From Pararhodobacter marinus (lineage in GTDB: Bacteria; Pseudomonadota; Alphaproteobacteria; Rhodobacterales; Rhodobacteraceae): 64,000 bases of DNA. A program made the translations under genes and the position numbers. This document shows, in pieces, positions 1 to 64,000 of the stretch. The notes below the pieces were generated by a model. That model saw only the letters and a program-made list of their open reading frames with translations. It did no database searches and was not told where the DNA came from. Positions within the stretch are counted from its first letter, which is position 1. Each line of letters begins with the position of its first letter. The DNA lies in assembly GCF_003122215.1 (NCBI RefSeq), contig NZ_QEYD01000004.1, positions 248,001 through 312,000 on the forward strand. Direction: 5' to 3'.

Positions 1-1
1 G

Positions 2-340
2 CTTGTGGTGACGCAGGCGGTCCCGCCGTCGCCCGCGCTGTGGCGGCAGACCCGGATCCCGCCCGGCGCCTCGGCGGTGGATCTGGTGACCGGGGGCATC
101 CACCTGCCGCTTCTGCGGGCCGGTGCCAGCGGCGCGCGCCTGCACCCGCTGGACGAGCCCGGCCGGTTCGAGGCCACCGCGGATCATCCCACGCCCGCGC
201 TTCTGACCCTCGACGGCCGCCCGACCCGGCGCCTGTGGCTGAGCCCGGCCCCCACCCGCCTGCACCTCCCCCGCTTTCCCAACGGCACGGGCGTGGCCCT
301 GTGCGATGTGACGGGCAGCGTGGTGTTGCGAGGCGGTTGA
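2..340 (+). CDS. Hypothetical protein, C-terminal part (5' end outside window)
   Basis: The reading frame is open from the left edge of the window and closes at a TGA ending at 340, so this is the last ~112 residues of a longer protein or a short gene starting with GTG at 5. The product is rich in Pro, Leu and Arg, with no signal peptide, membrane segment or motif I recognise. Base composition and codon use match the genes downstream. Overlapping frames are also open here, as is common in GC-rich DNA, so the frame assignment is moderately secure only. The 277 bp that follow before the next gene are more AT-rich and show no convincing terminator. Confidence 0.4.
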   Translation, partial: LVVTQAVPPSPALWRQTRIPPGASAVDLVTGGIHLPLLRAGASGARLHPLDEPGRFEATADHPTPALLTLDGRPTRRLWLSPAPTRLHLPRFPNGTGVALCDVTGSVVLRGG

Positions 341-617
341 TCCTGCGCACCGGGCCGACGAGGATGATCGTCGGTCGAATGGCCGAGAAAAGCCGTTTTC
401 ATTGGTCTTCGAGGCCACAAGAGGTAAGGAATAGCTTTGACGCACCGCCTTGAGTTGCCTTCGCGACTGCGCCACAAATTGCCACGTCCGTTGCGTGACC
501 GGCGATAGAAAGTGCACCTGCCCGAACCTTGCGTATGCTGTAACCGAATGTCGAGACAGCGTGTGACAATGTCGGCAAGCTAAGAAATTGCCGTTCAGAG
601 AATAAAGAGAATGCCTT

Positions 618-1337
618 ATGACAAAGTCTAAGTTGCTTATCCTGGGTAACAGCCACTCCGAGGCGCTGCCCAGAGATCCGATCGATGGCTATGACCTTGA
701 GATCCACTGGCTCAAGACCAAGGATAATGCGAAATTCGGGACCATGACCTTGCCCGAAGCACGGGAGAAAGCCGCGTCATTGACTGCCAACGATACGCTC
801 GTTCTGATGCATCTGGGGGCTCTCCATAATATCTATGGTTTGCTCAATCACGACGTCCCCTACGGCGTTCTCTTGGACGATGGCACCCGGGTTGGGCCAG
901 AGGACGCGCAGATTATTCCGGTTTCATCCATTCGCGCAGTGTTCCAGAACAAGTTCGAGAGCGACAAGGTCGTTCCCGCGATCAAGGAAGCAACACGAGC
1001 ACAGGTTGTGCATGTTATGCCGCCGCCTCCCAAAGAAGAGATCCCTGAAAGGTTCAGGAACAAGGGGGGCGACTACCACGGGCGCGGGATCGCTGAGTTC
1101 GGCTTCGCGCCAGCAGACCTGCGCCTTGCGCTTTGGAGGATTGAGGAGAGCGCATTGAGCAGTTTCCTCGGAAAACTGGGTATCATGCATTACGCCGCGC
1201 CCGCTGAAACGCTGACCGCGACCGGTTTTCTTGCCCCGGACTTCTACGCGAATGACGCAACCCATGCCAACGCGGCGTTCGGTAAACAGCTGATGGATGC
1301 CATCGTGCGACTTTCAAAGTCTCGTGCCTACATCTGA
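618..1337 (+). CDS. SGNH-hydrolase-like protein
   Basis: The 239-aa product begins with a hydrophobic strand followed by G10-N-S-H13, resembling the block I motif of SGNH/GDSL hydrolases. Near the C-terminus it carries D213-A-T-H216, matching the block V DxxH that holds the catalytic Asp and His. There is no signal peptide, so it is probably cytoplasmic. SGNH proteins in glycan loci often remove or add acyl groups; that role here is inferred from the GSCFA gene directly downstream. An AAGAG stretch about 9 nt before the ATG can serve as ribosome-binding site. The gene is visibly less GC-rich than its neighbours, which suggests separate acquisition. The substrate is unknown. Confidence 0.6.
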   Translation: MTKSKLLILGNSHSEALPRDPIDGYDLEIHWLKTKDNAKFGTMTLPEAREKAASLTANDTLVLMHLGALHNIYGLLNHDVPYGVLLDDGTRVGPEDAQIIPVSSIRAVFQNKFESDKVVPAIKEATRAQVVHVMPPPPKEEIPERFRNKGGDYHGRGIAEFGFAPADLRLALWRIEESALSSFLGKLGIMHYAAPAETLTATGFLAPDFYANDATHANAAFGKQLMDAIVRLSKSRAYI

Positions 1338-1413
1338 GACACCCTGCGAAAGCCGACTATTCCAAACTCCGCTGTCGGGATTCCCTGACACAGGCCAGCG
1401 TTAGGAGATTGAC

Positions 1414-2535
1414 ATGACTGACCACCCCTACAAATCCCTTCCCGACAAGGCGTTCTGGCGGCGGTCGGTGGCGCGGCCGGCCTTCTCGGCGGTCGATCCG
1501 GTCGGGGAGTTCTCGCTCAAGATCGAAAAGGACACCAAGGTGGCGACCGCCGGGTCCTGCTTTGCCCAGCATGTCGCCCGCCATCTGGCGCAGTCCGGGT
1601 TCAACTATTTCGTGGTCGAAGAAGGCCACCCGATCCTGCGCGGGCCGGTTCGTGCCGCGCATAATTACGGCACCTTCTCGGCGCGCTACGGCAATATCTA
1701 TACCGCCCGCCAGCTTCGTCAGCTCATGGATCGCGCCTATGGCCGCTTCACGCCGGCCGAGGCCGCGTGGACCGATCCCGACGGCACCGTCCGCGACCCG
1801 TTCCGCCCGACCATCCAGCCCGGCAATTTCGCCTCGGTCGCCGAGATGGAGGTCGACCGCGCCCAGCATTTCGCGGCCGTCCGCCGGATGTTCGAGGAAC
1901 TCGACGTTTTCGTCTTTACCCTGGGCCTGACGGAATGCTGGGAAAGCCTTGAGGACGGTGCGGTCTTCCCGCTTTGCCCGGGCGTCGAAGGCGGCGACTT
2001 CGATCCCGCGAAATACGCCTTCCGCAATCAGGGCGTGGCCGAGATCGTCGAGGACATGAACGCCTTCATCGAGGCCCTGCGCGCGGTCAATCCCACGGCG
2101 CAGATGATCGTCACGGTCAGCCCCGTCCCGCTGATGGCGACGGCGACGGAGGGCGCGCATGTGCTCTCGGCCACGACCTATTCCAAGTCGGTCTTGCGCG
2201 TCGCCGCCGACATGCTGACGCAACAGCATGACTTCGTGCATTACTTCCCGTCGTTCGAGATCATCACCGGCCCGCATGCGCGCGGTGCCTATTACGCCGA
2301 CGACCTGCGCAACGTGACCGAGGCGGGCGTCAACCACGTGATGCGCCTGCTGCTGAAACATGCGACGGGCACCATCGTCGAGGCCCCCGAGGACAAGGCT
2401 TCCACCAAGGCGGCGCCGGTCAAGGCGGCGGACCGGCCCGCGACCGCGCCAGACGCTGACGAGGATGACAGCCTCGCCGCGGCCCGAGCCTTCGTCGAGG
2501 TGGAATGCGACGAGGCGGCGCTCGACCGCTCGTAG
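1414..2535 (+). CDS. GSCFA-domain protein (copy 1)
   Basis: The 373-aa protein carries the signature G47-S-C-F-A51 that names the GSCFA family (SGNH-like, found in bacterial polysaccharide loci). It also has the family's later blocks: GLTE-C-W near residue 172, a TVSPVPL block, a YSKSVLR block and FPSFEI. The Ser of GSCFA is the presumed nucleophile. The family is poorly characterised biochemically and is thought to act on glycan substituents. The last ~60 residues are an Ala/Asp/Glu-rich tail. A glycosyltransferase gene follows 104 bp downstream, and a second GSCFA gene with a paralogous glycosyltransferase lies at 14.7-16.5 kb. The ATG start has GGAG-like bases upstream (AGGAG in GTTAGGAGATTGAC). 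Confidence 0.8.
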   Translation: MTDHPYKSLPDKAFWRRSVARPAFSAVDPVGEFSLKIEKDTKVATAGSCFAQHVARHLAQSGFNYFVVEEGHPILRGPVRAAHNYGTFSARYGNIYTARQLRQLMDRAYGRFTPAEAAWTDPDGTVRDPFRPTIQPGNFASVAEMEVDRAQHFAAVRRMFEELDVFVFTLGLTECWESLEDGAVFPLCPGVEGGDFDPAKYAFRNQGVAEIVEDMNAFIEALRAVNPTAQMIVTVSPVPLMATATEGAHVLSATTYSKSVLRVAADMLTQQHDFVHYFPSFEIITGPHARGAYYADDLRNVTEAGVNHVMRLLLKHATGTIVEAPEDKASTKAAPVKAADRPATAPDADEDDSLAAARAFVEVECDEAALDRS

Positions 2536-2639
2536 GCGTATTGCCGCCGGCAGGGCCGGGGTCTTGACATGGATCAAGGCCGCGAAAGCGGCCGCGGGCG
2601 ATGGTGTCCTTCACACTTTCGCTTTGACGGAGCAATACC

Positions 2640-3380
2640 GTGATCAATGTCTTTATCGGCTACGACCCGCGCGAGGCCGTGGCGTATCACGTCTGTGCCA
2701 ACAGCCTGATCCGCCACGCCTCGCAGCCTCTCGCGCTGACGCCGCTCGCCCTGAAAGGGCTCAAGGGCTATGCCGAAACCCATGACGACGGCTCGAACCA
2801 GTTCATCTACAGCCGTTTCCTGTTGCCCCACCTCATGGACTACAAGGGCTGGGCGCTGTTCGTCGACGGCGACATGCTGTTGCGCGACGACGTGGCCAAG
2901 CTCTGGGCGCTGCGCGACGAGAGCAAGGCGGTGATGTGCGTGCATCACGACTACAAGACGAAGATGGAAACCAAGTACCTGGGCGCGAAGAACCAGAATT
3001 ATCCGCGCAAGAACTGGTCCTCGGTCGTGCTGTGGAATTGTGGCCATCCCGCCAACGCGGTCGTCACGCCCGAATTCGTGATGAATGCCACCGGCGCGCA
3101 GTTGCACCGCTTCACCTGGCTTGACGACGACCTGATCGGCGAGATCCCGAAGGTCTGGAACTGGCTGCCCGACGAATTCGGCGAGAACCCCGAGGCGAAG
3201 CTGTTGCACTGGACGCTGGGCACGCCCTGTTTCCATGAATTCGCCCATGTTCCGATGGCGTCGGAATGGCATCGCGAAAAGCTGCTGACGGATTACTCCC
3301 TGCAGCGCGTCATCGACGGACCGTTCGAAGGCGAAGAGGGCTATGGGGCCGCGCAGGACGCGGCTGTCGCGGCCGAGTGA
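2640..3380 (+). CDS. Glycosyltransferase with DxD motif (copy 1)
   Basis: The 246-aa protein opens with a beta strand and IGYDPRE (residues 6-12) and has D76-G-D78, a metal/nucleotide-sugar binding DxD typical of GT-A glycosyltransferases. Further on it has YPRKNWSS and LHRFTWLDD, both shared with the paralog at 14712-15416. It is short for a GT-A enzyme and resembles GT8-like enzymes in layout. No membrane segment is present. The start is GTG, with GGAG a few bases upstream; no ATG is available in the conserved N-terminal region. It probably transfers a sugar during assembly of the surface polysaccharide. Donor and acceptor cannot be deduced. Confidence 0.75.
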   Translation: MINVFIGYDPREAVAYHVCANSLIRHASQPLALTPLALKGLKGYAETHDDGSNQFIYSRFLLPHLMDYKGWALFVDGDMLLRDDVAKLWALRDESKAVMCVHHDYKTKMETKYLGAKNQNYPRKNWSSVVLWNCGHPANAVVTPEFVMNATGAQLHRFTWLDDDLIGEIPKVWNWLPDEFGENPEAKLLHWTLGTPCFHEFAHVPMASEWHREKLLTDYSLQRVIDGPFEGEEGYGAAQDAAVAAE

Positions 3381-3551
3381 TCGCCGCCTTCGCGGGGCCT
3401 GTGGCCGGTCGGCAAGACCGTGCCGCAAGTCCCGCATTTCCGTTCCCTTTTTCCGGTTTTGCTCTGGTTATCCGCGCGCCGATGGCGTTAGGGTGATGTC
3501 AATTTCCGAGTGCAAGATCGGACGCGTTGAGGCCGTTGGGAGCGGACACGA

Positions 3552-5804
3552 ATGGGTAAGAAGACGAAGTCGCCTGTTGCGCAGCCCGCGAAGGCCGCCG
3601 TCTTGGTATTGGGAATGCACCGCTCGGGAACCTCTGCGCTGGCTGGCGTGCTCAGCAAGCTCGGATGCGACCTGCCCAAGGCCATCATGGAACCGTCGCG
3701 GGCCAACGCCAAGGGCTTCTTCGAATCCACCGCCGTACGCGATCTGAACGAGGAAATCCTCGCCTCGGCCGGGACGTCCTGGGACGATTTCCTGGCGGTC
3801 AATCCGCATTGGACCGACTCGCCCGTCGCTGCCAGCTATTTCGCCCGTGCGGTCGAGTTGGTGCGCACGGATTTTGGCGACAGTCCTCTCATTGTCCTCA
3901 AGGATCCGCGTATCTGCCGGCTGGTGCCGTTCTGGACCCGGGTGCTGGAACAGGCCGGCTACAGGGTTCTGCCGATTCTGACCGTGCGCCATCCCGAAGA
4001 GGTCGCGCGGTCGCTGCGGCAGAAGAAGAAGTTCAGCCGCGGCCTGAGCCACATGATCTGGCTGCATCACGTGCTGGAAGCCGAGCTCGAGACCCGGGGC
4101 ACGGCGCGTTACGCGACCAGTTATGACATGCTGATCCGTCGCTGGCCTTTCGTCGTGTCCGAAGCCGCGAAGACGCTGGGCGTGCATTGGCCGCGCGGGC
4201 TGGATCAGGTCGAGACGGTGATCGAGGATTTCCTGTCCACCGAACTGCGCCATCATCAGGAACGCCCCGAGGACCAGGGCGATAACCCGCTTCTGGTCGC
4301 GTGGCTGCGCAATACCTACGCGATCTTTTCGCGCTGGGCCGAGCAGGGCGAAGACGCCGACGATTACGAGACGCTCGACACGATCCGCGAAGCCTTCAAC
4401 GACGCAGCCCGCGCTTTCGGGCGTCTGGTCAAGGTCGAACGCGAAGAGCGCCGGCTGCTGAGCGAAGAAATCAAGACGCTGGAAGCGGCTCGCGACAGCC
4501 AGCGTCAGCGCGCCGAGGACGCGATCGCCCGGGCCCAGGCCGATACCGGGAAAATGACGGATGACCTGAGCCGGAAAGCTGCTGCGATGAAAGATCTTGA
4601 GGTGGCGCTTGCCACCCGCTCGCAGCAGCTTGACGCTGAACAGAAAGCGCGCGCAACGGAAAAGGATGCCCTGACGCGCAAGCTGACCGAACTCGAAGCC
4701 GAGCTGAACCGGAAGGCATCGACGGCGGAGAAGCTTGAAGCCGCGCTGGCGGCGCGCAAGCAGCAGCTCGAAGACGAACAGACCACCCGCCGCAACGACA
4801 AAGATATCCTGACCAAGAAGCTGCTGGCCGCGCGGGACGAGGCCGCCGCCTCGGAGCGCGCCCTTGCCGAGGCTCTCGCCGCAAGCGAGGCCCGCGGCCA
4901 AGAGGTCGAGCGCCTGAGCGCGACATTGCGGGCCGAACAAGCGCGCGCGACCGCGGGCGAGCGGGACAAGGCCACGCTGCTCGCCGAGCACAAGACCCTG
5001 ACCGACCGCTTCGAAAACCAGCGCGCCGAGTATGAGCGGCTGAAAGACTCCGTATCGGCGCGCGATCAAGAGCTGGCGCAGCTGACGCTCGTGATCACGC
5101 AAAGCGATCGCGAAATATCGCGTCTGGGCAAGGAATTGACCGACGCCGAGGCCCAGCGTGAAGCCAGCCGGGCCGAGCTCGAGGCGCTTGGAAACGAGCT
5201 GGCGCAGGTTCGCAGCGCGCTGCTGCAGCGTCAGCATGAAGCGGAAACAACGGCGGCCGAGCTGTCGCAGGCAAAGGCCGAGTTGTCGGATGCAAGAGCC
5301 GAGTTGTCAGAGGCCCAGGCCGGGCTCTCGCAAATGCAGGCCGCGCTCTCGGAGACGCGGAACGACTTGTCCGAGGCAAGAACCGAACAAGCGCGCGAGG
5401 CCGAGGCGGCAACGCGGCTGCGCGCGGATCTGGAAACCGCGCGCAAATCGGCCCAGGAAATGCAGGACCACCTGCAGGACCGGTTCCGCGAGGTTGCCAC
5501 GCTGACGCAATACGCGATGAAACAGCAGGGCGAGATCGACACGCTGCATTCCCGGGTCGCCACGCTGGGCGACAAGCTCGCAAAGGGCGAAAGCGCGAAT
5601 GCGGTCCTGAGCCGCGACAGTGCGCAGCGCGTCAGCGAGATGGCGGCACTGCATGTCGATCTGTCGAGCCTGCGTTATGACCTTTCCGCGGCGATGCAGG
5701 AGCGTGACGCGCTGGCCCGGGAAGTGGCGGCGCTTCGCAGCAGCACCTCTTGGCGGATCACCGGCCCGTTGCGGCGGATGATCCGGCTGGTCCGGCGCGG
5801 CTGA
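3552..5804 (+). CDS. Sulfotransferase-family domain fused to a long coiled coil
   Basis: The 750-aa product has an N-terminal P-loop sulfotransferase-like domain. G21-M-H-R-S-G-T-S28 matches the 5'-phosphosulfate-binding loop for PAPS, and LKDPR near residue 118 fits the 3'-phosphate-binding region. From about residue 290 to 735 the sequence is almost continuous heptad-like coiled coil rich in Glu, Ala, Arg, Leu and Gln. The tail reads SSTSWRITGPLRR, a short C-terminal motif also seen at the end of coiled-coil stalks in polysaccharide-processing proteins. The stalk could set spacing or scaffold a glycan-modification complex. It is convergent with the next gene, with only 3 bp between the stop codons. 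Sulfation of the surface glycan is inferred. Confidence 0.8.
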   Translation: MGKKTKSPVAQPAKAAVLVLGMHRSGTSALAGVLSKLGCDLPKAIMEPSRANAKGFFESTAVRDLNEEILASAGTSWDDFLAVNPHWTDSPVAASYFARAVELVRTDFGDSPLIVLKDPRICRLVPFWTRVLEQAGYRVLPILTVRHPEEVARSLRQKKKFSRGLSHMIWLHHVLEAELETRGTARYATSYDMLIRRWPFVVSEAAKTLGVHWPRGLDQVETVIEDFLSTELRHHQERPEDQGDNPLLVAWLRNTYAIFSRWAEQGEDADDYETLDTIREAFNDAARAFGRLVKVEREERRLLSEEIKTLEAARDSQRQRAEDAIARAQADTGKMTDDLSRKAAAMKDLEVALATRSQQLDAEQKARATEKDALTRKLTELEAELNRKASTAEKLEAALAARKQQLEDEQTTRRNDKDILTKKLLAARDEAAASERALAEALAASEARGQEVERLSATLRAEQARATAGERDKATLLAEHKTLTDRFENQRAEYERLKDSVSARDQELAQLTLVITQSDREISRLGKELTDAEAQREASRAELEALGNELAQVRSALLQRQHEAETTAAELSQAKAELSDARAELSEAQAGLSQMQAALSETRNDLSEARTEQAREAEAATRLRADLETARKSAQEMQDHLQDRFREVATLTQYAMKQQGEIDTLHSRVATLGDKLAKGESANAVLSRDSAQRVSEMAALHVDLSSLRYDLSAAMQERDALAREVAALRSSTSWRITGPLRRMIRLVRRG

Positions 5805-5807
5805 CGT

Positions 5808-6896
5808 TCAGCCTGCTGCTGTCATCCCCTGAGAAACCGCGCCCCGGTGGCGTGCCTGCGCTGCTTCGAGAACGCGCATGACCTGCTCGCCCAGTCGGGC
5901 ATGGCTGTAGTCCCGCCGCAGCTTGTCCTGCGCCGCGCCGATCATGGCCTGTCTGCGTGCCGGGTCCAGCAGCAGCGTTTCTATGGCCGCGATCCAGTCG
6001 TCGGTGCCGCGCGCCAGCAATCCGCATCCCCCGGCGCAGGCTTGTGCGTAAACTGGCAGATCCGAGGCCACCGTGGCGATGCCCGCCGCAGTGTATTCGA
6101 CCCATTTGGTATCGGCCTTGCAGCGGTTGAACGCGTTGTCTTCAAGCGGTGCCAGCCCGACCCACCAGCCGAGCGAGCGCAACTGCGGCATGAACCTGTC
6201 GTATCCCACGACAAAGGGGAGATGGCGCACGCGGGGACCGTATGCGCTCAGCTCTTGCGGCATCTCGATGGTGCCGAACAGCTCGAAATGCAGGGTGGGT
6301 ATTCGGTCGAGCAGCGTCCGGATCGCCGGCAGGACCATGGCCAGGTCCGCCGAATGCCCGCCGGTTCCCATATAGCCCAGAACCGGCCCCTGGGCGGGCA
6401 GCAGCCGGCTGTGGGTTTCATCCGGCGCAACAGAACAATACAGGTCGCCCGCCATGATCGGTGTTTCGATCCCGTGGTCTTGCAGCCGCTCGGCCAGAAC
6501 CGGAGTCGAGGCATAGACCAGATCGGCGCTTTCGATATTGGCGCGCAGCACCGCCAGACGTTCGGGATCGTTGTAGATCGCGAATTTATGCGCGCCCAGG
6601 CTTTCAGGCACTGCCAGCAGGTCGTCGTCGAGATGAAAAACCAGCGCAATGTCCCGCGCGCGCGCGTACTCGGCCCAGATCTTTCCCTGGGGCCAGGTGT
6701 AGCGCGACAGCACCAGAATATCGGGCGCGATGTCCTGCAGGCGCGCGTCGATGGCGGCGGGGTCTTGGCGGTGCGGGTCGAGGATGACCTCGACCCCCGG
6801 CATCCCGGCCAGAGGCTGGCCGAAGCTGATGACCTGCGTCGCCGCGGCGCCGCGCTCTTCGTCGCCGACGACCAGAACCTTGAGCGAGGGGGACAT
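5808..6896 (-). CDS. Glycosyltransferase, GT-B type
   Basis: The 362-aa protein is the last gene of a four-gene minus-strand operon. Its C-terminal half has the GT-B hallmark region FNRCKADTKWVEYTAAGIAT (about residues 256-275), probably the donor-binding site, followed by a helical tail. The HLDDDLL block in the N-terminal half is shared with the C-terminal part of the upstream gene product, so the two are paralogs. No signal peptide or membrane segment is seen. It starts at an ATG 4 bp after the upstream stop codon, indicating translational coupling. It probably works in assembly of the same surface polysaccharide; donor and linkage are unknown. Confidence 0.75.
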   Translation of the reverse strand: MSPSLKVLVVGDEERGAAATQVISFGQPLAGMPGVEVILDPHRQDPAAIDARLQDIAPDILVLSRYTWPQGKIWAEYARARDIALVFHLDDDLLAVPESLGAHKFAIYNDPERLAVLRANIESADLVYASTPVLAERLQDHGIETPIMAGDLYCSVAPDETHSRLLPAQGPVLGYMGTGGHSADLAMVLPAIRTLLDRIPTLHFELFGTIEMPQELSAYGPRVRHLPFVVGYDRFMPQLRSLGWWVGLAPLEDNAFNRCKADTKWVEYTAAGIATVASDLPVYAQACAGGCGLLARGTDDWIAAIETLLLDPARRQAMIGAAQDKLRRDYSHARLGEQVMRVLEAAQARHRGAVSQGMTAAG

Positions 6897-6900
6897 TCCG

Positions 6901-9228
6901 TCAGCCCGTCATGCCAAGGTCTTCGGGCGTGAGCGTGCGCCGAAGTGCCGCCATCGGCCCCGTTTTCCCCTGGCCCTTGCGCTTGTTGACCAGCCGCGCG
7001 GCCATGTCGAAGACATCGAGAACCTGCTCTTTCAGCCTTTCGCTGGAATAGACGGTTTCCAGATATTCCTGCGCACGGCGGGCCGTTTCGTAGCGCTCTT
7101 CGGGGTTGTCGGTCAGTTCCTGCAGCGTCTGTTCCCAGGCGTCGTCGTCGATCAGCCGGCCCCGTCCGCCGGCGGCGCAATCGTCATAGACCAGTCCCCG
7201 GCTGGCAATCGTGGCCATGCCGCAGGCGGTGTACTCGACCCATTTCGTGTTCGCCTTGACCTCGTTGAAGGCGGTCTTGGCCAGCGGGCAGATGCCGATG
7301 TCCCATTTGCGATCGGCGAGTGTCTGCAGAAAGGCTGCGTAATCGCGCACCGGCGCGACCTCGACCACCCGATCACCGAACTGCCGCAGCACATCGGGCA
7401 GGGGGATCGATCCGAATAGCTCGAACGTCACCTCAGGGTTGCGCTTGAGATAGCGTTCAAGCGCGGGCAGGGCGATTTCGAAATCATGCGCGTGGTCGAA
7501 GCCCATATAGCCGACCTTGCGCACCGGACCGCGCTCGGCCCGGCGCATCACCGTCGAGGCGCAATAGATCTGCCCGGCGACGGCGGGTCCGTAGAAATTG
7601 AGCTGGCGGAACCGATCCTTGAGCTTGCGCGTCGAGCAATAGCGCAGATCCGCCTTGTTCAGCAGCGTCGTCACCGTCTGAATGCGCGCGGGGTGATTGT
7701 GCATGATCCACTTCTTCTCGCCGATCTCGCGCGGGATGTTCAGCAGATCGTCATCGACATGGAAGATCACCGGCACGTCGTTCTTGCGGCCGTATTCCAG
7801 CACCGCCCCGGCATGGGCCGCGCTATAGCGGCAGCAGACGATCAGGTCGGGCTTTTTCTCGGCGATCTGCTGGATGAACCAGGCGCGGCCCTCGGCCCCG
7901 GCGGAGTTCTTGCCGAACTTGTCCTTCAGATCGTCGCCGGTCAGCATGAGCGGCTCGATCTCGCCGGAATCGAAGAGCGGTTTCAGCGGCTTGAGGAACG
8001 AAAGCTGCAGCGTCGGGATCAGGGCATTGGCGACGAACAGCAACCGTTTGGGCGTGATGCGCCCGGGTTCGGCAGAAGTCGCGGCGGATGTCACGCTGCC
8101 GACCGGAAAGGGCGGGGGCACCGGGCGGGCAGAGCCGCTGGTGCCCGCGACCAGAAGCCGGGCAAAGCGGCGATAGACTTCGGCGGGGTCCGAAGGCATC
8201 TGCAGCTTGCGCAGGAATGCGCTCTGCCGCTCGAGCAGCATCTCGGGGCGCAGGCGCACATCGCGCTCGAAAGCCAGCCAGTCGTCGAGCGTGCTGATCT
8301 CGGCCAGCCCGTCGTAATTCCCCGCATCCATCACCCCGCCCGGATCGCGCCAGACGCCCACCGGGATCCCGGCGAGGATCATGTCGAACACGACCGTCGA
8401 CGGCGCCGAGATGCCGTAATCGTAGCCGCGTAGATTGACATGGTACATCGGCAGGTTGTTGAGCCGCACATTGTCGGGCAGCGCGATGTTGTTGCGCAGC
8501 ACGTATTGCCCGCCGGGATGCGGACGAAGCGTGACCTCGGCGTCGCGCTTGGCCATCTCTGCGCAAAAATCGAAAAAGATGTCCATGAAGGACGCCTTGT
8601 GATCGCCCGTCGCGCTCAGCCGGACCGAGTGCAGGTTCTCGCAGACCATGCCGCCATTCTGTGGCGGGTGGTCGGGATGGTCCGAGCCGGGCGCCAGCAG
8701 CAGCATCGGCGGCCCCGAGACGTAGAGCTTGGCGCGTTCGCTCGCCGGCAGCGCGGTCATGACGGCGGGATCGAACCAGCTGCACACGACATCGGCGGCG
8801 AAATGGATGTTGCGGCCATGCGCGACCACGTGCTCGCGGCTCTGGCGGAAACCCACGCATTCAAACCCGTGCTGCAGCGTCACGCGCAGATAGCCCGGAG
8901 GCGCCACCCGCAGAACGTCATGGGTCTGGCGATGCGCGTTCAGGTCGGATTCGCTGGCGGCGATGATCATGCCGCTGCCGCCCTGCAACACGGCATAGGC
9001 TTCGCTGATATCGCCGAAGCGGTGCAGGCTCGCGCCCGTGTCTGCGGCCAGTTCCGCCAGTTCGCGCTGCCAGATCCTTTGTCCGTCGCGGGTGATGAAG
9101 GCATCGCTGATCAGGAAACCCACATCGGCATCGGTTTCACGCACGGTCAGATAGACCAGCCCGCGCACGACGTTCACGTCCTGCAGCAGGTTGATGATGA
9201 AAAAGACCGTCTTTCGCTGTTCAGGCAT
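6901..9228 (-). CDS. Two-domain glycosyltransferase (glycerophosphotransferase-like N-domain plus GT-B C-domain)
   Basis: The product is about 775 aa. Residues ~1-370 look like the fold of CDP-glycerol:polyglycerophosphate transferases and related capsule enzymes, with LQHGFE, VSGPP, RPHPGGQY and SAPSTVVFDMILAGIPV blocks. Residues ~395-760 form a second GT-B unit paralogous to the downstream 362-aa protein, sharing HVDDDLL, FELFGSI and NTKWVEYTACGMATIAS. The fusion could couple two transfer steps. The start is either ATG at 9228 (used here) or GTG at 9237; both overlap the 3' end of the upstream gene and neither has a strong ribosome-binding site. The next gene begins 4 bp after its stop. Substrates are unknown. 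Confidence 0.7.
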   Translation of the reverse strand: MPEQRKTVFFIINLLQDVNVVRGLVYLTVRETDADVGFLISDAFITRDGQRIWQRELAELAADTGASLHRFGDISEAYAVLQGGSGMIIAASESDLNAHRQTHDVLRVAPPGYLRVTLQHGFECVGFRQSREHVVAHGRNIHFAADVVCSWFDPAVMTALPASERAKLYVSGPPMLLLAPGSDHPDHPPQNGGMVCENLHSVRLSATGDHKASFMDIFFDFCAEMAKRDAEVTLRPHPGGQYVLRNNIALPDNVRLNNLPMYHVNLRGYDYGISAPSTVVFDMILAGIPVGVWRDPGGVMDAGNYDGLAEISTLDDWLAFERDVRLRPEMLLERQSAFLRKLQMPSDPAEVYRRFARLLVAGTSGSARPVPPPFPVGSVTSAATSAEPGRITPKRLLFVANALIPTLQLSFLKPLKPLFDSGEIEPLMLTGDDLKDKFGKNSAGAEGRAWFIQQIAEKKPDLIVCCRYSAAHAGAVLEYGRKNDVPVIFHVDDDLLNIPREIGEKKWIMHNHPARIQTVTTLLNKADLRYCSTRKLKDRFRQLNFYGPAVAGQIYCASTVMRRAERGPVRKVGYMGFDHAHDFEIALPALERYLKRNPEVTFELFGSIPLPDVLRQFGDRVVEVAPVRDYAAFLQTLADRKWDIGICPLAKTAFNEVKANTKWVEYTACGMATIASRGLVYDDCAAGGRGRLIDDDAWEQTLQELTDNPEERYETARRAQEYLETVYSSERLKEQVLDVFDMAARLVNKRKGQGKTGPMAALRRTLTPEDLGMTG

Positions 9229-10756
9229 GGGCGGCACCGTTTTGTTGGGCTTCGATTTCAGGCGACCAGTAGGGCGAACTGGATTCCGACAGGAACAGGT
9301 GGGGGGTGTCGAAGATCAGGTTGGCGATCTCGGCCATCAGGGCCATGTCGGGTCGATAGCGCGATTGCTCTTCCAGCTCGTGCCGGGGGGCCGAGACCTG
9401 CCGCATCGGGCGCAATCCGGGCAGGTCGTCCCGGGTGAGGCGCAGGGTCGGCTGCGGATCGCCGCCTTTAGGCGGGGCGATCTCGCTGACCCGGGCACGC
9501 CAGTGCTTCGACAAACGGGCGACCGACCGGTCCCGCAGCACGACGTCCAGAAATTGGCCCTCGGGATCCGATCGGATCGACAGGTCGAAAGCCAGCTTCG
9601 CGGTGGTGCGCGGCGAGGCGGCCGACAGGTAGCCCCGGCGCTGCACCTGTTTGTGGATCTCGCCTTGCGGCCGGCTGCCTTGCAGTACGATGACCGGCTT
9701 TTCGCCGGGCCAGTCATGCGGCGCGGGCCGGGGCAGGGTTTCCAGAAAATCGGCGAGCCGCTTCGCTTCGACCTCGGCCGAGCCGAGACTGTCCATCAGT
9801 GCTCCCAGATCGGCCAGCGTCTGCGGCCGCACGCGCAGCGTATCGGCGTCCAGATGGTCCAGCAACTCGCCCAGGTCGCGGTAGATGAAGGGAGCCAGCG
9901 TCTGGTAAAGCGGAAAGCCGGTGGACAGGACCTGCGATCCGCCCGCCAGAACCGAAACCGCGCGGTTGAGCGATTTCACCGTGCTGAACTCCTGCCCGTT
10001 GACCGGCAGGAAACAGAACAGGCTGTCGGCGATCAGCGCGGTTTCCGCCTCTTCGGTCCATTCGTCGACCAGACAGGGGACCGGCAGACGCGCGATCATC
10101 TCCAGCCGCCGGGGATCCAGCGCCCGGCGGTTGGTCAGGATGCGCAGGCGCGGCTGGTAGCCCCGCGCGCGGCATTGCAGAAGCTGGCCTGCAAAGGCGC
10201 TGAGATCTTCCAGTCCCAGCGAGAAATACGGGTTGTCGCCGATCCCGAACCAGCCGATATCCAGAACCCGGCTGGCGCGTGTGCGCTCGGCCACCGCGCG
10301 CAGCCTGTCAGCCAGCGCTGCACCCTCCCAGCCGCTGGCGGGGTCGTTCATCACCAGAAGCGGCAGATCGGGCACCAGCCGCACCAGCCGGTCGCGCATG
10401 TTCGGCGTCGAGCACAGGCCGAAATCGACCTGCGCCGTCATCATGCGGAACCATGCGCGTAGATGCATGAAGGCCGCATCCTGCGTCTGACTGTAATAAT
10501 CGTCGAAGAAATCGATGCCCACCGCGCAGCCTTCGGCGCGCAGCCGGCGGGTCAGCAACAGCGAGCGCACGTCGTGGCATTTACTGATCAGGTAGATATC
10601 GCCGGCCCTTTCGGGCGCCGCCATCGCCTCGTCGATGGGTTGCAGCGCAAAGCTGTGGCCCAGCGCCTCGATCCGAGGGCGGATGCGTTCGTAGCGGATG
10701 CGCACCCCCGCGGTCTTGCGCCATTCGGCATTGGGGATGATGACGACGATCCGCAT
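9221..10756 (-). CDS. Glycosyltransferase-like protein of the polysaccharide operon
   Basis: The 511-aa protein begins MRIVVIIPNAEW, an edge strand typical of GT-B enzymes, and carries a downstream domain with DIGWFGIGDNPYF and a STVKSLNRAVSVLAGG block like a donor-binding loop. The open frame extends upstream into the preceding gene, but I chose the ATG at 10756. It overlaps the upstream stop codon in a TGATG arrangement, and the conserved fold starts there. The last ~150 residues do not resemble a common domain and may be acceptor-specific. It overlaps the next gene by a few bases. Its role is inferred from operon context. Confidence 0.65.
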   Translation of the reverse strand: MRIVVIIPNAEWRKTAGVRIRYERIRPRIEALGHSFALQPIDEAMAAPERAGDIYLISKCHDVRSLLLTRRLRAEGCAVGIDFFDDYYSQTQDAAFMHLRAWFRMMTAQVDFGLCSTPNMRDRLVRLVPDLPLLVMNDPASGWEGAALADRLRAVAERTRASRVLDIGWFGIGDNPYFSLGLEDLSAFAGQLLQCRARGYQPRLRILTNRRALDPRRLEMIARLPVPCLVDEWTEEAETALIADSLFCFLPVNGQEFSTVKSLNRAVSVLAGGSQVLSTGFPLYQTLAPFIYRDLGELLDHLDADTLRVRPQTLADLGALMDSLGSAEVEAKRLADFLETLPRPAPHDWPGEKPVIVLQGSRPQGEIHKQVQRRGYLSAASPRTTAKLAFDLSIRSDPEGQFLDVVLRDRSVARLSKHWRARVSEIAPPKGGDPQPTLRLTRDDLPGLRPMRQVSAPRHELEEQSRYRPDMALMAEIANLIFDTPHLFLSESSSPYWSPEIEAQQNGAAHA

Positions 10757-12972
10757 CAGAACAATTCCCGCAACACCGTCACGCGGCGAAAGATCGATTC
10801 CCACAGCGCCGGTCGCAGGTATTGCGTGCCGACCGGGTCGATCTCGTCGCGGCGCACATAGTCGCCCAGATATCCCGCCCGCACTTTCGAGGTGCACAAG
10901 TGGCGATACCCCGCGTCCAGCGCATCGAGGCCAAGCTGGATATCGGCGGCATGGTCGGGCACCGAGCCATCGGGCATCGGCAGATCGGCCAGCACCGCGC
11001 GCCGCCACAGCGACAGCGGCAGCGCATTGGCGACCACGGCATAATCCGCCGAGGGCAGGGGCTGGAACGTGTCGGGTTCGTTGAAACCCAGCGCCGGGGC
11101 CGAGGAGAAAGACACGCGCGACGGGAACAGCCCGCCCACCGCCGGGCTGATCACGGCGCTTTTCTTGACCACGCGCTCGGCCAGCAGAAGGCAACTGGCC
11201 GAGGCCGCATCGGGCGCGCCGTCAAGCATCGCCTTGAGCGTGCTCAGCGTCTGCGGGTCGTACGGCACGACGCGGTCGTCCAGCGTCAGCAGCCACTCGG
11301 TATCGCTGTCCGCGGCAAGGCTGCGCAGGTCGGTGCCGGTGGCGGTCTCGCGCCAGCCGCCCGTGCCGAGCGTGCCATCCAGACAGGCGCGCAAGGCGGC
11401 CTTGTCCGGACCCGCCAGGCGGACGGTAACCTCCGCCTTCGCCATCGCCAGTACGTTGCGCAAGAGCTCTTCCAACCGCGCGGGGTCATGCGCGGTCAGG
11501 ATCACCTGAAGCGACCCGATCTTGGCCGGCTTGGCGGATTTCTCGGCGGCATCCGGGGCCGTGGGCAGCATCAGACGCGTCGGATGCGGCGGGTTCCGGG
11601 GGCGGAACAGCACGGCGACCGGGATCGGAACGGCGCTTGCGTCGGTCTCTGTTGCCATCCCCTGACCGGCCATCCCGATCGAGGGCTGCGACGGGTCCGA
11701 CGCCGGCCCTTGCGCCGGGGTCACCATCCAGCGCGGGCGCAGGTTGGACTCTTCGGCCACCAGATAGGGGGCGGCGGAAGAGTCGGGCAGGTCCGCGTCG
11801 AGCCGCCGCGACACCAGCACCGACAGCGTCGGAACACCGCAACCGGGCAGGGACAGCGTCACGCCCCCGGTATCGTCCGGCCGGGAAAGCACGCGTTCGC
11901 CCAGCATGTCGCGCAACGCCGCCTCGCCCTGCGTCAGGGTCTGGCCCGGCGCGTCGAGAGGGGCCACCGACAGACCGAACAGCGCATCCAGCCAGTCGAG
12001 CGTCGGCGCGGCGAATAACGGCTCGGCCCCCGTGGCGCCTTGCAGCGAAACGCGGATCCCGGCAAGCGAGGCCGCGTTGCCGCCGGTCTTGCCCAGCTTC
12101 TCGCGCACCAGCATTTCCGACAGCGCCCAAAGCGAATCCACCGGGTTCGCGGTGCGTTGAAGCGCCTTTGCCTCGGCCCCGTGCAGACCGCCGGGGGCAA
12201 GCGACGGGAAGGCCAGCAGCGCAATCGATTGCACCGTGCCGTCCGGGGCGCTCGCCTGCACGAGAACCGGCATCAGCGGATGAACCAGCGCGATGTCCCA
12301 CAGCGCCGGACCCTCGGCGGGTAGGACCAGCGTGTCGCCCGCCGGATGCATCTGGTCAGGCTTTTCCGGAACCGCCTGGAACGCGCTGAGCATCCAGCCC
12401 GCGCTGCCCTCGCCGCCGGTCAGCCGCAGCCGCAGTGCGCCGGTGGTCTCGTGCCACAGGCTTTCGATGCGCAGCGTGCCGGTTTGAAACGGCTCGAACG
12501 CGGTCATGCTGCCCGCCGGGCGCGCGGCGGCTCTTCCCGGCGCGGGCAGGCCGAACAGCCGGGCATAGGTGTTCAGCGCGACAAGCACGCCGGCATCGGC
12601 ATGCGGCGCTTCGGCCAGCGCGGACAGGCTTTGCGGTTTGGCCCTTTCGGTCAGACCCGACAGCACTGTCCCGGGGACCGTGGCCGCCGCATTGAACCCC
12701 GCGGGGCGGTCGATGATCGGGCCCGGCCGGGTGGGGCGCGGGATGACGAGTTCCGGCGCAGCGGCCGGCGCCGGACCCGCGGCGGGCGCGGGGTCGGGTT
12801 GCAGGTGGGGAAGGATCGGGCGCGGCTTCGGCGCATCGGCACTGGGCTGCCGCCCGAGCATCCGGCCAAAGCGCTGGTAATGCTCGGCCGGGTCCATCCC
12901 CGTCAGCGCCACGTCGGGATAGGTGGCGACGTACCACTCGGGATCGAACGCAGCATCAAGGACAGTGCTCAT
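10756..12972 (-). CDS. Large polysaccharide-biosynthesis protein with GT2-like C-terminal domain
   Basis: This is the first gene of the four-gene glycan operon and encodes about 738 aa. Residues ~8-45 form the short module FDPEWYVATYPDV...GMDPAEHYQRFG...GRQPS, which recurs at the ends of many bacterial glycan-assembly glycosyltransferases. The middle is Ala/Pro-rich with low-complexity stretches. Residues ~500-735 look like a GT-A/GT2 domain with a LLTLDDRV block where a DxD would be. The frame is open for 27 codons further upstream, but the ATG at 12972 is preferred because AGGAA lies 8 nt before it and the conserved module starts there. Stop and next start overlap (TGATG). Confidence 0.65.
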   Translation of the reverse strand: MSTVLDAAFDPEWYVATYPDVALTGMDPAEHYQRFGRMLGRQPSADAPKPRPILPHLQPDPAPAAGPAPAAAPELVIPRPTRPGPIIDRPAGFNAAATVPGTVLSGLTERAKPQSLSALAEAPHADAGVLVALNTYARLFGLPAPGRAAARPAGSMTAFEPFQTGTLRIESLWHETTGALRLRLTGGEGSAGWMLSAFQAVPEKPDQMHPAGDTLVLPAEGPALWDIALVHPLMPVLVQASAPDGTVQSIALLAFPSLAPGGLHGAEAKALQRTANPVDSLWALSEMLVREKLGKTGGNAASLAGIRVSLQGATGAEPLFAAPTLDWLDALFGLSVAPLDAPGQTLTQGEAALRDMLGERVLSRPDDTGGVTLSLPGCGVPTLSVLVSRRLDADLPDSSAAPYLVAEESNLRPRWMVTPAQGPASDPSQPSIGMAGQGMATETDASAVPIPVAVLFRPRNPPHPTRLMLPTAPDAAEKSAKPAKIGSLQVILTAHDPARLEELLRNVLAMAKAEVTVRLAGPDKAALRACLDGTLGTGGWRETATGTDLRSLAADSDTEWLLTLDDRVVPYDPQTLSTLKAMLDGAPDAASASCLLLAERVVKKSAVISPAVGGLFPSRVSFSSAPALGFNEPDTFQPLPSADYAVVANALPLSLWRRAVLADLPMPDGSVPDHAADIQLGLDALDAGYRHLCTSKVRAGYLGDYVRRDEIDPVGTQYLRPALWESIFRRVTVLRELF

Positions 12973-13471
12973 GAATTCGGTTCCTGAAATTCGGATCGCG
13001 CGAAAGACGGCGCGGGTCTGCAAAAGGTCTCGGTCAGTGGAGGACGCGGCCAATTCCGCGTCGCGCTTCGGTTCGGGTCGCTTTGTGGCCCCTCTTCAGG
13101 GTCAGGGCCGCGAGAAAAAAGCCGCTCATAGCCTGCCATCGGGATGTGACGGATGAAAAACTGCGGGGTACCCAACGTGAAAAAAGACGCATCCCGGTGC
13201 GATCCCGCCCTGTGCGCAGACGCAAGCGTCCGGCGCGGCGGGCTGCGGGATGCAAGACCCGGATATCGGCTTCATGGTGAACGATGACGGGCATTGTTTT
13301 CCAGTCTCCGGTCATTGTTTGGCCTGTTGCGATATCATCTGCTCAGACATTACGCGGCCAGCGCGGTCGGGCGCCCAATTTAGGGACGCTGCGGTGCAGC
13401 AATGTCAAGGAGTCGGGCGGGATCGCTGCGCGGTCTCGTCGCTTTGTGATCCCGGCCCGCCCGGATTTGGC
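12973..13471. other. Intergenic region, about 500 bp
   Basis: This gap separates kpsF from the four-gene glycan operon, both on the minus strand, so it probably holds the operon's promoter and a long 5' leader. The part from about 13285 to 13345 is AT-richer and contains ATTGTTT twice (around 13293 and 13314). Open frames in it have no recognisable product, and no strong hairpin terminator or tRNA was seen. Confidence 0.4.
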
Positions 13472-14464
13472 TCAGGCGACGCCTGCGCGCAGACATTCAT
13501 GCAGCCGCAACAGGCCGACAGGACGTTGGGACTCGTCAAGAACAACCAGCGCGTTCACCTTGCGCGCATTCATGATCGCCATCGCCTCCGCCGCCAGCAT
13601 GTCGGGCGGCGCGGTCTGCGGCGAACGCGTGGCGACATCGCCCGCGGTCTTTTCCAGCAAGCCTTCGATGTTGCGGCGAATATCTCCGTCCGAGATGACC
13701 CCGGCCAGCGCTCCTTCGGCATCGACGACGCAGGCGATGCCGAAGCCCGCGCGGGTCATGGTGATCAGCGTCTCGCCCATCGGCGCATCGCTTGGCACGA
13801 TCGGGATCTCCGTCGCATCGTGCATGAGCTGATGCACCTGCGCCAGTTTCGAGCCCAGCTTGCCGCCGGGGTGGAAGATGCGGAAATGTTCGTGCACGAA
13901 GCCGCGCTGCTGCATCAGCGCCACGGCCAGCGCGTCGCCCAGAGCCAGCGTCAGCGTCGTCGAAGTGGTGGGGGCCATGCCGATCGAGCAGGCCTCGGGC
14001 GCATCGGGCAGCAGCAGCCGGAGGTCGGCGGCGCGCATCAGCGTGCTCTCGGCCTTGCGCGAAATGGCAATCATCGGGATCGCGAAGCGGCGGGTATGGC
14101 TGATGATGTCGCCCAGCTCGGTGGTTTCGCCGGAATTCGAGATCAGGATGCAGACATCGTCATTCGTGACCATCCCCAGATCGCCATGGCTGGCTTCGGA
14201 CGGGTGGACGAATTGCGACGGCGTCCCGGTCGAGGCGAGGGTCGCGGCGATCTTGCGGGCGATGTGACCCGACTTGCCGATACCGCTCAGGATGACGCGG
14301 CCCCTGCAATCCAGGATTGTTTCGACGCTGGCGATGAAATCCTCGGGCAAGGCCTCGGCCATCTGCAGAACGGCGTTGCCTTCGACCGCCAGGACGCGCG
14401 CGGCGGCGGCGCGCACCAGATCGGCGTCGACGCTTTTGCGGGCAGCAATGGTCTTGGGATACAT
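13472..14464 (-). CDS. kpsF: D-arabinose-5-phosphate isomerase, KpsF/GutQ family
   Basis: The 330-aa protein interconverts D-ribulose 5-phosphate and D-arabinose 5-phosphate, the first step toward Kdo. The N-terminal SIS domain shows LSGIGKSGHIARKIAATL near residue 60, HPSEASHGDLG, and ISNSGETTE, all diagnostic sugar-isomerase motifs. HPGGKLG near residue 195 is a family marker, and two CBS domains follow from about 205 to the end. Length matches KpsF/KdsD (about 320-330 aa). kdsA and kdsB are 6 kb away, so a full CMP-Kdo route is present in the window. Location beside capsule-type genes favours the KpsF role, though it may also serve LPS. Confidence 0.92.
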   Translation of the reverse strand: MYPKTIAARKSVDADLVRAAAARVLAVEGNAVLQMAEALPEDFIASVETILDCRGRVILSGIGKSGHIARKIAATLASTGTPSQFVHPSEASHGDLGMVTNDDVCILISNSGETTELGDIISHTRRFAIPMIAISRKAESTLMRAADLRLLLPDAPEACSIGMAPTTSTTLTLALGDALAVALMQQRGFVHEHFRIFHPGGKLGSKLAQVHQLMHDATEIPIVPSDAPMGETLITMTRAGFGIACVVDAEGALAGVISDGDIRRNIEGLLEKTAGDVATRSPQTAPPDMLAAEAMAIMNARKVNALVVLDESQRPVGLLRLHECLRAGVA

Positions 14465-14711
14465 GTGAAAAGCCTATAATTAAGACAAAATGCTATGTAG
14501 AGATGCAGGTTCGGAACGCTTGCACAGAAGCCACGCAATTTGATGGGGGCGGCCTAAACTCTCTCTTCCGGTTTGTCTACCGTCGGTGGCAAAACGTGGC
14601 AAGTGTACGCTCAGGCTTCGGCGCCCCGGGTTGCTGAACTGACATTTTGCACCGATAAGAAGAGCAAGTAGCCTCCGAAAGCGGCTGGCCGGTAAAAACG
14701 GAGATTTCACA

Positions 14712-15416
14712 ATGAGCAAGAAACTTAAGATCTATGTCGGCTACGATTCCCGCGAGGACATCGCGTGGCAGGTCGCGCGTCACTCGACCTTGCGCCATAC
14801 CTCGGGCGATGTCGAGATTTACCCGCTGCGGCAGCCGACCCTTCGCGAACTGGGTCTTTACACCCGCCCCGCCGACAACGCGACGACCGAGTTCTCGCTG
14901 ACCCGCTTCCTGACGCCGTATCTGGCGGCGCATGACGGCTGGTCGGTCTTCATGGATTGCGATTTCCTCGTGACCCGCGACATCACCGAGATCTTCGACC
15001 TGCTCGACGACAGCAAGGCGCTGTACTGCGTGCAGCACGACTACACGCCCGCCAACATGATCAAGATGGATGGCAAGCAGCAAAGCGTCTATCCGCGCAA
15101 GAACTGGTCGTCCTTCATGGCGTTCAACGGCGCGCATCCGAAGGTGAAGGCGCTGACGCCCGAAGTGGTGAACACCGAAAGCCCGGGCTACCTGCACCGT
15201 TTCACCTGGCTCGACGATTCCGAGATCGGCGAACTGGACCGCGAGTGGAACTTCCTCGAGGGCGAGTACGAGAAGCCCGACCAGATCCCGATGTGCGTGC
15301 ATTACACGAATGGTGGCCCGTGGTTCGACGACTGGCAGGATGTCGATTTCGGCGACGAATGGCGCGCCGAGCGCGACCTCTACCTCGCCTCGGCGCAGTC
15401 GCAGGCGGCTGAATGA
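14712..15416 (+). CDS. Glycosyltransferase with DxD motif (copy 2)
   Basis: This 234-aa enzyme is a paralog of the protein at 2640-3380. It has VGYDSRE (residues 9-15), D82-C-D84 as the DxD metal site, YPRKNWSS, and HRFTWLDDSEIGE. It is soluble, with no membrane segment. Its gene is followed 36 bp later by a GSCFA-domain gene, whereas copy 1 is preceded by one, so the same pair of functions occurs twice in this locus in opposite order. The start ATG follows a CGGAGATTTCACA stretch, with GGAG as ribosome-binding site. It probably adds a sugar to the same surface glycan. Confidence 0.75.
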   Translation: MSKKLKIYVGYDSREDIAWQVARHSTLRHTSGDVEIYPLRQPTLRELGLYTRPADNATTEFSLTRFLTPYLAAHDGWSVFMDCDFLVTRDITEIFDLLDDSKALYCVQHDYTPANMIKMDGKQQSVYPRKNWSSFMAFNGAHPKVKALTPEVVNTESPGYLHRFTWLDDSEIGELDREWNFLEGEYEKPDQIPMCVHYTNGGPWFDDWQDVDFGDEWRAERDLYLASAQSQAAE

Positions 15417-15452
15417 GGCGACACGGCGCGCTGCGCTCGGAGCAATAGGCGC

Positions 15453-16469
15453 ATGGTGCTTTCCCGCTTGCCAACCAAAAGGGCAATGGCGAACCGCAAG
15501 GCGGGACGCCATTGCCGATGGCCGGACGGTCGCCAGGCATGGGGCGAAGAGCGGGTATCCGGGCTGACCTCCGTAACGGTGCAGCCCGGTTTCGCTTTCT
15601 CGGTCGATGACCCGATCATGACCATCGGGTCCTGCTTCGCGCGCGAGATCGAAGTCGTGCTGGCCGCGCGGGGCTTCGATCTTCCGGCATTGGCGGTGAC
15701 GGTTCCCGACGGACAGCGGCCCGACGGCACGAAGCCGAACGTCATCCTCAATAAATACTCCGTCCACTCGATGGAGAATGAGATCCGCTGGGCCTTCGAG
15801 GGTCCGCCCTGCGAGCCCGAGCGCTTCTTTCTCTCGGTAGGGGACGATCTGTGGCACGACCCGCATGTCGTCCACAATGTGACGCCCGGCCCGATGTCGG
15901 TCGTTCAGTCCCGCCGCGACGGCATCGCGGCGATGATGCGCGAACTCCCGCGCTGCCGGGTCGTCGTCATCACGCTTGGCCTGGTCGAAAGCTGGTTTGA
16001 CAAGGAAACGAGGCTCTATCTCAACACGATCCCGCCGGTGACCGTCTTGAAACAGCAGAGCCGGCGGTTCGAGCTGCATGTGCTCGATTACGGTGACGTT
16101 CTGAAAGCGCTCGACCGTATCCATGCGCTTATTGCCGCGTATGGCCACCCCGAATTCCACATTCTGTGCACGGTCTCGCCCGTGCCCTTCAAGATGACCT
16201 ATACCGGTCAGGACGCGATCGTCGCCAATACCTACGGCAAAAGCGTGCAACGCGCCGCGGCCGAGGTTTTCGCGGCGAAGCATGAGAATGTCGACTATTT
16301 TCCCAGTTACGAGATCGTTGCGACATCGGATCGGCAGCGTGCCTATCTGCAAGACAATATTCACGTCACACCCGAAGCGGTCGACGCGATCATGTCGACC
16401 GTGCTCGATACCTATTGCGTTTCGGGGCAGGATGCCGCGTCGAAAGACAGTTCCGTTGAACCCGGCTGA
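15453..16469 (+). CDS. GSCFA-domain protein (copy 2)
   Basis: The 338-aa protein contains I58-G-S-C-F-A63, the family signature with the presumed nucleophilic Ser, then GLVESWF, a TVSPVPFKMT block, TYGKSV and YFPSYEI. It is a distant paralog of the 373-aa copy at 1414-2535. The first ~45 residues are Arg-rich and not conserved with copy 1, so the true start may lie downstream (for example the ATG at 15486). GSCFA proteins are SGNH-like and tied to polysaccharide loci; an acyl-modification role is inferred. A methyltransferase gene follows within 40 bp, suggesting one operon from 14712 to 17191. Confidence 0.75.
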   Translation: MVLSRLPTKRAMANRKAGRHCRWPDGRQAWGEERVSGLTSVTVQPGFAFSVDDPIMTIGSCFAREIEVVLAARGFDLPALAVTVPDGQRPDGTKPNVILNKYSVHSMENEIRWAFEGPPCEPERFFLSVGDDLWHDPHVVHNVTPGPMSVVQSRRDGIAAMMRELPRCRVVVITLGLVESWFDKETRLYLNTIPPVTVLKQQSRRFELHVLDYGDVLKALDRIHALIAAYGHPEFHILCTVSPVPFKMTYTGQDAIVANTYGKSVQRAAAEVFAAKHENVDYFPSYEIVATSDRQRAYLQDNIHVTPEAVDAIMSTVLDTYCVSGQDAASKDSSVEPG

Positions 16470-16504
16470 AAGCCATGTTGAGTGAAAGCCAAGGATCCGC
16501 CCCC

Positions 16505-17191
16505 ATGGAGCACCTGAACCGTTATTACGACACGGACTATGTCTCGCACCAGGTCAAGGCCGGGGAACACCGCCAGACCATCGGCGGCATGTGGGACAAG
16601 ATCGGGCAGATGCAGTTCGACTATCTCAGGGCGCAGGGGCTGCAGCCCGGCTCGACGCTGCTCGACATAGGCTGCGGCTGTCTGCGCGGCGGCGTGCATT
16701 ACGCGGCCTATCTCGATGCAGGGAATTACTACGGGATCGATTTGTCCAGGGATCTTCTGGATTCCGGCTACGATATCGAACTCGCGGCAGCGGGCCTGCA
16801 GCACAAGGTGCCGCGTGAGAACCTGCGCGATACGGACGCGTTCGACATCGCACCCTTCGGCGTTCGCTTCGACATGGCGATTGCCGTTTCAGTCTTTTCG
16901 CATCTGCCGGCCTCTTACCTGCGGCAATGCCTGATCAATCTCGCGGATTCCATGAAGACCGGAGGCACGCTCTTTGCCACGTATTTTCATTGCCCGCCCG
17001 GGCATGATTTCAACACCCCGCTGCGTCATCCTGCCGGCAAGCTCAGCCATCCGGGCAAGGATCCCTTCCACTACCGCGAAGAGGAACTCGTCGGCGCCGC
17101 CGAGGATCTGCCCTGGCGGCTCGAGACTTACCGATCCTGGGAACATCCGCGCGATCAGTGGATGGCGCATTTCGTCAAGATTGATCAATAA
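16505..17191 (+). CDS. Class I SAM-dependent methyltransferase
   Basis: The product is about 228 aa with motif I, LLDIGCGCLRGG (roughly residues 51-62), and an acidic residue in YYGIDLS for SAM ribose binding, characteristic of Rossmann-fold methyltransferases. The N-terminal YYDTDYVSHQV and the C-terminal half show no substrate-specific motif I can name. An in-frame ATG at 16475 would add 10 residues. I prefer 16505 because AAGGA lies 9 nt upstream of it, while the earlier ATG has none. It probably O- or N-methylates a glycan or nucleotide-sugar residue, judging by neighbours. Confidence 0.75.
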   Translation: MEHLNRYYDTDYVSHQVKAGEHRQTIGGMWDKIGQMQFDYLRAQGLQPGSTLLDIGCGCLRGGVHYAAYLDAGNYYGIDLSRDLLDSGYDIELAAAGLQHKVPRENLRDTDAFDIAPFGVRFDMAIAVSVFSHLPASYLRQCLINLADSMKTGGTLFATYFHCPPGHDFNTPLRHPAGKLSHPGKDPFHYREEELVGAAEDLPWRLETYRSWEHPRDQWMAHFVKIDQ

Positions 17192-17251
17192 CACATCCGA
17201 GCGTTACACCGCACTTTTCTGTAAAACACCTGACCTTTCAGAGAGATATTC

Positions 17252-18385
17252 ATGACCATCCTCGTAACCGGCGGTGCCGGGTTCATTGGCAGCCATCTGG
17301 TGCCCAGGCTTCTTGACGCCGGGCACGCCGTTCGCATCCTCGACACACTGTCGCCCCAGATCCACGGCCAGATCCCCGAGGGGCTCGACTGGCTGCGCGA
17401 GACGCCGGGGCTGGAGTTCATCCGTGGATCGGTCGCCGACCGCGAAACGCTGGAGAAAGCCGTCGACGGGGTCGAGGCGATCGTGCATCTGGCCTCGGAA
17501 ACCGGCACCGGCCAGTCGATGTACGAGATCTCGCGCTATTGCCACGAGAACGTGCAGGGCACGGCCGAGCTGTGCCAGGTCCTTGCCGCCAGCAAAGGGC
17601 ACGGGGTCAAGCGCGTGCTGTTGTCCTCGTCGCGCTCGGTGTATGGCGAGGGCGCCTATCTGCGTCCGTCGGATCAGGCGCGCGTGACGCCCTCGGCCCG
17701 CACCGCCGCCGCGCTCAGGGCCCGGCAATGGGAGCCCGTCTGCCCCGAGACCGGCGAGGCGCTGGAACTGGTCCCCACGCGCGAAGACGACCGCACCGCG
17801 CCCTCGTCGATCTATGCGGCAACGAAGCTGATGCAGGAAGACCTGTTGCGCATCACCTGCGACAGCATGGGCATCGGATACGGCATCCTGCGGTTGCAGA
17901 ACGTCTATGGCGAGGGGCAGTCGCTGAAGAATCCCTATACCGGCATCCTGTCGATCTTCTCGACCAAGATCCGCCGCGGGCTGGAACTGCCGATCTACGA
18001 GGACGGGCTGGAAAGCCGCGATTTCGTGCATGTCTCGGACGTCGTCGCGGCCTTCGCCAAGGCGCTGGCCACGCCCGAGCCGGTCAACGGGATCGTCAAT
18101 GTTGGCTATGGGCAGGCAACCTCGGTGCTGGACGTGGCGGCAAGCCTGTCGCGCGCATTCGGGGCCGAGCCGAACACGCGGATCACCGGCGAATACCGGC
18201 TGGGCGATATCCGCCACAACGCGGCCGATGTCACGCGCCTGCAGACCCTGCTGGGCCACACGCCCGAGGTCAATCTGGATACCGGCCTCTCGCGCTTCGC
18301 GGCCTGGGTCGGCACCCAGGCCCTGCCCGAGGATCAGCTGGAAAAGGCCAAGGCCGAGCTGGTGCAGAAGGGGCTGATGGGGTGA
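17252..18385 (+). CDS. NAD-dependent epimerase/dehydratase (extended SDR)
   Basis: The 377-aa enzyme has the extended-SDR glycine motif G7-G-A-G10-F-I-G13 for NAD binding, SSSRSVYGEG around the catalytic Ser region, and Y188-A-A-T-K192 as the YxxxK catalytic pair. Such enzymes act on nucleotide sugars (UDP-glucose 4-epimerase and relatives). An insert with several prolines between the Ser and the Tyr is longer than in the housekeeping epimerase, so a different specificity is likely. It is a soluble cytoplasmic enzyme. It lies after the methyltransferase (60 bp gap) and before a sulfotransferase-like gene, in keeping with donor-sugar synthesis for the locus. Confidence 0.85.
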   Translation: MTILVTGGAGFIGSHLVPRLLDAGHAVRILDTLSPQIHGQIPEGLDWLRETPGLEFIRGSVADRETLEKAVDGVEAIVHLASETGTGQSMYEISRYCHENVQGTAELCQVLAASKGHGVKRVLLSSSRSVYGEGAYLRPSDQARVTPSARTAAALRARQWEPVCPETGEALELVPTREDDRTAPSSIYAATKLMQEDLLRITCDSMGIGYGILRLQNVYGEGQSLKNPYTGILSIFSTKIRRGLELPIYEDGLESRDFVHVSDVVAAFAKALATPEPVNGIVNVGYGQATSVLDVAASLSRAFGAEPNTRITGEYRLGDIRHNAADVTRLQTLLGHTPEVNLDTGLSRFAAWVGTQALPEDQLEKAKAELVQKGLMG

Positions 18386-18500
18386 CAGCGGCGGGTGGCC
18401 GGGGGCTAAGCCAGGCCACACTCGCTTATGGAATGCAGGTTGCCGGGGCGGCTGATACGGTTCCGGCAATTGGAATACGTCAAATCGGAAGGTAGTTGCG

Positions 18501-19433
18501 GTGCGAACCATTTTGCACGTCGGGCCTCACAAGACAGGCACGACCACGATTCAGGGCGCGATGTCGGATGGCCGGGAAGCGCTGTTGCAGAAGGGGATTG
18601 ATTTCCCAATCATCGGTCGCCGCGAGACCGGTGCGCAGGCGCACCGCTATTTCTCGGCGTTCATGCGTGGCGTGACGTCGGAATACGATGCGGGCTTCGA
18701 GGCATCGGCGCGCGCATGGAGTCCAGACGCCGATACCGTCGTTCTTTCGTCCGAGGATTTCTGGTTCGGCAGCACGACCGAGCAAATCGACAGGCTGCAC
18801 GATCTTGTTCCAGGCATCGACACGGTCGTTTTCTTCAGCCGCGAGCCGGTTTCGCATCTCGTGTCGCTTTACAAGGAATCCATAAAGGGGCCCAACGCCG
18901 GAACGTTGGGAGACATGCTCGATCTTCAGCTTCGGCAGCTTGAGAAACCAAAAGCAGGCTATGCGTATTATCGGTTCGAAGAAAACCTCGACCGCTGGCG
19001 TCAGAGAGCGGACGTCAAGGTGGTAAAGCACGAGCGGAACATGGATATCCTCGCGTCGTTCTTCGATGCCGCAGGATTGGAAAAGGACGCGCTTTCGGAC
19101 CTGCCGAGCGCACCCAATCTGAACGCCGCCGACAGCGATGTGGTCTGCGCGCTCCGCCTGTCCATCAACCATGCCCTAAAGCGTGGCGAGCTGGATGCCG
19201 AAGGATCGAAAAGGTTCAAGAAAATCCTTGCAAGGAAGGCGGGCAAGGAATTTTCAGAGCGTCATCGCGACAAGCTGATCGAACAGCGCTTCGAGACAAA
19301 GGCGTTCTTCGACGGGTTTGTCGCGTTCAATCCGTCGATGGCGGATCTGCATTCGCCTCCGGCGTCTGACATTGGTTTCAGAGAATTTCGTCAGGAAGAC
19401 GCCAAGCGGATTTTGGAAGAGCTCGTCGCCTGA
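18501..19433 (+). CDS. Sulfotransferase-like P-loop protein
   Basis: The 310-aa product starts ILHVGPHKTGTTTIQ; G8-P-H-K-T-G-T-T15 fits the 5'-phosphosulfate loop of PAPS sulfotransferases, and VVFFSREPVSHLVSLYKES (about residues 110-128) resembles the 3'-phosphate region. Translation starts at GTG, with GGAAGG about 8 nt upstream. The gene is somewhat less GC-rich than its neighbours. It is the last gene before a strong hairpin terminator at 19438. Together with the coiled-coil sulfotransferase at 3552 it supports sulfation of the surface glycan, but neither substrate nor catalysis is proven. Confidence 0.7.
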   Translation: MRTILHVGPHKTGTTTIQGAMSDGREALLQKGIDFPIIGRRETGAQAHRYFSAFMRGVTSEYDAGFEASARAWSPDADTVVLSSEDFWFGSTTEQIDRLHDLVPGIDTVVFFSREPVSHLVSLYKESIKGPNAGTLGDMLDLQLRQLEKPKAGYAYYRFEENLDRWRQRADVKVVKHERNMDILASFFDAAGLEKDALSDLPSAPNLNAADSDVVCALRLSINHALKRGELDAEGSKRFKKILARKAGKEFSERHRDKLIEQRFETKAFFDGFVAFNPSMADLHSPPASDIGFREFRQEDAKRILEELVA

Positions 19434-19437
19434 ACCG

Positions 19438-19468
19438 ACAGGAGCGCCCACGGGCGCTCCTGTGTTTT
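19438..19468. terminator. Rho-independent terminator between convergent genes
   Basis: A 12-nt arm ACAGGAGCGCCC pairs perfectly with GGGCGCTCCTGT, with a very tight loop, and is followed by GTTTTC on the plus strand. It sits 5 bp after the sulfotransferase stop and 14 bp from the stop of kdsB on the other strand, so it probably ends transcription from the left and may act in both directions. Confidence 0.8.
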
Positions 19469-19481
19469 CTGACGGGCTGGT

Positions 19482-20297
19482 TCAGTCCCAGCCCATCTTC
19501 CTCAGATAGCCTTCGATAAGCGGCACGTCCGAGGGGTTGTTCAGCTCCCAGAACACCGCGCCGGGGGCCGAGACCTCGACCGCCTGGACAGGCGCGCCGT
19601 TCTCCAGGAAGCGCAGCTGTTCCAGCCCTTCGAGCGTCTCCAGCGGCGCAGGCTCCCACGCGATGTAGCGCGCCAGCGCCGTCGGGCGGTACGCATAAAG
19701 CCCGACATGGTGGAAAACCGGCACCTGCCCGTTGACCACGCCCTTGCCATTGGTGAAGGGGATGACCTCTTTCGAGAAATACAGCGCCTGTCCCAGCTGG
19801 TTCGACACCACTGTGGTCGCGCCCACGCGCCCGGCCGCGCGGTCGGCGATGAAGTTCTGCACCGCCTCCTCGTCGCAGCGCAGAACCGGGGTGGCCACCT
19901 GCAGGTCCGGCGTCTCGCGCATCGCCCGGACCAGCGCGGTCACGAAATGCGACGGCGTGAGCGGCGCATCGCCCTGCAGGTTGACGATGATCTCGGCGCC
20001 GATATTGGCGTTCTTGACCGCTTCGGCCACGCGCTCGGTCCCGTTGCGGCAGCTTTCGGCGGTCATGATCACGTCGACGCCGATCCGCGCGGCCTCGTCG
20101 GCGATGCGGCTGTCATCGGTGGCGACGTAAAGCGGGATGTCCTCGCCCAGCTCGGCCGCCGCGTTGCGCCCGGCGATGACCGACCGTTCAAGCAGCGTGC
20201 GTTCGGTGCCGTTGGCACCTTTCAGCGTCGCCAGCGGCTTGGCCGGGTAGCGGGTCGAGGCATAGCGCGCGGGAATGATGATCGCGGTATCGGCCAT
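19482..20297 (-). CDS. kdsB: 3-deoxy-manno-octulosonate cytidylyltransferase
   Basis: The 271-aa enzyme activates Kdo with CTP to CMP-Kdo for LPS core or Kdo-containing capsule. The N-terminus IIIPARYASTRYPAKPL (residues 6-22) is the nucleotide-binding signature of the family, followed by VYVATDDSRI, an NLQGDAPL metal-binding block and HVGLYAYR. Length is near the usual 245-260 aa with a slightly longer C-terminus. It begins 1 bp after the kdsA stop codon, so the two are cotranscribed and probably coupled. Identification is firm. Confidence 0.95.
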   Translation of the reverse strand: MADTAIIIPARYASTRYPAKPLATLKGANGTERTLLERSVIAGRNAAAELGEDIPLYVATDDSRIADEAARIGVDVIMTAESCRNGTERVAEAVKNANIGAEIIVNLQGDAPLTPSHFVTALVRAMRETPDLQVATPVLRCDEEAVQNFIADRAAGRVGATTVVSNQLGQALYFSKEVIPFTNGKGVVNGQVPVFHHVGLYAYRPTALARYIAWEPAPLETLEGLEQLRFLENGAPVQAVEVSAPGAVFWELNNPSDVPLIEGYLRKMGWD

Positions 20298-20298
20298 T

Positions 20299-21126
20299 TC
20301 AGAGCCCTTTTGCCAGCGCGTCGAAAGCGCGAAGCTGGCCGATCAGGGCGCCCAGCTCGCTGATCGGCACCATGTTGGGGCCGTCCGAGGGGGCGTTGTC
20401 GGGGTCTTCATGCGTCTCGATGAACAGCCCCGAGACACCCACCGCGCAGGCCGCCCGCGCCAGCACGGGCACGAATTCGCGCTGCCCGCCCGAGGTGGCG
20501 CCCTGACCGCCCGGCTGCTGCACCGAATGCGTGGCGTCGAAGATCACCGGATAGCCGGTCTGCGCCATGATCGGCAGGCCCCGGAAATCCGTCACCAGCG
20601 TGTTGTAGCCGAACGAGGTGCCCCGGTCGCACAGCATGATCTGCGTGTTGCCGGTCGATTCGACTTTCTTGGCGACATTGCCCATGTCCCAGGGGGCCAG
20701 GAACTGGCCCTTCTTGACGTTGATGGCCTTGCCGGTCGCCCCGGCGGCCAGCAACAGGTCGGTCTGGCGGCACAGGAAAGCGGGGATCTGCAGCACGTCG
20801 CAGACCTCGGCGGCGGTGGCGCACTGGCTGGCCTCGTGCACATCGGTCAGCACCGGCACGCCGAATTCGTCGCGGATCTTGCCGAGGATCTCGAGCCCTT
20901 TCTCGATCCCCAGCCCGCGCTGTGTCGAGATCGACGAGCGGTTCGCCTTGTCGTAGCTCGCCTTGAAGACGAATTGGGTACCGGTCGGCGCGCAGGCTTC
21001 GGCGATCTTCTCGGCCATCAGCCGCGCATGGTCGAGGCTTTCAAGCTGGCAGGGGCCGGCGATCAGGAAAATGGGAGAACCGGCACCGACTTTGATATTG
21101 CCGATTTCTATCGTCTTGGCGGTCAT
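20299..21126 (-). CDS. kdsA: Kdo-8-phosphate synthase (2-dehydro-3-deoxyphosphooctonate aldolase)
   Basis: The 275-aa enzyme condenses phosphoenolpyruvate with arabinose 5-phosphate to Kdo-8-phosphate. It shows IAGPCQLES near residue 22, [21 protein letters not shown] and [11 protein letters not shown], all family signatures for PEP and phosphate binding. The open frame extends 29 codons upstream, but the ATG at 21126 is chosen because AAGG lies about 9 nt before it and family proteins begin at this point. It is followed directly by kdsB. With kpsF it supplies the whole branch from ribulose 5-phosphate except the phosphatase kdsC, which is not in the window. Confidence 0.95.
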
Positions 21127-21452
21127 GGGAAGCCTTGAATCTGATTTGGATGTCAATGGGGCCGGGCCGTCCCCTAGGGCGCCGTCCCCGTCCCGGTCGC
21201 GAAGGATCGCCACGCGGAACGGGTCGCGGAAATGCCCCGGGGCGGGACCGGGTTGAAGCTTCCCATAGTATCCTGCGCTACCCGCGCGGGTGCAAGGGTG
21301 GTTCTGGCGCCCGGGGTCGTGCGCGGCCGCCCGAAGCGGGAAATCGCGCGGGCGGGGATGACGGGCGGGGCAAGACGTCCGATCCGGTCAGCAGCGCGTG
21401 CAGCCTGTCCATCCGGTGGTGGCGGGTCCCTTGGGGCAACGTCATCGCGGGC
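21127..21452. other. Intergenic region upstream of kdsA, about 325 bp
   Basis: This GC-rich gap lies between the small lipoprotein gene and kdsA, both on the minus strand. It should contain the kdsA promoter. I see no RNA gene, repeat or convincing hairpin with a T-tract. Open frames crossing it are unlike known proteins. Confidence 0.3.
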
Positions 21453-21818
21453 TCACCCCACCACCCGGTGGCCGCGCCCGCGCAGGCACTGGATGACCAT
21501 CGCCTCGCGCCGGTCCGCGACATCCGCCGCGCTGGCAGCACCGCCGGCCATGGCCCCGACAAGCGCACCGCCCAGGGCGTCGCCACCCGCATCCGCCTCG
21601 CCCAGCACGGCGCCAAGACCCGCGCCCAGCAGCGCCGCGCCCATGGTTTCATGGTCCAGCTGGCGCTGATCGCGCGCCAGCGTCTGACAGGCCCGCAGAT
21701 CGGCGTGGTAGGCAGGTGTCGGCACGCCGTCCAGAACGGGCGTGTAGTTTGCACCCGAATTGGCGCAGGCGCCCAGCAGTGCGGCGGCGCCCAGCAGAAG
21801 GGAGAGGGAGGCTTTCAT
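21453..21818 (-). CDS. Small glycine-zipper lipoprotein
   Basis: The product is about 121 aa with a lipoprotein signal peptide: charged start MKAS, hydrophobic core LLLGAAALL, and lipobox L-G-A-C at about residues 15-18, so it should be lipidated at that Cys. Residues ~60-95 form a glycine-zipper-like stretch (GAALLGAGLGAVLGEA... and GGALVGAMAGGA) typical of small outer-membrane proteins. Two ATGs lie 6 bp apart. The second (21818) is chosen since GAGGAC sits 7 nt upstream of it but overlaps the first. It lies between the AraC regulator and the kds genes on the same strand. Function is unknown. Confidence 0.75.
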   Translation of the reverse strand: MKASLSLLLGAAALLGACANSGANYTPVLDGVPTPAYHADLRACQTLARDQRQLDHETMGAALLGAGLGAVLGEADAGGDALGGALVGAMAGGAASAADVADRREAMVIQCLRGRGHRVVG

Positions 21819-21915
21819 CGTCATGTCCTCGTGCGATGTTTGTGACGCACGGGGATTTAGGGGATCGCCGGGCCGCCCGGCATGACCGCCCGTATCACAG
21901 GATTGACCGCCGGTA

Positions 21916-22938
21916 TCAATCGGCGCCCAGAAAGGCCGTCGGGCTGCGCCCGGTCCAGCGGCGGAAGGCGCGCACGAAGGACGAGGCTTCGGAGAATCCC
22001 AGAAGATAGGCCGTCTCGTTCACCGAGACCTTGCGCGCGCGCAGGTAATCCACGGCCATCCGGTGGCGCAGCGCATCGTGCAGGCCCGCGAAGGTAACGC
22101 CCTCGTCTTTGAGCCGCCGGTACAGGGTCTGGCGGCTCATGCCCAGATCGCGCGCCAGCCGGTCCATCGACGGCGCGCCCTTGTGCAGATCGGGCAGAAG
22201 CCGCGCCTCGATCCGGGCGCGGATCGTGTCGGCTTGCGACAATTCGGCCAGCAGCGCATCGGCATGGCGCGCGAAGATGCCGAATACATAGGGATTGCCG
22301 GGTTCGAACGCGGTGCGCGGCGTCAGCCAGACGGGATCGATGCGCAGCGCGTTGCGCCCGGCCCCGAAGCGGACGGGGATCTGCAGCAGCTCGGGATACG
22401 CGGCGGCATGGGGCGGCGGCGGCCAGCTCACATCGAGCGCCAGCGCGAAGACCTGGTCGGGAAAGGCGCGGCGAAACTCGCTGATGAACCGCGCGAAGGA
22501 CGCCTCCATCATCAGGTAATCGGCATCCGCGACCGGCAGGTGATCCAGGATCCAGACCTCGGATCCGCTGCGCCGGATCTCGAAGCGATCGCGCCCCGCC
22601 ATGGCATTCGTGTCGGCGATCAGCCGCAGGTAGCGGTTGAGCTGGGCGATGGAATGCTCAAGCGAGGCCGAGTGATGCACGATCTGGCCAACCACCGACA
22701 TCTCTTCCAGCCGTGTGTCCAGCGTCTGGCGCAGCAAGAGCGCGGTATCGCCGGTCTGCGCCATCGCCGCCGTGATCACCGCGCCATAGGCGGAGACCGG
22801 AACGCGGGCATCCTGCGCCGCCAGTTGCGCGGCGTTCAATCCCCCCGCGCGCAGCAGGGCGTCGCGGGTGGCCCCGCGTGTGACCGCGTAATCGACAAAC
22901 GCCGCGACGAAACCCGCCGCCATCATCGGCTGAGACAT
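21916..22938 (-). CDS. AraC-family regulator with N-terminal arabinose-binding-like domain
   Basis: The 340-aa protein has an N-terminal ligand-binding-like region (about 15-200) of the type found in OruR/ArgR-like AraC regulators. It ends with a two-helix-turn-helix AraC domain (about 235-335), with SMDRLARDLGMSRQTLYRRL as the first HTH and VNETAYLLGFSEASSFVRAF as the second. It is divergent from the ABC ATPase gene (165 bp between starts), so it may control that transporter. A lipoprotein gene lies downstream on the same strand. The ligand is unknown. Confidence 0.85.
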   Translation of the reverse strand: MSQPMMAAGFVAAFVDYAVTRGATRDALLRAGGLNAAQLAAQDARVPVSAYGAVITAAMAQTGDTALLLRQTLDTRLEEMSVVGQIVHHSASLEHSIAQLNRYLRLIADTNAMAGRDRFEIRRSGSEVWILDHLPVADADYLMMEASFARFISEFRRAFPDQVFALALDVSWPPPPHAAAYPELLQIPVRFGAGRNALRIDPVWLTPRTAFEPGNPYVFGIFARHADALLAELSQADTIRARIEARLLPDLHKGAPSMDRLARDLGMSRQTLYRRLKDEGVTFAGLHDALRHRMAVDYLRARKVSVNETAYLLGFSEASSFVRAFRRWTGRSPTAFLGAD

Positions 22939-23103
22939 CCTGTACCTCGACCCTCGGGGGCGCGCCTGATCGGCCCGCCTGCGCGACGGAAGGCGGCTGT
23001 CCCCAGGCCGCGCAGGGCTGACGAAGGGGTGATGCCGCGCGTCATCGCGTTGTTACCGTTGGTGTTTAGCCCTTGCGCTTACTTCATGCGACGGAAAATT
23101 CTC

Positions 23104-24138
23104 GTGTCCATCTCTCTTTGCGATCTGCAGAAATCCTTTGGCGGCAAGCCCGCCCTGGCCGGTGTCTCGGCCGAGATCGCGGCGGGCGAATTCTTTGCCA
23201 TCGTCGGCGCGTCGGGCTGCGGCAAGTCCACGCTGCTGCGGCTGATCGCCGGACTGGATGAACCCGATGCGGGCGAGATCCATCTGGGCGCGCGTCAGGT
23301 CAGCGGGCGCGGTGTGCATGTCCCGCCCGAAGCGCGAAAGGTGGGCTTCGTGTTCCAGTCCTATGCGCTGTGGCCGCATCTCGATGTGCGCGGTAACGTG
23401 GCCTTCCCGGCCGAGTCCGCCGGCCTGTCGCGGGCCGAAGCCGCGCGTCATGCCGACCGGCATCTGGCGACCGTCGCGCTGAGCGATTACGCCACCCGCA
23501 AACCTGCCGATCTGTCAGGCGGACAGCGGCAGCGCGTGGCGCTTGCGCGCTGCCTGGCGCAGGATGCGGGCACGATCCTGATGGACGAACCGCTCGCCAA
23601 TCTCGACCCGCATCTGCGCCATGTGATGGAGGACGAGCTTGTGGCCTTTCATCGCCAGTCGGGCGCGACCACGGTCTACATCACCCATGACCAGCGCGAG
23701 GCGATGGCGGTGGCCGACCGCATGGCAGTGATGCGCGACGGGCGGTTCTTGCAGGTGGGTACGCCGGGCGAGATCTACGAGCGCCCGCAAAGCGCCGCCG
23801 TTGCGCGCTTCATCGGGCAGGGGGCCGTTCTGCCCGTCGAATACCGGCAGGGCCGGGTTTTCCTGCAGGGGCGCCCGGTTTCGATGCGCGGCCTCGGCGG
23901 ACCCGAGGGCGCGCGCGAGGCGCTGTTTCGTCCCGCCGATCTGGTGCCCGGGGCCGAGGGACTGCCCGAATGCCTGGAAGGCCGCATCGTGTCGGCGCTG
24001 TACCGGGGCGGGCATTGGGAGGCGAAGGTCTCGGTGGCCGACGACCAGCCGCCGCTGACCCTGCATCTGCCGCAGAAGGTCACCGCCGGCGAAAGCTTGT
24101 CGCTGGCGGTGCGGGGCGGCTGGCTGTTGCCGGCCTGA
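23104..24138 (+). CDS. ABC transporter ATP-binding protein, Fbp/Pot type
   Basis: The product of about 344 aa has Walker A GASGCGKST (about residues 37-45), a Q-loop FQSYALWPH, the signature LSGGQRQRV, Walker B ILMDEPLANLD and a switch His in ITHDQREA. It ends with a C-terminal TOBE-like domain (from ~240), as in iron, putrescine and 2-aminoethylphosphonate importers. GTG at 23104 is preferred because GGAAAA lies upstream of it; ATG at 23086 would add six residues but has no ribosome-binding site. It is convergent with the matching permease gene, with only 3 bp between stops. It energises import with the permease and binding protein encoded on the other strand. Confidence 0.85.
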   Translation: MSISLCDLQKSFGGKPALAGVSAEIAAGEFFAIVGASGCGKSTLLRLIAGLDEPDAGEIHLGARQVSGRGVHVPPEARKVGFVFQSYALWPHLDVRGNVAFPAESAGLSRAEAARHADRHLATVALSDYATRKPADLSGGQRQRVALARCLAQDAGTILMDEPLANLDPHLRHVMEDELVAFHRQSGATTVYITHDQREAMAVADRMAVMRDGRFLQVGTPGEIYERPQSAAVARFIGQGAVLPVEYRQGRVFLQGRPVSMRGLGGPEGAREALFRPADLVPGAEGLPECLEGRIVSALYRGGHWEAKVSVADDQPPLTLHLPQKVTAGESLSLAVRGGWLLPA

Positions 24139-24141
24139 CCC

Positions 24142-25848
24142 CTACAGCCGCCACGGTACCACGCCGGGCGGCAACCGGCGTCCCAGAAGATCCAGCAGGG
24201 CCATAAGGACCACGGTCGCCACGACCGTCACCGCTGCCATCGCGGCGGCCAGCGTCGTGTAGCCACCATCCTCGTAATTGTAGATCGCGGTGCCGATCGT
24301 CTCGGTCCCGGTCGACCACAACAGGGCCGAGACCGTCACCTCGTTATACGCGGTCAGGAAGACGAGGATCGCGCCCGAAGCCGCCGCCGGCGCGATCAGC
24401 GGCAGGAAGATCCGTGTCAGCCTGCGCCCCCAGCCCGCGCCCGCGACCCGCGCCGCCTCATCGAGCGCCGGGTCAAGCTGCAGGCAGGCCGCCGTGACGG
24501 GCTTCAGCGCCACGGCGAAAAAGGCGCAGAGATAGGCCAGGACGATGATCCACAGCGTGTTGTAGATCGACACGCCCAGCCCGGGCAGCGGGCGCAGAAA
24601 GGTCAGGATGAAGGCGATCGAGATCACCAGCCCGGGGATCGCATAGGTCGTCTCGGCCAGCGATGACAGCGCCAGCCCGGCGCGCCGCGGCCCGCGCGCC
24701 CGCCCGGCGATCAGCCTTGCGGTCAGCGCGCCCAGCCCCGACAGGATCAGCGCGGCGGCGCTGGCGGCCAGGGTCGAGTTGAGGAAGGCGCGCGCGGTGA
24801 CGCCCTGGCGAAACAGCACTTCGGCGAAATTGTCGAAGGTCAGGGTCTGCCAGCTCAGCGCCACGCCATAGGTCGGCACCAGCGCCGTCCCGAACAGCGC
24901 CGCCATCGGCAGGGCCAGCGTCACCAGAACCAGCGCGGTCATCGCGGCCTCGGTCGCGGGGCGCCAGCGTCCCAGGCGCAGCGACAGCGGCGCCTGTGCG
25001 GGGCCGATCAGGGCCGCGCGAAAGCGGCGGGCCAGCGTCATCTGCACCGCGACGACGGCGATGGCCAGAAGCGCCATCAGTGCCGACAACACTGCCACAT
25101 CGGCCAGCATCGATGGTCCGAAGCTGGACAGCCGTTGCCAGATCAGCACCGGCAGGGTGATGTAGCGCCCCGGAATGCCCAACAGCGCCGGGATGCCGAA
25201 ATTCCCCAGCGCCGACACGAAAGCCAGCGCATAGGCGGCCAGCAGGCTGGGCGCGAGCAACGGCAGGATCACGCGGCCCAGCAGCCTTGGCGCGCGGGCG
25301 CCGGCGATGCGCGCGGCCTCGGCCATCTCGCGCGGGAGGCTGCGCAGGGCGGCCAGCGTCACCAGAAAGACCAGCGGCATGGATTGCACCGCCAGCAACG
25401 CGATCACCCCGCCGCGTCCGTAAAGCGGGTGCGGCGTGCCGGGCGGCGGCGCCAGCCCCAGCGCACCCAGGAGCGGCGAGGACGGTCCCAGCGCCTGCGT
25501 CCACGCAATCGCGGTCACATGCGGCGGGATCATCATCGGGATCAGCAGCAGGAAGGTGAACACTGCCTTGCCCCGCAGGTCCGTGAGCCCGACGACCAGC
25601 GCGACCCCCACGCCGATGACCAGTGCCAGCCCGGCGGACAGCGCGGCGCTTTCCAGCGAATGCCACAGCGCGCGGGGCACCGGGCGGGACGTCAGCGCGT
25701 CGAGCATCGGCTGCAGCGTGGGCAGGCCCTCGGCCATCAGACCGGTACGCAAAAGCAGCGCCAGCGGCGTCACCATCAGCGCCGCCGCGAAAACAAGAAG
25801 CGCGGCGAGGGTCAGGCCCTCGCCGCCGAGCGTTGGTTTCAGACGCAT
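24142..25848 (-). CDS. ABC transporter permease, two-domain FbpB type
   Basis: The 568-aa membrane protein contains about 12 hydrophobic segments arranged as two homologous halves, each with an EAA-like cytoplasmic loop (PREMAEAARIAGARAPR and DPALDEAARVAGAGWGRR). This is the single-chain double permease layout of Fbp/Afu importers. It starts 10 bp after the binding-protein gene on the same strand. With the ATPase encoded at 23104-24138 it should form the inner-membrane channel. Substrate class is discussed under the binding protein. Confidence 0.88.
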   Translation of the reverse strand: MRLKPTLGGEGLTLAALLVFAAALMVTPLALLLRTGLMAEGLPTLQPMLDALTSRPVPRALWHSLESAALSAGLALVIGVGVALVVGLTDLRGKAVFTFLLLIPMMIPPHVTAIAWTQALGPSSPLLGALGLAPPPGTPHPLYGRGGVIALLAVQSMPLVFLVTLAALRSLPREMAEAARIAGARAPRLLGRVILPLLAPSLLAAYALAFVSALGNFGIPALLGIPGRYITLPVLIWQRLSSFGPSMLADVAVLSALMALLAIAVVAVQMTLARRFRAALIGPAQAPLSLRLGRWRPATEAAMTALVLVTLALPMAALFGTALVPTYGVALSWQTLTFDNFAEVLFRQGVTARAFLNSTLAASAAALILSGLGALTARLIAGRARGPRRAGLALSSLAETTYAIPGLVISIAFILTFLRPLPGLGVSIYNTLWIIVLAYLCAFFAVALKPVTAACLQLDPALDEAARVAGAGWGRRLTRIFLPLIAPAAASGAILVFLTAYNEVTVSALLWSTGTETIGTAIYNYEDGGYTTLAAAMAAVTVVATVVLMALLDLLGRRLPPGVVPWRL

Positions 25849-25857
25849 CGATGCGGA

Positions 25858-26844
25858 TCAGCCGCCGAAGATCTCGACAAAACGCATCCGGTCGTCAGTC
25901 GCGCTTTCCAGCGCGGCGGCGGGGTCGAAATCCAGCATCCGGATGTCTTCCAGCGCCGGGAAGCCCTCGGGCGGGGTGACGCCGGGCCGGGCGGGCAGAT
26001 AGCCCATATCGGCGGCCAGTTGCTGCCCTTCTTCCGAGATCAGGAAATCGACGAATGCCTGGGCGGCGGGGACGTTCTGCGCGGTCGACAGGATCGCCAC
26101 CGGCTCGGTCACGGCGCTGACGCCTTCCGCAGGGAAGACGAAGCCCACGGGCGCGCCGTTCGGGATCTCGCGGATCGGCAGGAAGTCGACGACCATGCCG
26201 TACATCTGTTCGCCACCGGCCACGGCGCGGTAGACACCTCCATTGCCGCCCTGCGGATTGGTCCCCTGATCGGCGAGGCCCTGGTAATAGTCCCAGCCCA
26301 GATCGGGATGCGCTGTCAGCGACACCATGTGGATCGTCGCCGCCCCCGAGGTCAGCGGCGAGGGCATGGCGATCTGGCCCTGTGCTTCGGGGCGCAGCAG
26401 GTCGGCCCAGCTTTCGGGGACGAAGGGGGCATTGGTGTTGTAGATGATGCCGGTGGTGATCAGCTTGGTCGAGAAGTAATGATGCTCGGGATCCATCAGC
26501 GCCGGATCGTAGGCCGACACATCGGCGCCCGGATAGGCCATCAGTCGGTCCTGCGCCTCGAGCCCTTCCATCGTGACCATGTCGGCGATCAGCAGCACAT
26601 CGGCCTGCGGCGCGCCGGCGGCGTATTCGGCTTCCAGCCGTGCCATGACCTGCGTCGTGCCGTCACGGATCCATGTCACCTCGACATTCGGATAGGCGGC
26701 GGTGAAGGCGTCGACGGTGCGCTGGGCATCTTCGTTGGGCTGCGAGGTATACAGAACCAGCGGGCCGCTGATGTCGGTATTCTGGGCCGCGACCGGACCG
26801 GCAAGAACACTGGCCGCAATCGCCGCGGTAAGGATGCGTTGCAT
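25858..26844 (-). CDS. ABC transporter periplasmic binding protein, Fbp-like
   Basis: The 328-aa protein has a Sec signal peptide (about residues 1-20, cleavage after VAAQ or GPVAA) and the binding-protein start GPLVLYTSQPNEDAQRTVDAF. The fold resembles ferric, putrescine or 2-aminoethylphosphonate binding proteins. The adjacent Tyr pair that ligates iron in FbpA is not evident in the expected region, where VAGGEQMYGMVVDFLP occurs instead, so I would not call it an iron transporter. It precedes its permease by 9 bp. Substrate is unknown; phosphonates, polyamines or sugar phosphates are alternatives. Confidence 0.8.
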   Translation of the reverse strand: MQRILTAAIAASVLAGPVAAQNTDISGPLVLYTSQPNEDAQRTVDAFTAAYPNVEVTWIRDGTTQVMARLEAEYAAGAPQADVLLIADMVTMEGLEAQDRLMAYPGADVSAYDPALMDPEHHYFSTKLITTGIIYNTNAPFVPESWADLLRPEAQGQIAMPSPLTSGAATIHMVSLTAHPDLGWDYYQGLADQGTNPQGGNGGVYRAVAGGEQMYGMVVDFLPIREIPNGAPVGFVFPAEGVSAVTEPVAILSTAQNVPAAQAFVDFLISEEGQQLAADMGYLPARPGVTPPEGFPALEDIRMLDFDPAAALESATDDRMRFVEIFGG

Positions 26845-27165
26845 GATGAACCTCTGGTTTGGGGGCTGCGCGCCCCGTCGTTGCGTTCTGGGTGTCGTCC
26901 TGCGGGCGGCCTAGCCTGCGGATGTGACGCTGGGATGAAGGCGCCGCCGCTCTCTGGCCCGGGACCGGTGGCGCCCCGGATCTGCCCGCTTTCCGGGCGC
27001 GGGGGCGGAACAAACCTGCGCGGCTTGCCCATCGTGCTGGATTTCGCGCGCCGGGCGGGCAAGACTGGCGCAGACCCTGTCCACGGCGCCGCGGCCCGTT
27101 CCGTTCGCGGCGCTTGCCTCGGGCAGGTCGGGGAAGCGACGCCGCATTGGCGCAAGGAGACGAGT
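26845..27165. other. Divergent intergenic region, about 320 bp
   Basis: The gap lies between the binding-protein start (minus strand) and the XRE-cupin regulator (plus strand), so it must contain promoters in both directions. It is GC-rich. I found no copy here of the TTTCT-N5-AGAAA palindrome that precedes mgsA, hence no sign of autoregulation through that site. Confidence 0.35.
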
Positions 27166-27801
27166 GTGCCCACCAAAGAAGAGGCCCTGCGGCAGAATCC
27201 GCATGCGCTGCGCGATCAGCGCGAAAAGAACCTCGAAGTCGCGATCGGTCGTCAGGTGCGCGAATTGCGCAAGCGCCAGCGCATGACCGGCGGCGAACTG
27301 GCGGCGATGACCGGGCTATCGGCGGGGATGCTGTCGAAGATCGAGAACGGGGTTATCTCGCCCTCGCTCAACACCATCTCGGCGCTGGCCCATGCGCTGC
27401 GGGTGCCACTGGTGCAGTTGTTCTCAAGCTACGAGGAAGAGCGCGGCTGCATGCATGTGAAATCCGGCGAAGGCGTCGAGATCGAGCGCGCCGGGACCCG
27501 CGCGGGCCATCAGTACCAGCTTCTGGGGCATATCGGCTCGAACGCGTCGGGCGTCGTGGTGGAGCCTTATCTCATCACCCTCGACGATGCCTCGCACCGT
27601 TTCCCGACCTTTCAGCACGAGGGGATCGAGATGCTCTACATGATCGAAGGCGTCGTCGATTACCGCCATGGCGACCGGATTTACCGGCTGGAACCCGGCG
27701 ATTCGCTGCTGTTCGATTCGGACGCGCCGCACGGGCCAGAAGGAATCGTCACGCTGCCAGTACGCTACCTGTCGATCATCACCTACCCTCAGGCAGGCTG
27801 A
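27166..27801 (+). CDS. XRE-family regulator with C-terminal cupin domain
   Basis: The 211-aa protein has an N-terminal XRE helix-turn-helix (about residues 27-87, GGELAAMTGLSAGMLSKIE as recognition region) and a C-terminal cupin (about 115-205, with EGIEMLYMIEGVVDYRHGD and LEPGDSLLFDSDAPHG). This is the domain order of PuuR-type regulators of amine and amino-acid use. Translation starts at GTG; AAGGAG is 7 nt upstream. The gene lies on the same strand 193 bp before the N-methylglutamate operon, and palindromes sit between them, so it is the natural candidate regulator of methylamine use. The ligand may be methylamine or a glutamyl derivative. Confidence 0.88.
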   Translation: MPTKEEALRQNPHALRDQREKNLEVAIGRQVRELRKRQRMTGGELAAMTGLSAGMLSKIENGVISPSLNTISALAHALRVPLVQLFSSYEEERGCMHVKSGEGVEIERAGTRAGHQYQLLGHIGSNASGVVVEPYLITLDDASHRFPTFQHEGIEMLYMIEGVVDYRHGDRIYRLEPGDSLLFDSDAPHGPEGIVTLPVRYLSIITYPQAG

Positions 27802-27870
27802 CGTTTTGTCGCTGCCGATTTTTTGGGCAGGGCGCCGGTGCCCCCGCGCAATGCGGTGATTCCGGATGCG

Positions 27871-27888
27871 ATTTCCTGGCAAGGAAAT
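27871..27888. promoter_or_regulatory. Operator-like palindrome upstream of mgsA (site 1)
   Basis: ATTTCCT-GGCA-AGGAAAT is a perfect inverted repeat with 7-nt arms. It lies about 110 bp before mgsA, just after the XRE-cupin gene, and resembles site 2 (TTTC...GAAA arms). It is a candidate binding site for that regulator. Confidence 0.5.
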
Positions 27889-27911
27889 GATTTCACTCAC
27901 AGGCGCATAAA

Positions 27912-27926
27912 TTTCTTGAAAAGAAA
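27912..27926. promoter_or_regulatory. Operator-like palindrome upstream of mgsA (site 2)
   Basis: TTTCTTGAAAAGAAA is an inverted repeat that overlaps a -35-like TTGAAA (27916-27921). The same half-sites with the same 5-nt spacer occur at 60079-60093 upstream of the Amt-family gene. Binding by the XRE-cupin regulator would block or position RNA polymerase. Confidence 0.55.
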
Positions 27927-27994
27927 CTAGGTTTCTCAATAGTAAGGGGTAACGGCACGAACAGGCCGGAGCCTCAAGCGCTATGGAGGATGCC

Positions 27995-28885
27995 ATGTGT
28001 GGGATTGTTGGGCTTTTCCTGAAGGGAGACGATTTGCGTCCCCGCTTGGGAGAGCTGCTGAGCGATATGCTTATCACGATGACCGATCGCGGTCCTGACA
28101 GCGCCGGGATCGCGATCTACGGGGATGCGGCGTCGGATGGCGTGAAGATCACGGTGCAGTCGGACGATCCGGCGGCGGCTTTCGAAGGGCTCGACGCCGC
28201 GCTGTCGGAGAAGATCGGCGCGCCCGTCACGGTGAAGGTGGTCGACACCCACGCGGTCGTCAGCGTGCCCGAGAGCGCCAAGGACGCCGCCGTCGTGGCA
28301 CTTGAAGAGCGCGGCTTGCGGATCATGGGCGCGGGCGTGGCGATGGAGATCTACAAGGAAGTCGGCCTGCCCAAGGACGTGTCCGAACGCTTCAACCTGC
28401 GCGCCATGGGCGGCAGCCACGGGATCGGCCATACGCGGATGGCCACGGAATCCGCCGTCACGACGATGGGCGCGCATCCGTTCTCGACCGCCGATGACCA
28501 GTGCCTCGTGCATAACGGCTCGCTGTCGAACCACAACCAAATGCGCCGCAAGCTGGCCAAGAAGGGCGTGTTCACCCGGTCGGAAAACGACACCGAGGTC
28601 GGCGCGGCCTATATCTCCAGCCGGATGGCCGACGGCGCGTCCCTGCGCGAGGCACTCGAAGGCACGCTTGAGGATCTTGACGGGTTCTTCACCTTCGTGA
28701 CCGGCACCAAGAACGGCTTCGGCGTCGTGCGCGACCCGATCGCCTGCAAACCGGCGGTGATGGCCGAGACCGACGATTACGTCGCTTTCGCCAGCGAATA
28801 CCGCGCCTTCGCCGACCTGCCGGGCATCGAGAAGGCCCGTGTCTGGGAACCCGAACCCGCCACCGTCTATTTCTGGGAGCGTTGA
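27995..28885 (+). CDS. mgsA: N-methylglutamate synthase subunit A (class II glutamine amidotransferase)
   Basis: The 296-aa protein begins MCGIVGLF; Cys2 becomes the N-terminal nucleophile of a class II amidotransferase. Other marks are DRGPDSAGIAI, GIGHTRMATES, LVHNGSLSNHNQ and SENDTEVGAAYI. The start at 27995 is fixed by the Cys and by GGAGGA 4 nt upstream; an in-frame ATG 12 bp earlier would bury the Cys. It matches the amidotransferase part of glutamate synthase as a separate subunit (also called GlxB). With MgsB and MgsC it is predicted to convert gamma-glutamylmethylamide to N-methylglutamate in the cytoplasm. The next gene starts 3 bp after its stop. Confidence 0.88.
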   Translation: MCGIVGLFLKGDDLRPRLGELLSDMLITMTDRGPDSAGIAIYGDAASDGVKITVQSDDPAAAFEGLDAALSEKIGAPVTVKVVDTHAVVSVPESAKDAAVVALEERGLRIMGAGVAMEIYKEVGLPKDVSERFNLRAMGGSHGIGHTRMATESAVTTMGAHPFSTADDQCLVHNGSLSNHNQMRRKLAKKGVFTRSENDTEVGAAYISSRMADGASLREALEGTLEDLDGFFTFVTGTKNGFGVVRDPIACKPAVMAETDDYVAFASEYRAFADLPGIEKARVWEPEPATVYFWER

Positions 28886-28888
28886 AGC

Positions 28889-29575
28889 ATGAGCGTCACC
28901 CTCGATATGAGCCAGACCCCGCTGCGCGAGGTGAACACCACGCTGCAGGCGGCCGCCAAGGCCCATTCCAACGAGCCGCATGTCATCGTCAATGCGCGCG
29001 GCAGCCACGCGATGGCGGTGGGTCTGGACGGCCCGCTGCATGTCACGGTCAAGGGCTCGACCGGCTATTACTGCGCGGGCATGAACAAGGAAGCCACCGT
29101 TACGGTCGAAGGCTCGGCCGGGCCGGGCGTGGCCGAGAACATGATGTCGGGCGTGGTCACCATTGAAGGCGATGCCTCGCAATATGCGGGCGCAACCGGG
29201 CATGGCGGGCTTCTGAACATCAAGGGCAATGCCAGTTCGCGCTGCGGGATCTCGATGAAGGGCATCGACATCGTCGTGCATGGCAATATCGGCCACATGT
29301 CCGCCTTCATGGCGCAGAAGGGCAACCTGGTTGTGCTGGGCGATGCCGGCGACGCGCTGGGTGACAGCCTGTACGAGGCGCGGCTTTTCGTGCGCGGCAC
29401 GGTGAAGAGCCTAGGCGCCGACTGCATCGAGAAAGAGATGCGGCCCGAGCATATCGACCTGCTCAGGGACCTGCTGGAACGCGCCGGGGCGGATGCGAAG
29501 CCCGAAGAGTTCAAGCGTTATGGTTCGGCCCGCAAGCTCTACAATTTCAACATCGACCACGCTGGCGAATACTGA
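28889..29575 (+). CDS. mgsB: N-methylglutamate synthase subunit B (GXGXG domain)
   Basis: The 228-aa protein corresponds to the GXGXG beta-helix domain at the C-terminus of large-subunit glutamate synthase, here as a free subunit (GlxC-like). Repeated turns with Gly are visible: GYYCAGMNKEATVTVEGSAG, GDASQYAGATGHGGLLNIKG and GDAGDALGDSLYEARLFVRG. In glutamate synthase this domain is structural and helps form the ammonia channel. It sits between mgsA (3 bp) and mgsC (10 bp), so the three subunits should be made in equal amounts. Length is as expected for the family. Confidence 0.88.
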   Translation: MSVTLDMSQTPLREVNTTLQAAAKAHSNEPHVIVNARGSHAMAVGLDGPLHVTVKGSTGYYCAGMNKEATVTVEGSAGPGVAENMMSGVVTIEGDASQYAGATGHGGLLNIKGNASSRCGISMKGIDIVVHGNIGHMSAFMAQKGNLVVLGDAGDALGDSLYEARLFVRGTVKSLGADCIEKEMRPEHIDLLRDLLERAGADAKPEEFKRYGSARKLYNFNIDHAGEY

Positions 29576-29585
29576 GGAGCGCGTG

Positions 29586-30911
29586 ATGGAAAAGACCCCG
29601 CAGACGATGCCGCGCCAGTCCTGGACATTCTCGAACGAGACGAATGCCGAGATCCGTCGCGCCGCAGCCACCGGCATCTACGACATTCGCGGTGGTGGCG
29701 CGAAGCGCCGGGTGCCGCATTTCGATGACCTGCTGTTTCTGGGCGCCTCGATGTCGCGCTATCCGCTCGAAGGCTACCGCGAGCGCTGCGAAACCTCGGT
29801 CACGCTGGGCACGCGGTTTGCCAAGAAGCCCATCGAGCTGAAGATCCCGATCACCATCGCCGGCATGTCCTTCGGCTCGCTCTCGGCCAATGCGAAAGAG
29901 GCGCTGGGCCGGGGCGCGACGATGGCCGGCACCTCGACCACCACCGGCGATGGCGGCATGACCGAGGAAGAGCGCGGGCATTCCGAGAAACTGGTCTACC
30001 AGTATCTGCCCTCGCGCTACGGGATGAACCCCGACGACATCCGCCGCGCCGATGCAATCGAGGTCGTGGTGGGGCAGGGCGCCAAGCCCGGCGGCGGCGG
30101 GATGCTGCTGGGTCAGAAGATCACGCAGCGCGTGGCCGACATGCGCTCGCTCCCGGTGGGGATCGACCAGCGCTCGGCCTGCCGTCACCCCGACTGGACC
30201 GGGCCCGACGATCTGGAAATCAAGATCCTCGAGTTGCGGGAAATCACGGGTTGGGAAAAACCGATCTACGTCAAGATCGGCGGCGCGCGCCCCTATTACG
30301 ACACCGCGCTGGCGGTGAAGGCCGGGGCCGACGTGGTGGTTCTGGACGGGATGCAGGGCGGCACCGCTGCCACGCAGGACGTGTTCATCGAACATGTCGG
30401 CCAGCCCACGCTGGCCTGTATCCGCCCCGCCGTGCAGGCGCTGCAGGATCTGGGCATGCACCGTGAGGTGCAGCTGGTCGTGTCGGGCGGGATCCGCACC
30501 GGTGCGGACGTGGCCAAGGCGCTGGCGCTGGGCGCGGATGCGGTCAGCATCGGCACCGCGGCGCTGATCGCACTGGGCGACAACGATCCGAAATGGGAAT
30601 CCGAGTACCAGAAACTGGGCACCACGACCGGCGCCTATGACGACTGGCACGAGGGCCGCGACCCGGCGGGCATCACCACGCAGGACCCAGAGCTGATGAA
30701 GCGGCTCGATCCGGAAATGGCGGGGCGTCGTCTGCGCAACTACCTGAACGTGCTGACGCTGGAATGCCAGACGCTGGCGCGGGCCTGCGGGCATAACCAC
30801 GTCCACAACCTCGAACCCGAGGATCTGTGCGCGCTGACGATGGAAGCCGCGGCCATGGCGCAGGTGCCGCTGGCCGGAACCAACTGGTACCCGGGCAAAC
30901 CGGGATTCTGA
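29586..30911 (+). CDS. mgsC: N-methylglutamate synthase subunit C (FMN-binding glutamate synthase-like)
   Basis: The 441-aa protein is the FMN-binding glutamate synthase domain (GlxD-like). It has ITIAGMSFGSLSANAKEALG, GQGAKPGGGGMLLGQKI, CRHPDWTGPDDL, YVKIGGARP, VVLDGMQGGTAATQ and VSGGIRTGADVAKALALGADAVSIGTAA, which frame the flavin and substrate sites. Cys residues in LECQTLARACGH near the C-terminus are candidate Fe-S ligands. The ATG at 29586 is chosen for GAGGAG 8 nt upstream; the open frame extends further but overlaps mgsB. It should use reducing power to form N-methylglutamate. A hairpin without T-tract lies just after its stop. Confidence 0.88.
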   Translation: MEKTPQTMPRQSWTFSNETNAEIRRAAATGIYDIRGGGAKRRVPHFDDLLFLGASMSRYPLEGYRERCETSVTLGTRFAKKPIELKIPITIAGMSFGSLSANAKEALGRGATMAGTSTTTGDGGMTEEERGHSEKLVYQYLPSRYGMNPDDIRRADAIEVVVGQGAKPGGGGMLLGQKITQRVADMRSLPVGIDQRSACRHPDWTGPDDLEIKILELREITGWEKPIYVKIGGARPYYDTALAVKAGADVVVLDGMQGGTAATQDVFIEHVGQPTLACIRPAVQALQDLGMHREVQLVVSGGIRTGADVAKALALGADAVSIGTAALIALGDNDPKWESEYQKLGTTTGAYDDWHEGRDPAGITTQDPELMKRLDPEMAGRRLRNYLNVLTLECQTLARACGHNHVHNLEPEDLCALTMEAAAMAQVPLAGTNWYPGKPGF

Positions 30912-30926
30912 CAACGAGAGACCGGA

Positions 30927-30947
30927 AGGGGGGCCGCTGGCCCCCCT
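30927..30947 (+). terminator. Intercistronic hairpin after mgsC (no T-tract)
   Basis: Arms AGGGGGGCC and GGCCCCCCT flank the loop GCT. No T-run follows, so it is more likely an attenuator or mRNA-stabilising hairpin between mgsC and gmaS than a full terminator. An almost identical hairpin with a T-run follows gmaS. Confidence 0.6.
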
Positions 30948-30983
30948 CGCGCGGTCCGGATCGACCAACAGGGGAACAAGAGA

Positions 30984-32300
30984 ATGAGCAAACTTGCCAA
31001 ATTCGCCGCCGACAAAGGCGTGAAGTATTTCATGATTTCCTACACCGACCTGTTCGGTGGCCAGCGCGCCAAGCTGGTACCGGCGCAGGCGATCGCGGGG
31101 ATGGAAGAGGACGGTGCGGGCTTTGCGGGCTTCGCGACCTGGTTCGACATGACGCCCGCCCATCCCGACATGCTGGCCGTGCCCGATGCCGATGCCGTGA
31201 TCCAGCTGCCGTGGAAGCCCGAGGTCGCCTGGGTCCCCGCGCGCTGCATCATGGAAGGCGAGAATGTCGAACAGGCGCCGCGCAACGTGCTGGCGAAACT
31301 GGTGGCCGAAGCCGCCGAGGAGGGCCTTCGCGTCAAGACCGGGATCGAGGCCGAGTTCTTCCTGCTGACGCCCGAGGGCGACGCGATCTCGGACGCGTTC
31401 GATACCGCCGAGAAACCCTGCTACGACCAGCAGGCGGTGATGCGCCGCTATGACGTCATCGCCGAGATCTGCGACTACATGCTCGATCTGGGCTGGGGCC
31501 CCTACCAGAACGACCACGAGGACGCGAACGGCCAGTTCGAGATGAACTGGGATTACGCCGACGCGATGGTCACCGCCGACCGGCATTCGTTCTTCAAGTT
31601 CATGGTCAAGTCGGTGGCCGAGAAACACGGCCTGCGCGCGACTTTCATGCCCAAACCCATCGAGGGGCTGACCGGCAACGGCTGCCACGCGCATATCTCG
31701 GTCTGGGATCTGGACGGCAAGACCAACGCTTTCGCCGGGAACGCCGGCGGCCAGATCGGCGAGGTCGGTCTGTCCGAACAGGGCGGGCATTTCCTTGGCG
31801 GGATCATGAAGCATGCCGAGGCGCTGGCGGCGATCACCAATCCGACGGTCAACAGCTACAAGCGCATCAACGCGCCGCGCACGATGTCGGGCGCGACCTG
31901 GGCGCCCAACACGGTGACATGGACGGGCAACAACCGCACCCACATGGTCCGCGTGCCCGGCCCCGGCCGGTTCGAGCTGCGCCTGCCCGACGGGGCAGTG
32001 AATCCCTACCTGCTGCAGGCCGTCATCATCGCCGCCGGCCTGTCGGGCATCCGCTCGAAAGCCGATCCGGGCCGGCGCTACGACATCGACATGTATGCCG
32101 AGGGCAAGTCGATCACCGATGCGCCGAAACTGCCGCTCAACATGCTCGACGCGATCCGCAATCTGGATGCCGACACCGAGCTGAAAGCGATGCTGGGGGA
32201 CAAGTTCTCGGCCTCGTACATCAAGATGAAGCACCAGGAATGGAACGCTTTCGTCAACCATTTCTCGCGCTGGGAGAAAGACAACACGCTCGATATCTGA
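30984..32300 (+). CDS. gmaS: Gamma-glutamylmethylamide synthetase (type III glutamine synthetase-like)
   Basis: The 438-aa enzyme ligates glutamate and methylamine using ATP to give gamma-glutamylmethylamide; some relatives (GlnT) use ammonia. Glutamine synthetase marks are G-I-E-A-E-F-F (metal-binding Glu pair), NDHEDANGQFEMNW, TFMPKPI, G-N-G-C-H-A-H-I-S, NPTVNSYKR and the Arg-rich FELRLPDGAVNPYLL. Length fits GmaS/GlnT. Sequence alone does not separate the two; position between mgsABC and the sarcosine-oxidase-like genes argues for methylamine. Ribosome-binding site GGGGAACAAGAGA precedes the ATG. A strong terminator follows. Confidence 0.82.
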   Translation: MSKLAKFAADKGVKYFMISYTDLFGGQRAKLVPAQAIAGMEEDGAGFAGFATWFDMTPAHPDMLAVPDADAVIQLPWKPEVAWVPARCIMEGENVEQAPRNVLAKLVAEAAEEGLRVKTGIEAEFFLLTPEGDAISDAFDTAEKPCYDQQAVMRRYDVIAEICDYMLDLGWGPYQNDHEDANGQFEMNWDYADAMVTADRHSFFKFMVKSVAEKHGLRATFMPKPIEGLTGNGCHAHISVWDLDGKTNAFAGNAGGQIGEVGLSEQGGHFLGGIMKHAEALAAITNPTVNSYKRINAPRTMSGATWAPNTVTWTGNNRTHMVRVPGPGRFELRLPDGAVNPYLLQAVIIAAGLSGIRSKADPGRRYDIDMYAEGKSITDAPKLPLNMLDAIRNLDADTELKAMLGDKFSASYIKMKHQEWNAFVNHFSRWEKDNTLDI

Positions 32301-32618
32301 GCGCCGTTTCCACGCGATACCGGACCCGGAGACGTCACCCGCCGGTCCGAACCTGACGGGGGCCGCTGGCCCCCGTTTTTTGTGTGCCCAAGGCCGGATG
32401 CCTTCCGTGCAGCGCCGGGGCCGGTAGCTGGAAAACACTGGCGTTTCAGTCGGTTGCCTGTCCTCCCGCGCGCAGACAGTCAATGATTCGACGCGATCTA
32501 ACCCGTTGTTGCGTCGCGTCCGAAAAGCGGAAAACTACGTCCAATAACGGGAAGAAAACACCCGCATCCACCGCTAACCTGATCCCATGCAAACGGTGCC
32601 AACCAAGGAGCAGCGCCG
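32301..32618. other. Intergenic region between gmaS and the mgd genes, about 318 bp
   Basis: It contains the gmaS terminator (32356-32381) and presumably the promoter of the mgdABCD operon. The part from 32480 to 32600 is AT-richer than its surroundings. No TTTCT-N5-AGAAA palindrome is present, so mgd may be controlled separately from mgs. Confidence 0.4.
32356..32381 (+). terminator. Rho-independent terminator after gmaS
   Basis: A perfect 9-bp stem (arms ACGGGGGCC and GGCCCCCGT) with loop GCT is followed by six T residues. It lies 55 bp after the gmaS stop and should end the mgsABC-gmaS transcript. Confidence 0.9.
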
Positions 32619-33869
32619 ATGAAATTCTCCGGTTTCCGGGTCTTCGCCGAGGCCCTTCGCGGCCACAAGGGCTGGAAGCCCCTCTGGCGCGATCCCGCGC
32701 CGCAATCCGAATACGACGTCATCATCGTCGGCGGCGGCGGTCACGGGCTGGCCACGGCGTTTTACCTTGCCGAGGTCCATGGCATCCGCAAGGTCGCGGT
32801 CCTGGAAAAGGGCTGGCTGGGCTCGGGCAATATCGGCCGAAACACGACGATCATCCGCTCGAACTACCTGCTGCCGGGCAACCAGCCGTTCTACGAATTC
32901 TCGATGAAACTGTGGGAAGGGCTGGAACAGGCGATCAATTTCAACGCCATGGTCAGCCAGCGCGGCATCCTGAACCTCTATCACAGCGATGGCCAGCGCG
33001 ATGCGTACCGGCGGCGCGGCAACGCGATGCACCTGACCGGCGCCGGGGCCGAATTGCTGGATCAGGACGCCGTTCGGCGGATGTATCCGTGGCTCAATTT
33101 CGAGAATGCGCGCTTTCCCATCAAGGGCGGGCTGTTGCAGCGCCGTGCGGGAACCGCGCGCCATGACGGGGTCGCCTGGGGCTATGCCCGCGCCGCCGAT
33201 CTGCGGGGCGTCGACATCATCCAGAATTGCGAAGTGACCGGCTTCCGGATCGAGAATGGCCGCGTGCAGGGCGTGGAAACCAACCGCGGCACTATCGGCG
33301 CGAAGAAGGTGGGCGTGGCGGTGGCCGGGTCCTCGTCGCGCGTGATGGCGCAGGCGGGGCTGCGGCTGCCCATCGAAAGCCATGTGCTTCAAGCGTTCGT
33401 CACCGAAGGGCTGAAACCGGCGATCGACGGGGTCATCACCTTCGGCGCCGGGCATTTCTATGTCAGCCAGTCGGACAAGGGCGGGCTCGTGTTCGGGGGC
33501 GATATCGACGGATACAATTCCTACGCGCAGCGCGGCAACCTGCCGGTGGTCGAGGATGTGCTCGAAGGCGGCATGGCGCTGATGCCCCGGATCGGGCGCG
33601 CGCGGCTGCTGCGCAGCTGGGCGGGGCTGATGGACATGTCGATGGACGGCTCGCCCATCATCGACCGCACGCCGGTCGACGGGCTCTATCTGAATGCCGG
33701 CTGGTGCTATGGCGGGTTCAAGGCCACGCCCGCCTCGGGCTATGCCTTCGCGCATCTTCTTGCCACCGATACCCCCCACGAAACCGCCACGGCCTACCGT
33801 CTGGACCGGTTCGCGCGCGGTTACGTCATCGATGAAAAGGGCGTCGGCGCCCAACCCAACCTGCATTGA
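32619..33869 (+). CDS. mgdA: N-methylglutamate dehydrogenase subunit A (sarcosine oxidase beta-like)
   Basis: The 416-aa flavoprotein has an FAD-binding motif VIIVGGGGHGLATAFYLAE (about 34-52), then GRNTTIIRSNYL. His182 lies in ARHDGVAWGYARAAD; in heterotetrameric sarcosine oxidase the His at this place holds the covalent FMN (family knowledge). The C-terminal MDMSMDGSPIID and GWCYGGFKATP blocks are typical of the SoxB family. AGGAG precedes the ATG. It heads a four-gene set in the order soxBDAG. Neighbouring mgsABC-gmaS argues for N-methylglutamate rather than sarcosine as substrate, giving glutamate and a one-carbon unit. Confidence 0.85.
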   Translation: MKFSGFRVFAEALRGHKGWKPLWRDPAPQSEYDVIIVGGGGHGLATAFYLAEVHGIRKVAVLEKGWLGSGNIGRNTTIIRSNYLLPGNQPFYEFSMKLWEGLEQAINFNAMVSQRGILNLYHSDGQRDAYRRRGNAMHLTGAGAELLDQDAVRRMYPWLNFENARFPIKGGLLQRRAGTARHDGVAWGYARAADLRGVDIIQNCEVTGFRIENGRVQGVETNRGTIGAKKVGVAVAGSSSRVMAQAGLRLPIESHVLQAFVTEGLKPAIDGVITFGAGHFYVSQSDKGGLVFGGDIDGYNSYAQRGNLPVVEDVLEGGMALMPRIGRARLLRSWAGLMDMSMDGSPIIDRTPVDGLYLNAGWCYGGFKATPASGYAFAHLLATDTPHETATAYRLDRFARGYVIDEKGVGAQPNLH

Positions 33870-33879
33870 GGGCGATGCC

Positions 33880-34161
33880 ATGCTGATCCCGCACCCCCTT
33901 CTCGGCCTGCGCGACGCGCAGGAATTCACCTATCTCGGCGATGCCCGCCTTATCGAGCGCCCAACCAGCGGCGACGAGGCGGATCTGGCCGAGTACGTCT
34001 TTCAGCGCGACAATCCGGCGGGGCTTCACCGCGAGCTGTGGTTCCATGAACAGGGGGACCGCTCGTGGCTGGTGGTGACGCGCAATACGCTGACGCATGA
34101 GATCCTTGGCGCCGAACTGGCGCGCGACGTGGCCCTTGCGCGCAAGGAGGGCACGGCATGA
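33880..34161 (+). CDS. mgdB: N-methylglutamate dehydrogenase subunit B (sarcosine oxidase delta-like)
   Basis: The 93-aa product matches the small SoxD family: FTYLGDA, ADLAEYVFQRDNPAGLHRELWFH and NTLTHEI are conserved features. The start at 33880 follows GAGGG by 8 nt. In classical SoxD a CPxCG near the N-terminus and a later Cys bind zinc with a His. Here the corresponding positions read HPLLG and HEQGD, so most zinc ligands are missing. It overlaps mgdC by 4 bp (ATGA). It is likely a structural subunit of the dehydrogenase. Confidence 0.82.
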   Translation: MLIPHPLLGLRDAQEFTYLGDARLIERPTSGDEADLAEYVFQRDNPAGLHRELWFHEQGDRSWLVVTRNTLTHEILGAELARDVALARKEGTA

Positions 34162-37097
34162 CCCGGCTTCAAGGCGGGCTGATCGACCGCAGCCGCACTC
34201 TGGCCTTCACCTTCGACGGGAAACGTTATCAGGGTCATCCCGGCGACACGCTCGCTTCCGCGCTTCTGGCCAATGGCGTGCGGCTGGTCGGGCGCAGTTT
34301 CAAGTACCACCGCCCGCGCGGGATCGTCGCGGCGGGGTCCGAGGAACCCAACGCGCTGGTCACCCTGCGCGAGGGCGCGCGGGCCGAACCCAACACCCGC
34401 GCCACGGTCGCCGAGCTTTACGACGGCCTTGTTGCGCGCTCGCAAAACCATGTGGGGCCGCTGAATTTCGACCTGCTGGCGGTCAACGACCTGCTGTCGC
34501 CCTTCTTCGCGGCGGGGTTCTATTACAAGACCTTCATGTGGCCGCGCGCCTTCTGGGAAAAGCTTTACGAGCCGGCCATTCGCCGCGCGGCGGGGCTGGG
34601 CGAACTGTCCGAACTTTCCGATCCCGATGCCTATGATCGCGGCTATCTTCACGCGGATCTGTTGGTCATCGGCGCGGGTCCCGCCGGGTTGATGGCGGCA
34701 TTGGCGGCAGGCCGGGCCGGGGCGCGGGTGATCCTTGCCGACGAGGATTTTCGCTTGGGCGGGCGGCTGCTGGCCGAAAGCGACCGGATCGACGGCGCCC
34801 CGGCGATGGAATGGGTCGACACGGTCCGGGCCGAGCTGGAAAGCCTGCCGAATGTCCGCATCCTGCCGCGCACGGTCGTCTTCGGCGTCTACGATCACGG
34901 TATCTTCGGCGCGGTCGAGCGGGTGTCGGATCACCTTGCCACGCCGGGCGGTGCCGTGCGCCAGACCCTGTGGCGGATCACCGCCAAGCGCGCGATCCTT
35001 GCCGCCGGCGCGACCGAGCGGCATATCCCCTTCGCCGACAACGACCGCCCCGGCGTGATGTTGGCGGGCGCGATGCGGGCCTATGCCAATCGCTGGGCCA
35101 CGGCGCCGGGTACGGCGGCCCCGGTGGCGATCTTCACCAATAACGACGACGGCCACCGGACCGCGTCGGACCTGATCGCGCGGGGCGTCCCGGTGGCGGC
35201 GGTCATCGATGCGCGCGCCGGGGCGCAGGCGCAGGGCGAGTACCGGCTGATGGCCGGCGCGCAGGTCGTCGGCACCAAGGGGCGTCTGGGTCTGCACTCG
35301 GTTAGCGTCGAGACACCGGCGGGCCGGGAGACCCTTTCCGTGGGCGCGCTGGGCGTCGCGGGCGGCTGGAACCCGAATGTCCATCTGGCCTCGCATCATC
35401 GCGGGCGGCCGGTCTGGGATGCCGACAAGCTGGCCTTCGTGCCGGGCGCGGGCGGACCCGAGGGGCTGATCGCTGCAGGCGCCTGCGCCGGACAGGGCAG
35501 CACCGCCGAGGCACTGGCCGACGGTTTGCGGGCCGCCGGCGAGGCGCTGGCGCAGCTGGGCCTTTCGGCACCGACTGTTCCGCTGCCGCAGGCCGGGACC
35601 CGGCAGGACAACGTCGCGCCGATCTGGCATGTGCCCGGCAAGCGCCGCGCCTGGGTCGATTTCCAGAACGACGTGACGGTCAAGGACATCGCCCTGGCGC
35701 ACAAGGAAAACATGCGCCCGGTCGAGCATCTGAAGCGCTGGACCACGCTGGGCATGGCGACCGATCAGGGCAAGACCGCCAATGTCACCGCGCTGGCCGT
35801 GATGGCGGAACTGACGGGCAAATCGATCCCCGAAACCGGCACGACGATCTTCCGCCCACCCTATACCGGCGTGTCGCTGGGGGTGCTGGGTGGCGGCGAT
35901 ACCGGCGCGCATTTCCGCCCTCGCCGCCTGACCCCCACGCATCACTGGGCCAAGGAGAACGGCGCCACCTTCGTCGAGGTCGGGCCGTGGATGCGCGCGC
36001 AATACTTCACCCGCCCGGGCGAAACGCATTGGCGCCAATCCGTCGATCGCGAGGTCTTGGCGGTGCGCGCGGGTGTGGGGCTGTGCGACGTGACCACTTT
36101 GGGCAAGGTCGATGTCCAGGGCACGGATGCCGGGGTCTTTCTGGACCGGCTCTACGCCAATGCGATGGCCAGCCTGAAGGTCGGCATGGTGCGCTACGGT
36201 CTCATGCTGCGCGAGGACGGCATCGCCTATGACGACGGGACCTGCGCCCGGCTGGCCGAGGATCACTACGTCGTCACCACCACCACCGCGAATGCGGGGC
36301 CGGTCTATCGCAACATGGAATTCGCCCGGCAATGCCTGTGGCCCGAGCTGGATGTGCAACTGATCTCGACCACCGACGCCTGGGCGCAGATCGCCGTGGC
36401 GGGGCCGAAATCGCGCGACCTGCTGACGCGGCTGGTCGACGATTTCGACCTGTCGAACGAGGTGTTTCCGTTCATGGCCTGCGCCCCGCTGACGATCTGC
36501 GGCGGGCTGCGGGCGCGGCTGTTCCGCATCTCGTTCTCGGGCGAGCTGGCCTACGAACTGGCGGTGCCCGCGCGCTATGGCCATGCGCTGATGGCGCGGC
36601 TGATGGAAGCGGGCGCGGATCTGGGCGCCACGCCCTACGGGACCGAGGCGCTGGGCGTTCTGCGGATCGAAAAGGGCCATGCGGCCGGGGCCGAGCTGAA
36701 CGGCCAGACCACCGGGCAGATGCTGGGTCTGGGGCGGATGGTGTCCAAGAAGAAGGACGCGATCGGCAATGTCATGTCCCGGCGCGAGGGGTTGGCGGCC
36801 GAGACGCGGATCCTTGTCGGGTTGCAGCCGGTCGATGCCTCGGCGGTGGTCGTGCCCGGCTCGCATCTGTTCGAACAGGGCGCGCCGCGCAATCTGGACC
36901 ACGATCAGGGCTGGATCACCTCGGCCTGCCATTCGCCGCATGTCGGCTCGTCCATCGGGCTGGGCTTCCTGCGGAACGGAGCCGAGCGGATGGGCGAGGT
37001 GATCACCGCCGCCAACCCGCTTCAGGGCAGCGAGGTCGCCTTGCGCGTCGTGCCCAGCCATTTCGTCGATCCCGAAGGAGGGCGCCTGCGTGACTGA
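34158..37097 (+). CDS. mgdC: N-methylglutamate dehydrogenase subunit C (sarcosine oxidase alpha-like)
   Basis: The 979-aa protein has the SoxA domain order. An N-terminal ferredoxin-like fold (about 10-95) carries GDTLASALLANGV, GRSFKYHRPRG and GSEEPNALV. A dinucleotide-binding domain follows from about residue 165 (LLVIGAGPAGLMAALAAGRAG). A central region has GATERHIPFADNDRPGVMLAGA. The C-terminal folate-binding GcvT-like domain starts around 590 (FRPPYTGVSLG, ...YFTRPGETHW, FSGELAYELAVP). The folate domain would capture the methyl carbon as methylene-tetrahydrofolate. It overlaps mgdB by 4 bp and mgdD by 8 bp. Length agrees with the family (about 960-1000). Confidence 0.87.
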   Translation: MTRLQGGLIDRSRTLAFTFDGKRYQGHPGDTLASALLANGVRLVGRSFKYHRPRGIVAAGSEEPNALVTLREGARAEPNTRATVAELYDGLVARSQNHVGPLNFDLLAVNDLLSPFFAAGFYYKTFMWPRAFWEKLYEPAIRRAAGLGELSELSDPDAYDRGYLHADLLVIGAGPAGLMAALAAGRAGARVILADEDFRLGGRLLAESDRIDGAPAMEWVDTVRAELESLPNVRILPRTVVFGVYDHGIFGAVERVSDHLATPGGAVRQTLWRITAKRAILAAGATERHIPFADNDRPGVMLAGAMRAYANRWATAPGTAAPVAIFTNNDDGHRTASDLIARGVPVAAVIDARAGAQAQGEYRLMAGAQVVGTKGRLGLHSVSVETPAGRETLSVGALGVAGGWNPNVHLASHHRGRPVWDADKLAFVPGAGGPEGLIAAGACAGQGSTAEALADGLRAAGEALAQLGLSAPTVPLPQAGTRQDNVAPIWHVPGKRRAWVDFQNDVTVKDIALAHKENMRPVEHLKRWTTLGMATDQGKTANVTALAVMAELTGKSIPETGTTIFRPPYTGVSLGVLGGGDTGAHFRPRRLTPTHHWAKENGATFVEVGPWMRAQYFTRPGETHWRQSVDREVLAVRAGVGLCDVTTLGKVDVQGTDAGVFLDRLYANAMASLKVGMVRYGLMLREDGIAYDDGTCARLAEDHYVVTTTTANAGPVYRNMEFARQCLWPELDVQLISTTDAWAQIAVAGPKSRDLLTRLVDDFDLSNEVFPFMACAPLTICGGLRARLFRISFSGELAYELAVPARYGHALMARLMEAGADLGATPYGTEALGVLRIEKGHAAGAELNGQTTGQMLGLGRMVSKKKDAIGNVMSRREGLAAETRILVGLQPVDASAVVVPGSHLFEQGAPRNLDHDQGWITSACHSPHVGSSIGLGFLRNGAERMGEVITAANPLQGSEVALRVVPSHFVDPEGGRLRD

Positions 37098-37635
37098 CCT
37101 TTCCCCCCTCTGCGCGCTGGGTGCCCCTGCGCCGCGCCGCGTGTCCCTTGGCGCCCTGACATTGGCCGAAACGCCCGATTGCGGCCTTGCCTCGCTGGCG
37201 TTGCGGCGGGACACGCCGCCTCCGTCGCTGGCCTTGCCGGAACCGGGGAGGTGGCAGGAAACAGACGGGGTGACCGCCTTCTGGACGGGGCCGGGGCAAT
37301 GGCTGGTCGAAATGCCGGGCTGCGCCGAGGTCGATGCCGCCGCCCGGCTCGCCGAACGTGCGCCCGGGGCGTCCGTCACCGAGCAGACGGATGGCTGGGT
37401 TCTGGTCGAGATTACCTCGACCGCCGGGGCCGCGCCGGTCGAGCGGTTCCTTGAACGTGCCGTCAACCTCGACCTGACGCGCTTCGCGCCCGGCCATGCC
37501 ACGCGCAGCACGGTCGAGCATCTGGGCGTCTACCTGCTGCGGCGGGCCGAGGACCGGCTGGGCATCTGGGGGATGCGCTCGGCGGCGGAAAGCCTATGGC
37601 ACACGTTGGAAACGATTGCCGGGCGCTTGGAATAG
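37090..37635 (+). CDS. mgdD: N-methylglutamate dehydrogenase subunit D (sarcosine oxidase gamma-like)
   Basis: The 181-aa protein is the SoxG-type subunit, a GcvT-related fold without catalytic role of its own. Visible features are FWTGPGQWLVEMP (about 59-71), SVTEQTDGWVLVEI, a GAAPVERFLERAVNLDL block, and the C-terminal AESLWHTLETIAG. It overlaps the end of mgdC by 8 bp and ends 10 bp from the stop of a convergent gene. It completes the four-subunit dehydrogenase. Confidence 0.82.
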   Translation: MTDLSPLCALGAPAPRRVSLGALTLAETPDCGLASLALRRDTPPPSLALPEPGRWQETDGVTAFWTGPGQWLVEMPGCAEVDAAARLAERAPGASVTEQTDGWVLVEITSTAGAAPVERFLERAVNLDLTRFAPGHATRSTVEHLGVYLLRRAEDRLGIWGMRSAAESLWHTLETIAGRLE

Positions 37636-37638
37636 ACC

Positions 37639-37655
37639 GGCGCGCTTAGCGCGCC
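37639..37655. terminator. Hairpin at the convergent end of mgdD
   Basis: GGCGCGC and GCGCGCC flank TTA, which is itself the reverse of the stop codon of the minus-strand gene. No T-run is present on either side, so termination here would be weak or Rho-assisted. Confidence 0.4.
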
Positions 37656-38272
37656 ATCACCAGGTCCTGCGCCATGAGGGCCGAGGCATCGCGATGCCCG
37701 GCCATGCCATCATCCACCGACAAGACGGGGCCGTCACCCTCTGACTGGTAGCCCGGCGCGATCAGCAGGCGATCTTGAGCCTCGATCCCGTCGGGCTGGC
37801 GGGTGAAGCCCCAACACGCGCCCCCGTGCGCTCCCAGGCGCAGGCCCGAGCCCTCGTCGCGTAAGACAGGTCCGAACGCGCCGCCGTCTTCCGGCCCGCG
37901 CAGCAGCCCGATCCCGCGCAGGAAGGCCGGCTCCGCCAGCCGTGTATCGGGTGTTATCCCCAGCGCGGCACCGGGCCAGACCCAGTCGCCCGCGCCCACC
38001 AGCCGCATGTCGTTGCCCGCGATCACCGCCAGCCCAAGGAACGAGCGCAACACGCCGGCACGAGCCGCTTGCAGCCGCGTCGGTACCGGACCCTGCCCGT
38101 CATCCCCGGGCAGATGCAGGATCGGCGCGTGCGAGATCACCACCAGCGCCGCGCCGAAGCCGTGCCTCTGCAGCCCCTGCCGCAGGCTTTCCCGCAAGGG
38201 GAAATAGCCGTCTATGATATCCTCGAAAAACCGCCCCGCGACGGGAAGGCTTGCGCGGTGCCGATGGGTCAT
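37646..38272 (-). CDS. Protein of unknown function, 208 aa, in the split-oxygenase operon
   Basis: I do not recognise this protein. It starts at an ATG 10 bp after the stop of the GS-like ligase gene, so it is the last gene of the Rieske/oxygenase/ligase operon. The longer open frame upstream runs inside the ligase gene. It has no signal peptide or clear membrane segment. Visible pieces are FFEDIIDGYFPLRESLRQGL (about 15-34), GFGAALVVISHAPILHLPGD, GDWVWPGAALG and GGACWGFTRQPDGI (Cys153), ending with SVDDGMAGHRD. It could act on the ligase or oxygenase product. Its conservation with the neighbours should be tested before naming it. Confidence 0.6.
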   Translation of the reverse strand: MTHRHRASLPVAGRFFEDIIDGYFPLRESLRQGLQRHGFGAALVVISHAPILHLPGDDGQGPVPTRLQAARAGVLRSFLGLAVIAGNDMRLVGAGDWVWPGAALGITPDTRLAEPAFLRGIGLLRGPEDGGAFGPVLRDEGSGLRLGAHGGACWGFTRQPDGIEAQDRLLIAPGYQSEGDGPVLSVDDGMAGHRDASALMAQDLVMAR

Positions 38273-38282
38273 GGCGGGCCTT

Positions 38283-39731
38283 TCAGAACAGGTTGAAATA
38301 CTCGGCCTGTTCCCATTCCGACACCGTGGACAGGTAGCGCGTCCATTCCGCCCGTTTGAGATGCGCGAGATACCGCACGAAATCCGCGCCCAGGGCCTGC
38401 GCATAAAGCGGGCTGGCCTCGAAGGCCTGAACGGCGGCCTCCAGCGTGGCGGGAAGATGCGCCTGATCCTCGGCATAGGGCGTCAGCGTGGGCGGCGGGG
38501 GCGTGGCACCGCGAGCAAGGCCGTCGAGCCCCGACAGGATCTGCCCGGCCAGCGCGTAATACGGGTTCGCGGCGGTATCGGCGACGCGGTTCTCGATCCG
38601 CGCGGCCGGGTCGCCCGGCTGGAACAGTGCGCGCAGCATGGCGCCGCGATTGTCGGTCCCCCATTGCACGCGGTTGGGCGCCAGCTGGAAGGCGCTGAAG
38701 CGCTTGTAGCCGTTGATCGTGGGGTTGGTCAGCAGGCAGGTGGCGGGCGCATGGTCCAGAAGCCCGGCGATCCATGCCCCGGCTTCCGGCGTGGGCACAC
38801 AATCTTCCTCGGGGGTGAAGACATTGCGCCCGGTCTCGCGCGAGACCAGCGATTGATGGATATGCCAGCCATTCGCCACCGCATTGGCGACGCGCGGCTT
38901 GGGCATGAAGCTGGCATGCAGGCCCTGCCTCTGGCAGATTTCTTTCACCATCATGCGGAACAGCACGAAGCGGTCGGCCTGCATCATCGGGTCCGAGGCA
39001 TCGAAGGTGAATTCGAATTGCGACGGACCCATCTCGATTTCCATCGACCGGGGGGCAAGACCCATCGCCTCGGCCGCGCGGCGCAGATCGTCCATCAGCG
39101 GCTCGACCGCGCCGTAACGGGTTTCGGTCAGAAAGGCCCAGCCTTGAGTGGTGTTGCGGGTCGCCAGCGCTGCGGGGGGCATGGTGGCCTGATCGTGGGC
39201 AAGCCCGTCATCGCTGACCGCGAAGACCTGAAATTCGACCTCAAGCCCCATCACCGCGTCATGCCCGGTGCGCCCAAGGCCATCCATAGCCTGCCGCAGC
39301 ACACGGCGCGGCGAGACCGAGACGCGCTGGCCCGAACGATAGGCCAGATCGCACAGGATGACGGCGGAATGCGGTGACCAGGGCAGCGGGGTGAAGGTGG
39401 CGGGATCAGGGACCAGCAGCAGATCGCCCGCACCCGACAGCGACACGCCGTCCAGCGTCAGGCCGTCTTTCCACACGTCGAACACGGTGCGATGCGCGGT
39501 ATCCTTCAGGATCAGCGTCGAGGGCACCGACAGCCCGGCGGCCAGCGCCGAGCCGAGCGTCCGCGCCGTGATCGCCTTGCCGCGCAGGATGCCGTGCTGG
39601 TCGGCGAACAGCACGCGGACGGTTTCGAACCCCTCGGCCACAACCCGCGCGGCCAGTTCCGCGCCCGCGCGCACCTGATCCTCGTTCAGCAATCCGCGCT
39701 CGAACAGCGCGCCCTTGATCGCTCCGTCCAT
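38283..39731 (-). CDS. Glutamine-synthetase-like gamma-glutamyl ligase
   Basis: The 482-aa protein belongs to the glutamine synthetase superfamily: GLEVEFQVF (metal-binding Glu), ASFMPKPR, NGWHIHQSL, NPTINGYKRF and the ATP/Glu-binding ARIENRVADTAANPYYALAG are present. It is too divergent from GlnA to be housekeeping. Relatives ligate glutamate to amines, such as PuuA (putrescine), IpuC (isopropylamine) or AtdA1/TdnQ (aniline). The aniline enzyme also sits next to a Rieske dioxygenase, as here. The ATG at 39731 lies 2 bp after the stop of the oxygenase gene; GTG at 39737 is an alternative. The amine substrate is not known. Confidence 0.8.
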   Translation of the reverse strand: MDGAIKGALFERGLLNEDQVRAGAELAARVVAEGFETVRVLFADQHGILRGKAITARTLGSALAAGLSVPSTLILKDTAHRTVFDVWKDGLTLDGVSLSGAGDLLLVPDPATFTPLPWSPHSAVILCDLAYRSGQRVSVSPRRVLRQAMDGLGRTGHDAVMGLEVEFQVFAVSDDGLAHDQATMPPAALATRNTTQGWAFLTETRYGAVEPLMDDLRRAAEAMGLAPRSMEIEMGPSQFEFTFDASDPMMQADRFVLFRMMVKEICQRQGLHASFMPKPRVANAVANGWHIHQSLVSRETGRNVFTPEEDCVPTPEAGAWIAGLLDHAPATCLLTNPTINGYKRFSAFQLAPNRVQWGTDNRGAMLRALFQPGDPAARIENRVADTAANPYYALAGQILSGLDGLARGATPPPPTLTPYAEDQAHLPATLEAAVQAFEASPLYAQALGADFVRYLAHLKRAEWTRYLSTVSEWEQAEYFNLF

Positions 39732-39733
39732 GC

Positions 39734-40954
39734 TCACACCGTCGCGTCCCAGGGACAGGCCGCGCGTCGCGCATGGTCGGCGGCACGGCTCGAGGCCTGC
39801 CAGTCGGCGGTTTCGGCGATGGCATCGTTGGACAGCGGCCCCTTGATCGCGGCCGCCCCGGCATTGTGCATGGGCAGTGCGGACAGGTCGCCCTGTTCCA
39901 CCGCATCCATCATCCGCCGCAGCATCCGCCGGTAGCGGATGATCGCCACGTCCGAGCGGCCCAGATGTTCCTGCGTGCGGTCCTGGATGGCGCCCATCCC
40001 TTCGACCGCCCATTGGTCATGGACGTTGATGTCCAGCCCCATGCCCGTATAGGTCAGCGAGGCCTGTTCGGCCGGGTCGTAATGGTAATCGTTGCGGCGG
40101 TTCTTCAGCGGCGCGTAATCCGGCAGGCGATGTTCCTTCAGCCGCTGCGTGCGCATCAGATCCTTGTTCACCGGCTTGTCGAAGCTGGTAAAGACGGTGA
40201 CCCAGTAACAGGTGCGGTCATCGACGGGGACGTGCCACTGGGTGATCGTCATCTCGCGCGACATGGGGATGCAGATCGCCTCGGGGAAGATCTGGTTGGT
40301 GACGCGGACATGGGTATGGCCGTTCTCCATATGCCGCAGCGCGGTGATCTTCAGGCCGTAATCGGTTTCATCGACCTTGATCTCGGGGCGCGGATACTCG
40401 CGCAGCAGCCGGGTCATCGGAATGTCGGTCGCGCCGGCCTTGTCGCGGAACTGCTTGCCGTAGCTGTCGGCGGGGTCCTCATCCTCGAGGAAGCGGTGCA
40501 GGAACGAGGCATGCGCCGGGTCGATGCCGATTTCCAGCGCCTGCAGCCAGTTGCATTCCCACAGGCCCTTGAAGGCGAAGACATGGGTATCAGGCGCGCG
40601 GAAACAGTCGAAAGCGGGGAAGGGCGGCGGGTCGCCGGCGCCGAGATAGGCAAAGATCAGGCCCGCGCGGGTCTCGGTCGGATAGACCGGGCCTTCGGGG
40701 TCGATCATGATCGCATCGGAGGCCGGGTAATGTGTCGGCGCTTCGTCGGGCGAGGCCACTCGGGTCGCCAGCTCCAGCCCCTGCGCGCCCTGCCGCAGAA
40801 CCAGCCGTTCGCCCAGCAGGTTCACGGGCACGAGCGGCCCGTGCGCCAGTTCATCGACCAGCGCGGCGGGTTGCCAGTACTGGCGTAGCACGGCGCCCGC
40901 CGGCGTGCCGGGGGCGATGCGGGTGATGCGGTCGTTGAGTTGCTGGCTGATCAT
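39734..40954 (-). CDS. Rieske-oxygenase catalytic subunit lacking its own Rieske motif
   Basis: The 406-aa protein aligns by eye with aromatic-ring hydroxylating oxygenase alpha subunits. Its N-terminus reads RITRIAPGTPAGAVLRQYWQPAAL and GLIFAYLGAGDPPPFPAF as in that family, and D145-x-x-H148-x4-H153 (in GIDPAHASFLHRF) is the mononuclear iron site with the bridging Asp. The stretch between, which should carry CxH and CxxH cluster ligands, is replaced by ~35 residues (about 54-90) with no Cys or His pair. The upstream gene, overlapping by 4 bp, encodes a separate Rieske domain of the same family. The two probably form a split oxygenase. Confidence 0.8.
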   Translation of the reverse strand: MISQQLNDRITRIAPGTPAGAVLRQYWQPAALVDELAHGPLVPVNLLGERLVLRQGAQGLELATRVASPDEAPTHYPASDAIMIDPEGPVYPTETRAGLIFAYLGAGDPPPFPAFDCFRAPDTHVFAFKGLWECNWLQALEIGIDPAHASFLHRFLEDEDPADSYGKQFRDKAGATDIPMTRLLREYPRPEIKVDETDYGLKITALRHMENGHTHVRVTNQIFPEAICIPMSREMTITQWHVPVDDRTCYWVTVFTSFDKPVNKDLMRTQRLKEHRLPDYAPLKNRRNDYHYDPAEQASLTYTGMGLDINVHDQWAVEGMGAIQDRTQEHLGRSDVAIIRYRRMLRRMMDAVEQGDLSALPMHNAGAAAIKGPLSNDAIAETADWQASSRAADHARRAACPWDATV

Positions 40955-41352
40955 GCCTCTTGCTCCGATGCTGCCGCCTGTTCCAGCTCCACGCCCACCT
41001 GCGCCCAGATCGCGCCGTTCTCTTCCCGGACCGGCACCATCGGCACGCGGATCTGTTCGTGCATCCGCGAGCCTTCGGGTTCAGCCGGTTGTTCGACGCA
41101 CTGCCCCGTGCGGTCGAAATGCCAGCCGTGGAAGGGGCAGCGCAGGCCATTGTCTTCCAGCCGACCATAGCACAGGTCCGCGCCACGATGCGGGCAATGA
41201 CGGCCGATCAGGCCCAGCTGCCCCTCTTCATCGCGAAACAGCACCAGCCGCCGGCCTTGCAGCGTTACGGGGATCAGAGGGCGCGGGCGGTCCAGATCGG
41301 CAATGGCCGCGATCCGGATCCAGCCGTCTGTGGCGGTGTCGGCGGGTGGCAT
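40951..41352 (-). CDS. Stand-alone Rieske [2Fe-2S] protein
   Basis: The 133-aa product is a single Rieske domain: C53-P-H55 and C72-P-F-H75 give the CxH-x16-CxxH ligands of a [2Fe-2S] cluster. The context HRGADLCYGRLEDNGLRC and FHGWHFD is like the Rieske half of ring-hydroxylating oxygenase alpha subunits rather than a typical small ferredoxin. The ATG at 41352 is preferred, with GGGAG about 10 nt upstream; ATG at 41391 would add 13 residues but lacks a site. It overlaps the catalytic-subunit gene by 4 bp. No dedicated reductase gene is seen in the operon. Confidence 0.82.
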   Translation of the reverse strand: MPPADTATDGWIRIAAIADLDRPRPLIPVTLQGRRLVLFRDEEGQLGLIGRHCPHRGADLCYGRLEDNGLRCPFHGWHFDRTGQCVEQPAEPEGSRMHEQIRVPMVPVREENGAIWAQVGVELEQAAASEQEA

Positions 41353-41376
41353 GGGCACAGGCTCCCCTTGCGAAAG

Positions 41377-41391
41377 GTGCGGTAATCGCAC
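41377..41391. promoter_or_regulatory. 15-bp palindrome in the Rieske/IclR divergent promoter
   Basis: GTGCG-GTAAT-CGCAC is an inverted repeat with 5-nt arms, located between the Rieske gene start and the divergent iclR-type gene. IclR regulators often bind palindromes of this size, so it is a candidate operator. Confidence 0.4.
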
Positions 41392-41438
41392 ATAATGGGC
41401 GATATACGAACTTTGCCAGAGCGCGGGAGACCTGTCAA

Positions 41439-42197
41439 ATGAGCGATCGCGATTTTGCCGCGACCTTGGCCAAGGGGCTCGACGTGCTGGCCTGTTTCGA
41501 GCAGAGCGCGCAGAACCTGACCCTGCCCGAGATCACGCGCCGGACAGGGCTCGACCGCGCCGTGGTGCGCAGGCTCTGCCTGACGCTGACGCGCTGCGGC
41601 TATCTGGAAGAGGGCGAGACGGGCCTGCGGCTTGCGCCTCGGGTGCTGACGCTGGCGGGCGGCTATCTGGGCGGGCTGGAGGTCGGGCGCGTCGTGCAGC
41701 CCATTCTGCGCCACGCGGCGGAAGAGCTGGACATGGAGGTGGCGCTGGCCACCCGCGACCGGCTGCAGGCGGTCTATGTCGACCGGGCGGCCCCTGCCTC
41801 GGCGCGTGTCACGCTGGGTTTCGGGATCGGCAGCACGCTGCCGCTTCTGCATACGGCGGTGGGGCGGATGCTGCTGGCCCGCTCGGCGCCCGAGGTGCTG
41901 GACGCGGCGCTTGCCCTTCCCGCCCGACGCTACAGCGAGGCGACGGATACCGATCCCGCGCGTCTGCGCACCGCCATTGAGGCCGCGCGCGAGCAAGGCT
42001 ATTGCATCGCCCGCGACGAGTTCGAGCTGGGCGCGGCGGGGGTGGCTGTGCCGGTGGGCGCGCTGGGACAGACGCCTTTCGTGCTGGCCACCACCGCCTC
42101 GGTCAACGCCTTCGACGATCCCGCGCGGCTGGACCGGGTGCTGGATATCCTGCGCCAGAGCGCGCTGAGCATCGGCCGGGTGCGGGGCGGGCGCTGA
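41439..42197 (+). CDS. IclR-family transcriptional regulator
   Basis: The 252-aa protein has an N-terminal winged helix (about residues 8-70; LTLPEITRRTGLDRAVVRRL is the recognition region). The C-terminal effector domain of the IclR type is about 85-250, with VALATRDRLQAVYVDRA, TAVGRMLLA and GYCIARDEFELGAAGVAVPV. The start at 41439 follows GGGAGA by 9 nt; the open frame extends far upstream, but that part overlaps the divergent genes. It is related in layout to PcaR/PobR-type regulators of aromatic catabolism, in line with control of the divergent Rieske operon. It is convergent with iorB (9 bp). Confidence 0.88.
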   Translation: MSDRDFAATLAKGLDVLACFEQSAQNLTLPEITRRTGLDRAVVRRLCLTLTRCGYLEEGETGLRLAPRVLTLAGGYLGGLEVGRVVQPILRHAAEELDMEVALATRDRLQAVYVDRAAPASARVTLGFGIGSTLPLLHTAVGRMLLARSAPEVLDAALALPARRYSEATDTDPARLRTAIEAAREQGYCIARDEFELGAAGVAVPVGALGQTPFVLATTASVNAFDDPARLDRVLDILRQSALSIGRVRGGR

Positions 42198-42206
42198 GCC
42201 GGGCGC

Positions 42207-43745
42207 TCAGGCGGCGAAGCTTTCGATAGTTTTCAGCGTGCCGTCCAGCGCGCTGCCTTCCTCGTCCTGCAGGGCGGCGGTCATCAGGCGGCGCGCCCAG
42301 TCGGCGGCATCCTCGCGCCCCTCGACCATGGCGATCCCGGTCATCACCCGGTCGAACTTGCCCAGACCGCGCGCATGGGTGTCGGAATAGCCCTTGATCA
42401 GCCGCCGCGCCTGCAGCGTGGCGACGGCCAGATCGTAATCCGTCCCTGCCCGCGCCAGCGCGCTGGCGTACCAGCGTTCCAGATGCGCGCGCTCTTCGGC
42501 ATGGCGCAGGCTCATCGGACGAAAGCGCCGCATCGACGCCAGCGCGTGCAATTGCAGGAACGGCAGCAGCCGGTCGGTGCGCAGCCGGCGGCCCTTGTTC
42601 ACGCGCCGGTCGATCCAGCCCATCAGCCGGGGCCGGTCGGTGATCGCCTGACCCAGCGCACGCGGCAGCAGGCTCACGATCTCTTCGGCGCGGGGATGGG
42701 TGTATTCGGTCAGCTGCATGACCTCGGCCCCGCCCATCTCGGCACGGATGCGTTCCAGCCGTTCGGGCCGGGTCTTGGCATCGGCCACGCGGATCACGTC
42801 GTCATAGGCCATCGCATTGGCAAGGTATTTCGCCGCCGTCACCGAGAAGGTCCAGTCGCGTTCGGCTCCGTCGAGGGCCAGCGCGCGATCCAGGTGGTCG
42901 AGATACTCGGCGCCGTAGGCCGGATGCTGGAATTCCACCACCTTGCGCAGACCGGCCTGCGCCATCGGCTGAACCGGGGCGGGCATCGCCGCGATGCGCG
43001 CCTGCAGGTCGTCCCACGCCTTGCGCAGCCGTGCCGGGCCCGTGGTCGCGGCGGCAGCGGCGGGGCGTGGCACCGGATGCGTGGCGGGCTGAACCCCGGC
43101 CAACGCCGCCTGCCGTCCGGTGGCAAAGGCGCGCAGCGAGGCATCGACCCCCTTGCCGCCCGCGCGGATCGCGGCTTCGAAGGCCTCGGGCGGGAAGGGC
43201 AGGGCGCCCGAGCCCGACAGCGCGCCGAACAGGCTGGCCGAGATGACCGAACCCACATCGAGCGCCGCCGCCTCGAAATCGGCCAGCACCAACCCGCGCG
43301 CCGCGACCTCGGCGGCCGCGCGCACCTCGCCTGCGTCGGCGATGCCATCCCCCGGCGCCATCTTCTCGCTCACCGCCAGCGCGCGGTGGGTCGAGCCGAT
43401 CAGCGTGGTGCGGTCGGGCGTGACGAAGCCCCGCATGATCGCGCGGCCCGCCTCCATCATCTCGGCGGCGATCACCACGTCCACGTCGCCCGCCGCCGGG
43501 GCCAGCGAAAAGACCGGGGCGGACGACCCGGCGGGCGCCATCTCGATGTAATAGATCGTCGCGCCGGTGCGCTGCGCCACGCCCGCGACCGAGGTCGCCT
43601 GCACCGCGTAGCCCTGCGCGCGGGCCAGCGCCTCGATCCAGCCGGTCAGCACGCCGCCGCCCTGTCCGCCGACCGCCATCACGGCCAGCTTGATCACCTC
43701 GGCCCCCAGGGCGGGGGGCTGTTCGGGGGTGAAGGGCAGTGTCAT
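42207..43745 (-). CDS. iorB: Indolepyruvate ferredoxin oxidoreductase subunit beta
   Basis: The 512-aa protein begins with a pyruvate-ferredoxin-oxidoreductase gamma-like domain, VMAVGGQGGGVLTGWIEALA (about 23-42) and SVAGVAQRTGATIYYIE. It continues with a long C-terminal region (about 210-512) typical of fused or extended IorB forms. The start at 43745 overlaps the iorA stop by 4 bp. With IorA it oxidatively decarboxylates arylpyruvates such as indolepyruvate to the aryl-acetyl-CoA, passing electrons to ferredoxin. It is the last gene of a six-gene operon and ends 9 bp from a convergent regulator gene. Confidence 0.85.
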   Translation of the reverse strand: MTLPFTPEQPPALGAEVIKLAVMAVGGQGGGVLTGWIEALARAQGYAVQATSVAGVAQRTGATIYYIEMAPAGSSAPVFSLAPAAGDVDVVIAAEMMEAGRAIMRGFVTPDRTTLIGSTHRALAVSEKMAPGDGIADAGEVRAAAEVAARGLVLADFEAAALDVGSVISASLFGALSGSGALPFPPEAFEAAIRAGGKGVDASLRAFATGRQAALAGVQPATHPVPRPAAAAATTGPARLRKAWDDLQARIAAMPAPVQPMAQAGLRKVVEFQHPAYGAEYLDHLDRALALDGAERDWTFSVTAAKYLANAMAYDDVIRVADAKTRPERLERIRAEMGGAEVMQLTEYTHPRAEEIVSLLPRALGQAITDRPRLMGWIDRRVNKGRRLRTDRLLPFLQLHALASMRRFRPMSLRHAEERAHLERWYASALARAGTDYDLAVATLQARRLIKGYSDTHARGLGKFDRVMTGIAMVEGREDAADWARRLMTAALQDEEGSALDGTLKTIESFAA

Positions 43746-45904
43746 GGCTGAACCTCGCTGAAACCGAGCTGGCGCGACTGGCGGCGGCGGGCCAGCCAGC
43801 CGATCAGGCCCTGACGCCAGCCGTTCAGGCGGCGCTCCCACGGGCCGGGATTGTGGACCACGCGCGCCTCGTAGAAGGACGGGCAAAGCACGGCGGCTTC
43901 CGACACCTCGCCGCAATTGCCGCAGCCCACGCAGGAGGTGTCGATCGACGCGACGGGATCGTCGCGCAGCGGATCGTCCAGCCGTTTGAGCGACAGCGAC
44001 GGGCAGCCCGACAGGCGGATACAGGCATGATCGCCCGTACACACGCTTTCATCGACACCGAAACGCGGCACTTCGACCCGGCGGCCTTCTCGCATCGCGG
44101 CGGCGCGCAGGGGCTTTTCGCGGCGCTGTTTGTTCAGCATGCATTCCGACGAGGCGACGATGACTTTCGGCCCTTCGCTCTCGGTGGTCAGCGCGTCGCG
44201 CAGGATGTCGCGCATCCCGGCCACGTCATAGGTCCGGTCGACCTGCCGCACCCAGTCGATGCCGATGCCCCTGAGCGCCTTTGAAATAGGGTTGTTGGTC
44301 GCCTTGGTCGGGTTCTTGGCGCGGGACGAGGGGATGTCCTGCCCGCCGGTCGCGGCCGAGTAGTAATTGTCCACGATCACCGCGACGCCGTCGGACCTGT
44401 TGAAGGCCATGTTGCCGAAGCTGGAAGTCAGGCCGTTATGCCAGAACCCGCCATCGCCGATCACCGCGATCGAGCGCTTCTCGGCGCCCCCTTTCTTGCC
44501 GCCGTCGAAGGCCGCGTTCGAGGCCGGGCCCAGCCCGTAGCCCATCGTCGCGCCGCCGATATTGAAGGGCGGTAGGCTGGCGAACAGGTGGCAGCCGATA
44601 TCGGCGCTGATCTGGTGTTCGCCCAGCTCCTGCTGCACCAGCTTCATCGCCGCGAAGATCGGGCGTTCGGGGCAGCCGGTGCAGAAACCGGGCGGACGGA
44701 TCGGCACGGTCTTGGACAGGTCCGGGATCGCCGGCGCCTCGGTATTGGGGGCCAGAACCTGTGCGGGCAGAAGGTCGGGCGCGTTCCGGCGCAGAAAGGT
44801 TTCGAACGCCTCTTTCATCACCGCGCCGGTATATTCGCCGACCATCGGGAAGATGTCCTTGCCATGCAGCCGCGTGGTCGTGCCCGAGCGCAGCATCATC
44901 GTGGCAAAAGCCTGTTCGATGAATTCGGGCTGTCCCTCTTCCACCACCAGCACCGCGTCCTTGCCCGCGCAGAATTCGGCGAACTCGTCGGGCAGCAACG
45001 GGTAGGTCACGTTCAGGCAATAGATGGGCACCTGCGTCTGGCCATAGAGATCGGCCAGACCCATCCGCTGCAGCGCGCGGATCACGCCGTTATACATGCC
45101 ACCCTGACAGACGATGCCGACGGGCGCCCGGTCCGGGCCGAAAACCTCGTTCAGCTTGTGCTCGCGGATGAAGCGCTCGGCTGCGGGCCAGCGGTTGTCG
45201 ATCTTGTCGTGTTCCTGCGCATAGCTCATCGGCGGCAGCACGATGCGCGAGACATTGCGCTGCGGCTTGGCCAGGGCCTCGCGCACGCTGAGCGTGGGGC
45301 GCCTGTTGTCGCGGGTCTGGAACTGGCCGGTGACATGGCAGGCGCGGATACGCACCATCAGCATGACGGGGGTGTTGGAGGCTTCCGACAGCTCGAACCC
45401 GTCGCCCACTGCCTTGACGATCGAGGGCAGGTTGGGGCGCGGGTCCAGCAGCCAGAACTGCGACTTCATCGCGAAGGCGTGGCTGCGTTCCTGCATGATG
45501 CTGGAACCCTCGCCGTAATCCTCGCCCACGATCATCAAGGCGCCGCCGGTCACACCTGACGAGGCCAGGTTGGCCAGCGCGTCCGAGGCGACATTTACAC
45601 CCACCGGCCCCTTGAAGGTCACGGCCCCCCGGATCGGGTAATGCACGGAGGCCGCGAGCATCGCCGCCGCGGCCGCTTCCGAGGCATTGGCCTCGAATCG
45701 CACGTCCAGCTCGCCCAGCAATTCCTCGGCATCGGCCAGAACGTCCATCAGGTGGCTGATCGGTGCCCCCTGATAGCCGCCAACATAGCCGACCCCGTTT
45801 TCCAAGAGCGCCTTGGTGATCGCCAGGATCCCCTCGCCGGTGAAGGTCTCACCCGCGCCCAGCCGCAGATGCTGGACTTCGGCTTTGAAGGACCGTTCCG
45901 CCAT
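43742..45904 (-). CDS. iorA: Indolepyruvate ferredoxin oxidoreductase subunit alpha
   Basis: The 720-aa protein has a pyrimidine-binding N-terminal domain (GYQGAPISHLMD, AVTFKGPVGVNVASDALAN), a thiamine-diphosphate site with VIGDGGFWHNG and VDNYYSAATGG, and a C-terminal ferredoxin-like segment. In that segment CTGDHACIRLSGCPS and CVGCGNCGEVSEAAVLCPS supply ligands for Fe-S clusters. It uses thiamine diphosphate to decarboxylate arylpyruvates. The gene starts 20 bp after the VOC gene and overlaps iorB by 4 bp. The pair fits tryptophan or indole-compound breakdown, but other arylpyruvates are possible. Confidence 0.88.
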   Translation of the reverse strand: MAERSFKAEVQHLRLGAGETFTGEGILAITKALLENGVGYVGGYQGAPISHLMDVLADAEELLGELDVRFEANASEAAAAAMLAASVHYPIRGAVTFKGPVGVNVASDALANLASSGVTGGALMIVGEDYGEGSSIMQERSHAFAMKSQFWLLDPRPNLPSIVKAVGDGFELSEASNTPVMLMVRIRACHVTGQFQTRDNRRPTLSVREALAKPQRNVSRIVLPPMSYAQEHDKIDNRWPAAERFIREHKLNEVFGPDRAPVGIVCQGGMYNGVIRALQRMGLADLYGQTQVPIYCLNVTYPLLPDEFAEFCAGKDAVLVVEEGQPEFIEQAFATMMLRSGTTTRLHGKDIFPMVGEYTGAVMKEAFETFLRRNAPDLLPAQVLAPNTEAPAIPDLSKTVPIRPPGFCTGCPERPIFAAMKLVQQELGEHQISADIGCHLFASLPPFNIGGATMGYGLGPASNAAFDGGKKGGAEKRSIAVIGDGGFWHNGLTSSFGNMAFNRSDGVAVIVDNYYSAATGGQDIPSSRAKNPTKATNNPISKALRGIGIDWVRQVDRTYDVAGMRDILRDALTTESEGPKVIVASSECMLNKQRREKPLRAAAMREGRRVEVPRFGVDESVCTGDHACIRLSGCPSLSLKRLDDPLRDDPVASIDTSCVGCGNCGEVSEAAVLCPSFYEARVVHNPGPWERRLNGWRQGLIGWLARRRQSRQLGFSEVQP

Positions 45905-45924
45905 GGTGTTCTATCCGTTCCGTC

Positions 45925-46512
45925 TTATTCCGAGGGGGCGGTGTTCGACCACAGGATCGGGCCGCCCTGGTTTTCGTATGCCATGCCCTCGGGGAACGAG
46001 ATCGCTTCGAACTGCAACCCCCAGGGCGCCGAGAAATACAGGATGCTCTGACCCGCCGCCGGGCCGTCGCTGACCGGAAGGGGGCCCATATTGGTCTGGA
46101 TACCCGCGTCGCGCAGATAGGCCGCGGCAGCGTCGATATCGTCGACGTAGAAGGCGATGTGATAGGCGCCGATATCGCTGTTGCGCTGCTCGATCACGGC
46201 CTGATCGGGCGCGTCGTAGCTGAACAGCTCGATATTGCTGCCGAAACCGCAGCGCAGCATCCGGATCTGGTTGACCACCGCGCGCGGATCGACGCCCAGC
46301 AGGTCCTGCATGAAGGTCCCCTCGTCGTCGCGAAACGGCCCGAAAGCCATCGCCCGCTCGCAGCCCAGGACCTCGGTAAAGAAGCCTTCGGCCTGATCCA
46401 GATCGGGCACCGTCAGCCCGATATGGTTGACCCCGCGCATCCCCGGAAGCGGATCGGCAAGGGCAGGCAAAGCAAGAGCGGTCAGGCAAGCGGTGGCGGC
46501 GAGGGTCTTCAT
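45925..46512 (-). CDS. Secreted VOC-family (glyoxalase-like) protein
   Basis: The 195-aa product has a signal peptide (about residues 1-19, ALALPALA) and two VOC modules. The first is GVNHIGLTVPDLDQAEGFFTEVLGCE (about 27-52) and the second GAYHIAFYVDDIDAAAAYLRDAG; His and Glu at the module ends (for example His in NHIGL, Glu in FEAISF) may bind a metal. VOC enzymes are usually cytoplasmic, so export to the periplasm is unusual. It lies in the middle of the operon between marR and iorA (27 and 20 bp gaps). The substrate is unknown; a dioxygenase, isomerase or resistance role is possible. Confidence 0.72.
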   Translation of the reverse strand: MKTLAATACLTALALPALADPLPGMRGVNHIGLTVPDLDQAEGFFTEVLGCERAMAFGPFRDDEGTFMQDLLGVDPRAVVNQIRMLRCGFGSNIELFSYDAPDQAVIEQRNSDIGAYHIAFYVDDIDAAAAYLRDAGIQTNMGPLPVSDGPAAGQSILYFSAPWGLQFEAISFPEGMAYENQGGPILWSNTAPSE

Positions 46513-46539
46513 GGCAGGGTCCCTTCGGGGCTGTGTGGG

Positions 46540-47010
46540 TCAGAACTCGTGCTTGCGGATGTTGCGCAGCATCTTCTGCAGCGTGCCCAGAAAGGCCTGC
46601 CGCTCGTCGTCCGAGATGTCCCGGAACATGGTATCCTGCGCGTCGATCATGTGGGGCCAGAGGCCCTCGAACACGGCGAGCCCGGCCGCGGTGATGTGGA
46701 TCCGCGTCGCGCGGCTGTCGCTCGCATCGGCCTCGCGCCGGACAAGCCCCTCGGCTTCCAGCTGGTCCAGCGCCCGGCTCAGCGTCGATTGCTCGGTCAC
46801 GGCATAGACCGCCAGTTCACGGATCAGCGGCGCGGGCACCACCGACAGCACCGCCAGCGCGCGCATCTTCGGCGTGGACAACCCGTTCTGGCCCAGCGCC
46901 GCGCGCACCTCGGCATTGTAGCGGCCCATGATGCGGTTCATCAGGTAAGGCGCGAAGCCTTCCAGCCCCGTTTCGCCCAGCCGTGTCGGTCGTCTTCCTT
47001 GATCGCTCAT
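46540..47010 (-). CDS. MarR-family transcriptional regulator
   Basis: The 156-aa protein has the MarR winged-helix layout, with an N-terminal dimerisation helix, STPKMRALAVLS, TEQSTLSRALDQLEAEGLVRR as recognition helix and wing start, and DSRATRIHITAAG as the wing. Regulators of this family control indole-acetate and other aromatic pathways by releasing DNA on ligand binding. Its start overlaps the upstream oxidoreductase stop by 4 bp, so it is made with the operon and probably regulates it. An AT-rich palindrome at 49433-49442 is a candidate operator. Confidence 0.88.
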   Translation of the reverse strand: MSDQGRRPTRLGETGLEGFAPYLMNRIMGRYNAEVRAALGQNGLSTPKMRALAVLSVVPAPLIRELAVYAVTEQSTLSRALDQLEAEGLVRREADASDSRATRIHITAAGLAVFEGLWPHMIDAQDTMFRDISDDERQAFLGTLQKMLRNIRKHEF

Positions 47011-48569
47011 GCGCCCAGCCTTTTCGCCGCGTTGTAACCCGATCCGCCGCCGAGGCCCGGCCCCGGATGCGTCGAGGCGCCGATATGGATCAGGCCGCGA
47101 ACAGGGCCAACCCCGTTGGTGGAATGCGCGAAGGGACGCCAGATAAAGAATTGGTCAATGCCGCAATGCCCGCCATAGGGATCGCCGCCCACAAGGTTGA
47201 TGTTGAGCGCTTCCAGATCCGCCGGCGAATAGGCGCGGCGGGCCAGCTTGATCTGGTCGAAATCCTTGATGTGGCGGGCAAGGATGGCTTCGATCCGGTC
47301 CGCGAAGGCTTCGCGCGTGGCCTCGTCCCATTCCGTGCCCGCGATCTGGCCGGCGGCATCGCCCTTGATGACGCGCGGCGCGTCGGGGATTTGCAGCCAC
47401 AGGATCGCTTTGCCCTCGGGGCAGCGCGTGGGATCAAGACGCGAGGGCTGGCCCACGCAGATCGTGGGCACCTCAGGGAACAGCCCGCGCTCGGCCTCGT
47501 TGGCGGATTTCGACACCGCGTCTATGCCGTCGGACAGATGGATGAGCGCGACGTCATCGAGCCCCGCGGTGTGCCATTCGGGCGCGCGGTCCAGCGCGAA
47601 ATGCAGCTGGAAATCGCCGCGTCCGTGGCGGAAGGCGGGCAGGGCCTCGCGCTCCTGGCTCAGTTGCAGGTCGGGCAGAAGACGGTCGTACAATTGTCCC
47701 GGCGCGACAGAGGCCAGCACCGACCGCGCCGGGATCGTTTCGCCCGTGCTCAGCGTCACGCCGGTCACGCGGCTTTCGCTTGTCTCGATCCGGGCCACAT
47801 CGGCGCCGGTGCGGAACGTTCCGCCATGGGCTTCGATCAGCGACCGGAACGCTGCGACCGCCGCGCCCGATCCGCCCTTGACCACGGGGGCGCCGGCCGC
47901 TTCCAGCGCGAAGGCGATGACCTTGCCCATCTGCGCCGAATAGGTGGATTCGGGCGTCAGCCCGCAATGCAGCACCCAGGGCGCCCACAGGGCCTGTACC
48001 AGAGGGTTTTGATACCGCGATTCCAGCCAGCCGCGCGCCGGGGCCAGCGCCTGTCCCATCCACGCGGCCAGCCCCCGCAGCCCCCGCTTGCGCACCTGTC
48101 CGAACAGCAGCTTCGCGGTACTCCAGGACCACAGCTCGCCGCCCAGCAGGCCGAACAGGAAGGGCGCATCGGCCCCGATCTGTCCGGTATCCGCCGCGTG
48201 TCGATCGCCGTCGCCTTCGGCCAGCGCATTGAACGCCGCGCGGTTCTGCGCGGCATCCATGCTGAGTACCAGCGCGCTGCCATCGGGGCGCAGAACGGCG
48301 GTCGGATGCGGGCTGTGGCAGTATTCGAACCCGTGCTTTGCCAGATGCGGTCCCAGCGCCGCACCGGCGGGCGAGGTCATGAACAGGACCCATGTCGCGG
48401 CCATCACGTCATGCTGAAAACCGGGCAGCGTCGCCGCTTCGGTCATCAGGCAGCCACCCAGCCGGTCCTCGCGTTCAAGAACTGTGACCCTGTGGCCCTT
48501 CAGCGCCAGCAGCGCCGCGGCGACGAGCCCGTTGATACCGGACCCGATGATGACGTGATCGGCCGCCAT
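47007..48569 (-). CDS. FAD-dependent oxidoreductase, phytoene-desaturase-like (copy 1)
   Basis: The 520-aa protein has the N-terminal FAD motif VIIGSGINGLVAAALLALKG (about 6-25) with the acidic LEREDRLGG, and a C-terminal motif THPGPGLGGGSGYNAAK closing the flavin site, as in the CrtI/amine oxidase family. Middle blocks VGQPSRLDPTRCPEGKA and LVGGDPYGGH are shared with the paralog at 49464-51032. Such proteins act on diverse small molecules, not only carotenoids. It starts 5 bp after the isatin-hydrolase-like stop and overlaps marR. A role in indole-compound oxidation is inferred from position. Confidence 0.8.
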   Translation of the reverse strand: MAADHVIIGSGINGLVAAALLALKGHRVTVLEREDRLGGCLMTEAATLPGFQHDVMAATWVLFMTSPAGAALGPHLAKHGFEYCHSPHPTAVLRPDGSALVLSMDAAQNRAAFNALAEGDGDRHAADTGQIGADAPFLFGLLGGELWSWSTAKLLFGQVRKRGLRGLAAWMGQALAPARGWLESRYQNPLVQALWAPWVLHCGLTPESTYSAQMGKVIAFALEAAGAPVVKGGSGAAVAAFRSLIEAHGGTFRTGADVARIETSESRVTGVTLSTGETIPARSVLASVAPGQLYDRLLPDLQLSQEREALPAFRHGRGDFQLHFALDRAPEWHTAGLDDVALIHLSDGIDAVSKSANEAERGLFPEVPTICVGQPSRLDPTRCPEGKAILWLQIPDAPRVIKGDAAGQIAGTEWDEATREAFADRIEAILARHIKDFDQIKLARRAYSPADLEALNINLVGGDPYGGHCGIDQFFIWRPFAHSTNGVGPVRGLIHIGASTHPGPGLGGGSGYNAAKRLGA

Positions 48570-48574
48570 GCGCG

Positions 48575-49366
48575 TCAGCCCTTCGGCACCAGCGCCAGCG
48601 CGCGGATGGGCGAGCCGGTGCCCTTGACGATCTTCAGCGGCGCCGCGATCAGGATCGCCCCCTTGGCCGGCAGCTTGTCCAGATTGGCAAGCGAGGCCAG
48701 GCCGAAACGGTTATTGGCGTGCAGCAGGTTGTGCGCGGGGAAGGGGGGCGTCATGCCGCCCGCAAGGCCCGCATCGGTGCCGATGCATTGGCTGCCCCAG
48801 CCGACGATGCCCTTGCCGATCAGGTATTCGATCACCTCGGCGGTCGGTCCGGGCGTGTGCGGGCCGGTTTCGTTGGCATTGAGAAACAGCGCCTCGTCAT
48901 GCGCGCGCTTGTCCCAGTCCGACCGCAGGACGACCCATTCGCCGGCCTTGATCTCGCCATGCTCGGCTTCCCACGCTTTCACATGGTCGATGGTCAGCAG
49001 GAAGTCGGGGTCTTCGGCGCATTCGGCGCTGAAATCCAGCACGTTCACCGGCGCGACGACCCGCTTGATGTCCAGCGTGTCGGTATAGCCGTCTTCGAAA
49101 TCCTTGCCCGTCACCCAATGGTGCGGCGCGTCGAAATGGGTGCCGGTATGCTCGCCCAGCACCATCCAGTTCCACGCGAAGAAGGGGCCGTCATCGTCGT
49201 ATTCGCTGATCTTGTGGATTTCGACCTTCGGCGTGTTGCGCGCGAAATCTTCGGGCAGCTGCAGGATCGGCGTGTCCGGACCCAGCGTGCCGGTGCAATC
49301 CACCACCTCGATTCCGCCCGAAGCCAGATGCTCGGCAAGTTGCGTCAAAAGATTGGCTGCGCTCAT
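48575..49366 (-). CDS. Cyclase-family hydrolase, isatin-hydrolase-like
   Basis: The 263-aa enzyme has the cyclase-family motif H73-T-G-T-H77-F-D79-A-P-H-H83, whose His and Asp residues bind a divalent metal (Mn or Zn). The family includes kynurenine formamidase and isatin hydrolase. The surrounding text, SEYDDDGPFFAWNW and DWDKRAHDEA, is very like isatin hydrolase from marine Rhodobacteraceae as I remember it; this needs an alignment. Isatin hydrolase opens isatin to isatinate. The ATG at 49366 follows GGGAGA by 7 nt. It is the first gene of a six-gene operon divergent from an ABC importer set. Confidence 0.8.
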   Translation of the reverse strand: MSAANLLTQLAEHLASGGIEVVDCTGTLGPDTPILQLPEDFARNTPKVEIHKISEYDDDGPFFAWNWMVLGEHTGTHFDAPHHWVTGKDFEDGYTDTLDIKRVVAPVNVLDFSAECAEDPDFLLTIDHVKAWEAEHGEIKAGEWVVLRSDWDKRAHDEALFLNANETGPHTPGPTAEVIEYLIGKGIVGWGSQCIGTDAGLAGGMTPPFPAHNLLHANNRFGLASLANLDKLPAKGAILIAAPLKIVKGTGSPIRALALVPKG

Positions 49367-49432
49367 GGCGATTCTCCCTGTCACGGGCCTGTTTCGGCCC
49401 TTCACAAAAACAGACTAGACAGAGTTATATGC

Positions 49433-49442
49433 ATTTGCAAAT
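49433..49442. promoter_or_regulatory. AT-rich palindrome in the divergent catabolic promoter
   Basis: ATTTGCAAAT is a perfect palindrome, extended imperfectly to TTATATGCATTTGCAAATA (49425-49443). It lies between the divergent isatin-hydrolase-like and FAD oxidoreductase genes. Position and AT-rich symmetry suit a MarR operator controlling both arms. Confidence 0.4.
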
Positions 49443-49463
49443 ATCTTTTCGACTCGAGGGGGC

Positions 49464-51032
49464 ATGGATTTGGACGATCTTGACGCGGTGCTGATCGGCG
49501 CCGGACACAATTCTCTCGCCTGTGCGCTGATGCTGGCCGCCAAGGGCTGGCGCGTCGGCGTGTTCGAACGCGCGGACGTGCCGGGTGGCGCGGTGAAAAG
49601 CGGCGAATACACCCTGCCGGGCTTTCGGCACGACTGGGCGGCGATGAACCTGTCGCTGTTCGCCGGAAGCCAGTTTCATAAGCAATTCGTAGAAGAACTG
49701 GCCGGGCATGGCCTGTCTTTCGTGCCGGTCAACCGGCCCTTTGCCTCGGCCTTTCCGGATGGGACCTGGCTGGGTGTCGATCAGGATGCGGGGATCACGC
49801 GCGCCCGGATCGCGGCCCTGTCGGAGGCCGACGCGCGGACCTGGGATGCGCTGACGGCTGGTTTCGGCGACCGCGCCGAAGACGTCTTCGCGCTGCTCGG
49901 TTCGCGCATGAAGATACATGCATTAGCATATTTTCTCTGGGGCCTGTGGCGCCGCCGCGGGGTTTCGGGCGCGCTGGACCTGGCGCGGTTCTTGCTGGCC
50001 TCGCCCCGCGCCTGGCTGACCGAGACCTTCGAGACGGAAAAGCTGCGCGCGATGCTGGGCGCCTGGGGAATGCATCTGGATTACGCGCCCGACAGCGCGG
50101 GCGGCGCGCTGTTTCCCTATCTCGAAGGGATGGCGGGGCAGGCTTTCGGCATGGCGTTGGGGCAGGGGGGCGCCGATACCGTCACCAAAGCGCTGGTCCG
50201 CGCCATCGAGGCCCGGGGCGGTCGCGTCGAATGCGGTACCGAGGTCGCGCGCATCGAGCATGAGAACGGCATCGCCCGCGCGGTGATCCTTGCCGACGGG
50301 CGGCGTGTCGCGGCGAACAAGGCGGTGATCGCCAATCTGGCGCCGAATGCGCTGATCCGGCTGACCGGGGGCACCGGCGATGCCGGTTTCGACGCGCGGA
50401 TGGAAAGCTACGCCCATGCGCCGGGGACGATGATGATCCATCTGGCGATGGACAGCCTGCCCGACTGGTCGGCGGGCGAGGATCTGAAGGGCGTGGCCTA
50501 TGTCCATCTGGCGCCCTCGCTTGATCAGATGGCCCGGACCTATCAGCAGGCCAAGGCGGGGCTTTTGCCCGACGAGCCGGTGATCGTGGTGGGCCAGCCC
50601 ACGGTCTTCGACCCCTCCCGCGCGCCCGAGGGCAAGCATGTCCTGTGGATGCAGGTCCGCATGGTGCCGGGCCGGATCGAGGGCGACGCGGCCGGGCAGA
50701 CAAGCGCCCGCGACTGGACCGAGGCCGCCGAACCCATGGCCGAGCGCGCGCTCGACATTCTTGAACGCTATGCGCCGGGCGCGCGGGCCAAGATCCTTGG
50801 CCGCCGCATCGTCACCCCCGCCGAACTGGAGGCCGACAATCCCAACCTCGTGGGCGGCGATCAGGTCTGCGGCAGCCACCATCTGGCGCAGCATTTCCTC
50901 TTCCGTCCTGCCCCCGGCCATGCCGATGGCAGCACGCCGATCCGCAACCTGCACCTGACCGGCGCCGCCGTCTGGCCGGGGGGCGGAACGGGCGCGGGGC
51001 CGGGCTATCAGCTTGCGCAGCGCCTGACATGA
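49464..51032 (+). CDS. FAD-dependent oxidoreductase, phytoene-desaturase-like (copy 2)
   Basis: The 522-aa protein is a paralog of the product at 47007-48569. It has the FAD motif VLIGAGHNSLACALMLAAKG (about 9-28), FERADVPGG, PGFRHDWAAMNLSLF, VGQPTVFDPSRAPEGKH, LVGGDQVCGSHHLAQHFLFRP and the C-terminal GGGTGAGPGYQLAQ. It is the first gene of the plus-strand arm and is followed 58 bp later by a peptide-type binding protein. The two copies flank one divergent promoter and may act together or on successive intermediates. The substrate is unknown. Confidence 0.8.
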   Translation: MDLDDLDAVLIGAGHNSLACALMLAAKGWRVGVFERADVPGGAVKSGEYTLPGFRHDWAAMNLSLFAGSQFHKQFVEELAGHGLSFVPVNRPFASAFPDGTWLGVDQDAGITRARIAALSEADARTWDALTAGFGDRAEDVFALLGSRMKIHALAYFLWGLWRRRGVSGALDLARFLLASPRAWLTETFETEKLRAMLGAWGMHLDYAPDSAGGALFPYLEGMAGQAFGMALGQGGADTVTKALVRAIEARGGRVECGTEVARIEHENGIARAVILADGRRVAANKAVIANLAPNALIRLTGGTGDAGFDARMESYAHAPGTMMIHLAMDSLPDWSAGEDLKGVAYVHLAPSLDQMARTYQQAKAGLLPDEPVIVVGQPTVFDPSRAPEGKHVLWMQVRMVPGRIEGDAAGQTSARDWTEAAEPMAERALDILERYAPGARAKILGRRIVTPAELEADNPNLVGGDQVCGSHHLAQHFLFRPAPGHADGSTPIRNLHLTGAAVWPGGGTGAGPGYQLAQRLT

Positions 51033-51090
51033 ACCAGACCCCGGCAAACGGGGCCGTCGTCAACAATTACCAACAACAGGGAACCAAACC

Positions 51091-52614
51091 ATGACTTTCT
51101 CACGCCGCAGTCTTCTGAAGATGACCGCCGCCAGTGTGACGCTGGGCGTCGCGGTGCCCAGCTTCGCGCAGGCCATCGACGAGCTGGTGATCGCCTATAA
51201 CGTCAACCTGCCCAGCTGGGACCCGACCGTGGGCCCGTCGGCCGTGAACCCGACCATCCAGGGTCTCTACCAGTCGGTTTTCGACCAGTTCATCCTGCAG
51301 CAGCCGGACCTGACGCCCGCGCCGGGCCTTCTGACCGACTGGGGCTGGAACGAGGACCGTACGCAGGTCTGGATGGATGTCCGCGAGGGTGTCAAATGGC
51401 ATGACGGCTCGGATTTCACCGCCGAGGACGTCGCCTGGTCGCTGGCCCGCGCCGCCGATCCCGCGACCGGCAACCCGATCCAGTTCGTCTGGGGCACGCT
51501 GGCCAATCACCGGGTCGAGGGCAATCGCGTCATCGCCGATGTGCAGCAATTCGATCCGACGATCTTCAAATGGATGTACTTCCTCACCGGCTATGTCCTG
51601 CCCAAGGCCTATTACGAGCGTGTCGGCGCCGAAGGGTTCGAAGCCGCCCCGATCGGCACTGGCCCCTACATGGTCGAGCAATACGAGCGCAACGCCTTCG
51701 TCCGCCTGCGCGCCAATCCCGATTACTGGAACGGGGTGCCGGAATTCGAAACCGTCACGATCCGCTTCGTCACCGATGCCGCCAGCCGCGTGGCCGAGGT
51801 CGAATCGGGCCGCAGCCATGTCACGCTGGAAATCCCCTACGAGGAATATGACCGTCTGCGCGACCGCTCGGGGCTTGCCGGCGTCGCCGAGCCGGTCAGC
51901 GATATCGCGATGATCTTCTTCAACGATATCGACGTGATGGAGGACGAGAACGTGCGCCGCGCCGCCGTTCACGCGGTCGACAAGCAACTGATCATCGACC
52001 GTCTGCTTTCGGGCTATGGCGTGGCGCTCAGCACGCTCGAGACGCCGGAATACGCGGCCTATGACCCGTCGATCGAAGTGCCCTATGATCCCGATCTGGC
52101 GCGCGAATTGCTGGCTGCGTCGGGCTATTCCACCGACAACCCGGTGCGCTTCACCATCCAGACCACGCGCGGCTTCAAGCCCAAGGATTACGAGATGATC
52201 CAGGCCATCGTCGGGATGTGGCGCCGGGTCGGGATTGAGGCCGAGATCGAGGTCTACGAGGTCGCCCGCCATTTCGAGCTGCGCGCCGCAGACCAGCTTG
52301 CACCGGCCGCGTTCTACAACTGGGGCAACTCGGTGGGCGATCCGACCACCTCGACCGGCTTTGCCATGTTCGGGCCGTCGCCGCACTCGGTCTGGGACAG
52401 CCCCGACCTGATCGAGAAGATCGCCACGCTCTGGGCCGAACCCGACGAGGAAACCCGGATCCAGGGCTGGAAGGACGTCTCGCGCTACATCGCCGAGCAC
52501 GCCTATGTGCTGCCGTTGCTGCAATACGTTCAGCCGATCCTGCACTCCTCGGGCGTCAATGTGGTCCCCCATGCCTCGGGTGCGCTGCTGCCGCATCTGA
52601 TGACGCGCGCGTAA
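51091..52614 (+). CDS. ABC transporter solute-binding protein, family 5 (dipeptide type)
   Basis: The 507-aa protein has a twin-arginine-like signal S4-R-R-S-L-L-K10 followed by a hydrophobic stretch to about residue 28 (VPSFAQA), so it may be exported folded by Tat. The mature part shows the family 5 pattern: APGLLTDWGWNEDRTQVWMDVREGVKWHDGS (about 77-107) and GTGPYMVEQYERN. Family members bind peptides, nickel, opines or glycosides. It is the first of five transporter genes (51091-56204). The neighbouring catabolic genes suggest a small aromatic or indole-derived substrate, perhaps conjugated. Confidence 0.86.
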   Translation: MTFSRRSLLKMTAASVTLGVAVPSFAQAIDELVIAYNVNLPSWDPTVGPSAVNPTIQGLYQSVFDQFILQQPDLTPAPGLLTDWGWNEDRTQVWMDVREGVKWHDGSDFTAEDVAWSLARAADPATGNPIQFVWGTLANHRVEGNRVIADVQQFDPTIFKWMYFLTGYVLPKAYYERVGAEGFEAAPIGTGPYMVEQYERNAFVRLRANPDYWNGVPEFETVTIRFVTDAASRVAEVESGRSHVTLEIPYEEYDRLRDRSGLAGVAEPVSDIAMIFFNDIDVMEDENVRRAAVHAVDKQLIIDRLLSGYGVALSTLETPEYAAYDPSIEVPYDPDLARELLAASGYSTDNPVRFTIQTTRGFKPKDYEMIQAIVGMWRRVGIEAEIEVYEVARHFELRAADQLAPAAFYNWGNSVGDPTTSTGFAMFGPSPHSVWDSPDLIEKIATLWAEPDEETRIQGWKDVSRYIAEHAYVLPLLQYVQPILHSSGVNVVPHASGALLPHLMTRA

Positions 52615-52663
52615 CATTCCCCGGGGGGCGGTCCACGCCGCCCTCCGGCTGCCCGAGGTTCCC

Positions 52664-53671
52664 ATGTTCCTGCGCCGACTCCTCTCGCGGATCGCGACGA
52701 CGCTTGTTACGCTTTTGGGCGTGGCGGTGATCGTCTTTGCCGTGATCCGTATCGTTCCGGGCGATCCCGTCGCCATGATGCTGCCCCCGGGCGCGACCGA
52801 AGCCGATATCGCCCGCCTTCAGGCCTTCTACGGTCTCGACAAATCCATTCCCGAGCAATTCTTTATCTGGCTCGGCGGTGTCGTGCAGGGGGATTTCGGC
52901 ACCTCGATCACCACCCGCCAGCCGGTTCTGGGGCTGGTGCTGTCACGTCTGCCCGCCACGCTGGAGCTGTCGGTGATGGCGCTGGTCATCGCCGTTGCGC
53001 TGGGCGGGACGATGGCGCTGATCGGCACCCGGCAGCGCTATACGCGGACCGAGGGCGCAATCGACGTGGCCAACGGCATGGCGCTGAGCGTGCCCGATTT
53101 CCTGTGGGGGCTGGTGCTGATCCTGCTGTTCGGCGTGCTCTGGCCGGTTTTCACCATCTCGGGGCGCGTTTCGCCCAATCTGGTGCCGGAATTCACCACG
53201 TCCTTCTTCCTGTTTGAAAGCGTGGTGCGGCTGAGATTCGACCTGTGGCTTGACCTGGTGCAGCACATGCTGATGCCCGCGCTGGCGCTGGCGATCCCGC
53301 TGGCGGCGATCATCGGGCAATTGCTCAAGCAGAGCCTCAAGGAAACCATGCATCTGGACTATGTCACGCTCGCCCGCACCAAGGGCTACAGCGAAAACCA
53401 CGTCATCCTGCGCGAGGCCCTGCGCAACGCGGTCCTGCCGACGCTGACGCTGATCGGCGTGCAGTTCACCTTCCTCATCGGCGGGACGGTCATCATCGAG
53501 CGGCTCTTTTCCTATGAAGGGCTGGGCAACATGGCCATCGACGCCGTCATCAACCGCGACCTGCCGCTCATTCAGGGGATCGTGCTGTTGTTCGCGCTGC
53601 TCTTCACGCTGGTGAACCTTGTCGTCGACCTGCTCTATGCCGTGCTGAACCCGAGGTTGCGCCATGCTTGA
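52664..53671 (+). CDS. ABC transporter permease, DppB type
   Basis: The 335-aa inner-membrane protein has six or more hydrophobic segments. The N-terminal part reads VTLLGVAVIVFAVIRIVPGDP (about 17-37, beginning of a GDP motif common in DppB), and the EAA loop is TLARTKGYSENHVILREALRNA with the following VLPTLTLIG. It overlaps the next permease gene by 8 bp. It forms half of the channel for the family 5 binding protein. Confidence 0.9.
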   Translation: MFLRRLLSRIATTLVTLLGVAVIVFAVIRIVPGDPVAMMLPPGATEADIARLQAFYGLDKSIPEQFFIWLGGVVQGDFGTSITTRQPVLGLVLSRLPATLELSVMALVIAVALGGTMALIGTRQRYTRTEGAIDVANGMALSVPDFLWGLVLILLFGVLWPVFTISGRVSPNLVPEFTTSFFLFESVVRLRFDLWLDLVQHMLMPALALAIPLAAIIGQLLKQSLKETMHLDYVTLARTKGYSENHVILREALRNAVLPTLTLIGVQFTFLIGGTVIIERLFSYEGLGNMAIDAVINRDLPLIQGIVLLFALLFTLVNLVVDLLYAVLNPRLRHA

Positions 53672-54515
53672 CGGCCGCTCGCTTGTGAAACGCACGGCCG
53701 GGCTGCGGCTCTGGCTGTCGGCGGGCTGGATCGGGGCGCTGGTGATCGGCGCGGTCTTCGCGCCGTGGATCGCGCCGCAGGATCCGCTGATGCAGGACCT
53801 GTTCACCAGCCGCCTGCCGCCTTTCTGGATGGACGGCGCCGAGCCGGGCTATTGGCTGGGCACCGACAGCCTTGGCCGCGATGTGCTGAGCCGCATCCTG
53901 TACGGCGGTCGGGTGGCGCTGGTTGTGGCGCTGATCGCGGGCACCGCGACGGCGCTGATCGGCGCGACGCTGGGTCTTATCGCGGGGTATTTCCGCGGCT
54001 GGGCCGATATGGTCATCTCGCGCCTTGTCGATATCTGGATGGCCTTTCCGCCGGTCCTGTTCGCGATCCTGCTGATCGCGGTGATGGGCACGGGCCTGAC
54101 CTCGGTCGTGGTGGCGATCATCGTCATCGACTGGACCCGCTTCGCCCGCGTCGTCCGGGCCGAGGCCATGGCGCAGGGCGCGATGGATTACGTCGCCTCG
54201 GCGCAGGTGGCCGGTCGGGGGCGGATGTCGACCCTGCTGACCGAGATCTTGCCGAACGTGCTGCCCACCATCGCCGTGCTTCTGACGCTGGAGATGGGCA
54301 TCGCCGTGATCGTCGAGGCCATCCTGTCCTTCGTGAACCTCTCGGTCTCGACCGACGATCCCACATGGGGCGGGATGATCGCCGAAGGGCGGCTGTCGAT
54401 CCATCAGGCGTGGTGGGTGCTGGTCTTCCCGCTGGTCGCGCTGTTCCTGACGGTGCTGTCGTTTTCGCAACTGGGCGAAGGTCTGAAAGACCGTTTCGAC
54501 CCGGTGCTGAATTGA
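53664..54515 (+). CDS. ABC transporter permease, DppC type
   Basis: The 283-aa protein contains six hydrophobic segments. It has LGTDSLGRDVLSRILYGGRVAL (about 72-93), a hallmark of DppC permeases, and an EAA-type loop VVRAEAMAQGAMDYVASAQVAG with ILPNVLPTI after it. It overlaps dppB-like by 8 bp, and the ATPase genes follow 10 bp later. It is the second half of the channel. Confidence 0.9.
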   Translation: MLDGRSLVKRTAGLRLWLSAGWIGALVIGAVFAPWIAPQDPLMQDLFTSRLPPFWMDGAEPGYWLGTDSLGRDVLSRILYGGRVALVVALIAGTATALIGATLGLIAGYFRGWADMVISRLVDIWMAFPPVLFAILLIAVMGTGLTSVVVAIIVIDWTRFARVVRAEAMAQGAMDYVASAQVAGRGRMSTLLTEILPNVLPTIAVLLTLEMGIAVIVEAILSFVNLSVSTDDPTWGGMIAEGRLSIHQAWWVLVFPLVALFLTVLSFSQLGEGLKDRFDPVLN

Positions 54516-54525
54516 GGGGGCGGGC

Positions 54526-55395
54526 ATGAGCTACCTGCGAATCCGCGACCTCTCGGTCGTGCTGCGCGGCACCCGCCACCGGCTGTTGCGGGGTGTCTCG
54601 CTCGATGTCGGTGCGACCGAGGTGATGGGCCTTGTGGGCGAATCCGGCGCGGGCAAGTCGATGATCGGCAAGGCGGTGCTGGGCATCCTGCCGCGTTCGG
54701 CGAAGATCGTCTCGGGCTCGATCGAGCTGGACGGCGTGGACCTGCTGACGCTCCCGCCCCGGCAACGGCGGCATGTCATCGGGCAGAAGGCCGCGCTCAT
54801 CCCGCAAGATCCGTTGACCGCGCTGAACCCCGCGCGGCGGATCGAGCCGCAGATCACCGACCGGCTGGTCGATATCCTGGGCTGGGACCGCGCCCGCGCC
54901 CGGACCCGTGCCGCCGAGATCCTGCACGACGTGCACATCCCGCAGCCCGAGCGCGTGCTGCGCGCCTATCCGCACGAACTGTCAGGGGGCATGCGCCAGC
55001 GCGTGCTGATCGCCTCGGCCTTCGCCGCCGAACCCCGGCTGATCGTCGCGGACGAGCCCACCACGGCGCTCGACGTCACGGTGCAAAAGCAGATCCTGAA
55101 GCTGATCTTCGAGATGCAGGCGCGGCATGGCACGGCGCTGTTGTTCGTCACGCATGATCTGGGCGTGGTGTCAAAGATTTGCCAGCGGCTGACCGTTCTC
55201 TATGGCGGGCTGGTGATGGAAGAGGCCGAGGTCGGCGCCTTTTTCGACGCCCCCGCGCATCCCTATTCCCGCGCCCTGCTGGCCGCGACCCCCCGGCACA
55301 CCGATCCCACGGCAGACCTGACCCCGGTTCCCGAGGCGGTGATCGCCGAGGCGCGGCGCGCGGTGGCCGAAGCCGATCTGAGGTGGCATTCATGA
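54526..55395 (+). CDS. ABC transporter ATP-binding protein, DppD type
   Basis: The 289-aa protein shows Walker A GESGAGKS (about 37-44), signature LSGGMRQRV, Walker B LIVADEPTTALD and switch His in VTHDLGVV. The C-terminal part is shorter than in most DppD proteins (about 320-330), so the usual Cys-rich end that may bind Fe-S in some members is absent. It overlaps the next ATPase gene by 4 bp (ATGA). It drives uptake together with that protein. Confidence 0.88.
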   Translation: MSYLRIRDLSVVLRGTRHRLLRGVSLDVGATEVMGLVGESGAGKSMIGKAVLGILPRSAKIVSGSIELDGVDLLTLPPRQRRHVIGQKAALIPQDPLTALNPARRIEPQITDRLVDILGWDRARARTRAAEILHDVHIPQPERVLRAYPHELSGGMRQRVLIASAFAAEPRLIVADEPTTALDVTVQKQILKLIFEMQARHGTALLFVTHDLGVVSKICQRLTVLYGGLVMEEAEVGAFFDAPAHPYSRALLAATPRHTDPTADLTPVPEAVIAEARRAVAEADLRWHS

Positions 55396-56204
55396 GCGAT
55401 CTGTACCGCGTCGAGGACCTGCGCCTGTCGCTGCCCGACATGACCCGCAAGCCGCTTTTCGGCGCGGCCCCCCGGATCGAGATCCTGAAGGGCATGTCCT
55501 TCACGATACCGAAGGGGCAGGTGCTGGGCATCGTCGGCGGCTCGGGCTCGGGCAAGTCCACCTTGGGCCGGGCGCTGGTGCGTCTGCTGGAACCGACCGG
55601 CGGGCGCGTGACTTTCGACGGCACCGACCTGACGCATCTTTCCGAGCCCGCGCTGCGCCCGTTGCGCCATCGCTTCCAGATGATCTTTCAGGATCCGATG
55701 TCGTCACTCAACCCCCGTATGAACGTCGCGCGCATCATCGCAGCCCCCCTGGCGCTGCACGGGCGTCCGAACCCGCGCGACGGCGCGCTTGAGGCGCTGG
55801 AGCGCGTCGGCCTGCCGCGCAGCTTCGGCGCGCGCTACCCGCATGAATTGTCGGGCGGCCAGCGGCAGCGCGTGGGGATCGCGCGGGCCATCGCCCTGCG
55901 CCCCGATTTCATCCTGGCGGATGAGATCGTCTCGGGCCTTGATGTGTCGAGCCAGGCGCAGGTGCTGTCGATCCTGCGTGACCTCGTGCGCGAGATGACC
56001 CTGACGCTGGCCTTCATCAGCCACGATCTGAGCGTGATCCGCCGGCTGTGCGACCGGGTTCTGGTGCTGCATCAGGGCGAGATCGTCGAGGATGCCGATT
56101 GCGAAACGCTGTTTGCCGCGCCGAAAGCCGCCTATACGCGCGAATTGCTCGACGCGATCCCCGAGCCCGACCCGAAAAAACCGTGGTTCCAGCGCGCTAG
56201 CTGA
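55392..56204 (+). CDS. ABC transporter ATP-binding protein, DppF type
   Basis: The 270-aa protein has Walker A GGSGSGKST, signature LSGGQRQRVGIARAI, and Walker B FILADEIVSGLD, in which Ile replaces the usual Pro of DEP; switch His lies in ISHDLSVI. It begins at the ATG inside the previous stop region. The longer open frame upstream belongs to another frame of the dppD-like gene. Its end overlaps the end of the convergent AraC gene by 8 bp. Confidence 0.88.
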   Translation: MSDLYRVEDLRLSLPDMTRKPLFGAAPRIEILKGMSFTIPKGQVLGIVGGSGSGKSTLGRALVRLLEPTGGRVTFDGTDLTHLSEPALRPLRHRFQMIFQDPMSSLNPRMNVARIIAAPLALHGRPNPRDGALEALERVGLPRSFGARYPHELSGGQRQRVGIARAIALRPDFILADEIVSGLDVSSQAQVLSILRDLVREMTLTLAFISHDLSVIRRLCDRVLVLHQGEIVEDADCETLFAAPKAAYTRELLDAIPEPDPKKPWFQRAS

Positions 56205-57204
56205 CGAATTTGTCGGCCAGCGCGTCCTGCAGCGTCTGGCGCGGCGTGCAGCCGAACCGCGCGCGATAGATCCCGGCGAAGCGCCCGAAATGGCCAAAGC
56301 CCCAGCGCGTGGCGATTTCCGTCACGCTGTCGCCGGGCAGGGCCGCGCGCAGATCGGCATCCGCCCGGTCCAGCCGCGCATCGCGCAGGAACGCCATCGG
56401 CGTCGTGTCGCGAAACCGCCGGAAGGCCAGTTGCAGCGTGCGCGCACTGACGCCCACGGCCTGCGCGACATCCTCGATCGCGATCGGCTGGTCGACATGG
56501 GCCAGCATGTAATCCTCGGCCTGACGGACCATGCGGGGCAGCGGGGCATGACCCCGGCTATGGCTCAAGGCATCGGTAAAATTGTGCCGATGCGCTTCCA
56601 GCAGGCCGGTCATCAGCGTGCTTTCGATCTGCCGGCCCAAAAGGCTGCCCGGCTGCAGCGAGGGGCGGCCCGCGTCGGCTTCGGCCACAAGGTAAAGCAA
56701 CAGGGCTTTCAGCGCCGCGCCGCGCGGGCTGGAAAGATCCAGCGCGCCCGTAAAGGTCAGCGCGCGGTCCGGCCGCCCGGCGATCAGCCCCGCCAGATGC
56801 GCGTTCAGCGCCGCGCGGTCGATCTGCAGCAGCACCTGGCGGCAGGTTTCGTCCCAGATCATCGTCGTCGCGTGATGCGGGTTCAGCACTGCCGCCCGCC
56901 ATTGATCGGACACGTAGGAATCCGCCCCGTTGCGGATCGAGGCCGCGCCCGCTACCGGCATCTGCAACAGGTAGAAATCCCTGAGTTCGCCCGGCGCGAT
57001 CAGTGTCTTCGCGCCATACGAGATATAGTTCAGCGACAGCCGCTCGCCGCGCAGATGGTGATGGCTGGCATCGAACGCGCCCGGCCCGATCCGGTCCAGC
57101 CGGTGCGGGCAGAAGATCGACGCGACGCGCTCGCGCGCCTCGTCAAGGTCGTGGGTATGGAACAGCGCGTGTGCGGCCAGCGGAGCCGACGCGGGGCTTG
57201 CCAT
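56197..57204 (-). CDS. AraC/XylS-family regulator next to the indole-oxygenase-like operon
   Basis: The 335-aa protein ends with two AraC helix-turn-helix units (about 230-330; IAIEDVAQAVGVSARTLQLAF and SVTEIATRWGFGHFGRFAGIY). Its N-terminal part (about 20-190) resembles the AraC-binding-like domain of XylS-type and indole-responsive regulators. The ATG at 57204 is chosen because GGGAGG lies 6 nt upstream; the longer frame has no support. It is divergent from the SDR-flavoprotein-reductase operon, and direct repeats fitting an AraC operator lie between them. In known ind/iif clusters an AraC regulator activates the oxygenase genes when indole is present. Confidence 0.85.
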   Translation of the reverse strand: MASPASAPLAAHALFHTHDLDEARERVASIFCPHRLDRIGPGAFDASHHHLRGERLSLNYISYGAKTLIAPGELRDFYLLQMPVAGAASIRNGADSYVSDQWRAAVLNPHHATTMIWDETCRQVLLQIDRAALNAHLAGLIAGRPDRALTFTGALDLSSPRGAALKALLLYLVAEADAGRPSLQPGSLLGRQIESTLMTGLLEAHRHNFTDALSHSRGHAPLPRMVRQAEDYMLAHVDQPIAIEDVAQAVGVSARTLQLAFRRFRDTTPMAFLRDARLDRADADLRAALPGDSVTEIATRWGFGHFGRFAGIYRARFGCTPRQTLQDALADKFVS

Positions 57205-57298
57205 GGCGGCCTCCCATTGCCGGTGACCGTCTGAGGCTACCACCCGATACATGCGGATGCACATATTTTTGCGGTTGGATGAAGGTTTTTTCGTTTTT

Positions 57299-57327
57299 CG
57301 GATAGTCCGCGTGCTGCGCGGATAGTC
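57299..57327. promoter_or_regulatory. Direct repeats, candidate AraC operator
   Basis: CGGATAGTC occurs at 57299-57307 and 57319-57327, with a 20-bp repeat period, about two helical turns. The GGATA part fits the GGNTA box of XylS sites. They lie about 55 bp before the SDR gene and 95 bp from the AraC start. Confidence 0.5.
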
Positions 57328-57382
57328 AGGGCCCGCGACGCTGCCAGACTGCCTGTCAAACAAGCCAGAACAGGGGAAAGTC

Positions 57383-58159
57383 ATGCGGGGATTGGACGGC
57401 AAGGTTGCAATCGTTCCGGGCGGCGCGACAAAGATCGGACGCGCCGTGGTGGCCGCGTTCCGTGAAGCGGGCGTGCGGGTCATGGTGGCCGATATCGACG
57501 CCGAGGGCGGCGCGGCGATGGTGGCGGACGGCGTCGGCTTCACCCGCTGTGATCTGCGCAGCGACGACGATATCGCGTCCTTGGTTCAGGCCACGCGCGA
57601 CGCCTATGGGCGTATCGATTTTCTGGTCAATGTCGCCTGCTCATATCTCGATAACGGGGCGGAGTCGCCGCGTGCGGAATGGCTGGAAGCGCTCGACGTG
57701 AATATCGTGGGCTCGGTCATGCTGATGCAGGCCGCGCGCAAGGATCTGGCGGCGACGAAAGGCGCCATCGTCAATTTCGGCTCGATCTCGGCCCGCGTGG
57801 CGCAGACCGGGCGCTGGCTCTACCCGGTCAGCAAGGCGGCGATCCTGCAGCTTACCCGCAATCAGGCGATGGATCTTGCGCCAGACGGCATCCGCGTCAA
57901 CGCCGTCAGCCCCGGCTGGACATGGTCCAACATCATGGACCAGCTCACCGGCGGCGACCGGGCGAAAACCGATACCGTCGCCGCGCCCTTCCACCTGCTG
58001 GGCCGCACCGGGCATCCCGAAGAGGTCGCGAGCACCGTGCTCTTCCTGTGCTCGGACGAGGCCAGCTTCATCACCGGCACGGATATCCGCGTCGATGGCG
58101 GCTATACCGCCATGGGCCCGGAACAGGCCGTCCCGGCGATCCCGAAACTTATGGAATGA
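57383..58159 (+). CDS. Short-chain dehydrogenase/reductase of the indole-oxygenase-like operon
   Basis: The 258-aa protein has a modified glycine motif P12-G-G-A-T-K-I-G19 for NAD(P), VNVACS in place of NAG, and YPVSK as the catalytic YxxxK. C-terminal GTDIRVDGGYTA is typical of the family. In indole-degradation clusters an SDR follows or precedes the flavoprotein monooxygenase and is proposed to oxidise its product. It is the first gene of a three-gene operon (24 bp before the next). The start ATG follows AGGGGAAAGTC. Confidence 0.82.
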   Translation: MRGLDGKVAIVPGGATKIGRAVVAAFREAGVRVMVADIDAEGGAAMVADGVGFTRCDLRSDDDIASLVQATRDAYGRIDFLVNVACSYLDNGAESPRAEWLEALDVNIVGSVMLMQAARKDLAATKGAIVNFGSISARVAQTGRWLYPVSKAAILQLTRNQAMDLAPDGIRVNAVSPGWTWSNIMDQLTGGDRAKTDTVAAPFHLLGRTGHPEEVASTVLFLCSDEASFITGTDIRVDGGYTAMGPEQAVPAIPKLME

Positions 58160-58182
58160 CAAAGAAAAACAGGGAGATGACC

Positions 58183-59415
58183 ATGAGAAAGATCACCATT
58201 ATCGGCGGCGGCCAGTCCGGGTTTCAACTGGCCATCGGCCTTCTGCAACAGGGCTATCAGGTGCGCGTCGTGCAGAACCGCGACGCGCAGGACATGGCGA
58301 CCGGCAAGGTCCTGTCCAGTCAGTGCATGTTCGGCGACGCGATCGAGGCCGAGCGCGCGCTGGGCCTCGATTTCTGGACCGACCATTGCCCGCCGGTCGA
58401 AGGCATCAGCTTCACCGTGCCCCATCCCGAGCAGCCGGGCGCGAAGGCGGTCGACTGGGCCTCGCGCCTTGATCGCAATGCCTATTCGGTGGACCAGCGG
58501 GTGAAGATCCCGCGCTGGATGGCCGAGTTCGAGAAACTGGGCGGGCGGCTGGTGCTGAAGGAAGCGGGCATCGCCGATATGGAGATGTACGCGCGCGAGG
58601 ACGATCTGGTGATCGTCGCCTCGGGCAAGGGCGACGTGGGCAAGATGTTCGAACGCGACGCCTCGAAATCGCCCTATGACCGGCCGCAGCGCGCGCTGGC
58701 GCTGACCTATGTGAAGGGCATGGCACCGCGGCCGGAGTATTCCGCGGTCAACTTCAACCTGATCCCCGGCGTGGGCGAGTATTTCGTCTTCCCGGCGCTG
58801 ACCACCACCGGGCCTTGCGACATCATGGTGTTCGAAGGCGTGCCCGGCGGCCCGATGGATTGCTGGGCCGATGTGAAAAGCCCCGAGCAGCATCTGGAAA
58901 CCTCGAAACGCATCCTGAACACCTTCCTGCCGTGGGAGGCCGAGCGCTGCCAGGATGTCAGCCTGACGGATGACAACGGCTTCCTTGCGGGCCGCTTCCC
59001 GCCGACGGTTCGCAAGCCCGTCGGCACGCTGCCCTCGGGCGCGCGGGTGCTGGGGCTGGGGGATGCCGTGTGCCTGAATGACCCCATCACGGGACAGGGA
59101 TCCAACAACGCGGCCAAGGCGGCGCGGGTCTATCTGAAGCGCATTCTCGACCATGGCGACCGCCCCTTCGACGCGGCATGGATGCAGGGCACGTTCGACG
59201 CCTATTGGGATTATGCGCAATGGGTGGTCAACTGGACCAACATGATGCTGGCCCCGCCGCCGCCCTTCATCCTGGAAATCATGGGCACCGCCTGCGTCGA
59301 GCCGCGTCTGGCCCACCGCATCGCCAACGCCTTCGACGATCCGCGCGATTTCTTCCCGTGGTTCGCCGATCCCGATGCGGCTTCGGCCTATCTGTCCGAG
59401 CTGAAAGCGGCCTGA
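58183..59415 (+). CDS. StyA/indole-monooxygenase-like flavoprotein (group E)
   Basis: The 410-aa protein fits group E two-component flavoprotein monooxygenases: FAD motif IIGGGQSGFQLAIGL (about 6-20) and C-terminal GLGDAVCLNDPITGQGSNNA. Length matches StyA (about 415). Such enzymes epoxidise styrene and indole using reduced FAD supplied by a partner reductase. The ATG at 58183 is chosen, since GGGAG lies 6 nt upstream; an ATG 6 bp earlier sits on the ribosome-binding site. With an AraC regulator, an SDR and the flavin reductase, the set looks like an indole (ind/iif) rather than styrene operon, as no StyC/StyD homologs are visible. Confidence 0.85.
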   Translation: MRKITIIGGGQSGFQLAIGLLQQGYQVRVVQNRDAQDMATGKVLSSQCMFGDAIEAERALGLDFWTDHCPPVEGISFTVPHPEQPGAKAVDWASRLDRNAYSVDQRVKIPRWMAEFEKLGGRLVLKEAGIADMEMYAREDDLVIVASGKGDVGKMFERDASKSPYDRPQRALALTYVKGMAPRPEYSAVNFNLIPGVGEYFVFPALTTTGPCDIMVFEGVPGGPMDCWADVKSPEQHLETSKRILNTFLPWEAERCQDVSLTDDNGFLAGRFPPTVRKPVGTLPSGARVLGLGDAVCLNDPITGQGSNNAAKAARVYLKRILDHGDRPFDAAWMQGTFDAYWDYAQWVVNWTNMMLAPPPPFILEIMGTACVEPRLAHRIANAFDDPRDFFPWFADPDAASAYLSELKAA

Positions 59416-59433
59416 GCCAGAGGAGGAGAGATC

Positions 59434-59928
59434 ATGGGCATGTCCGTCGATCCCGGTCAGTTCCGGTCCGCCATGGCGCGGTTTCCCGGCGCGGTGACGA
59501 TCATCACCACGCTGACTCCGCAGGGACGGCGCGGGATCACCGCGACGGCGGTCTGTTCGGTGACGGCGGATCCGCCCAGCCTGCTGGTCTGCGTCAACCG
59601 CGCCACCGGCACCTGCCAGGGCATCCTTGAAAGCGGGCGCTTCGCGGTGAACCTGTTGCCCGATCCGTCGGGCGACGTGGCGATGCGCTTTGCCGGGGCG
59701 GGCGGCGCCACGGGCGAGGACAAGTTCGCGCTGGGTGACTGGCGTGAAGACGCGGCGGGCCTGCCGGTTCTGGCCGATGCGCGGGTGGCCTTTTCCTGTG
59801 AGGTGGCCGAAAGCCTGACGGCCGGGACGCATCAGATCTTCATCGGCCAGATCACCGATATCAGCGAGGCCGATGGCGCCGCGCTGCTTTACGAGCAATC
59901 GCGCTTTCACCGTCTCGCCCCGCTCTGA
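59434..59928 (+). CDS. Flavin reductase, StyB/IndC-like
   Basis: The 164-aa protein is of the flavin reductase (FMN/FAD-binding split-barrel) family: FPGAVTIITTLTPQGRRGITATAV (about 14-37), SLLVCVNRATGTC and a C-terminal HQIFIGQI. It is expected to reduce FAD with NADH for the StyA-like oxygenase encoded 18 bp upstream. The size agrees with StyB (about 170 aa). AGGAGGAG precedes the ATG, a strong ribosome-binding site. A terminator hairpin follows its stop. Confidence 0.88.
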   Translation: MGMSVDPGQFRSAMARFPGAVTIITTLTPQGRRGITATAVCSVTADPPSLLVCVNRATGTCQGILESGRFAVNLLPDPSGDVAMRFAGAGGATGEDKFALGDWREDAAGLPVLADARVAFSCEVAESLTAGTHQIFIGQITDISEADGAALLYEQSRFHRLAPL

Positions 59929-59953
59929 CCTGCCCGCATGCCTCGGGAACAGG

Positions 59954-59986
59954 ACCGCCCCGCCGCCGTGCGGGGCGGTTCGTTTT
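59954..59986 (+). terminator. Terminator after the flavin reductase
   Basis: Arms ACCGCCCCGC and GCGGGGCGGT flank a 6-nt loop and are followed by TCGTTTTGG. It lies 25 bp after the stop. Confidence 0.75.
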
Positions 59987-60078
59987 GGTGGGATAGGGCG
60001 CGGGGGCGGGGGGCGGAAAGGGCCGGAAGTGGCCCTGCGATTCTGTCGCTGATTCACGAAGCGGACGGAAAGTGGTTC

Positions 60079-60093
60079 TTTCTCACTAAGAAA
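60079..60093. promoter_or_regulatory. TTTCT-N5-AGAAA palindrome upstream of the Amt-family gene
   Basis: TTTCTCACTAAGAAA has the same half-sites and 5-nt spacer as the site at 27912-27926 before mgsA. The centre differs, so this is not mere duplication of sequence. It may bind the XRE-cupin regulator and link the transporter to methylamine use. Confidence 0.5.
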
Positions 60094-60163
60094 ACTTTTC
60101 AACCTTTGCGCAAATAACGTTGATATTAAAAGGAAAAATAGCACTGCAAAAATGTCTTTGAAA

Positions 60164-60228
60164 GGAACCAATTCTCGGACATGATCCTGTTGGGCCAAGG
60201 CGCACCTGAACAGGTCTGAATTGGTTCC
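60164..60228 (+). promoter_or_regulatory. Nested inverted repeats in the leader of the Amt-family gene
   Basis: Outer arms GGAACCAATTC (60164-60174) and GAATTGGTTCC (60218-60228) are perfect complements over 11 nt. Inside, CCTGTT (60186-60191) and AACAGG (60209-60214) also pair. An alternative small hairpin ACCTG-AA-CAGGT uses the same inner 3' bases. It lies about 110-170 nt before the start codon. It could be a structured RNA leader, or a pair of protein sites (TTGGT half-sites). Confidence 0.45.
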
Positions 60229-60334
60229 CGTGCCGATCGGCGGCAGGCGCCATCCGACGTTTGTCCTTCTGCAGCCCCACAAGCCGCAATGAAAAGCCGG
60301 CGGAACGACGCAGGGACACAAGAGGGAGGAGCTT

Positions 60335-61708
60335 ATGTCCGTCGATACAACCGCGTTCTACGCGGAACAGGTGACATTGAATTCACTGGTACAGAACATC
60401 CTGTACGCATCCGGCACCGTGGGGGCGCTGCTGGTGGTGGTCGGGCTTTTGCTGATCGACGCAGGCACGGCACGCCGCCGCAGCCTGTTCAACTCGACCA
60501 TCGAGAAGGTGCTGGGCTTCTTTCTGGGCTTCGCGACCTATTACGCGATCGGCTTCGGCTTCTGGGCCGCGCAATACTACATCATGGTCGATGGCACGCT
60601 GATGGATTCCATCCGCGACTGGTGGCTGGGCGGCACCCTGACAAACGCCATGGCGCAGCATGTCGATCCGGCGGTCTTTCCCGGTCTGAACACGTTCCAG
60701 ATCTTCATCTTCTTCCTGGCGGTGTTTGCCGGGATCATCAACATCCTGCTGCATTTCTCGGTCTCCGAGCGGATGAAGCCCTCGGCCTATTACGTCACCT
60801 GCATCGTGGCGACGCTGGGCTCGTCGGTGCTGAGCTGGGTGACCTGGGGCTCGGTCGGGCCGCTCACAAATCTGGGCTTTCATGACTTCTTCGGCGTGGG
60901 CTTCGTCTACATGTTCCCCGCCGGCATCGCGCTGGTCCTGAACGCGCAGATGGGCAAGCGGCCGGGCATGATGGCGCCGCATCCCGAGGTGCGCGCCTAT
61001 CTGGCGCCCAGCATCGGGCTTTGCGCGCCGGGGCTGCTGATCATCTTCGCCGGGCTGCCGATGGTGATCATGTCCTGCCTGTTCTTCTTCGACCCCGAGG
61101 CCCATGCCGTCAGCGTGACCATGGCCGATACCAGCGTCGGCATCGCGCTGAACAATTACGCGCTGGTCTGGGCAGGCGGGGCCATCACCGGCATCCTGCT
61201 GGCTTACCGGACGGGCAACTATGCCTATACGCTGCTGGGGCCGCTTGCGGGCTACGTGGCCGGGGCGTCGGGCTTCGATGTCTGGCTGCCGTGGCAGGCC
61301 TTCATCGTCGGGCTTGCCGGACCGCTGGCCGCCTATGCCGTCTACGAGTTCACGCTCAAGCGCGGCATCGACGAGCACAAGCTGTTCCCGCTGTTTCTGG
61401 GCAGCGGCACGCTGGGGATGCTGCTGGTCGGGATCTTCAAGGCGGGAACGCCGCGTGGCGGCTATCTGGGCATCGAAGAGGGCGCCTATGCGTTCCAGCA
61501 TGGCGAGATTTCGCTTCTGATGCAGGTCGCGGGGATCGTCGTCTGCATCGGCGCGGGTGTCGTGACAGGGCTGATCCTGTCGGTGCTGCTGCGCGCGACG
61601 ACGGGCCTGAAAGTGTCCGAGGCCGACCAGATCCAGGGGCTCGATGTGGTGCGCTGGGGGCTTGAGCCCGATGTCGTGACCCATGCCGACACACCCTCGC
61701 GCGCGTGA
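60335..61708 (+). CDS. Divergent Amt-superfamily transporter lacking the twin-His motif
   Basis: The 457-aa membrane protein has about 11-12 hydrophobic segments and the Amt C-terminus GLKVSEADQIQGLDV. At the position of the first pore His of AmtB, D184-F-F-G-V-G-F-V-Y192 has Tyr. The second, FPLFLGSGTLG, has Phe354 where FGVHGVCG has His. The Asp (D184) that precedes the first site is kept. It is therefore a divergent Amt member whose substrate may not be ammonium; methylammonium or a neutral amide is possible. AGGGAGGAG precedes the ATG. It is followed by a GntR gene. Confidence 0.78.
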   Translation: MSVDTTAFYAEQVTLNSLVQNILYASGTVGALLVVVGLLLIDAGTARRRSLFNSTIEKVLGFFLGFATYYAIGFGFWAAQYYIMVDGTLMDSIRDWWLGGTLTNAMAQHVDPAVFPGLNTFQIFIFFLAVFAGIINILLHFSVSERMKPSAYYVTCIVATLGSSVLSWVTWGSVGPLTNLGFHDFFGVGFVYMFPAGIALVLNAQMGKRPGMMAPHPEVRAYLAPSIGLCAPGLLIIFAGLPMVIMSCLFFFDPEAHAVSVTMADTSVGIALNNYALVWAGGAITGILLAYRTGNYAYTLLGPLAGYVAGASGFDVWLPWQAFIVGLAGPLAAYAVYEFTLKRGIDEHKLFPLFLGSGTLGMLLVGIFKAGTPRGGYLGIEEGAYAFQHGEISLLMQVAGIVVCIGAGVVTGLILSVLLRATTGLKVSEADQIQGLDVVRWGLEPDVVTHADTPSRA

Positions 61709-61726
61709 TCGCCCGCGTTGTACCAA

Positions 61727-61757
61727 GGGCCCCGGTTCGCGCCGGGGCCTTCACGTT
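61727..61757 (+). terminator. Terminator-like hairpin after the Amt-family gene
   Basis: GGCCCCGG and CCGGGGCC flank TTCGCG and are followed by TTCACGTTTC, a poor T-tract. It lies about 20 bp after the stop and probably reduces read-through into the GntR gene. Confidence 0.55.
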
Positions 61758-61841
61758 TCACCGGGTCGTGCTTGTGGCCTGTGCGGCCCCTGCTCTATGC
61801 TTGGGGTTGCTCTGGTCCCTATCGTTTCGAAGTAGATCCCC

Positions 61842-62561
61842 ATGAACTCTTTGCCCACAGCGGAACTGGCCATCGGACAAACCGTCGGCGAAACCGTCCG
61901 CATCGTGATCGACACGCTTTATGCGCGGATCCGCTCGGGCGAGTATCCCCCCGATTCCCGCCTGCCCAGCGAACGCGCGCTGGCGGCCGAGCTGGGCGTG
62001 TCGCGCAACACCGTGCGCGAGGCGCTCGACGTGCTGGAAACGCGCAAGCTGATCCGGCGGCGGCAGGGCAGCGGCAGTTTCGTGATCTACCAGTCCGAAC
62101 GCCCCGAGGCCCCCTCGCCCGATTCCATCGGTGAGCGCACCAGCCCGCTCGATCATCTGATCGTCCGCTCGATCATCGAGCCCGAGATGACGCGGCTGGC
62201 GGTGATGAACATGACCCCGCGCGAGCTGGATGCGCTGGCGCAGACGGTCGCGCGGATCGAAGCGGTGCGCACCGATCTGAACGAGTTCATCCGCTGCGAA
62301 GAGGATTTCTATCGCCGCATCGCGCAGGCCACCCGCAACCCGTTGCTGGAATCCTGCTATGAGCTGACGATCGAGGTCTGCCGCCAGTCGTTCCGCACGG
62401 CGCTGATGCGCAAGCACCTGACGCCCGACCGGATCCAGGAATACCAGACGCGGTTCAACTCGCTGTTCAACGCCATCGCCACGCGCGATGTCGAAGCCGC
62501 GGTCGAGATCACCAAGCTGCATCTGGTCGAAGAACAGCGGCTGTTCCTGCACGACGGCTGA
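61842..62561 (+). CDS. GntR-family regulator, FadR/FCD subfamily
   Basis: The 239-aa protein has an N-terminal winged helix (about 20-85; LPSERALAAELGVSRNTVREAL is the recognition part) and a C-terminal all-helical FCD effector domain (about 108-230) with EDFYRRIAQATRNPLL and a His in TKLHLVEEQ that may join the metal site. It sits between the Amt-family gene and a convergent binding-protein gene (9 bp). A perfect palindrome TTGGTCCGGACCAA at 63987-64000 resembles FadR-type sites (TGGT-N4-ACCA) and is a candidate target. Confidence 0.88.
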   Translation: MNSLPTAELAIGQTVGETVRIVIDTLYARIRSGEYPPDSRLPSERALAAELGVSRNTVREALDVLETRKLIRRRQGSGSFVIYQSERPEAPSPDSIGERTSPLDHLIVRSIIEPEMTRLAVMNMTPRELDALAQTVARIEAVRTDLNEFIRCEEDFYRRIAQATRNPLLESCYELTIEVCRQSFRTALMRKHLTPDRIQEYQTRFNSLFNAIATRDVEAAVEITKLHLVEEQRLFLHDG

Positions 62562-62570
62562 GCGCCGGGT

Positions 62571-63806
62571 TCAGCTTTCGACGATGCGCGAGGTCAGGCC
62601 GGTCTTCTGGTCGCCCGTTTCCAGGCGTTGCTGCCACAGCTGGCCGACGGCGCTGAGATGACGCTGCAAGAGCGCCTCGTGTTTCTCCAGCCAGTCGGGG
62701 ATCGAGCCGAATTCGACGATCCGCGCGCGGCCTTCCTGAAGCGTGACCACCGGCCAGTCGCCAATGAGCGCGTTGTCGATGCCGAAGATGCTTTCGCCCC
62801 ACCAGCGGGCGGCCCCGAAAGCATGGGTGGTGGTGTCCATGTGCTTCATAGTGTTCAGCACCGAGACCGGGTTGACCGATCCCACCTTTTCCACCGCCGA
62901 GTGCCACAGATCAAGGATCGCGACATATTCCCAGCTGACCGCGCTCCAGCTGTCCGGGTAGCGGGCGTTGTACTCCTTGAAGAAGGTGCTGGGGCGGTTG
63001 AAGAAGAAGGCCTTCTTGGCCAGCTTCGGATCGTCGAAATCGGGAAACTGGAAGATCGCGCCGTCCATGAAATCCAGCGAGGTGCGCGCAACCAGTCGCT
63101 GGTAGTTGTCCATCGTGCAGGACAGGATTTCACCTTTGTAGCCCATTTTATGGGCATACTCGGTCATCGAGTGGACCATTGGTGTGTAACTGGTACACCA
63201 GCACAGCAGATCCGGTTCGGAATCGAGCATCGGCTGCACGATCCCGGCGACGTCGCTATCCGCCGGATCGTAGAGGATATCCTTGACCACATCGATTCGC
63301 GCGGCCTCGAACGCGGCGCGGTAGGTCGCGACCGACGGCAGCCCCAGCGCGTCCTTCTGACTGCAAAGCGCCACCTTCCGCAAACCGGGACGCGCACGCG
63401 ACAGCCAGTCGACGGCGGTGACGTTGTAGAGCGGATGCACCTCGGCCGGGGCGATCAGGTAGCGGGTATCGGGGGACAGGTCCGAAGGCAGCAAGGTCGA
63501 AGCCAGAACCTTGTTTTCATTCAGGAATTGACGCAATGGCGTGAAGGTGTCGCCGCCCAGCATCATCAGCAGCTGCACCTGTTCGTGGCGCACCAGGTGG
63601 CGCGCGCCCTCTGTCGCCTGCTCGGGGTCGTAGCCGCAATCGAAGGGAATGATCGAGACCGGGTAGCGCCGCCCGCCGATCAGCATGCCGCCGGCGCGGT
63701 TGAGCCAGTCTTCCCATAACCGGCACCCGTGCAGCCCCGGCAGGCCCCAGGAACTGACCGGGCCGGTCAGCGGCGCCAGAAAGCCGATCTTGACCGGATC
63801 GTTCAT
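62571..63806 (-). CDS. Amide/urea-type ABC binding-protein family member without clear signal peptide
   Basis: The product is about 411 aa and belongs to the periplasmic-binding fold family of branched-chain amino acid, urea (UrtA), formamide (FmdD) and amide-sensor (AmiC) proteins: KIGFLAPLTGPVSSWG at the N-terminus, GYDPEQATEGARHLV and LNENKVLASTLLPSD. With the ATG at 63806 the conserved fold starts within a few residues and there is no signal peptide. Upstream starts (63845, 63872) add a short stretch without a proper signal. It may be a cytoplasmic sensor like AmiC, or the start may be misjudged. Confidence 0.7.
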   Translation of the reverse strand: MNDPVKIGFLAPLTGPVSSWGLPGLHGCRLWEDWLNRAGGMLIGGRRYPVSIIPFDCGYDPEQATEGARHLVRHEQVQLLMMLGGDTFTPLRQFLNENKVLASTLLPSDLSPDTRYLIAPAEVHPLYNVTAVDWLSRARPGLRKVALCSQKDALGLPSVATYRAAFEAARIDVVKDILYDPADSDVAGIVQPMLDSEPDLLCWCTSYTPMVHSMTEYAHKMGYKGEILSCTMDNYQRLVARTSLDFMDGAIFQFPDFDDPKLAKKAFFFNRPSTFFKEYNARYPDSWSAVSWEYVAILDLWHSAVEKVGSVNPVSVLNTMKHMDTTTHAFGAARWWGESIFGIDNALIGDWPVVTLQEGRARIVEFGSIPDWLEKHEALLQRHLSAVGQLWQQRLETGDQKTGLTSRIVES

Positions 63807-64000
63807 GCCGACTCGGCTTTGGGGAAACAGCGAAGTCACCGCCATGCGGTGCGCGAAACTGGAGTTGATCATGCCAATTCGTAGCACCGGACCCTTTGAT
63901 GTCAAAAGGGAAATGATGTTCCCAGGAATAAAAACATATGCCTGTCGTGAATTAATGTTGACATTTTGGTCTGCCGTTGGCGTACTTTGGTCCGGACCAA
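63807..64000. promoter_or_regulatory. Promoter region at the right edge with operator-like palindromes
   Basis: TTGGTCCGGACCAA (63987-64000) is a perfect 14-bp palindrome; its half TTTGGTC also occurs at 63965-63971, 21 bp before the second copy. A -35-like TTGACA lies at 63958-63963 on the plus strand. GGGAA-ATGATG-TTCCC at 63908-63923 is another inverted repeat. The region serves the minus-strand binding-protein gene and probably a gene beyond the window. A GntR site is the best guess for the first palindrome. Confidence 0.5.

Follow-up and report, generated by a model that had tools for sequence, protein, structure and literature searches.

A free-standing Rieske protein (E) and a catalytic oxygenase subunit that carries no Rieske cluster (D) are encoded by neighbouring genes in Pararhodobacter marinus, and the two are probably halves of one Rieske oxygenase. 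Oxygenases of this sort are normally a single protein, in which the cluster and the iron share one chain; this intact-type rule of both centres in one alpha chain is not met here, where the cluster ligands occur solely in E and the iron ligands solely in D. The split is conserved, has a single origin, retains the residues of both centres and co-occurs with a third protein (T). The existence of a complex, its stoichiometry, the path of the electrons, the role of T and the substrate are inferred.

The stretch of DNA analysed (hereafter the window) comprises 64,000 nucleotides of a genome of 4.49 Mb in 30 contigs. The operon lies on the minus strand, in the order E, D, glutamine-synthetase-like gene and T, and its features are listed below together with the divergent regulator.

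41439..42197, plus strand: divergent IclR-type regulator (PF01614 4.1e-24, PF09339 7.2e-15)
40951..41352, minus strand: E, free-standing Rieske [2Fe-2S] protein, 133 aa from ATG (PF00355, open reading frame, ligands)
41128..41196, minus strand: codons of E residues C53 to H75, the cluster-binding stretch (residue alignment, consensus)
39734..40954, minus strand: D, catalytic oxygenase subunit, 406 aa, with a mononuclear iron site and without the cluster motif (PF19301, model, ligands)
40685..40759, minus strand: D residues 66-90, site of the two missing cluster loops (alignments with intact enzymes)
40496..40522, minus strand: codons from D145 (bridge) to H153 (iron ligand) of D (alignment with isophthalate dioxygenase)
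40016-40018, minus strand: codon of D313, the third iron ligand of D (alignment with isophthalate dioxygenase)
38283..39737, minus strand: glutamine-synthetase-like enzyme, 484 aa (PF00120 1.8e-78)
37646..38272, minus strand: T, 208 aa, PCC/PPC-like predicted fold, found in the split form only (locus and genome co-occurrence)

The E and D frames are both open over these coordinates and overlap by 4 bp (40951-40954), as the first-pass annotation had stated. D and the synthetase-like gene also overlap by 4 bp, and a gap of 10 bp separates the latter from T. An alternative GTG start at 41391, upstream of the ATG, would extend E to 146 aa. The regulator is nearest to the PcaR/PcaU/PobR group (TIGR02431, 1.7e-52), with a score (178.2 of 284.75 bits) below the cut-off of that model. 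Past the IclR gene lie indolepyruvate-oxidoreductase-type alpha and beta genes (42207-45904) with a 4-bp overlap, both of which are also present in Pararhodobacter aggregans (L002). Elsewhere, the window holds two amine-oxidase-type FAD proteins on opposite strands, flanking a putative cyclase-family hydrolase (47007-51032), and, in a row, genes for an SDR, a StyA-like monooxygenase of the styrene/indole type (scoring below the cut-off of its model) and a flavin reductase (57383-59928). An ammonium-transporter-family gene (60335-61708) and a Peripla_BP_6 substrate-binding protein (62571-63905), with a GntR-looking regulator (named by eye) close by, lie farther along.

Residues retained in the two chains

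E matches the Rieske family PF00355 (1.3e-20) and consists of this domain only, with nothing else in its 133 aa. The residues proposed beforehand as cluster ligands, C53, H55, C72 and H75, are all present. Across the cluster loops (residues 51-86) the E consensus equals the intact-family consensus at 36 of 36 columns, and in the stretches outside them at 17/22, 9/12, 10/18 and 11/22 columns. Full agreement in the loops is what would be expected if the gene had been copied, complementary loss had followed and the tip of E still met the same partner surface. Identity to the best-matching intact Rieske domains reaches 63-77%, whereas the other Rieske proteins encoded in the window's genome are about 29-40% identical to E. 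The solved structures nearest to E by sequence (9ina, 7fjl and 7fhr) are of the phthalate-/isophthalate-dioxygenase type, and an identical trio is found for D.

D matches PF19301 (LigXa_C, 9.3e-29), and the C-x-H...C-x-x-H cluster motif is absent from its sequence. Alignment with intact relatives indicates that about 29 residues are gone, corresponding to the two cluster-binding loops, and that residues about 66-90 are unlike the intact sequence, with Rieske strands retained on either side. An earlier description, by which the cluster segment was lost and replaced by some 35 unrelated residues at 54-90, thus holds for the loops and not for the shell, whose strands stay. Judged by these alignments, D has lost just the cluster loops and not the whole Rieske domain. 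The predicted model of D agrees best in fold with isophthalate dioxygenase (9ina, 6.2e-29, 405 alignment columns), and its Rieske shell is confidently modelled (10-residue mean pLDDT of 93-97 over residues 41-110).

In isophthalate dioxygenase, the part of the source available describes iron held by H177, H182 and D337, with D174 bridging the centres, which lie 12.5 Å apart between subunits (PMC12445078). By alignment, with positions read by hand, these three ligands correspond to H148, H153 and D313 of D, and D174 corresponds to D145. The first-pass annotation had placed D145, H148 and H153 in the iron site; the two histidines remain as ligands, D145 is reassigned as the bridging aspartate because it aligns with D174, and the third ligand becomes D313. 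D therefore meets the phthalate/isophthalate dioxygenase iron-site criterion of two histidines, one aspartate and a bridging aspartate. All four residues are invariant in 20/20 split and 61/61 intact sequences (window and the best 80 of 587 relatives). Purifying selection acts on both genes, with dN/dS of 0.04-0.09 for D and 0.04-0.19 for E, each from five chosen pairs.

Occurrence and origin of the split form

The relatives sampled are the best 80 of 587 confirmed, those most like D, and more distant ones lie outside the sample. Flanks extend at most 6 kb, less on some contigs; one locus (L065) stops within the oxygenase gene, and nothing downstream of it is covered. Among these 80, 19 are split, as is the window, and 61 are intact. 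A frame with the Rieske motif lies directly upstream of D in all 19 split loci, of which 11 share the 4-bp overlap seen in the window. Among the intact loci of the same 80, none of the 61 has a separate Rieske motif frame within 900 bp upstream, and all 61 carry the motif in the chain. The nearest named relative of D is that of P. aggregans (94%), among the best 80 of 587 and with the reservation that records near the window's own genome may be omitted. One split locus (L014) comes from a metagenome bin labelled Granulosicoccaceae.

Genomes of the same family, a sample that overlaps those of the locus set, give the same division. Of 394 such genomes, 46 match D at 1e-120, with one match each; in 10 the alignment starts from residue 1 (split) and in 36 only from about residue 77-90 onwards (intact type). 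The nine split genomes other than the window's own, partly of the same species, were fetched and have two frames each, and 20 fetched of the 36 intact-type genomes have a single frame with both motifs. In G220, one of these 36, the D match is interrupted by a stop. The split system belongs to a group of Rhodobacter-related bacteria, with P. aggregans and Roseobacter sp. GAI101 among its cultured carriers. Recurrence of the adjacent pair in other genomes had been proposed as a check and is met in the 19 further loci and the nine further genomes; the outcomes named beforehand as refuting, namely membership of D in a non-Rieske family, a sequencing frameshift and a lack of co-occurrence, were not found.

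In phylogenies of the iron domain (83 rows, 317 columns) and of the Rieske domain (85 rows, 105 columns), the 20 split members each time form a single clade within the intact enzymes, with SH-aLRT support of 98 in both. In each tree this clade groups with seven intact sequences, six of which are common to both (L020, L024, L025, L030, L033 and L038). Both trees come from quick searches and have very long outgroup branches and an unstable root, and the Rieske tree carries a long-branch warning that includes L026. Among the outgroups, L128 and L129 were left out, no motif-bearing frame having been recovered, as were L127 from both trees and L124 and L126 from the iron-domain tree. One further alignment (A2) holds 28 of the 81 sequences, 18 of the 20 split and 10 of the 61 intact.

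The single split clade in each tree, with nearly the same neighbours, points to one duplication with complementary losses within one subfamily, an origin supported at the level of sequence comparison. Derivation of both pieces from the same subfamily, by duplication and loss of one function each, had been suggested earlier, and agrees with the shared nearest intact family, the one clade in each tree and the constant adjacency. The alignment to intact alpha subunits, also proposed at that stage, identifies E as the Rieske domain and D as an alpha chain that lacks only the cluster loops. Pairwise distances of E, D and T are correlated (r of 0.63-0.79, with 0/2000 permutations as high; L013, a near copy of L012, excluded). 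Such correlations are expected from shared descent and therefore provide no evidence of contact.

The synthetase-like enzyme, electron supply and the third protein

The role of the synthetase-like neighbour, and T itself, are additions to what the first-pass annotation had described. The synthetase-like gene accompanies the oxygenase in 80 of the 81 loci (window and the best 80 of 587), whether split or intact, the exception being L065, where the contig ends inside the oxygenase. Accompanying the intact forms too, it is uninformative about the split. Its nearest solved relative by far is NpaA1 (2.3e-96, 326 bits against 169 for the next), which, in the part of the source available, glutamylates 1-naphthylamine before the Rieske dioxygenase acts (PMC11335346). 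The neighbour is accordingly a probable gamma-glutamyl amide synthetase, its glutamylation activity being inferred from similarity. Since NpaA1 is the nearest relative, the substrate of the oxygenase is, by analogy, likely to be a gamma-glutamyl amide made from an amine by the adjacent synthetase. Homarine catabolism was considered as an identity of the system and set aside, nothing fitting having been found in the literature; for 4-aminobenzoate catabolism, a separate literature search found no paper on a pathway that uses such an oxygenase. Ten loci (window and the best 80 of 587), five split and five intact, contain a small tautomerase-like gene (including L017:7730-8137 and L068:8788-9126). 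The L068 copy matches CHMI (PF02962, 2.6e-10) and the L017 copy has no Pfam match at 1e-8; the gene is a hint of aromatic ring degradation.

No reductase gene was found in or beside the window's operon. In four split loci (L009:3422-5050, L011:3572-5251, L012:3608-5287 and L013:3589-5293), the opposite strand upstream of E encodes a flavodoxin together with an FprA-like reductase, and the pair has no match in the other fetched loci (best 80 of 587). The nearest solved relative of the NADPH reductase of L012 is FprA (1.2e-45). This proximity to E suggests, for that subgroup, a chain from NADPH through reductase and flavodoxin to E and D, and a Rieske oxygenase fed by flavodoxin would be unusual. 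The window's own genome contains only partial matches to the reductase of this subgroup and no match to its flavodoxin, the latter an empty search that shows little.

T separates the two forms. Clustering of neighbouring frames finds it in 20/20 split and 0/61 intact loci (window and the best 80 of 587), and when the fetched loci are searched with a T profile at E up to 1, the 19 split loci of the best 80 match and no others; the window's own copy falls outside its locus record (L001). Strong matches occur in 10 of the 394 family genomes, the same 10 that are split, and in 0/36 of the intact-type genomes; a weak match (2.2e-7) occurs in G312, a genome without D at 1e-120. In a class-wide sample, T is found in one of 385 genomes, the window's own, and five of the 385 are from the window's family as far as the list shows. 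T lies directly after D in seven split loci (L009, L011-L013 and L017-L019) and elsewhere after the synthetase. It is the least constrained gene, with dN/dS of 0.09, 0.14 and 0.42 in three pairs, the last being the window against L002, and saturated synonymous change in two others.

Five T proteins match no Pfam family at E up to 10, give one stray NCBIfam match (0.064), and a T profile search of the PDB gives one match (0.57). The predicted model averages a pLDDT of 69; residues 11-120 reach 73-94, and the tails are poor. Its seven best Foldseek entries have E-values of 1.0e-3 to 1.6e-2, none below 0.001, and TM-scores of 0.25-0.44; they include the PPC protein 2dt4, and the other six presumably belong to the PCC/PPC family. 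Profile comparison (hhalign) with ten tandem PCC-type proteins, nine of them found by PF03479, gives a probability of 93.9% and an E-value of 2.6e-8. These PCC-type proteins related to T (L092:1402-2235 and L137-L145) are mostly about 290 aa long, and one adjoins an AMP-ligase-like frame. PF03479 has no match in the window's own genome. The predicted fold of T thus resembles PCC/PPC (DUF296), with a modest match. Plant PPC proteins interact through the PPC domain and are predicted to be trimers, according to the portion of the source available (PMC8056045). A trimeric T scaffold on a trimeric oxygenase would be attractive, but it is untested and its role inferred.

Proposed mechanism and comparison with known systems

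In the preferred reading, that of one oxygenase in two halves, an intact phthalate-dioxygenase-type gene would have been duplicated in one ancestor, one copy being trimmed to the Rieske domain (E) and the other losing the cluster loops alone (D). A reductase encoded elsewhere would deliver electrons to the [2Fe-2S] cluster of E, from which they would pass via D145 to the mononuclear iron (H148, H153 and D313), the putative site of O2 activation. Most likely, E would be bound stably to D, with its cluster tip occupying the place that the Rieske tip of the neighbouring subunit takes in a normal head-to-tail trimer, and T would most likely help to keep E in place on the trimer of D. The adjacent synthetase-like enzyme would probably make the gamma-glutamyl amide substrate, as in aniline and 1-naphthylamine degradation. 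A more specific arrangement can be put forward only tentatively, and we would hesitate to rely on it: a three-protein oxygenase with a dead Rieske shell in each D, a living E docked beside it and a PCC-like T trimer on the three-fold axis. If true, it would have two Rieske folds per iron site and represent a previously undescribed class of oxygenase subunit. Several points count against the preferred reading: the Rieske shell retained by D may obstruct E, the window's operon has no reductase gene beside it, the fold match of T is modest, and T is the least constrained gene.

E could instead be a mobile Rieske-type ferredoxin that reduces D, fed directly in passing contacts, without being a subunit. 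It is a small separate protein, and the flavodoxin and FprA-like reductase adjacent to E in four split loci would, as far as gene content goes, equally suit a ferredoxin-like E. However, the ancestry of E lies in the Rieske domain of the oxygenase itself, it keeps the intact-family consensus throughout the cluster loops, and its pairing with D is strict, with overlapping genes in most of the split loci. As a mode of action this possibility is not excluded, and the inferred ancestry counts against it; we regard it as unlikely.

Far less probable is that D is no longer an oxygenase and serves some other purpose, with E a leftover or working elsewhere. The electron-delivering part of the domain is indeed gone from D, and activity itself has not been demonstrated; yet the bridge and iron ligands are invariant in every split sequence, both D and E are under purifying selection, and none of the split loci examined lacks E. 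That an intact gene was cut by a sequencing frameshift or an error of assembly can practically be ruled out, and was rejected. Nothing was found in favour of such an error: E and D both hold the strands around the cluster loops and hence are not halves of one frame; the layout recurs in the other loci and genomes (partly the same species), and in the tested pairs dN/dS stays under 0.2 for E and under 0.1 for D.

For the preferred reading of E and D as two halves of one enzyme, the interest lies in the link between the centres. In Rieske oxygenases, the cluster of each subunit hands its electrons on to the iron of its neighbour, and what the covalent link between cluster and iron domains contributes is hard to test. 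Here that link has been severed by evolution and intact relatives can serve as controls, which makes it possible to mix, titrate or mutate each centre independently, in a natural system for studying how electrons move from one protein chain to another. The split also illustrates clearly how, inside a single enzyme domain, a duplication can be followed by losses that complement each other, and T would represent a new type of partner protein for an oxygenase.

In the chlorophyllide a oxygenase (CAO) of the alga Micromonas pusilla, cluster and iron are on different chains, as the published account also implies. Like the present system, it is a Rieske oxygenase made of two polypeptides, but it acts on a chlorophyll substrate, and no T-like protein is described in the portion of the text available (PMC9615114). 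The other comparisons likewise rest on portions of their sources. NdmCDE, the N7-demethylase for 7-methylxanthine of Pseudomonas putida CBB5, has a catalytic subunit without a Rieske cluster, the cluster on another protein and a need for a further protein (PMC4408171). In contrast to the free-standing E of 133 aa, the Rieske domain there forms one chain with the reductase, and the additional protein is GST-like, whereas T has no Pfam match and a PCC-like predicted fold (PMC4408171). The AtdA (aniline) and NpaA (1-naphthylamine) dioxygenase systems share a glutamine-synthetase-like enzyme beside a Rieske oxygenase, but have large and small oxygenase subunits and their own reductase gene, and the available text does not mention that the cluster is split off (PMC11335346). 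Systems of the aniline-dioxygenase type encode large and small oxygenase subunits, an amidotransferase-like enzyme and a reductase together, and none of these is among the four genes of the window's operon. IadDE, the indole-3-acetate oxygenase of Variovorax (iadD/iadE), was considered and rejected, since its small subunit is, in the part of the source available, a cluster-less scaffold and its large subunit holds both centres.

The isophthalate and phthalate dioxygenases (IPDO/PDO) of Comamonas testosteroni KF1 are the nearest solved relatives of E and D, with equal bridge and iron ligands by alignment. In these enzymes, as far as the available part of the source describes them, one chain holds cluster and iron, in place of the two chains and T found here (PMC12445078). 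The plant and prokaryote conserved (PCC/PPC, DUF296) domain is related to T through predicted fold and profile link, T itself lying below Pfam detection. No published account of the E/D/T system was found in the open-licence literature. Centres on separate chains are already known, from NdmCDE and the two-chain Micromonas CAO; the present system differs from these in its lineage, in the free-standing E, in the empty Rieske shell of D and in T.
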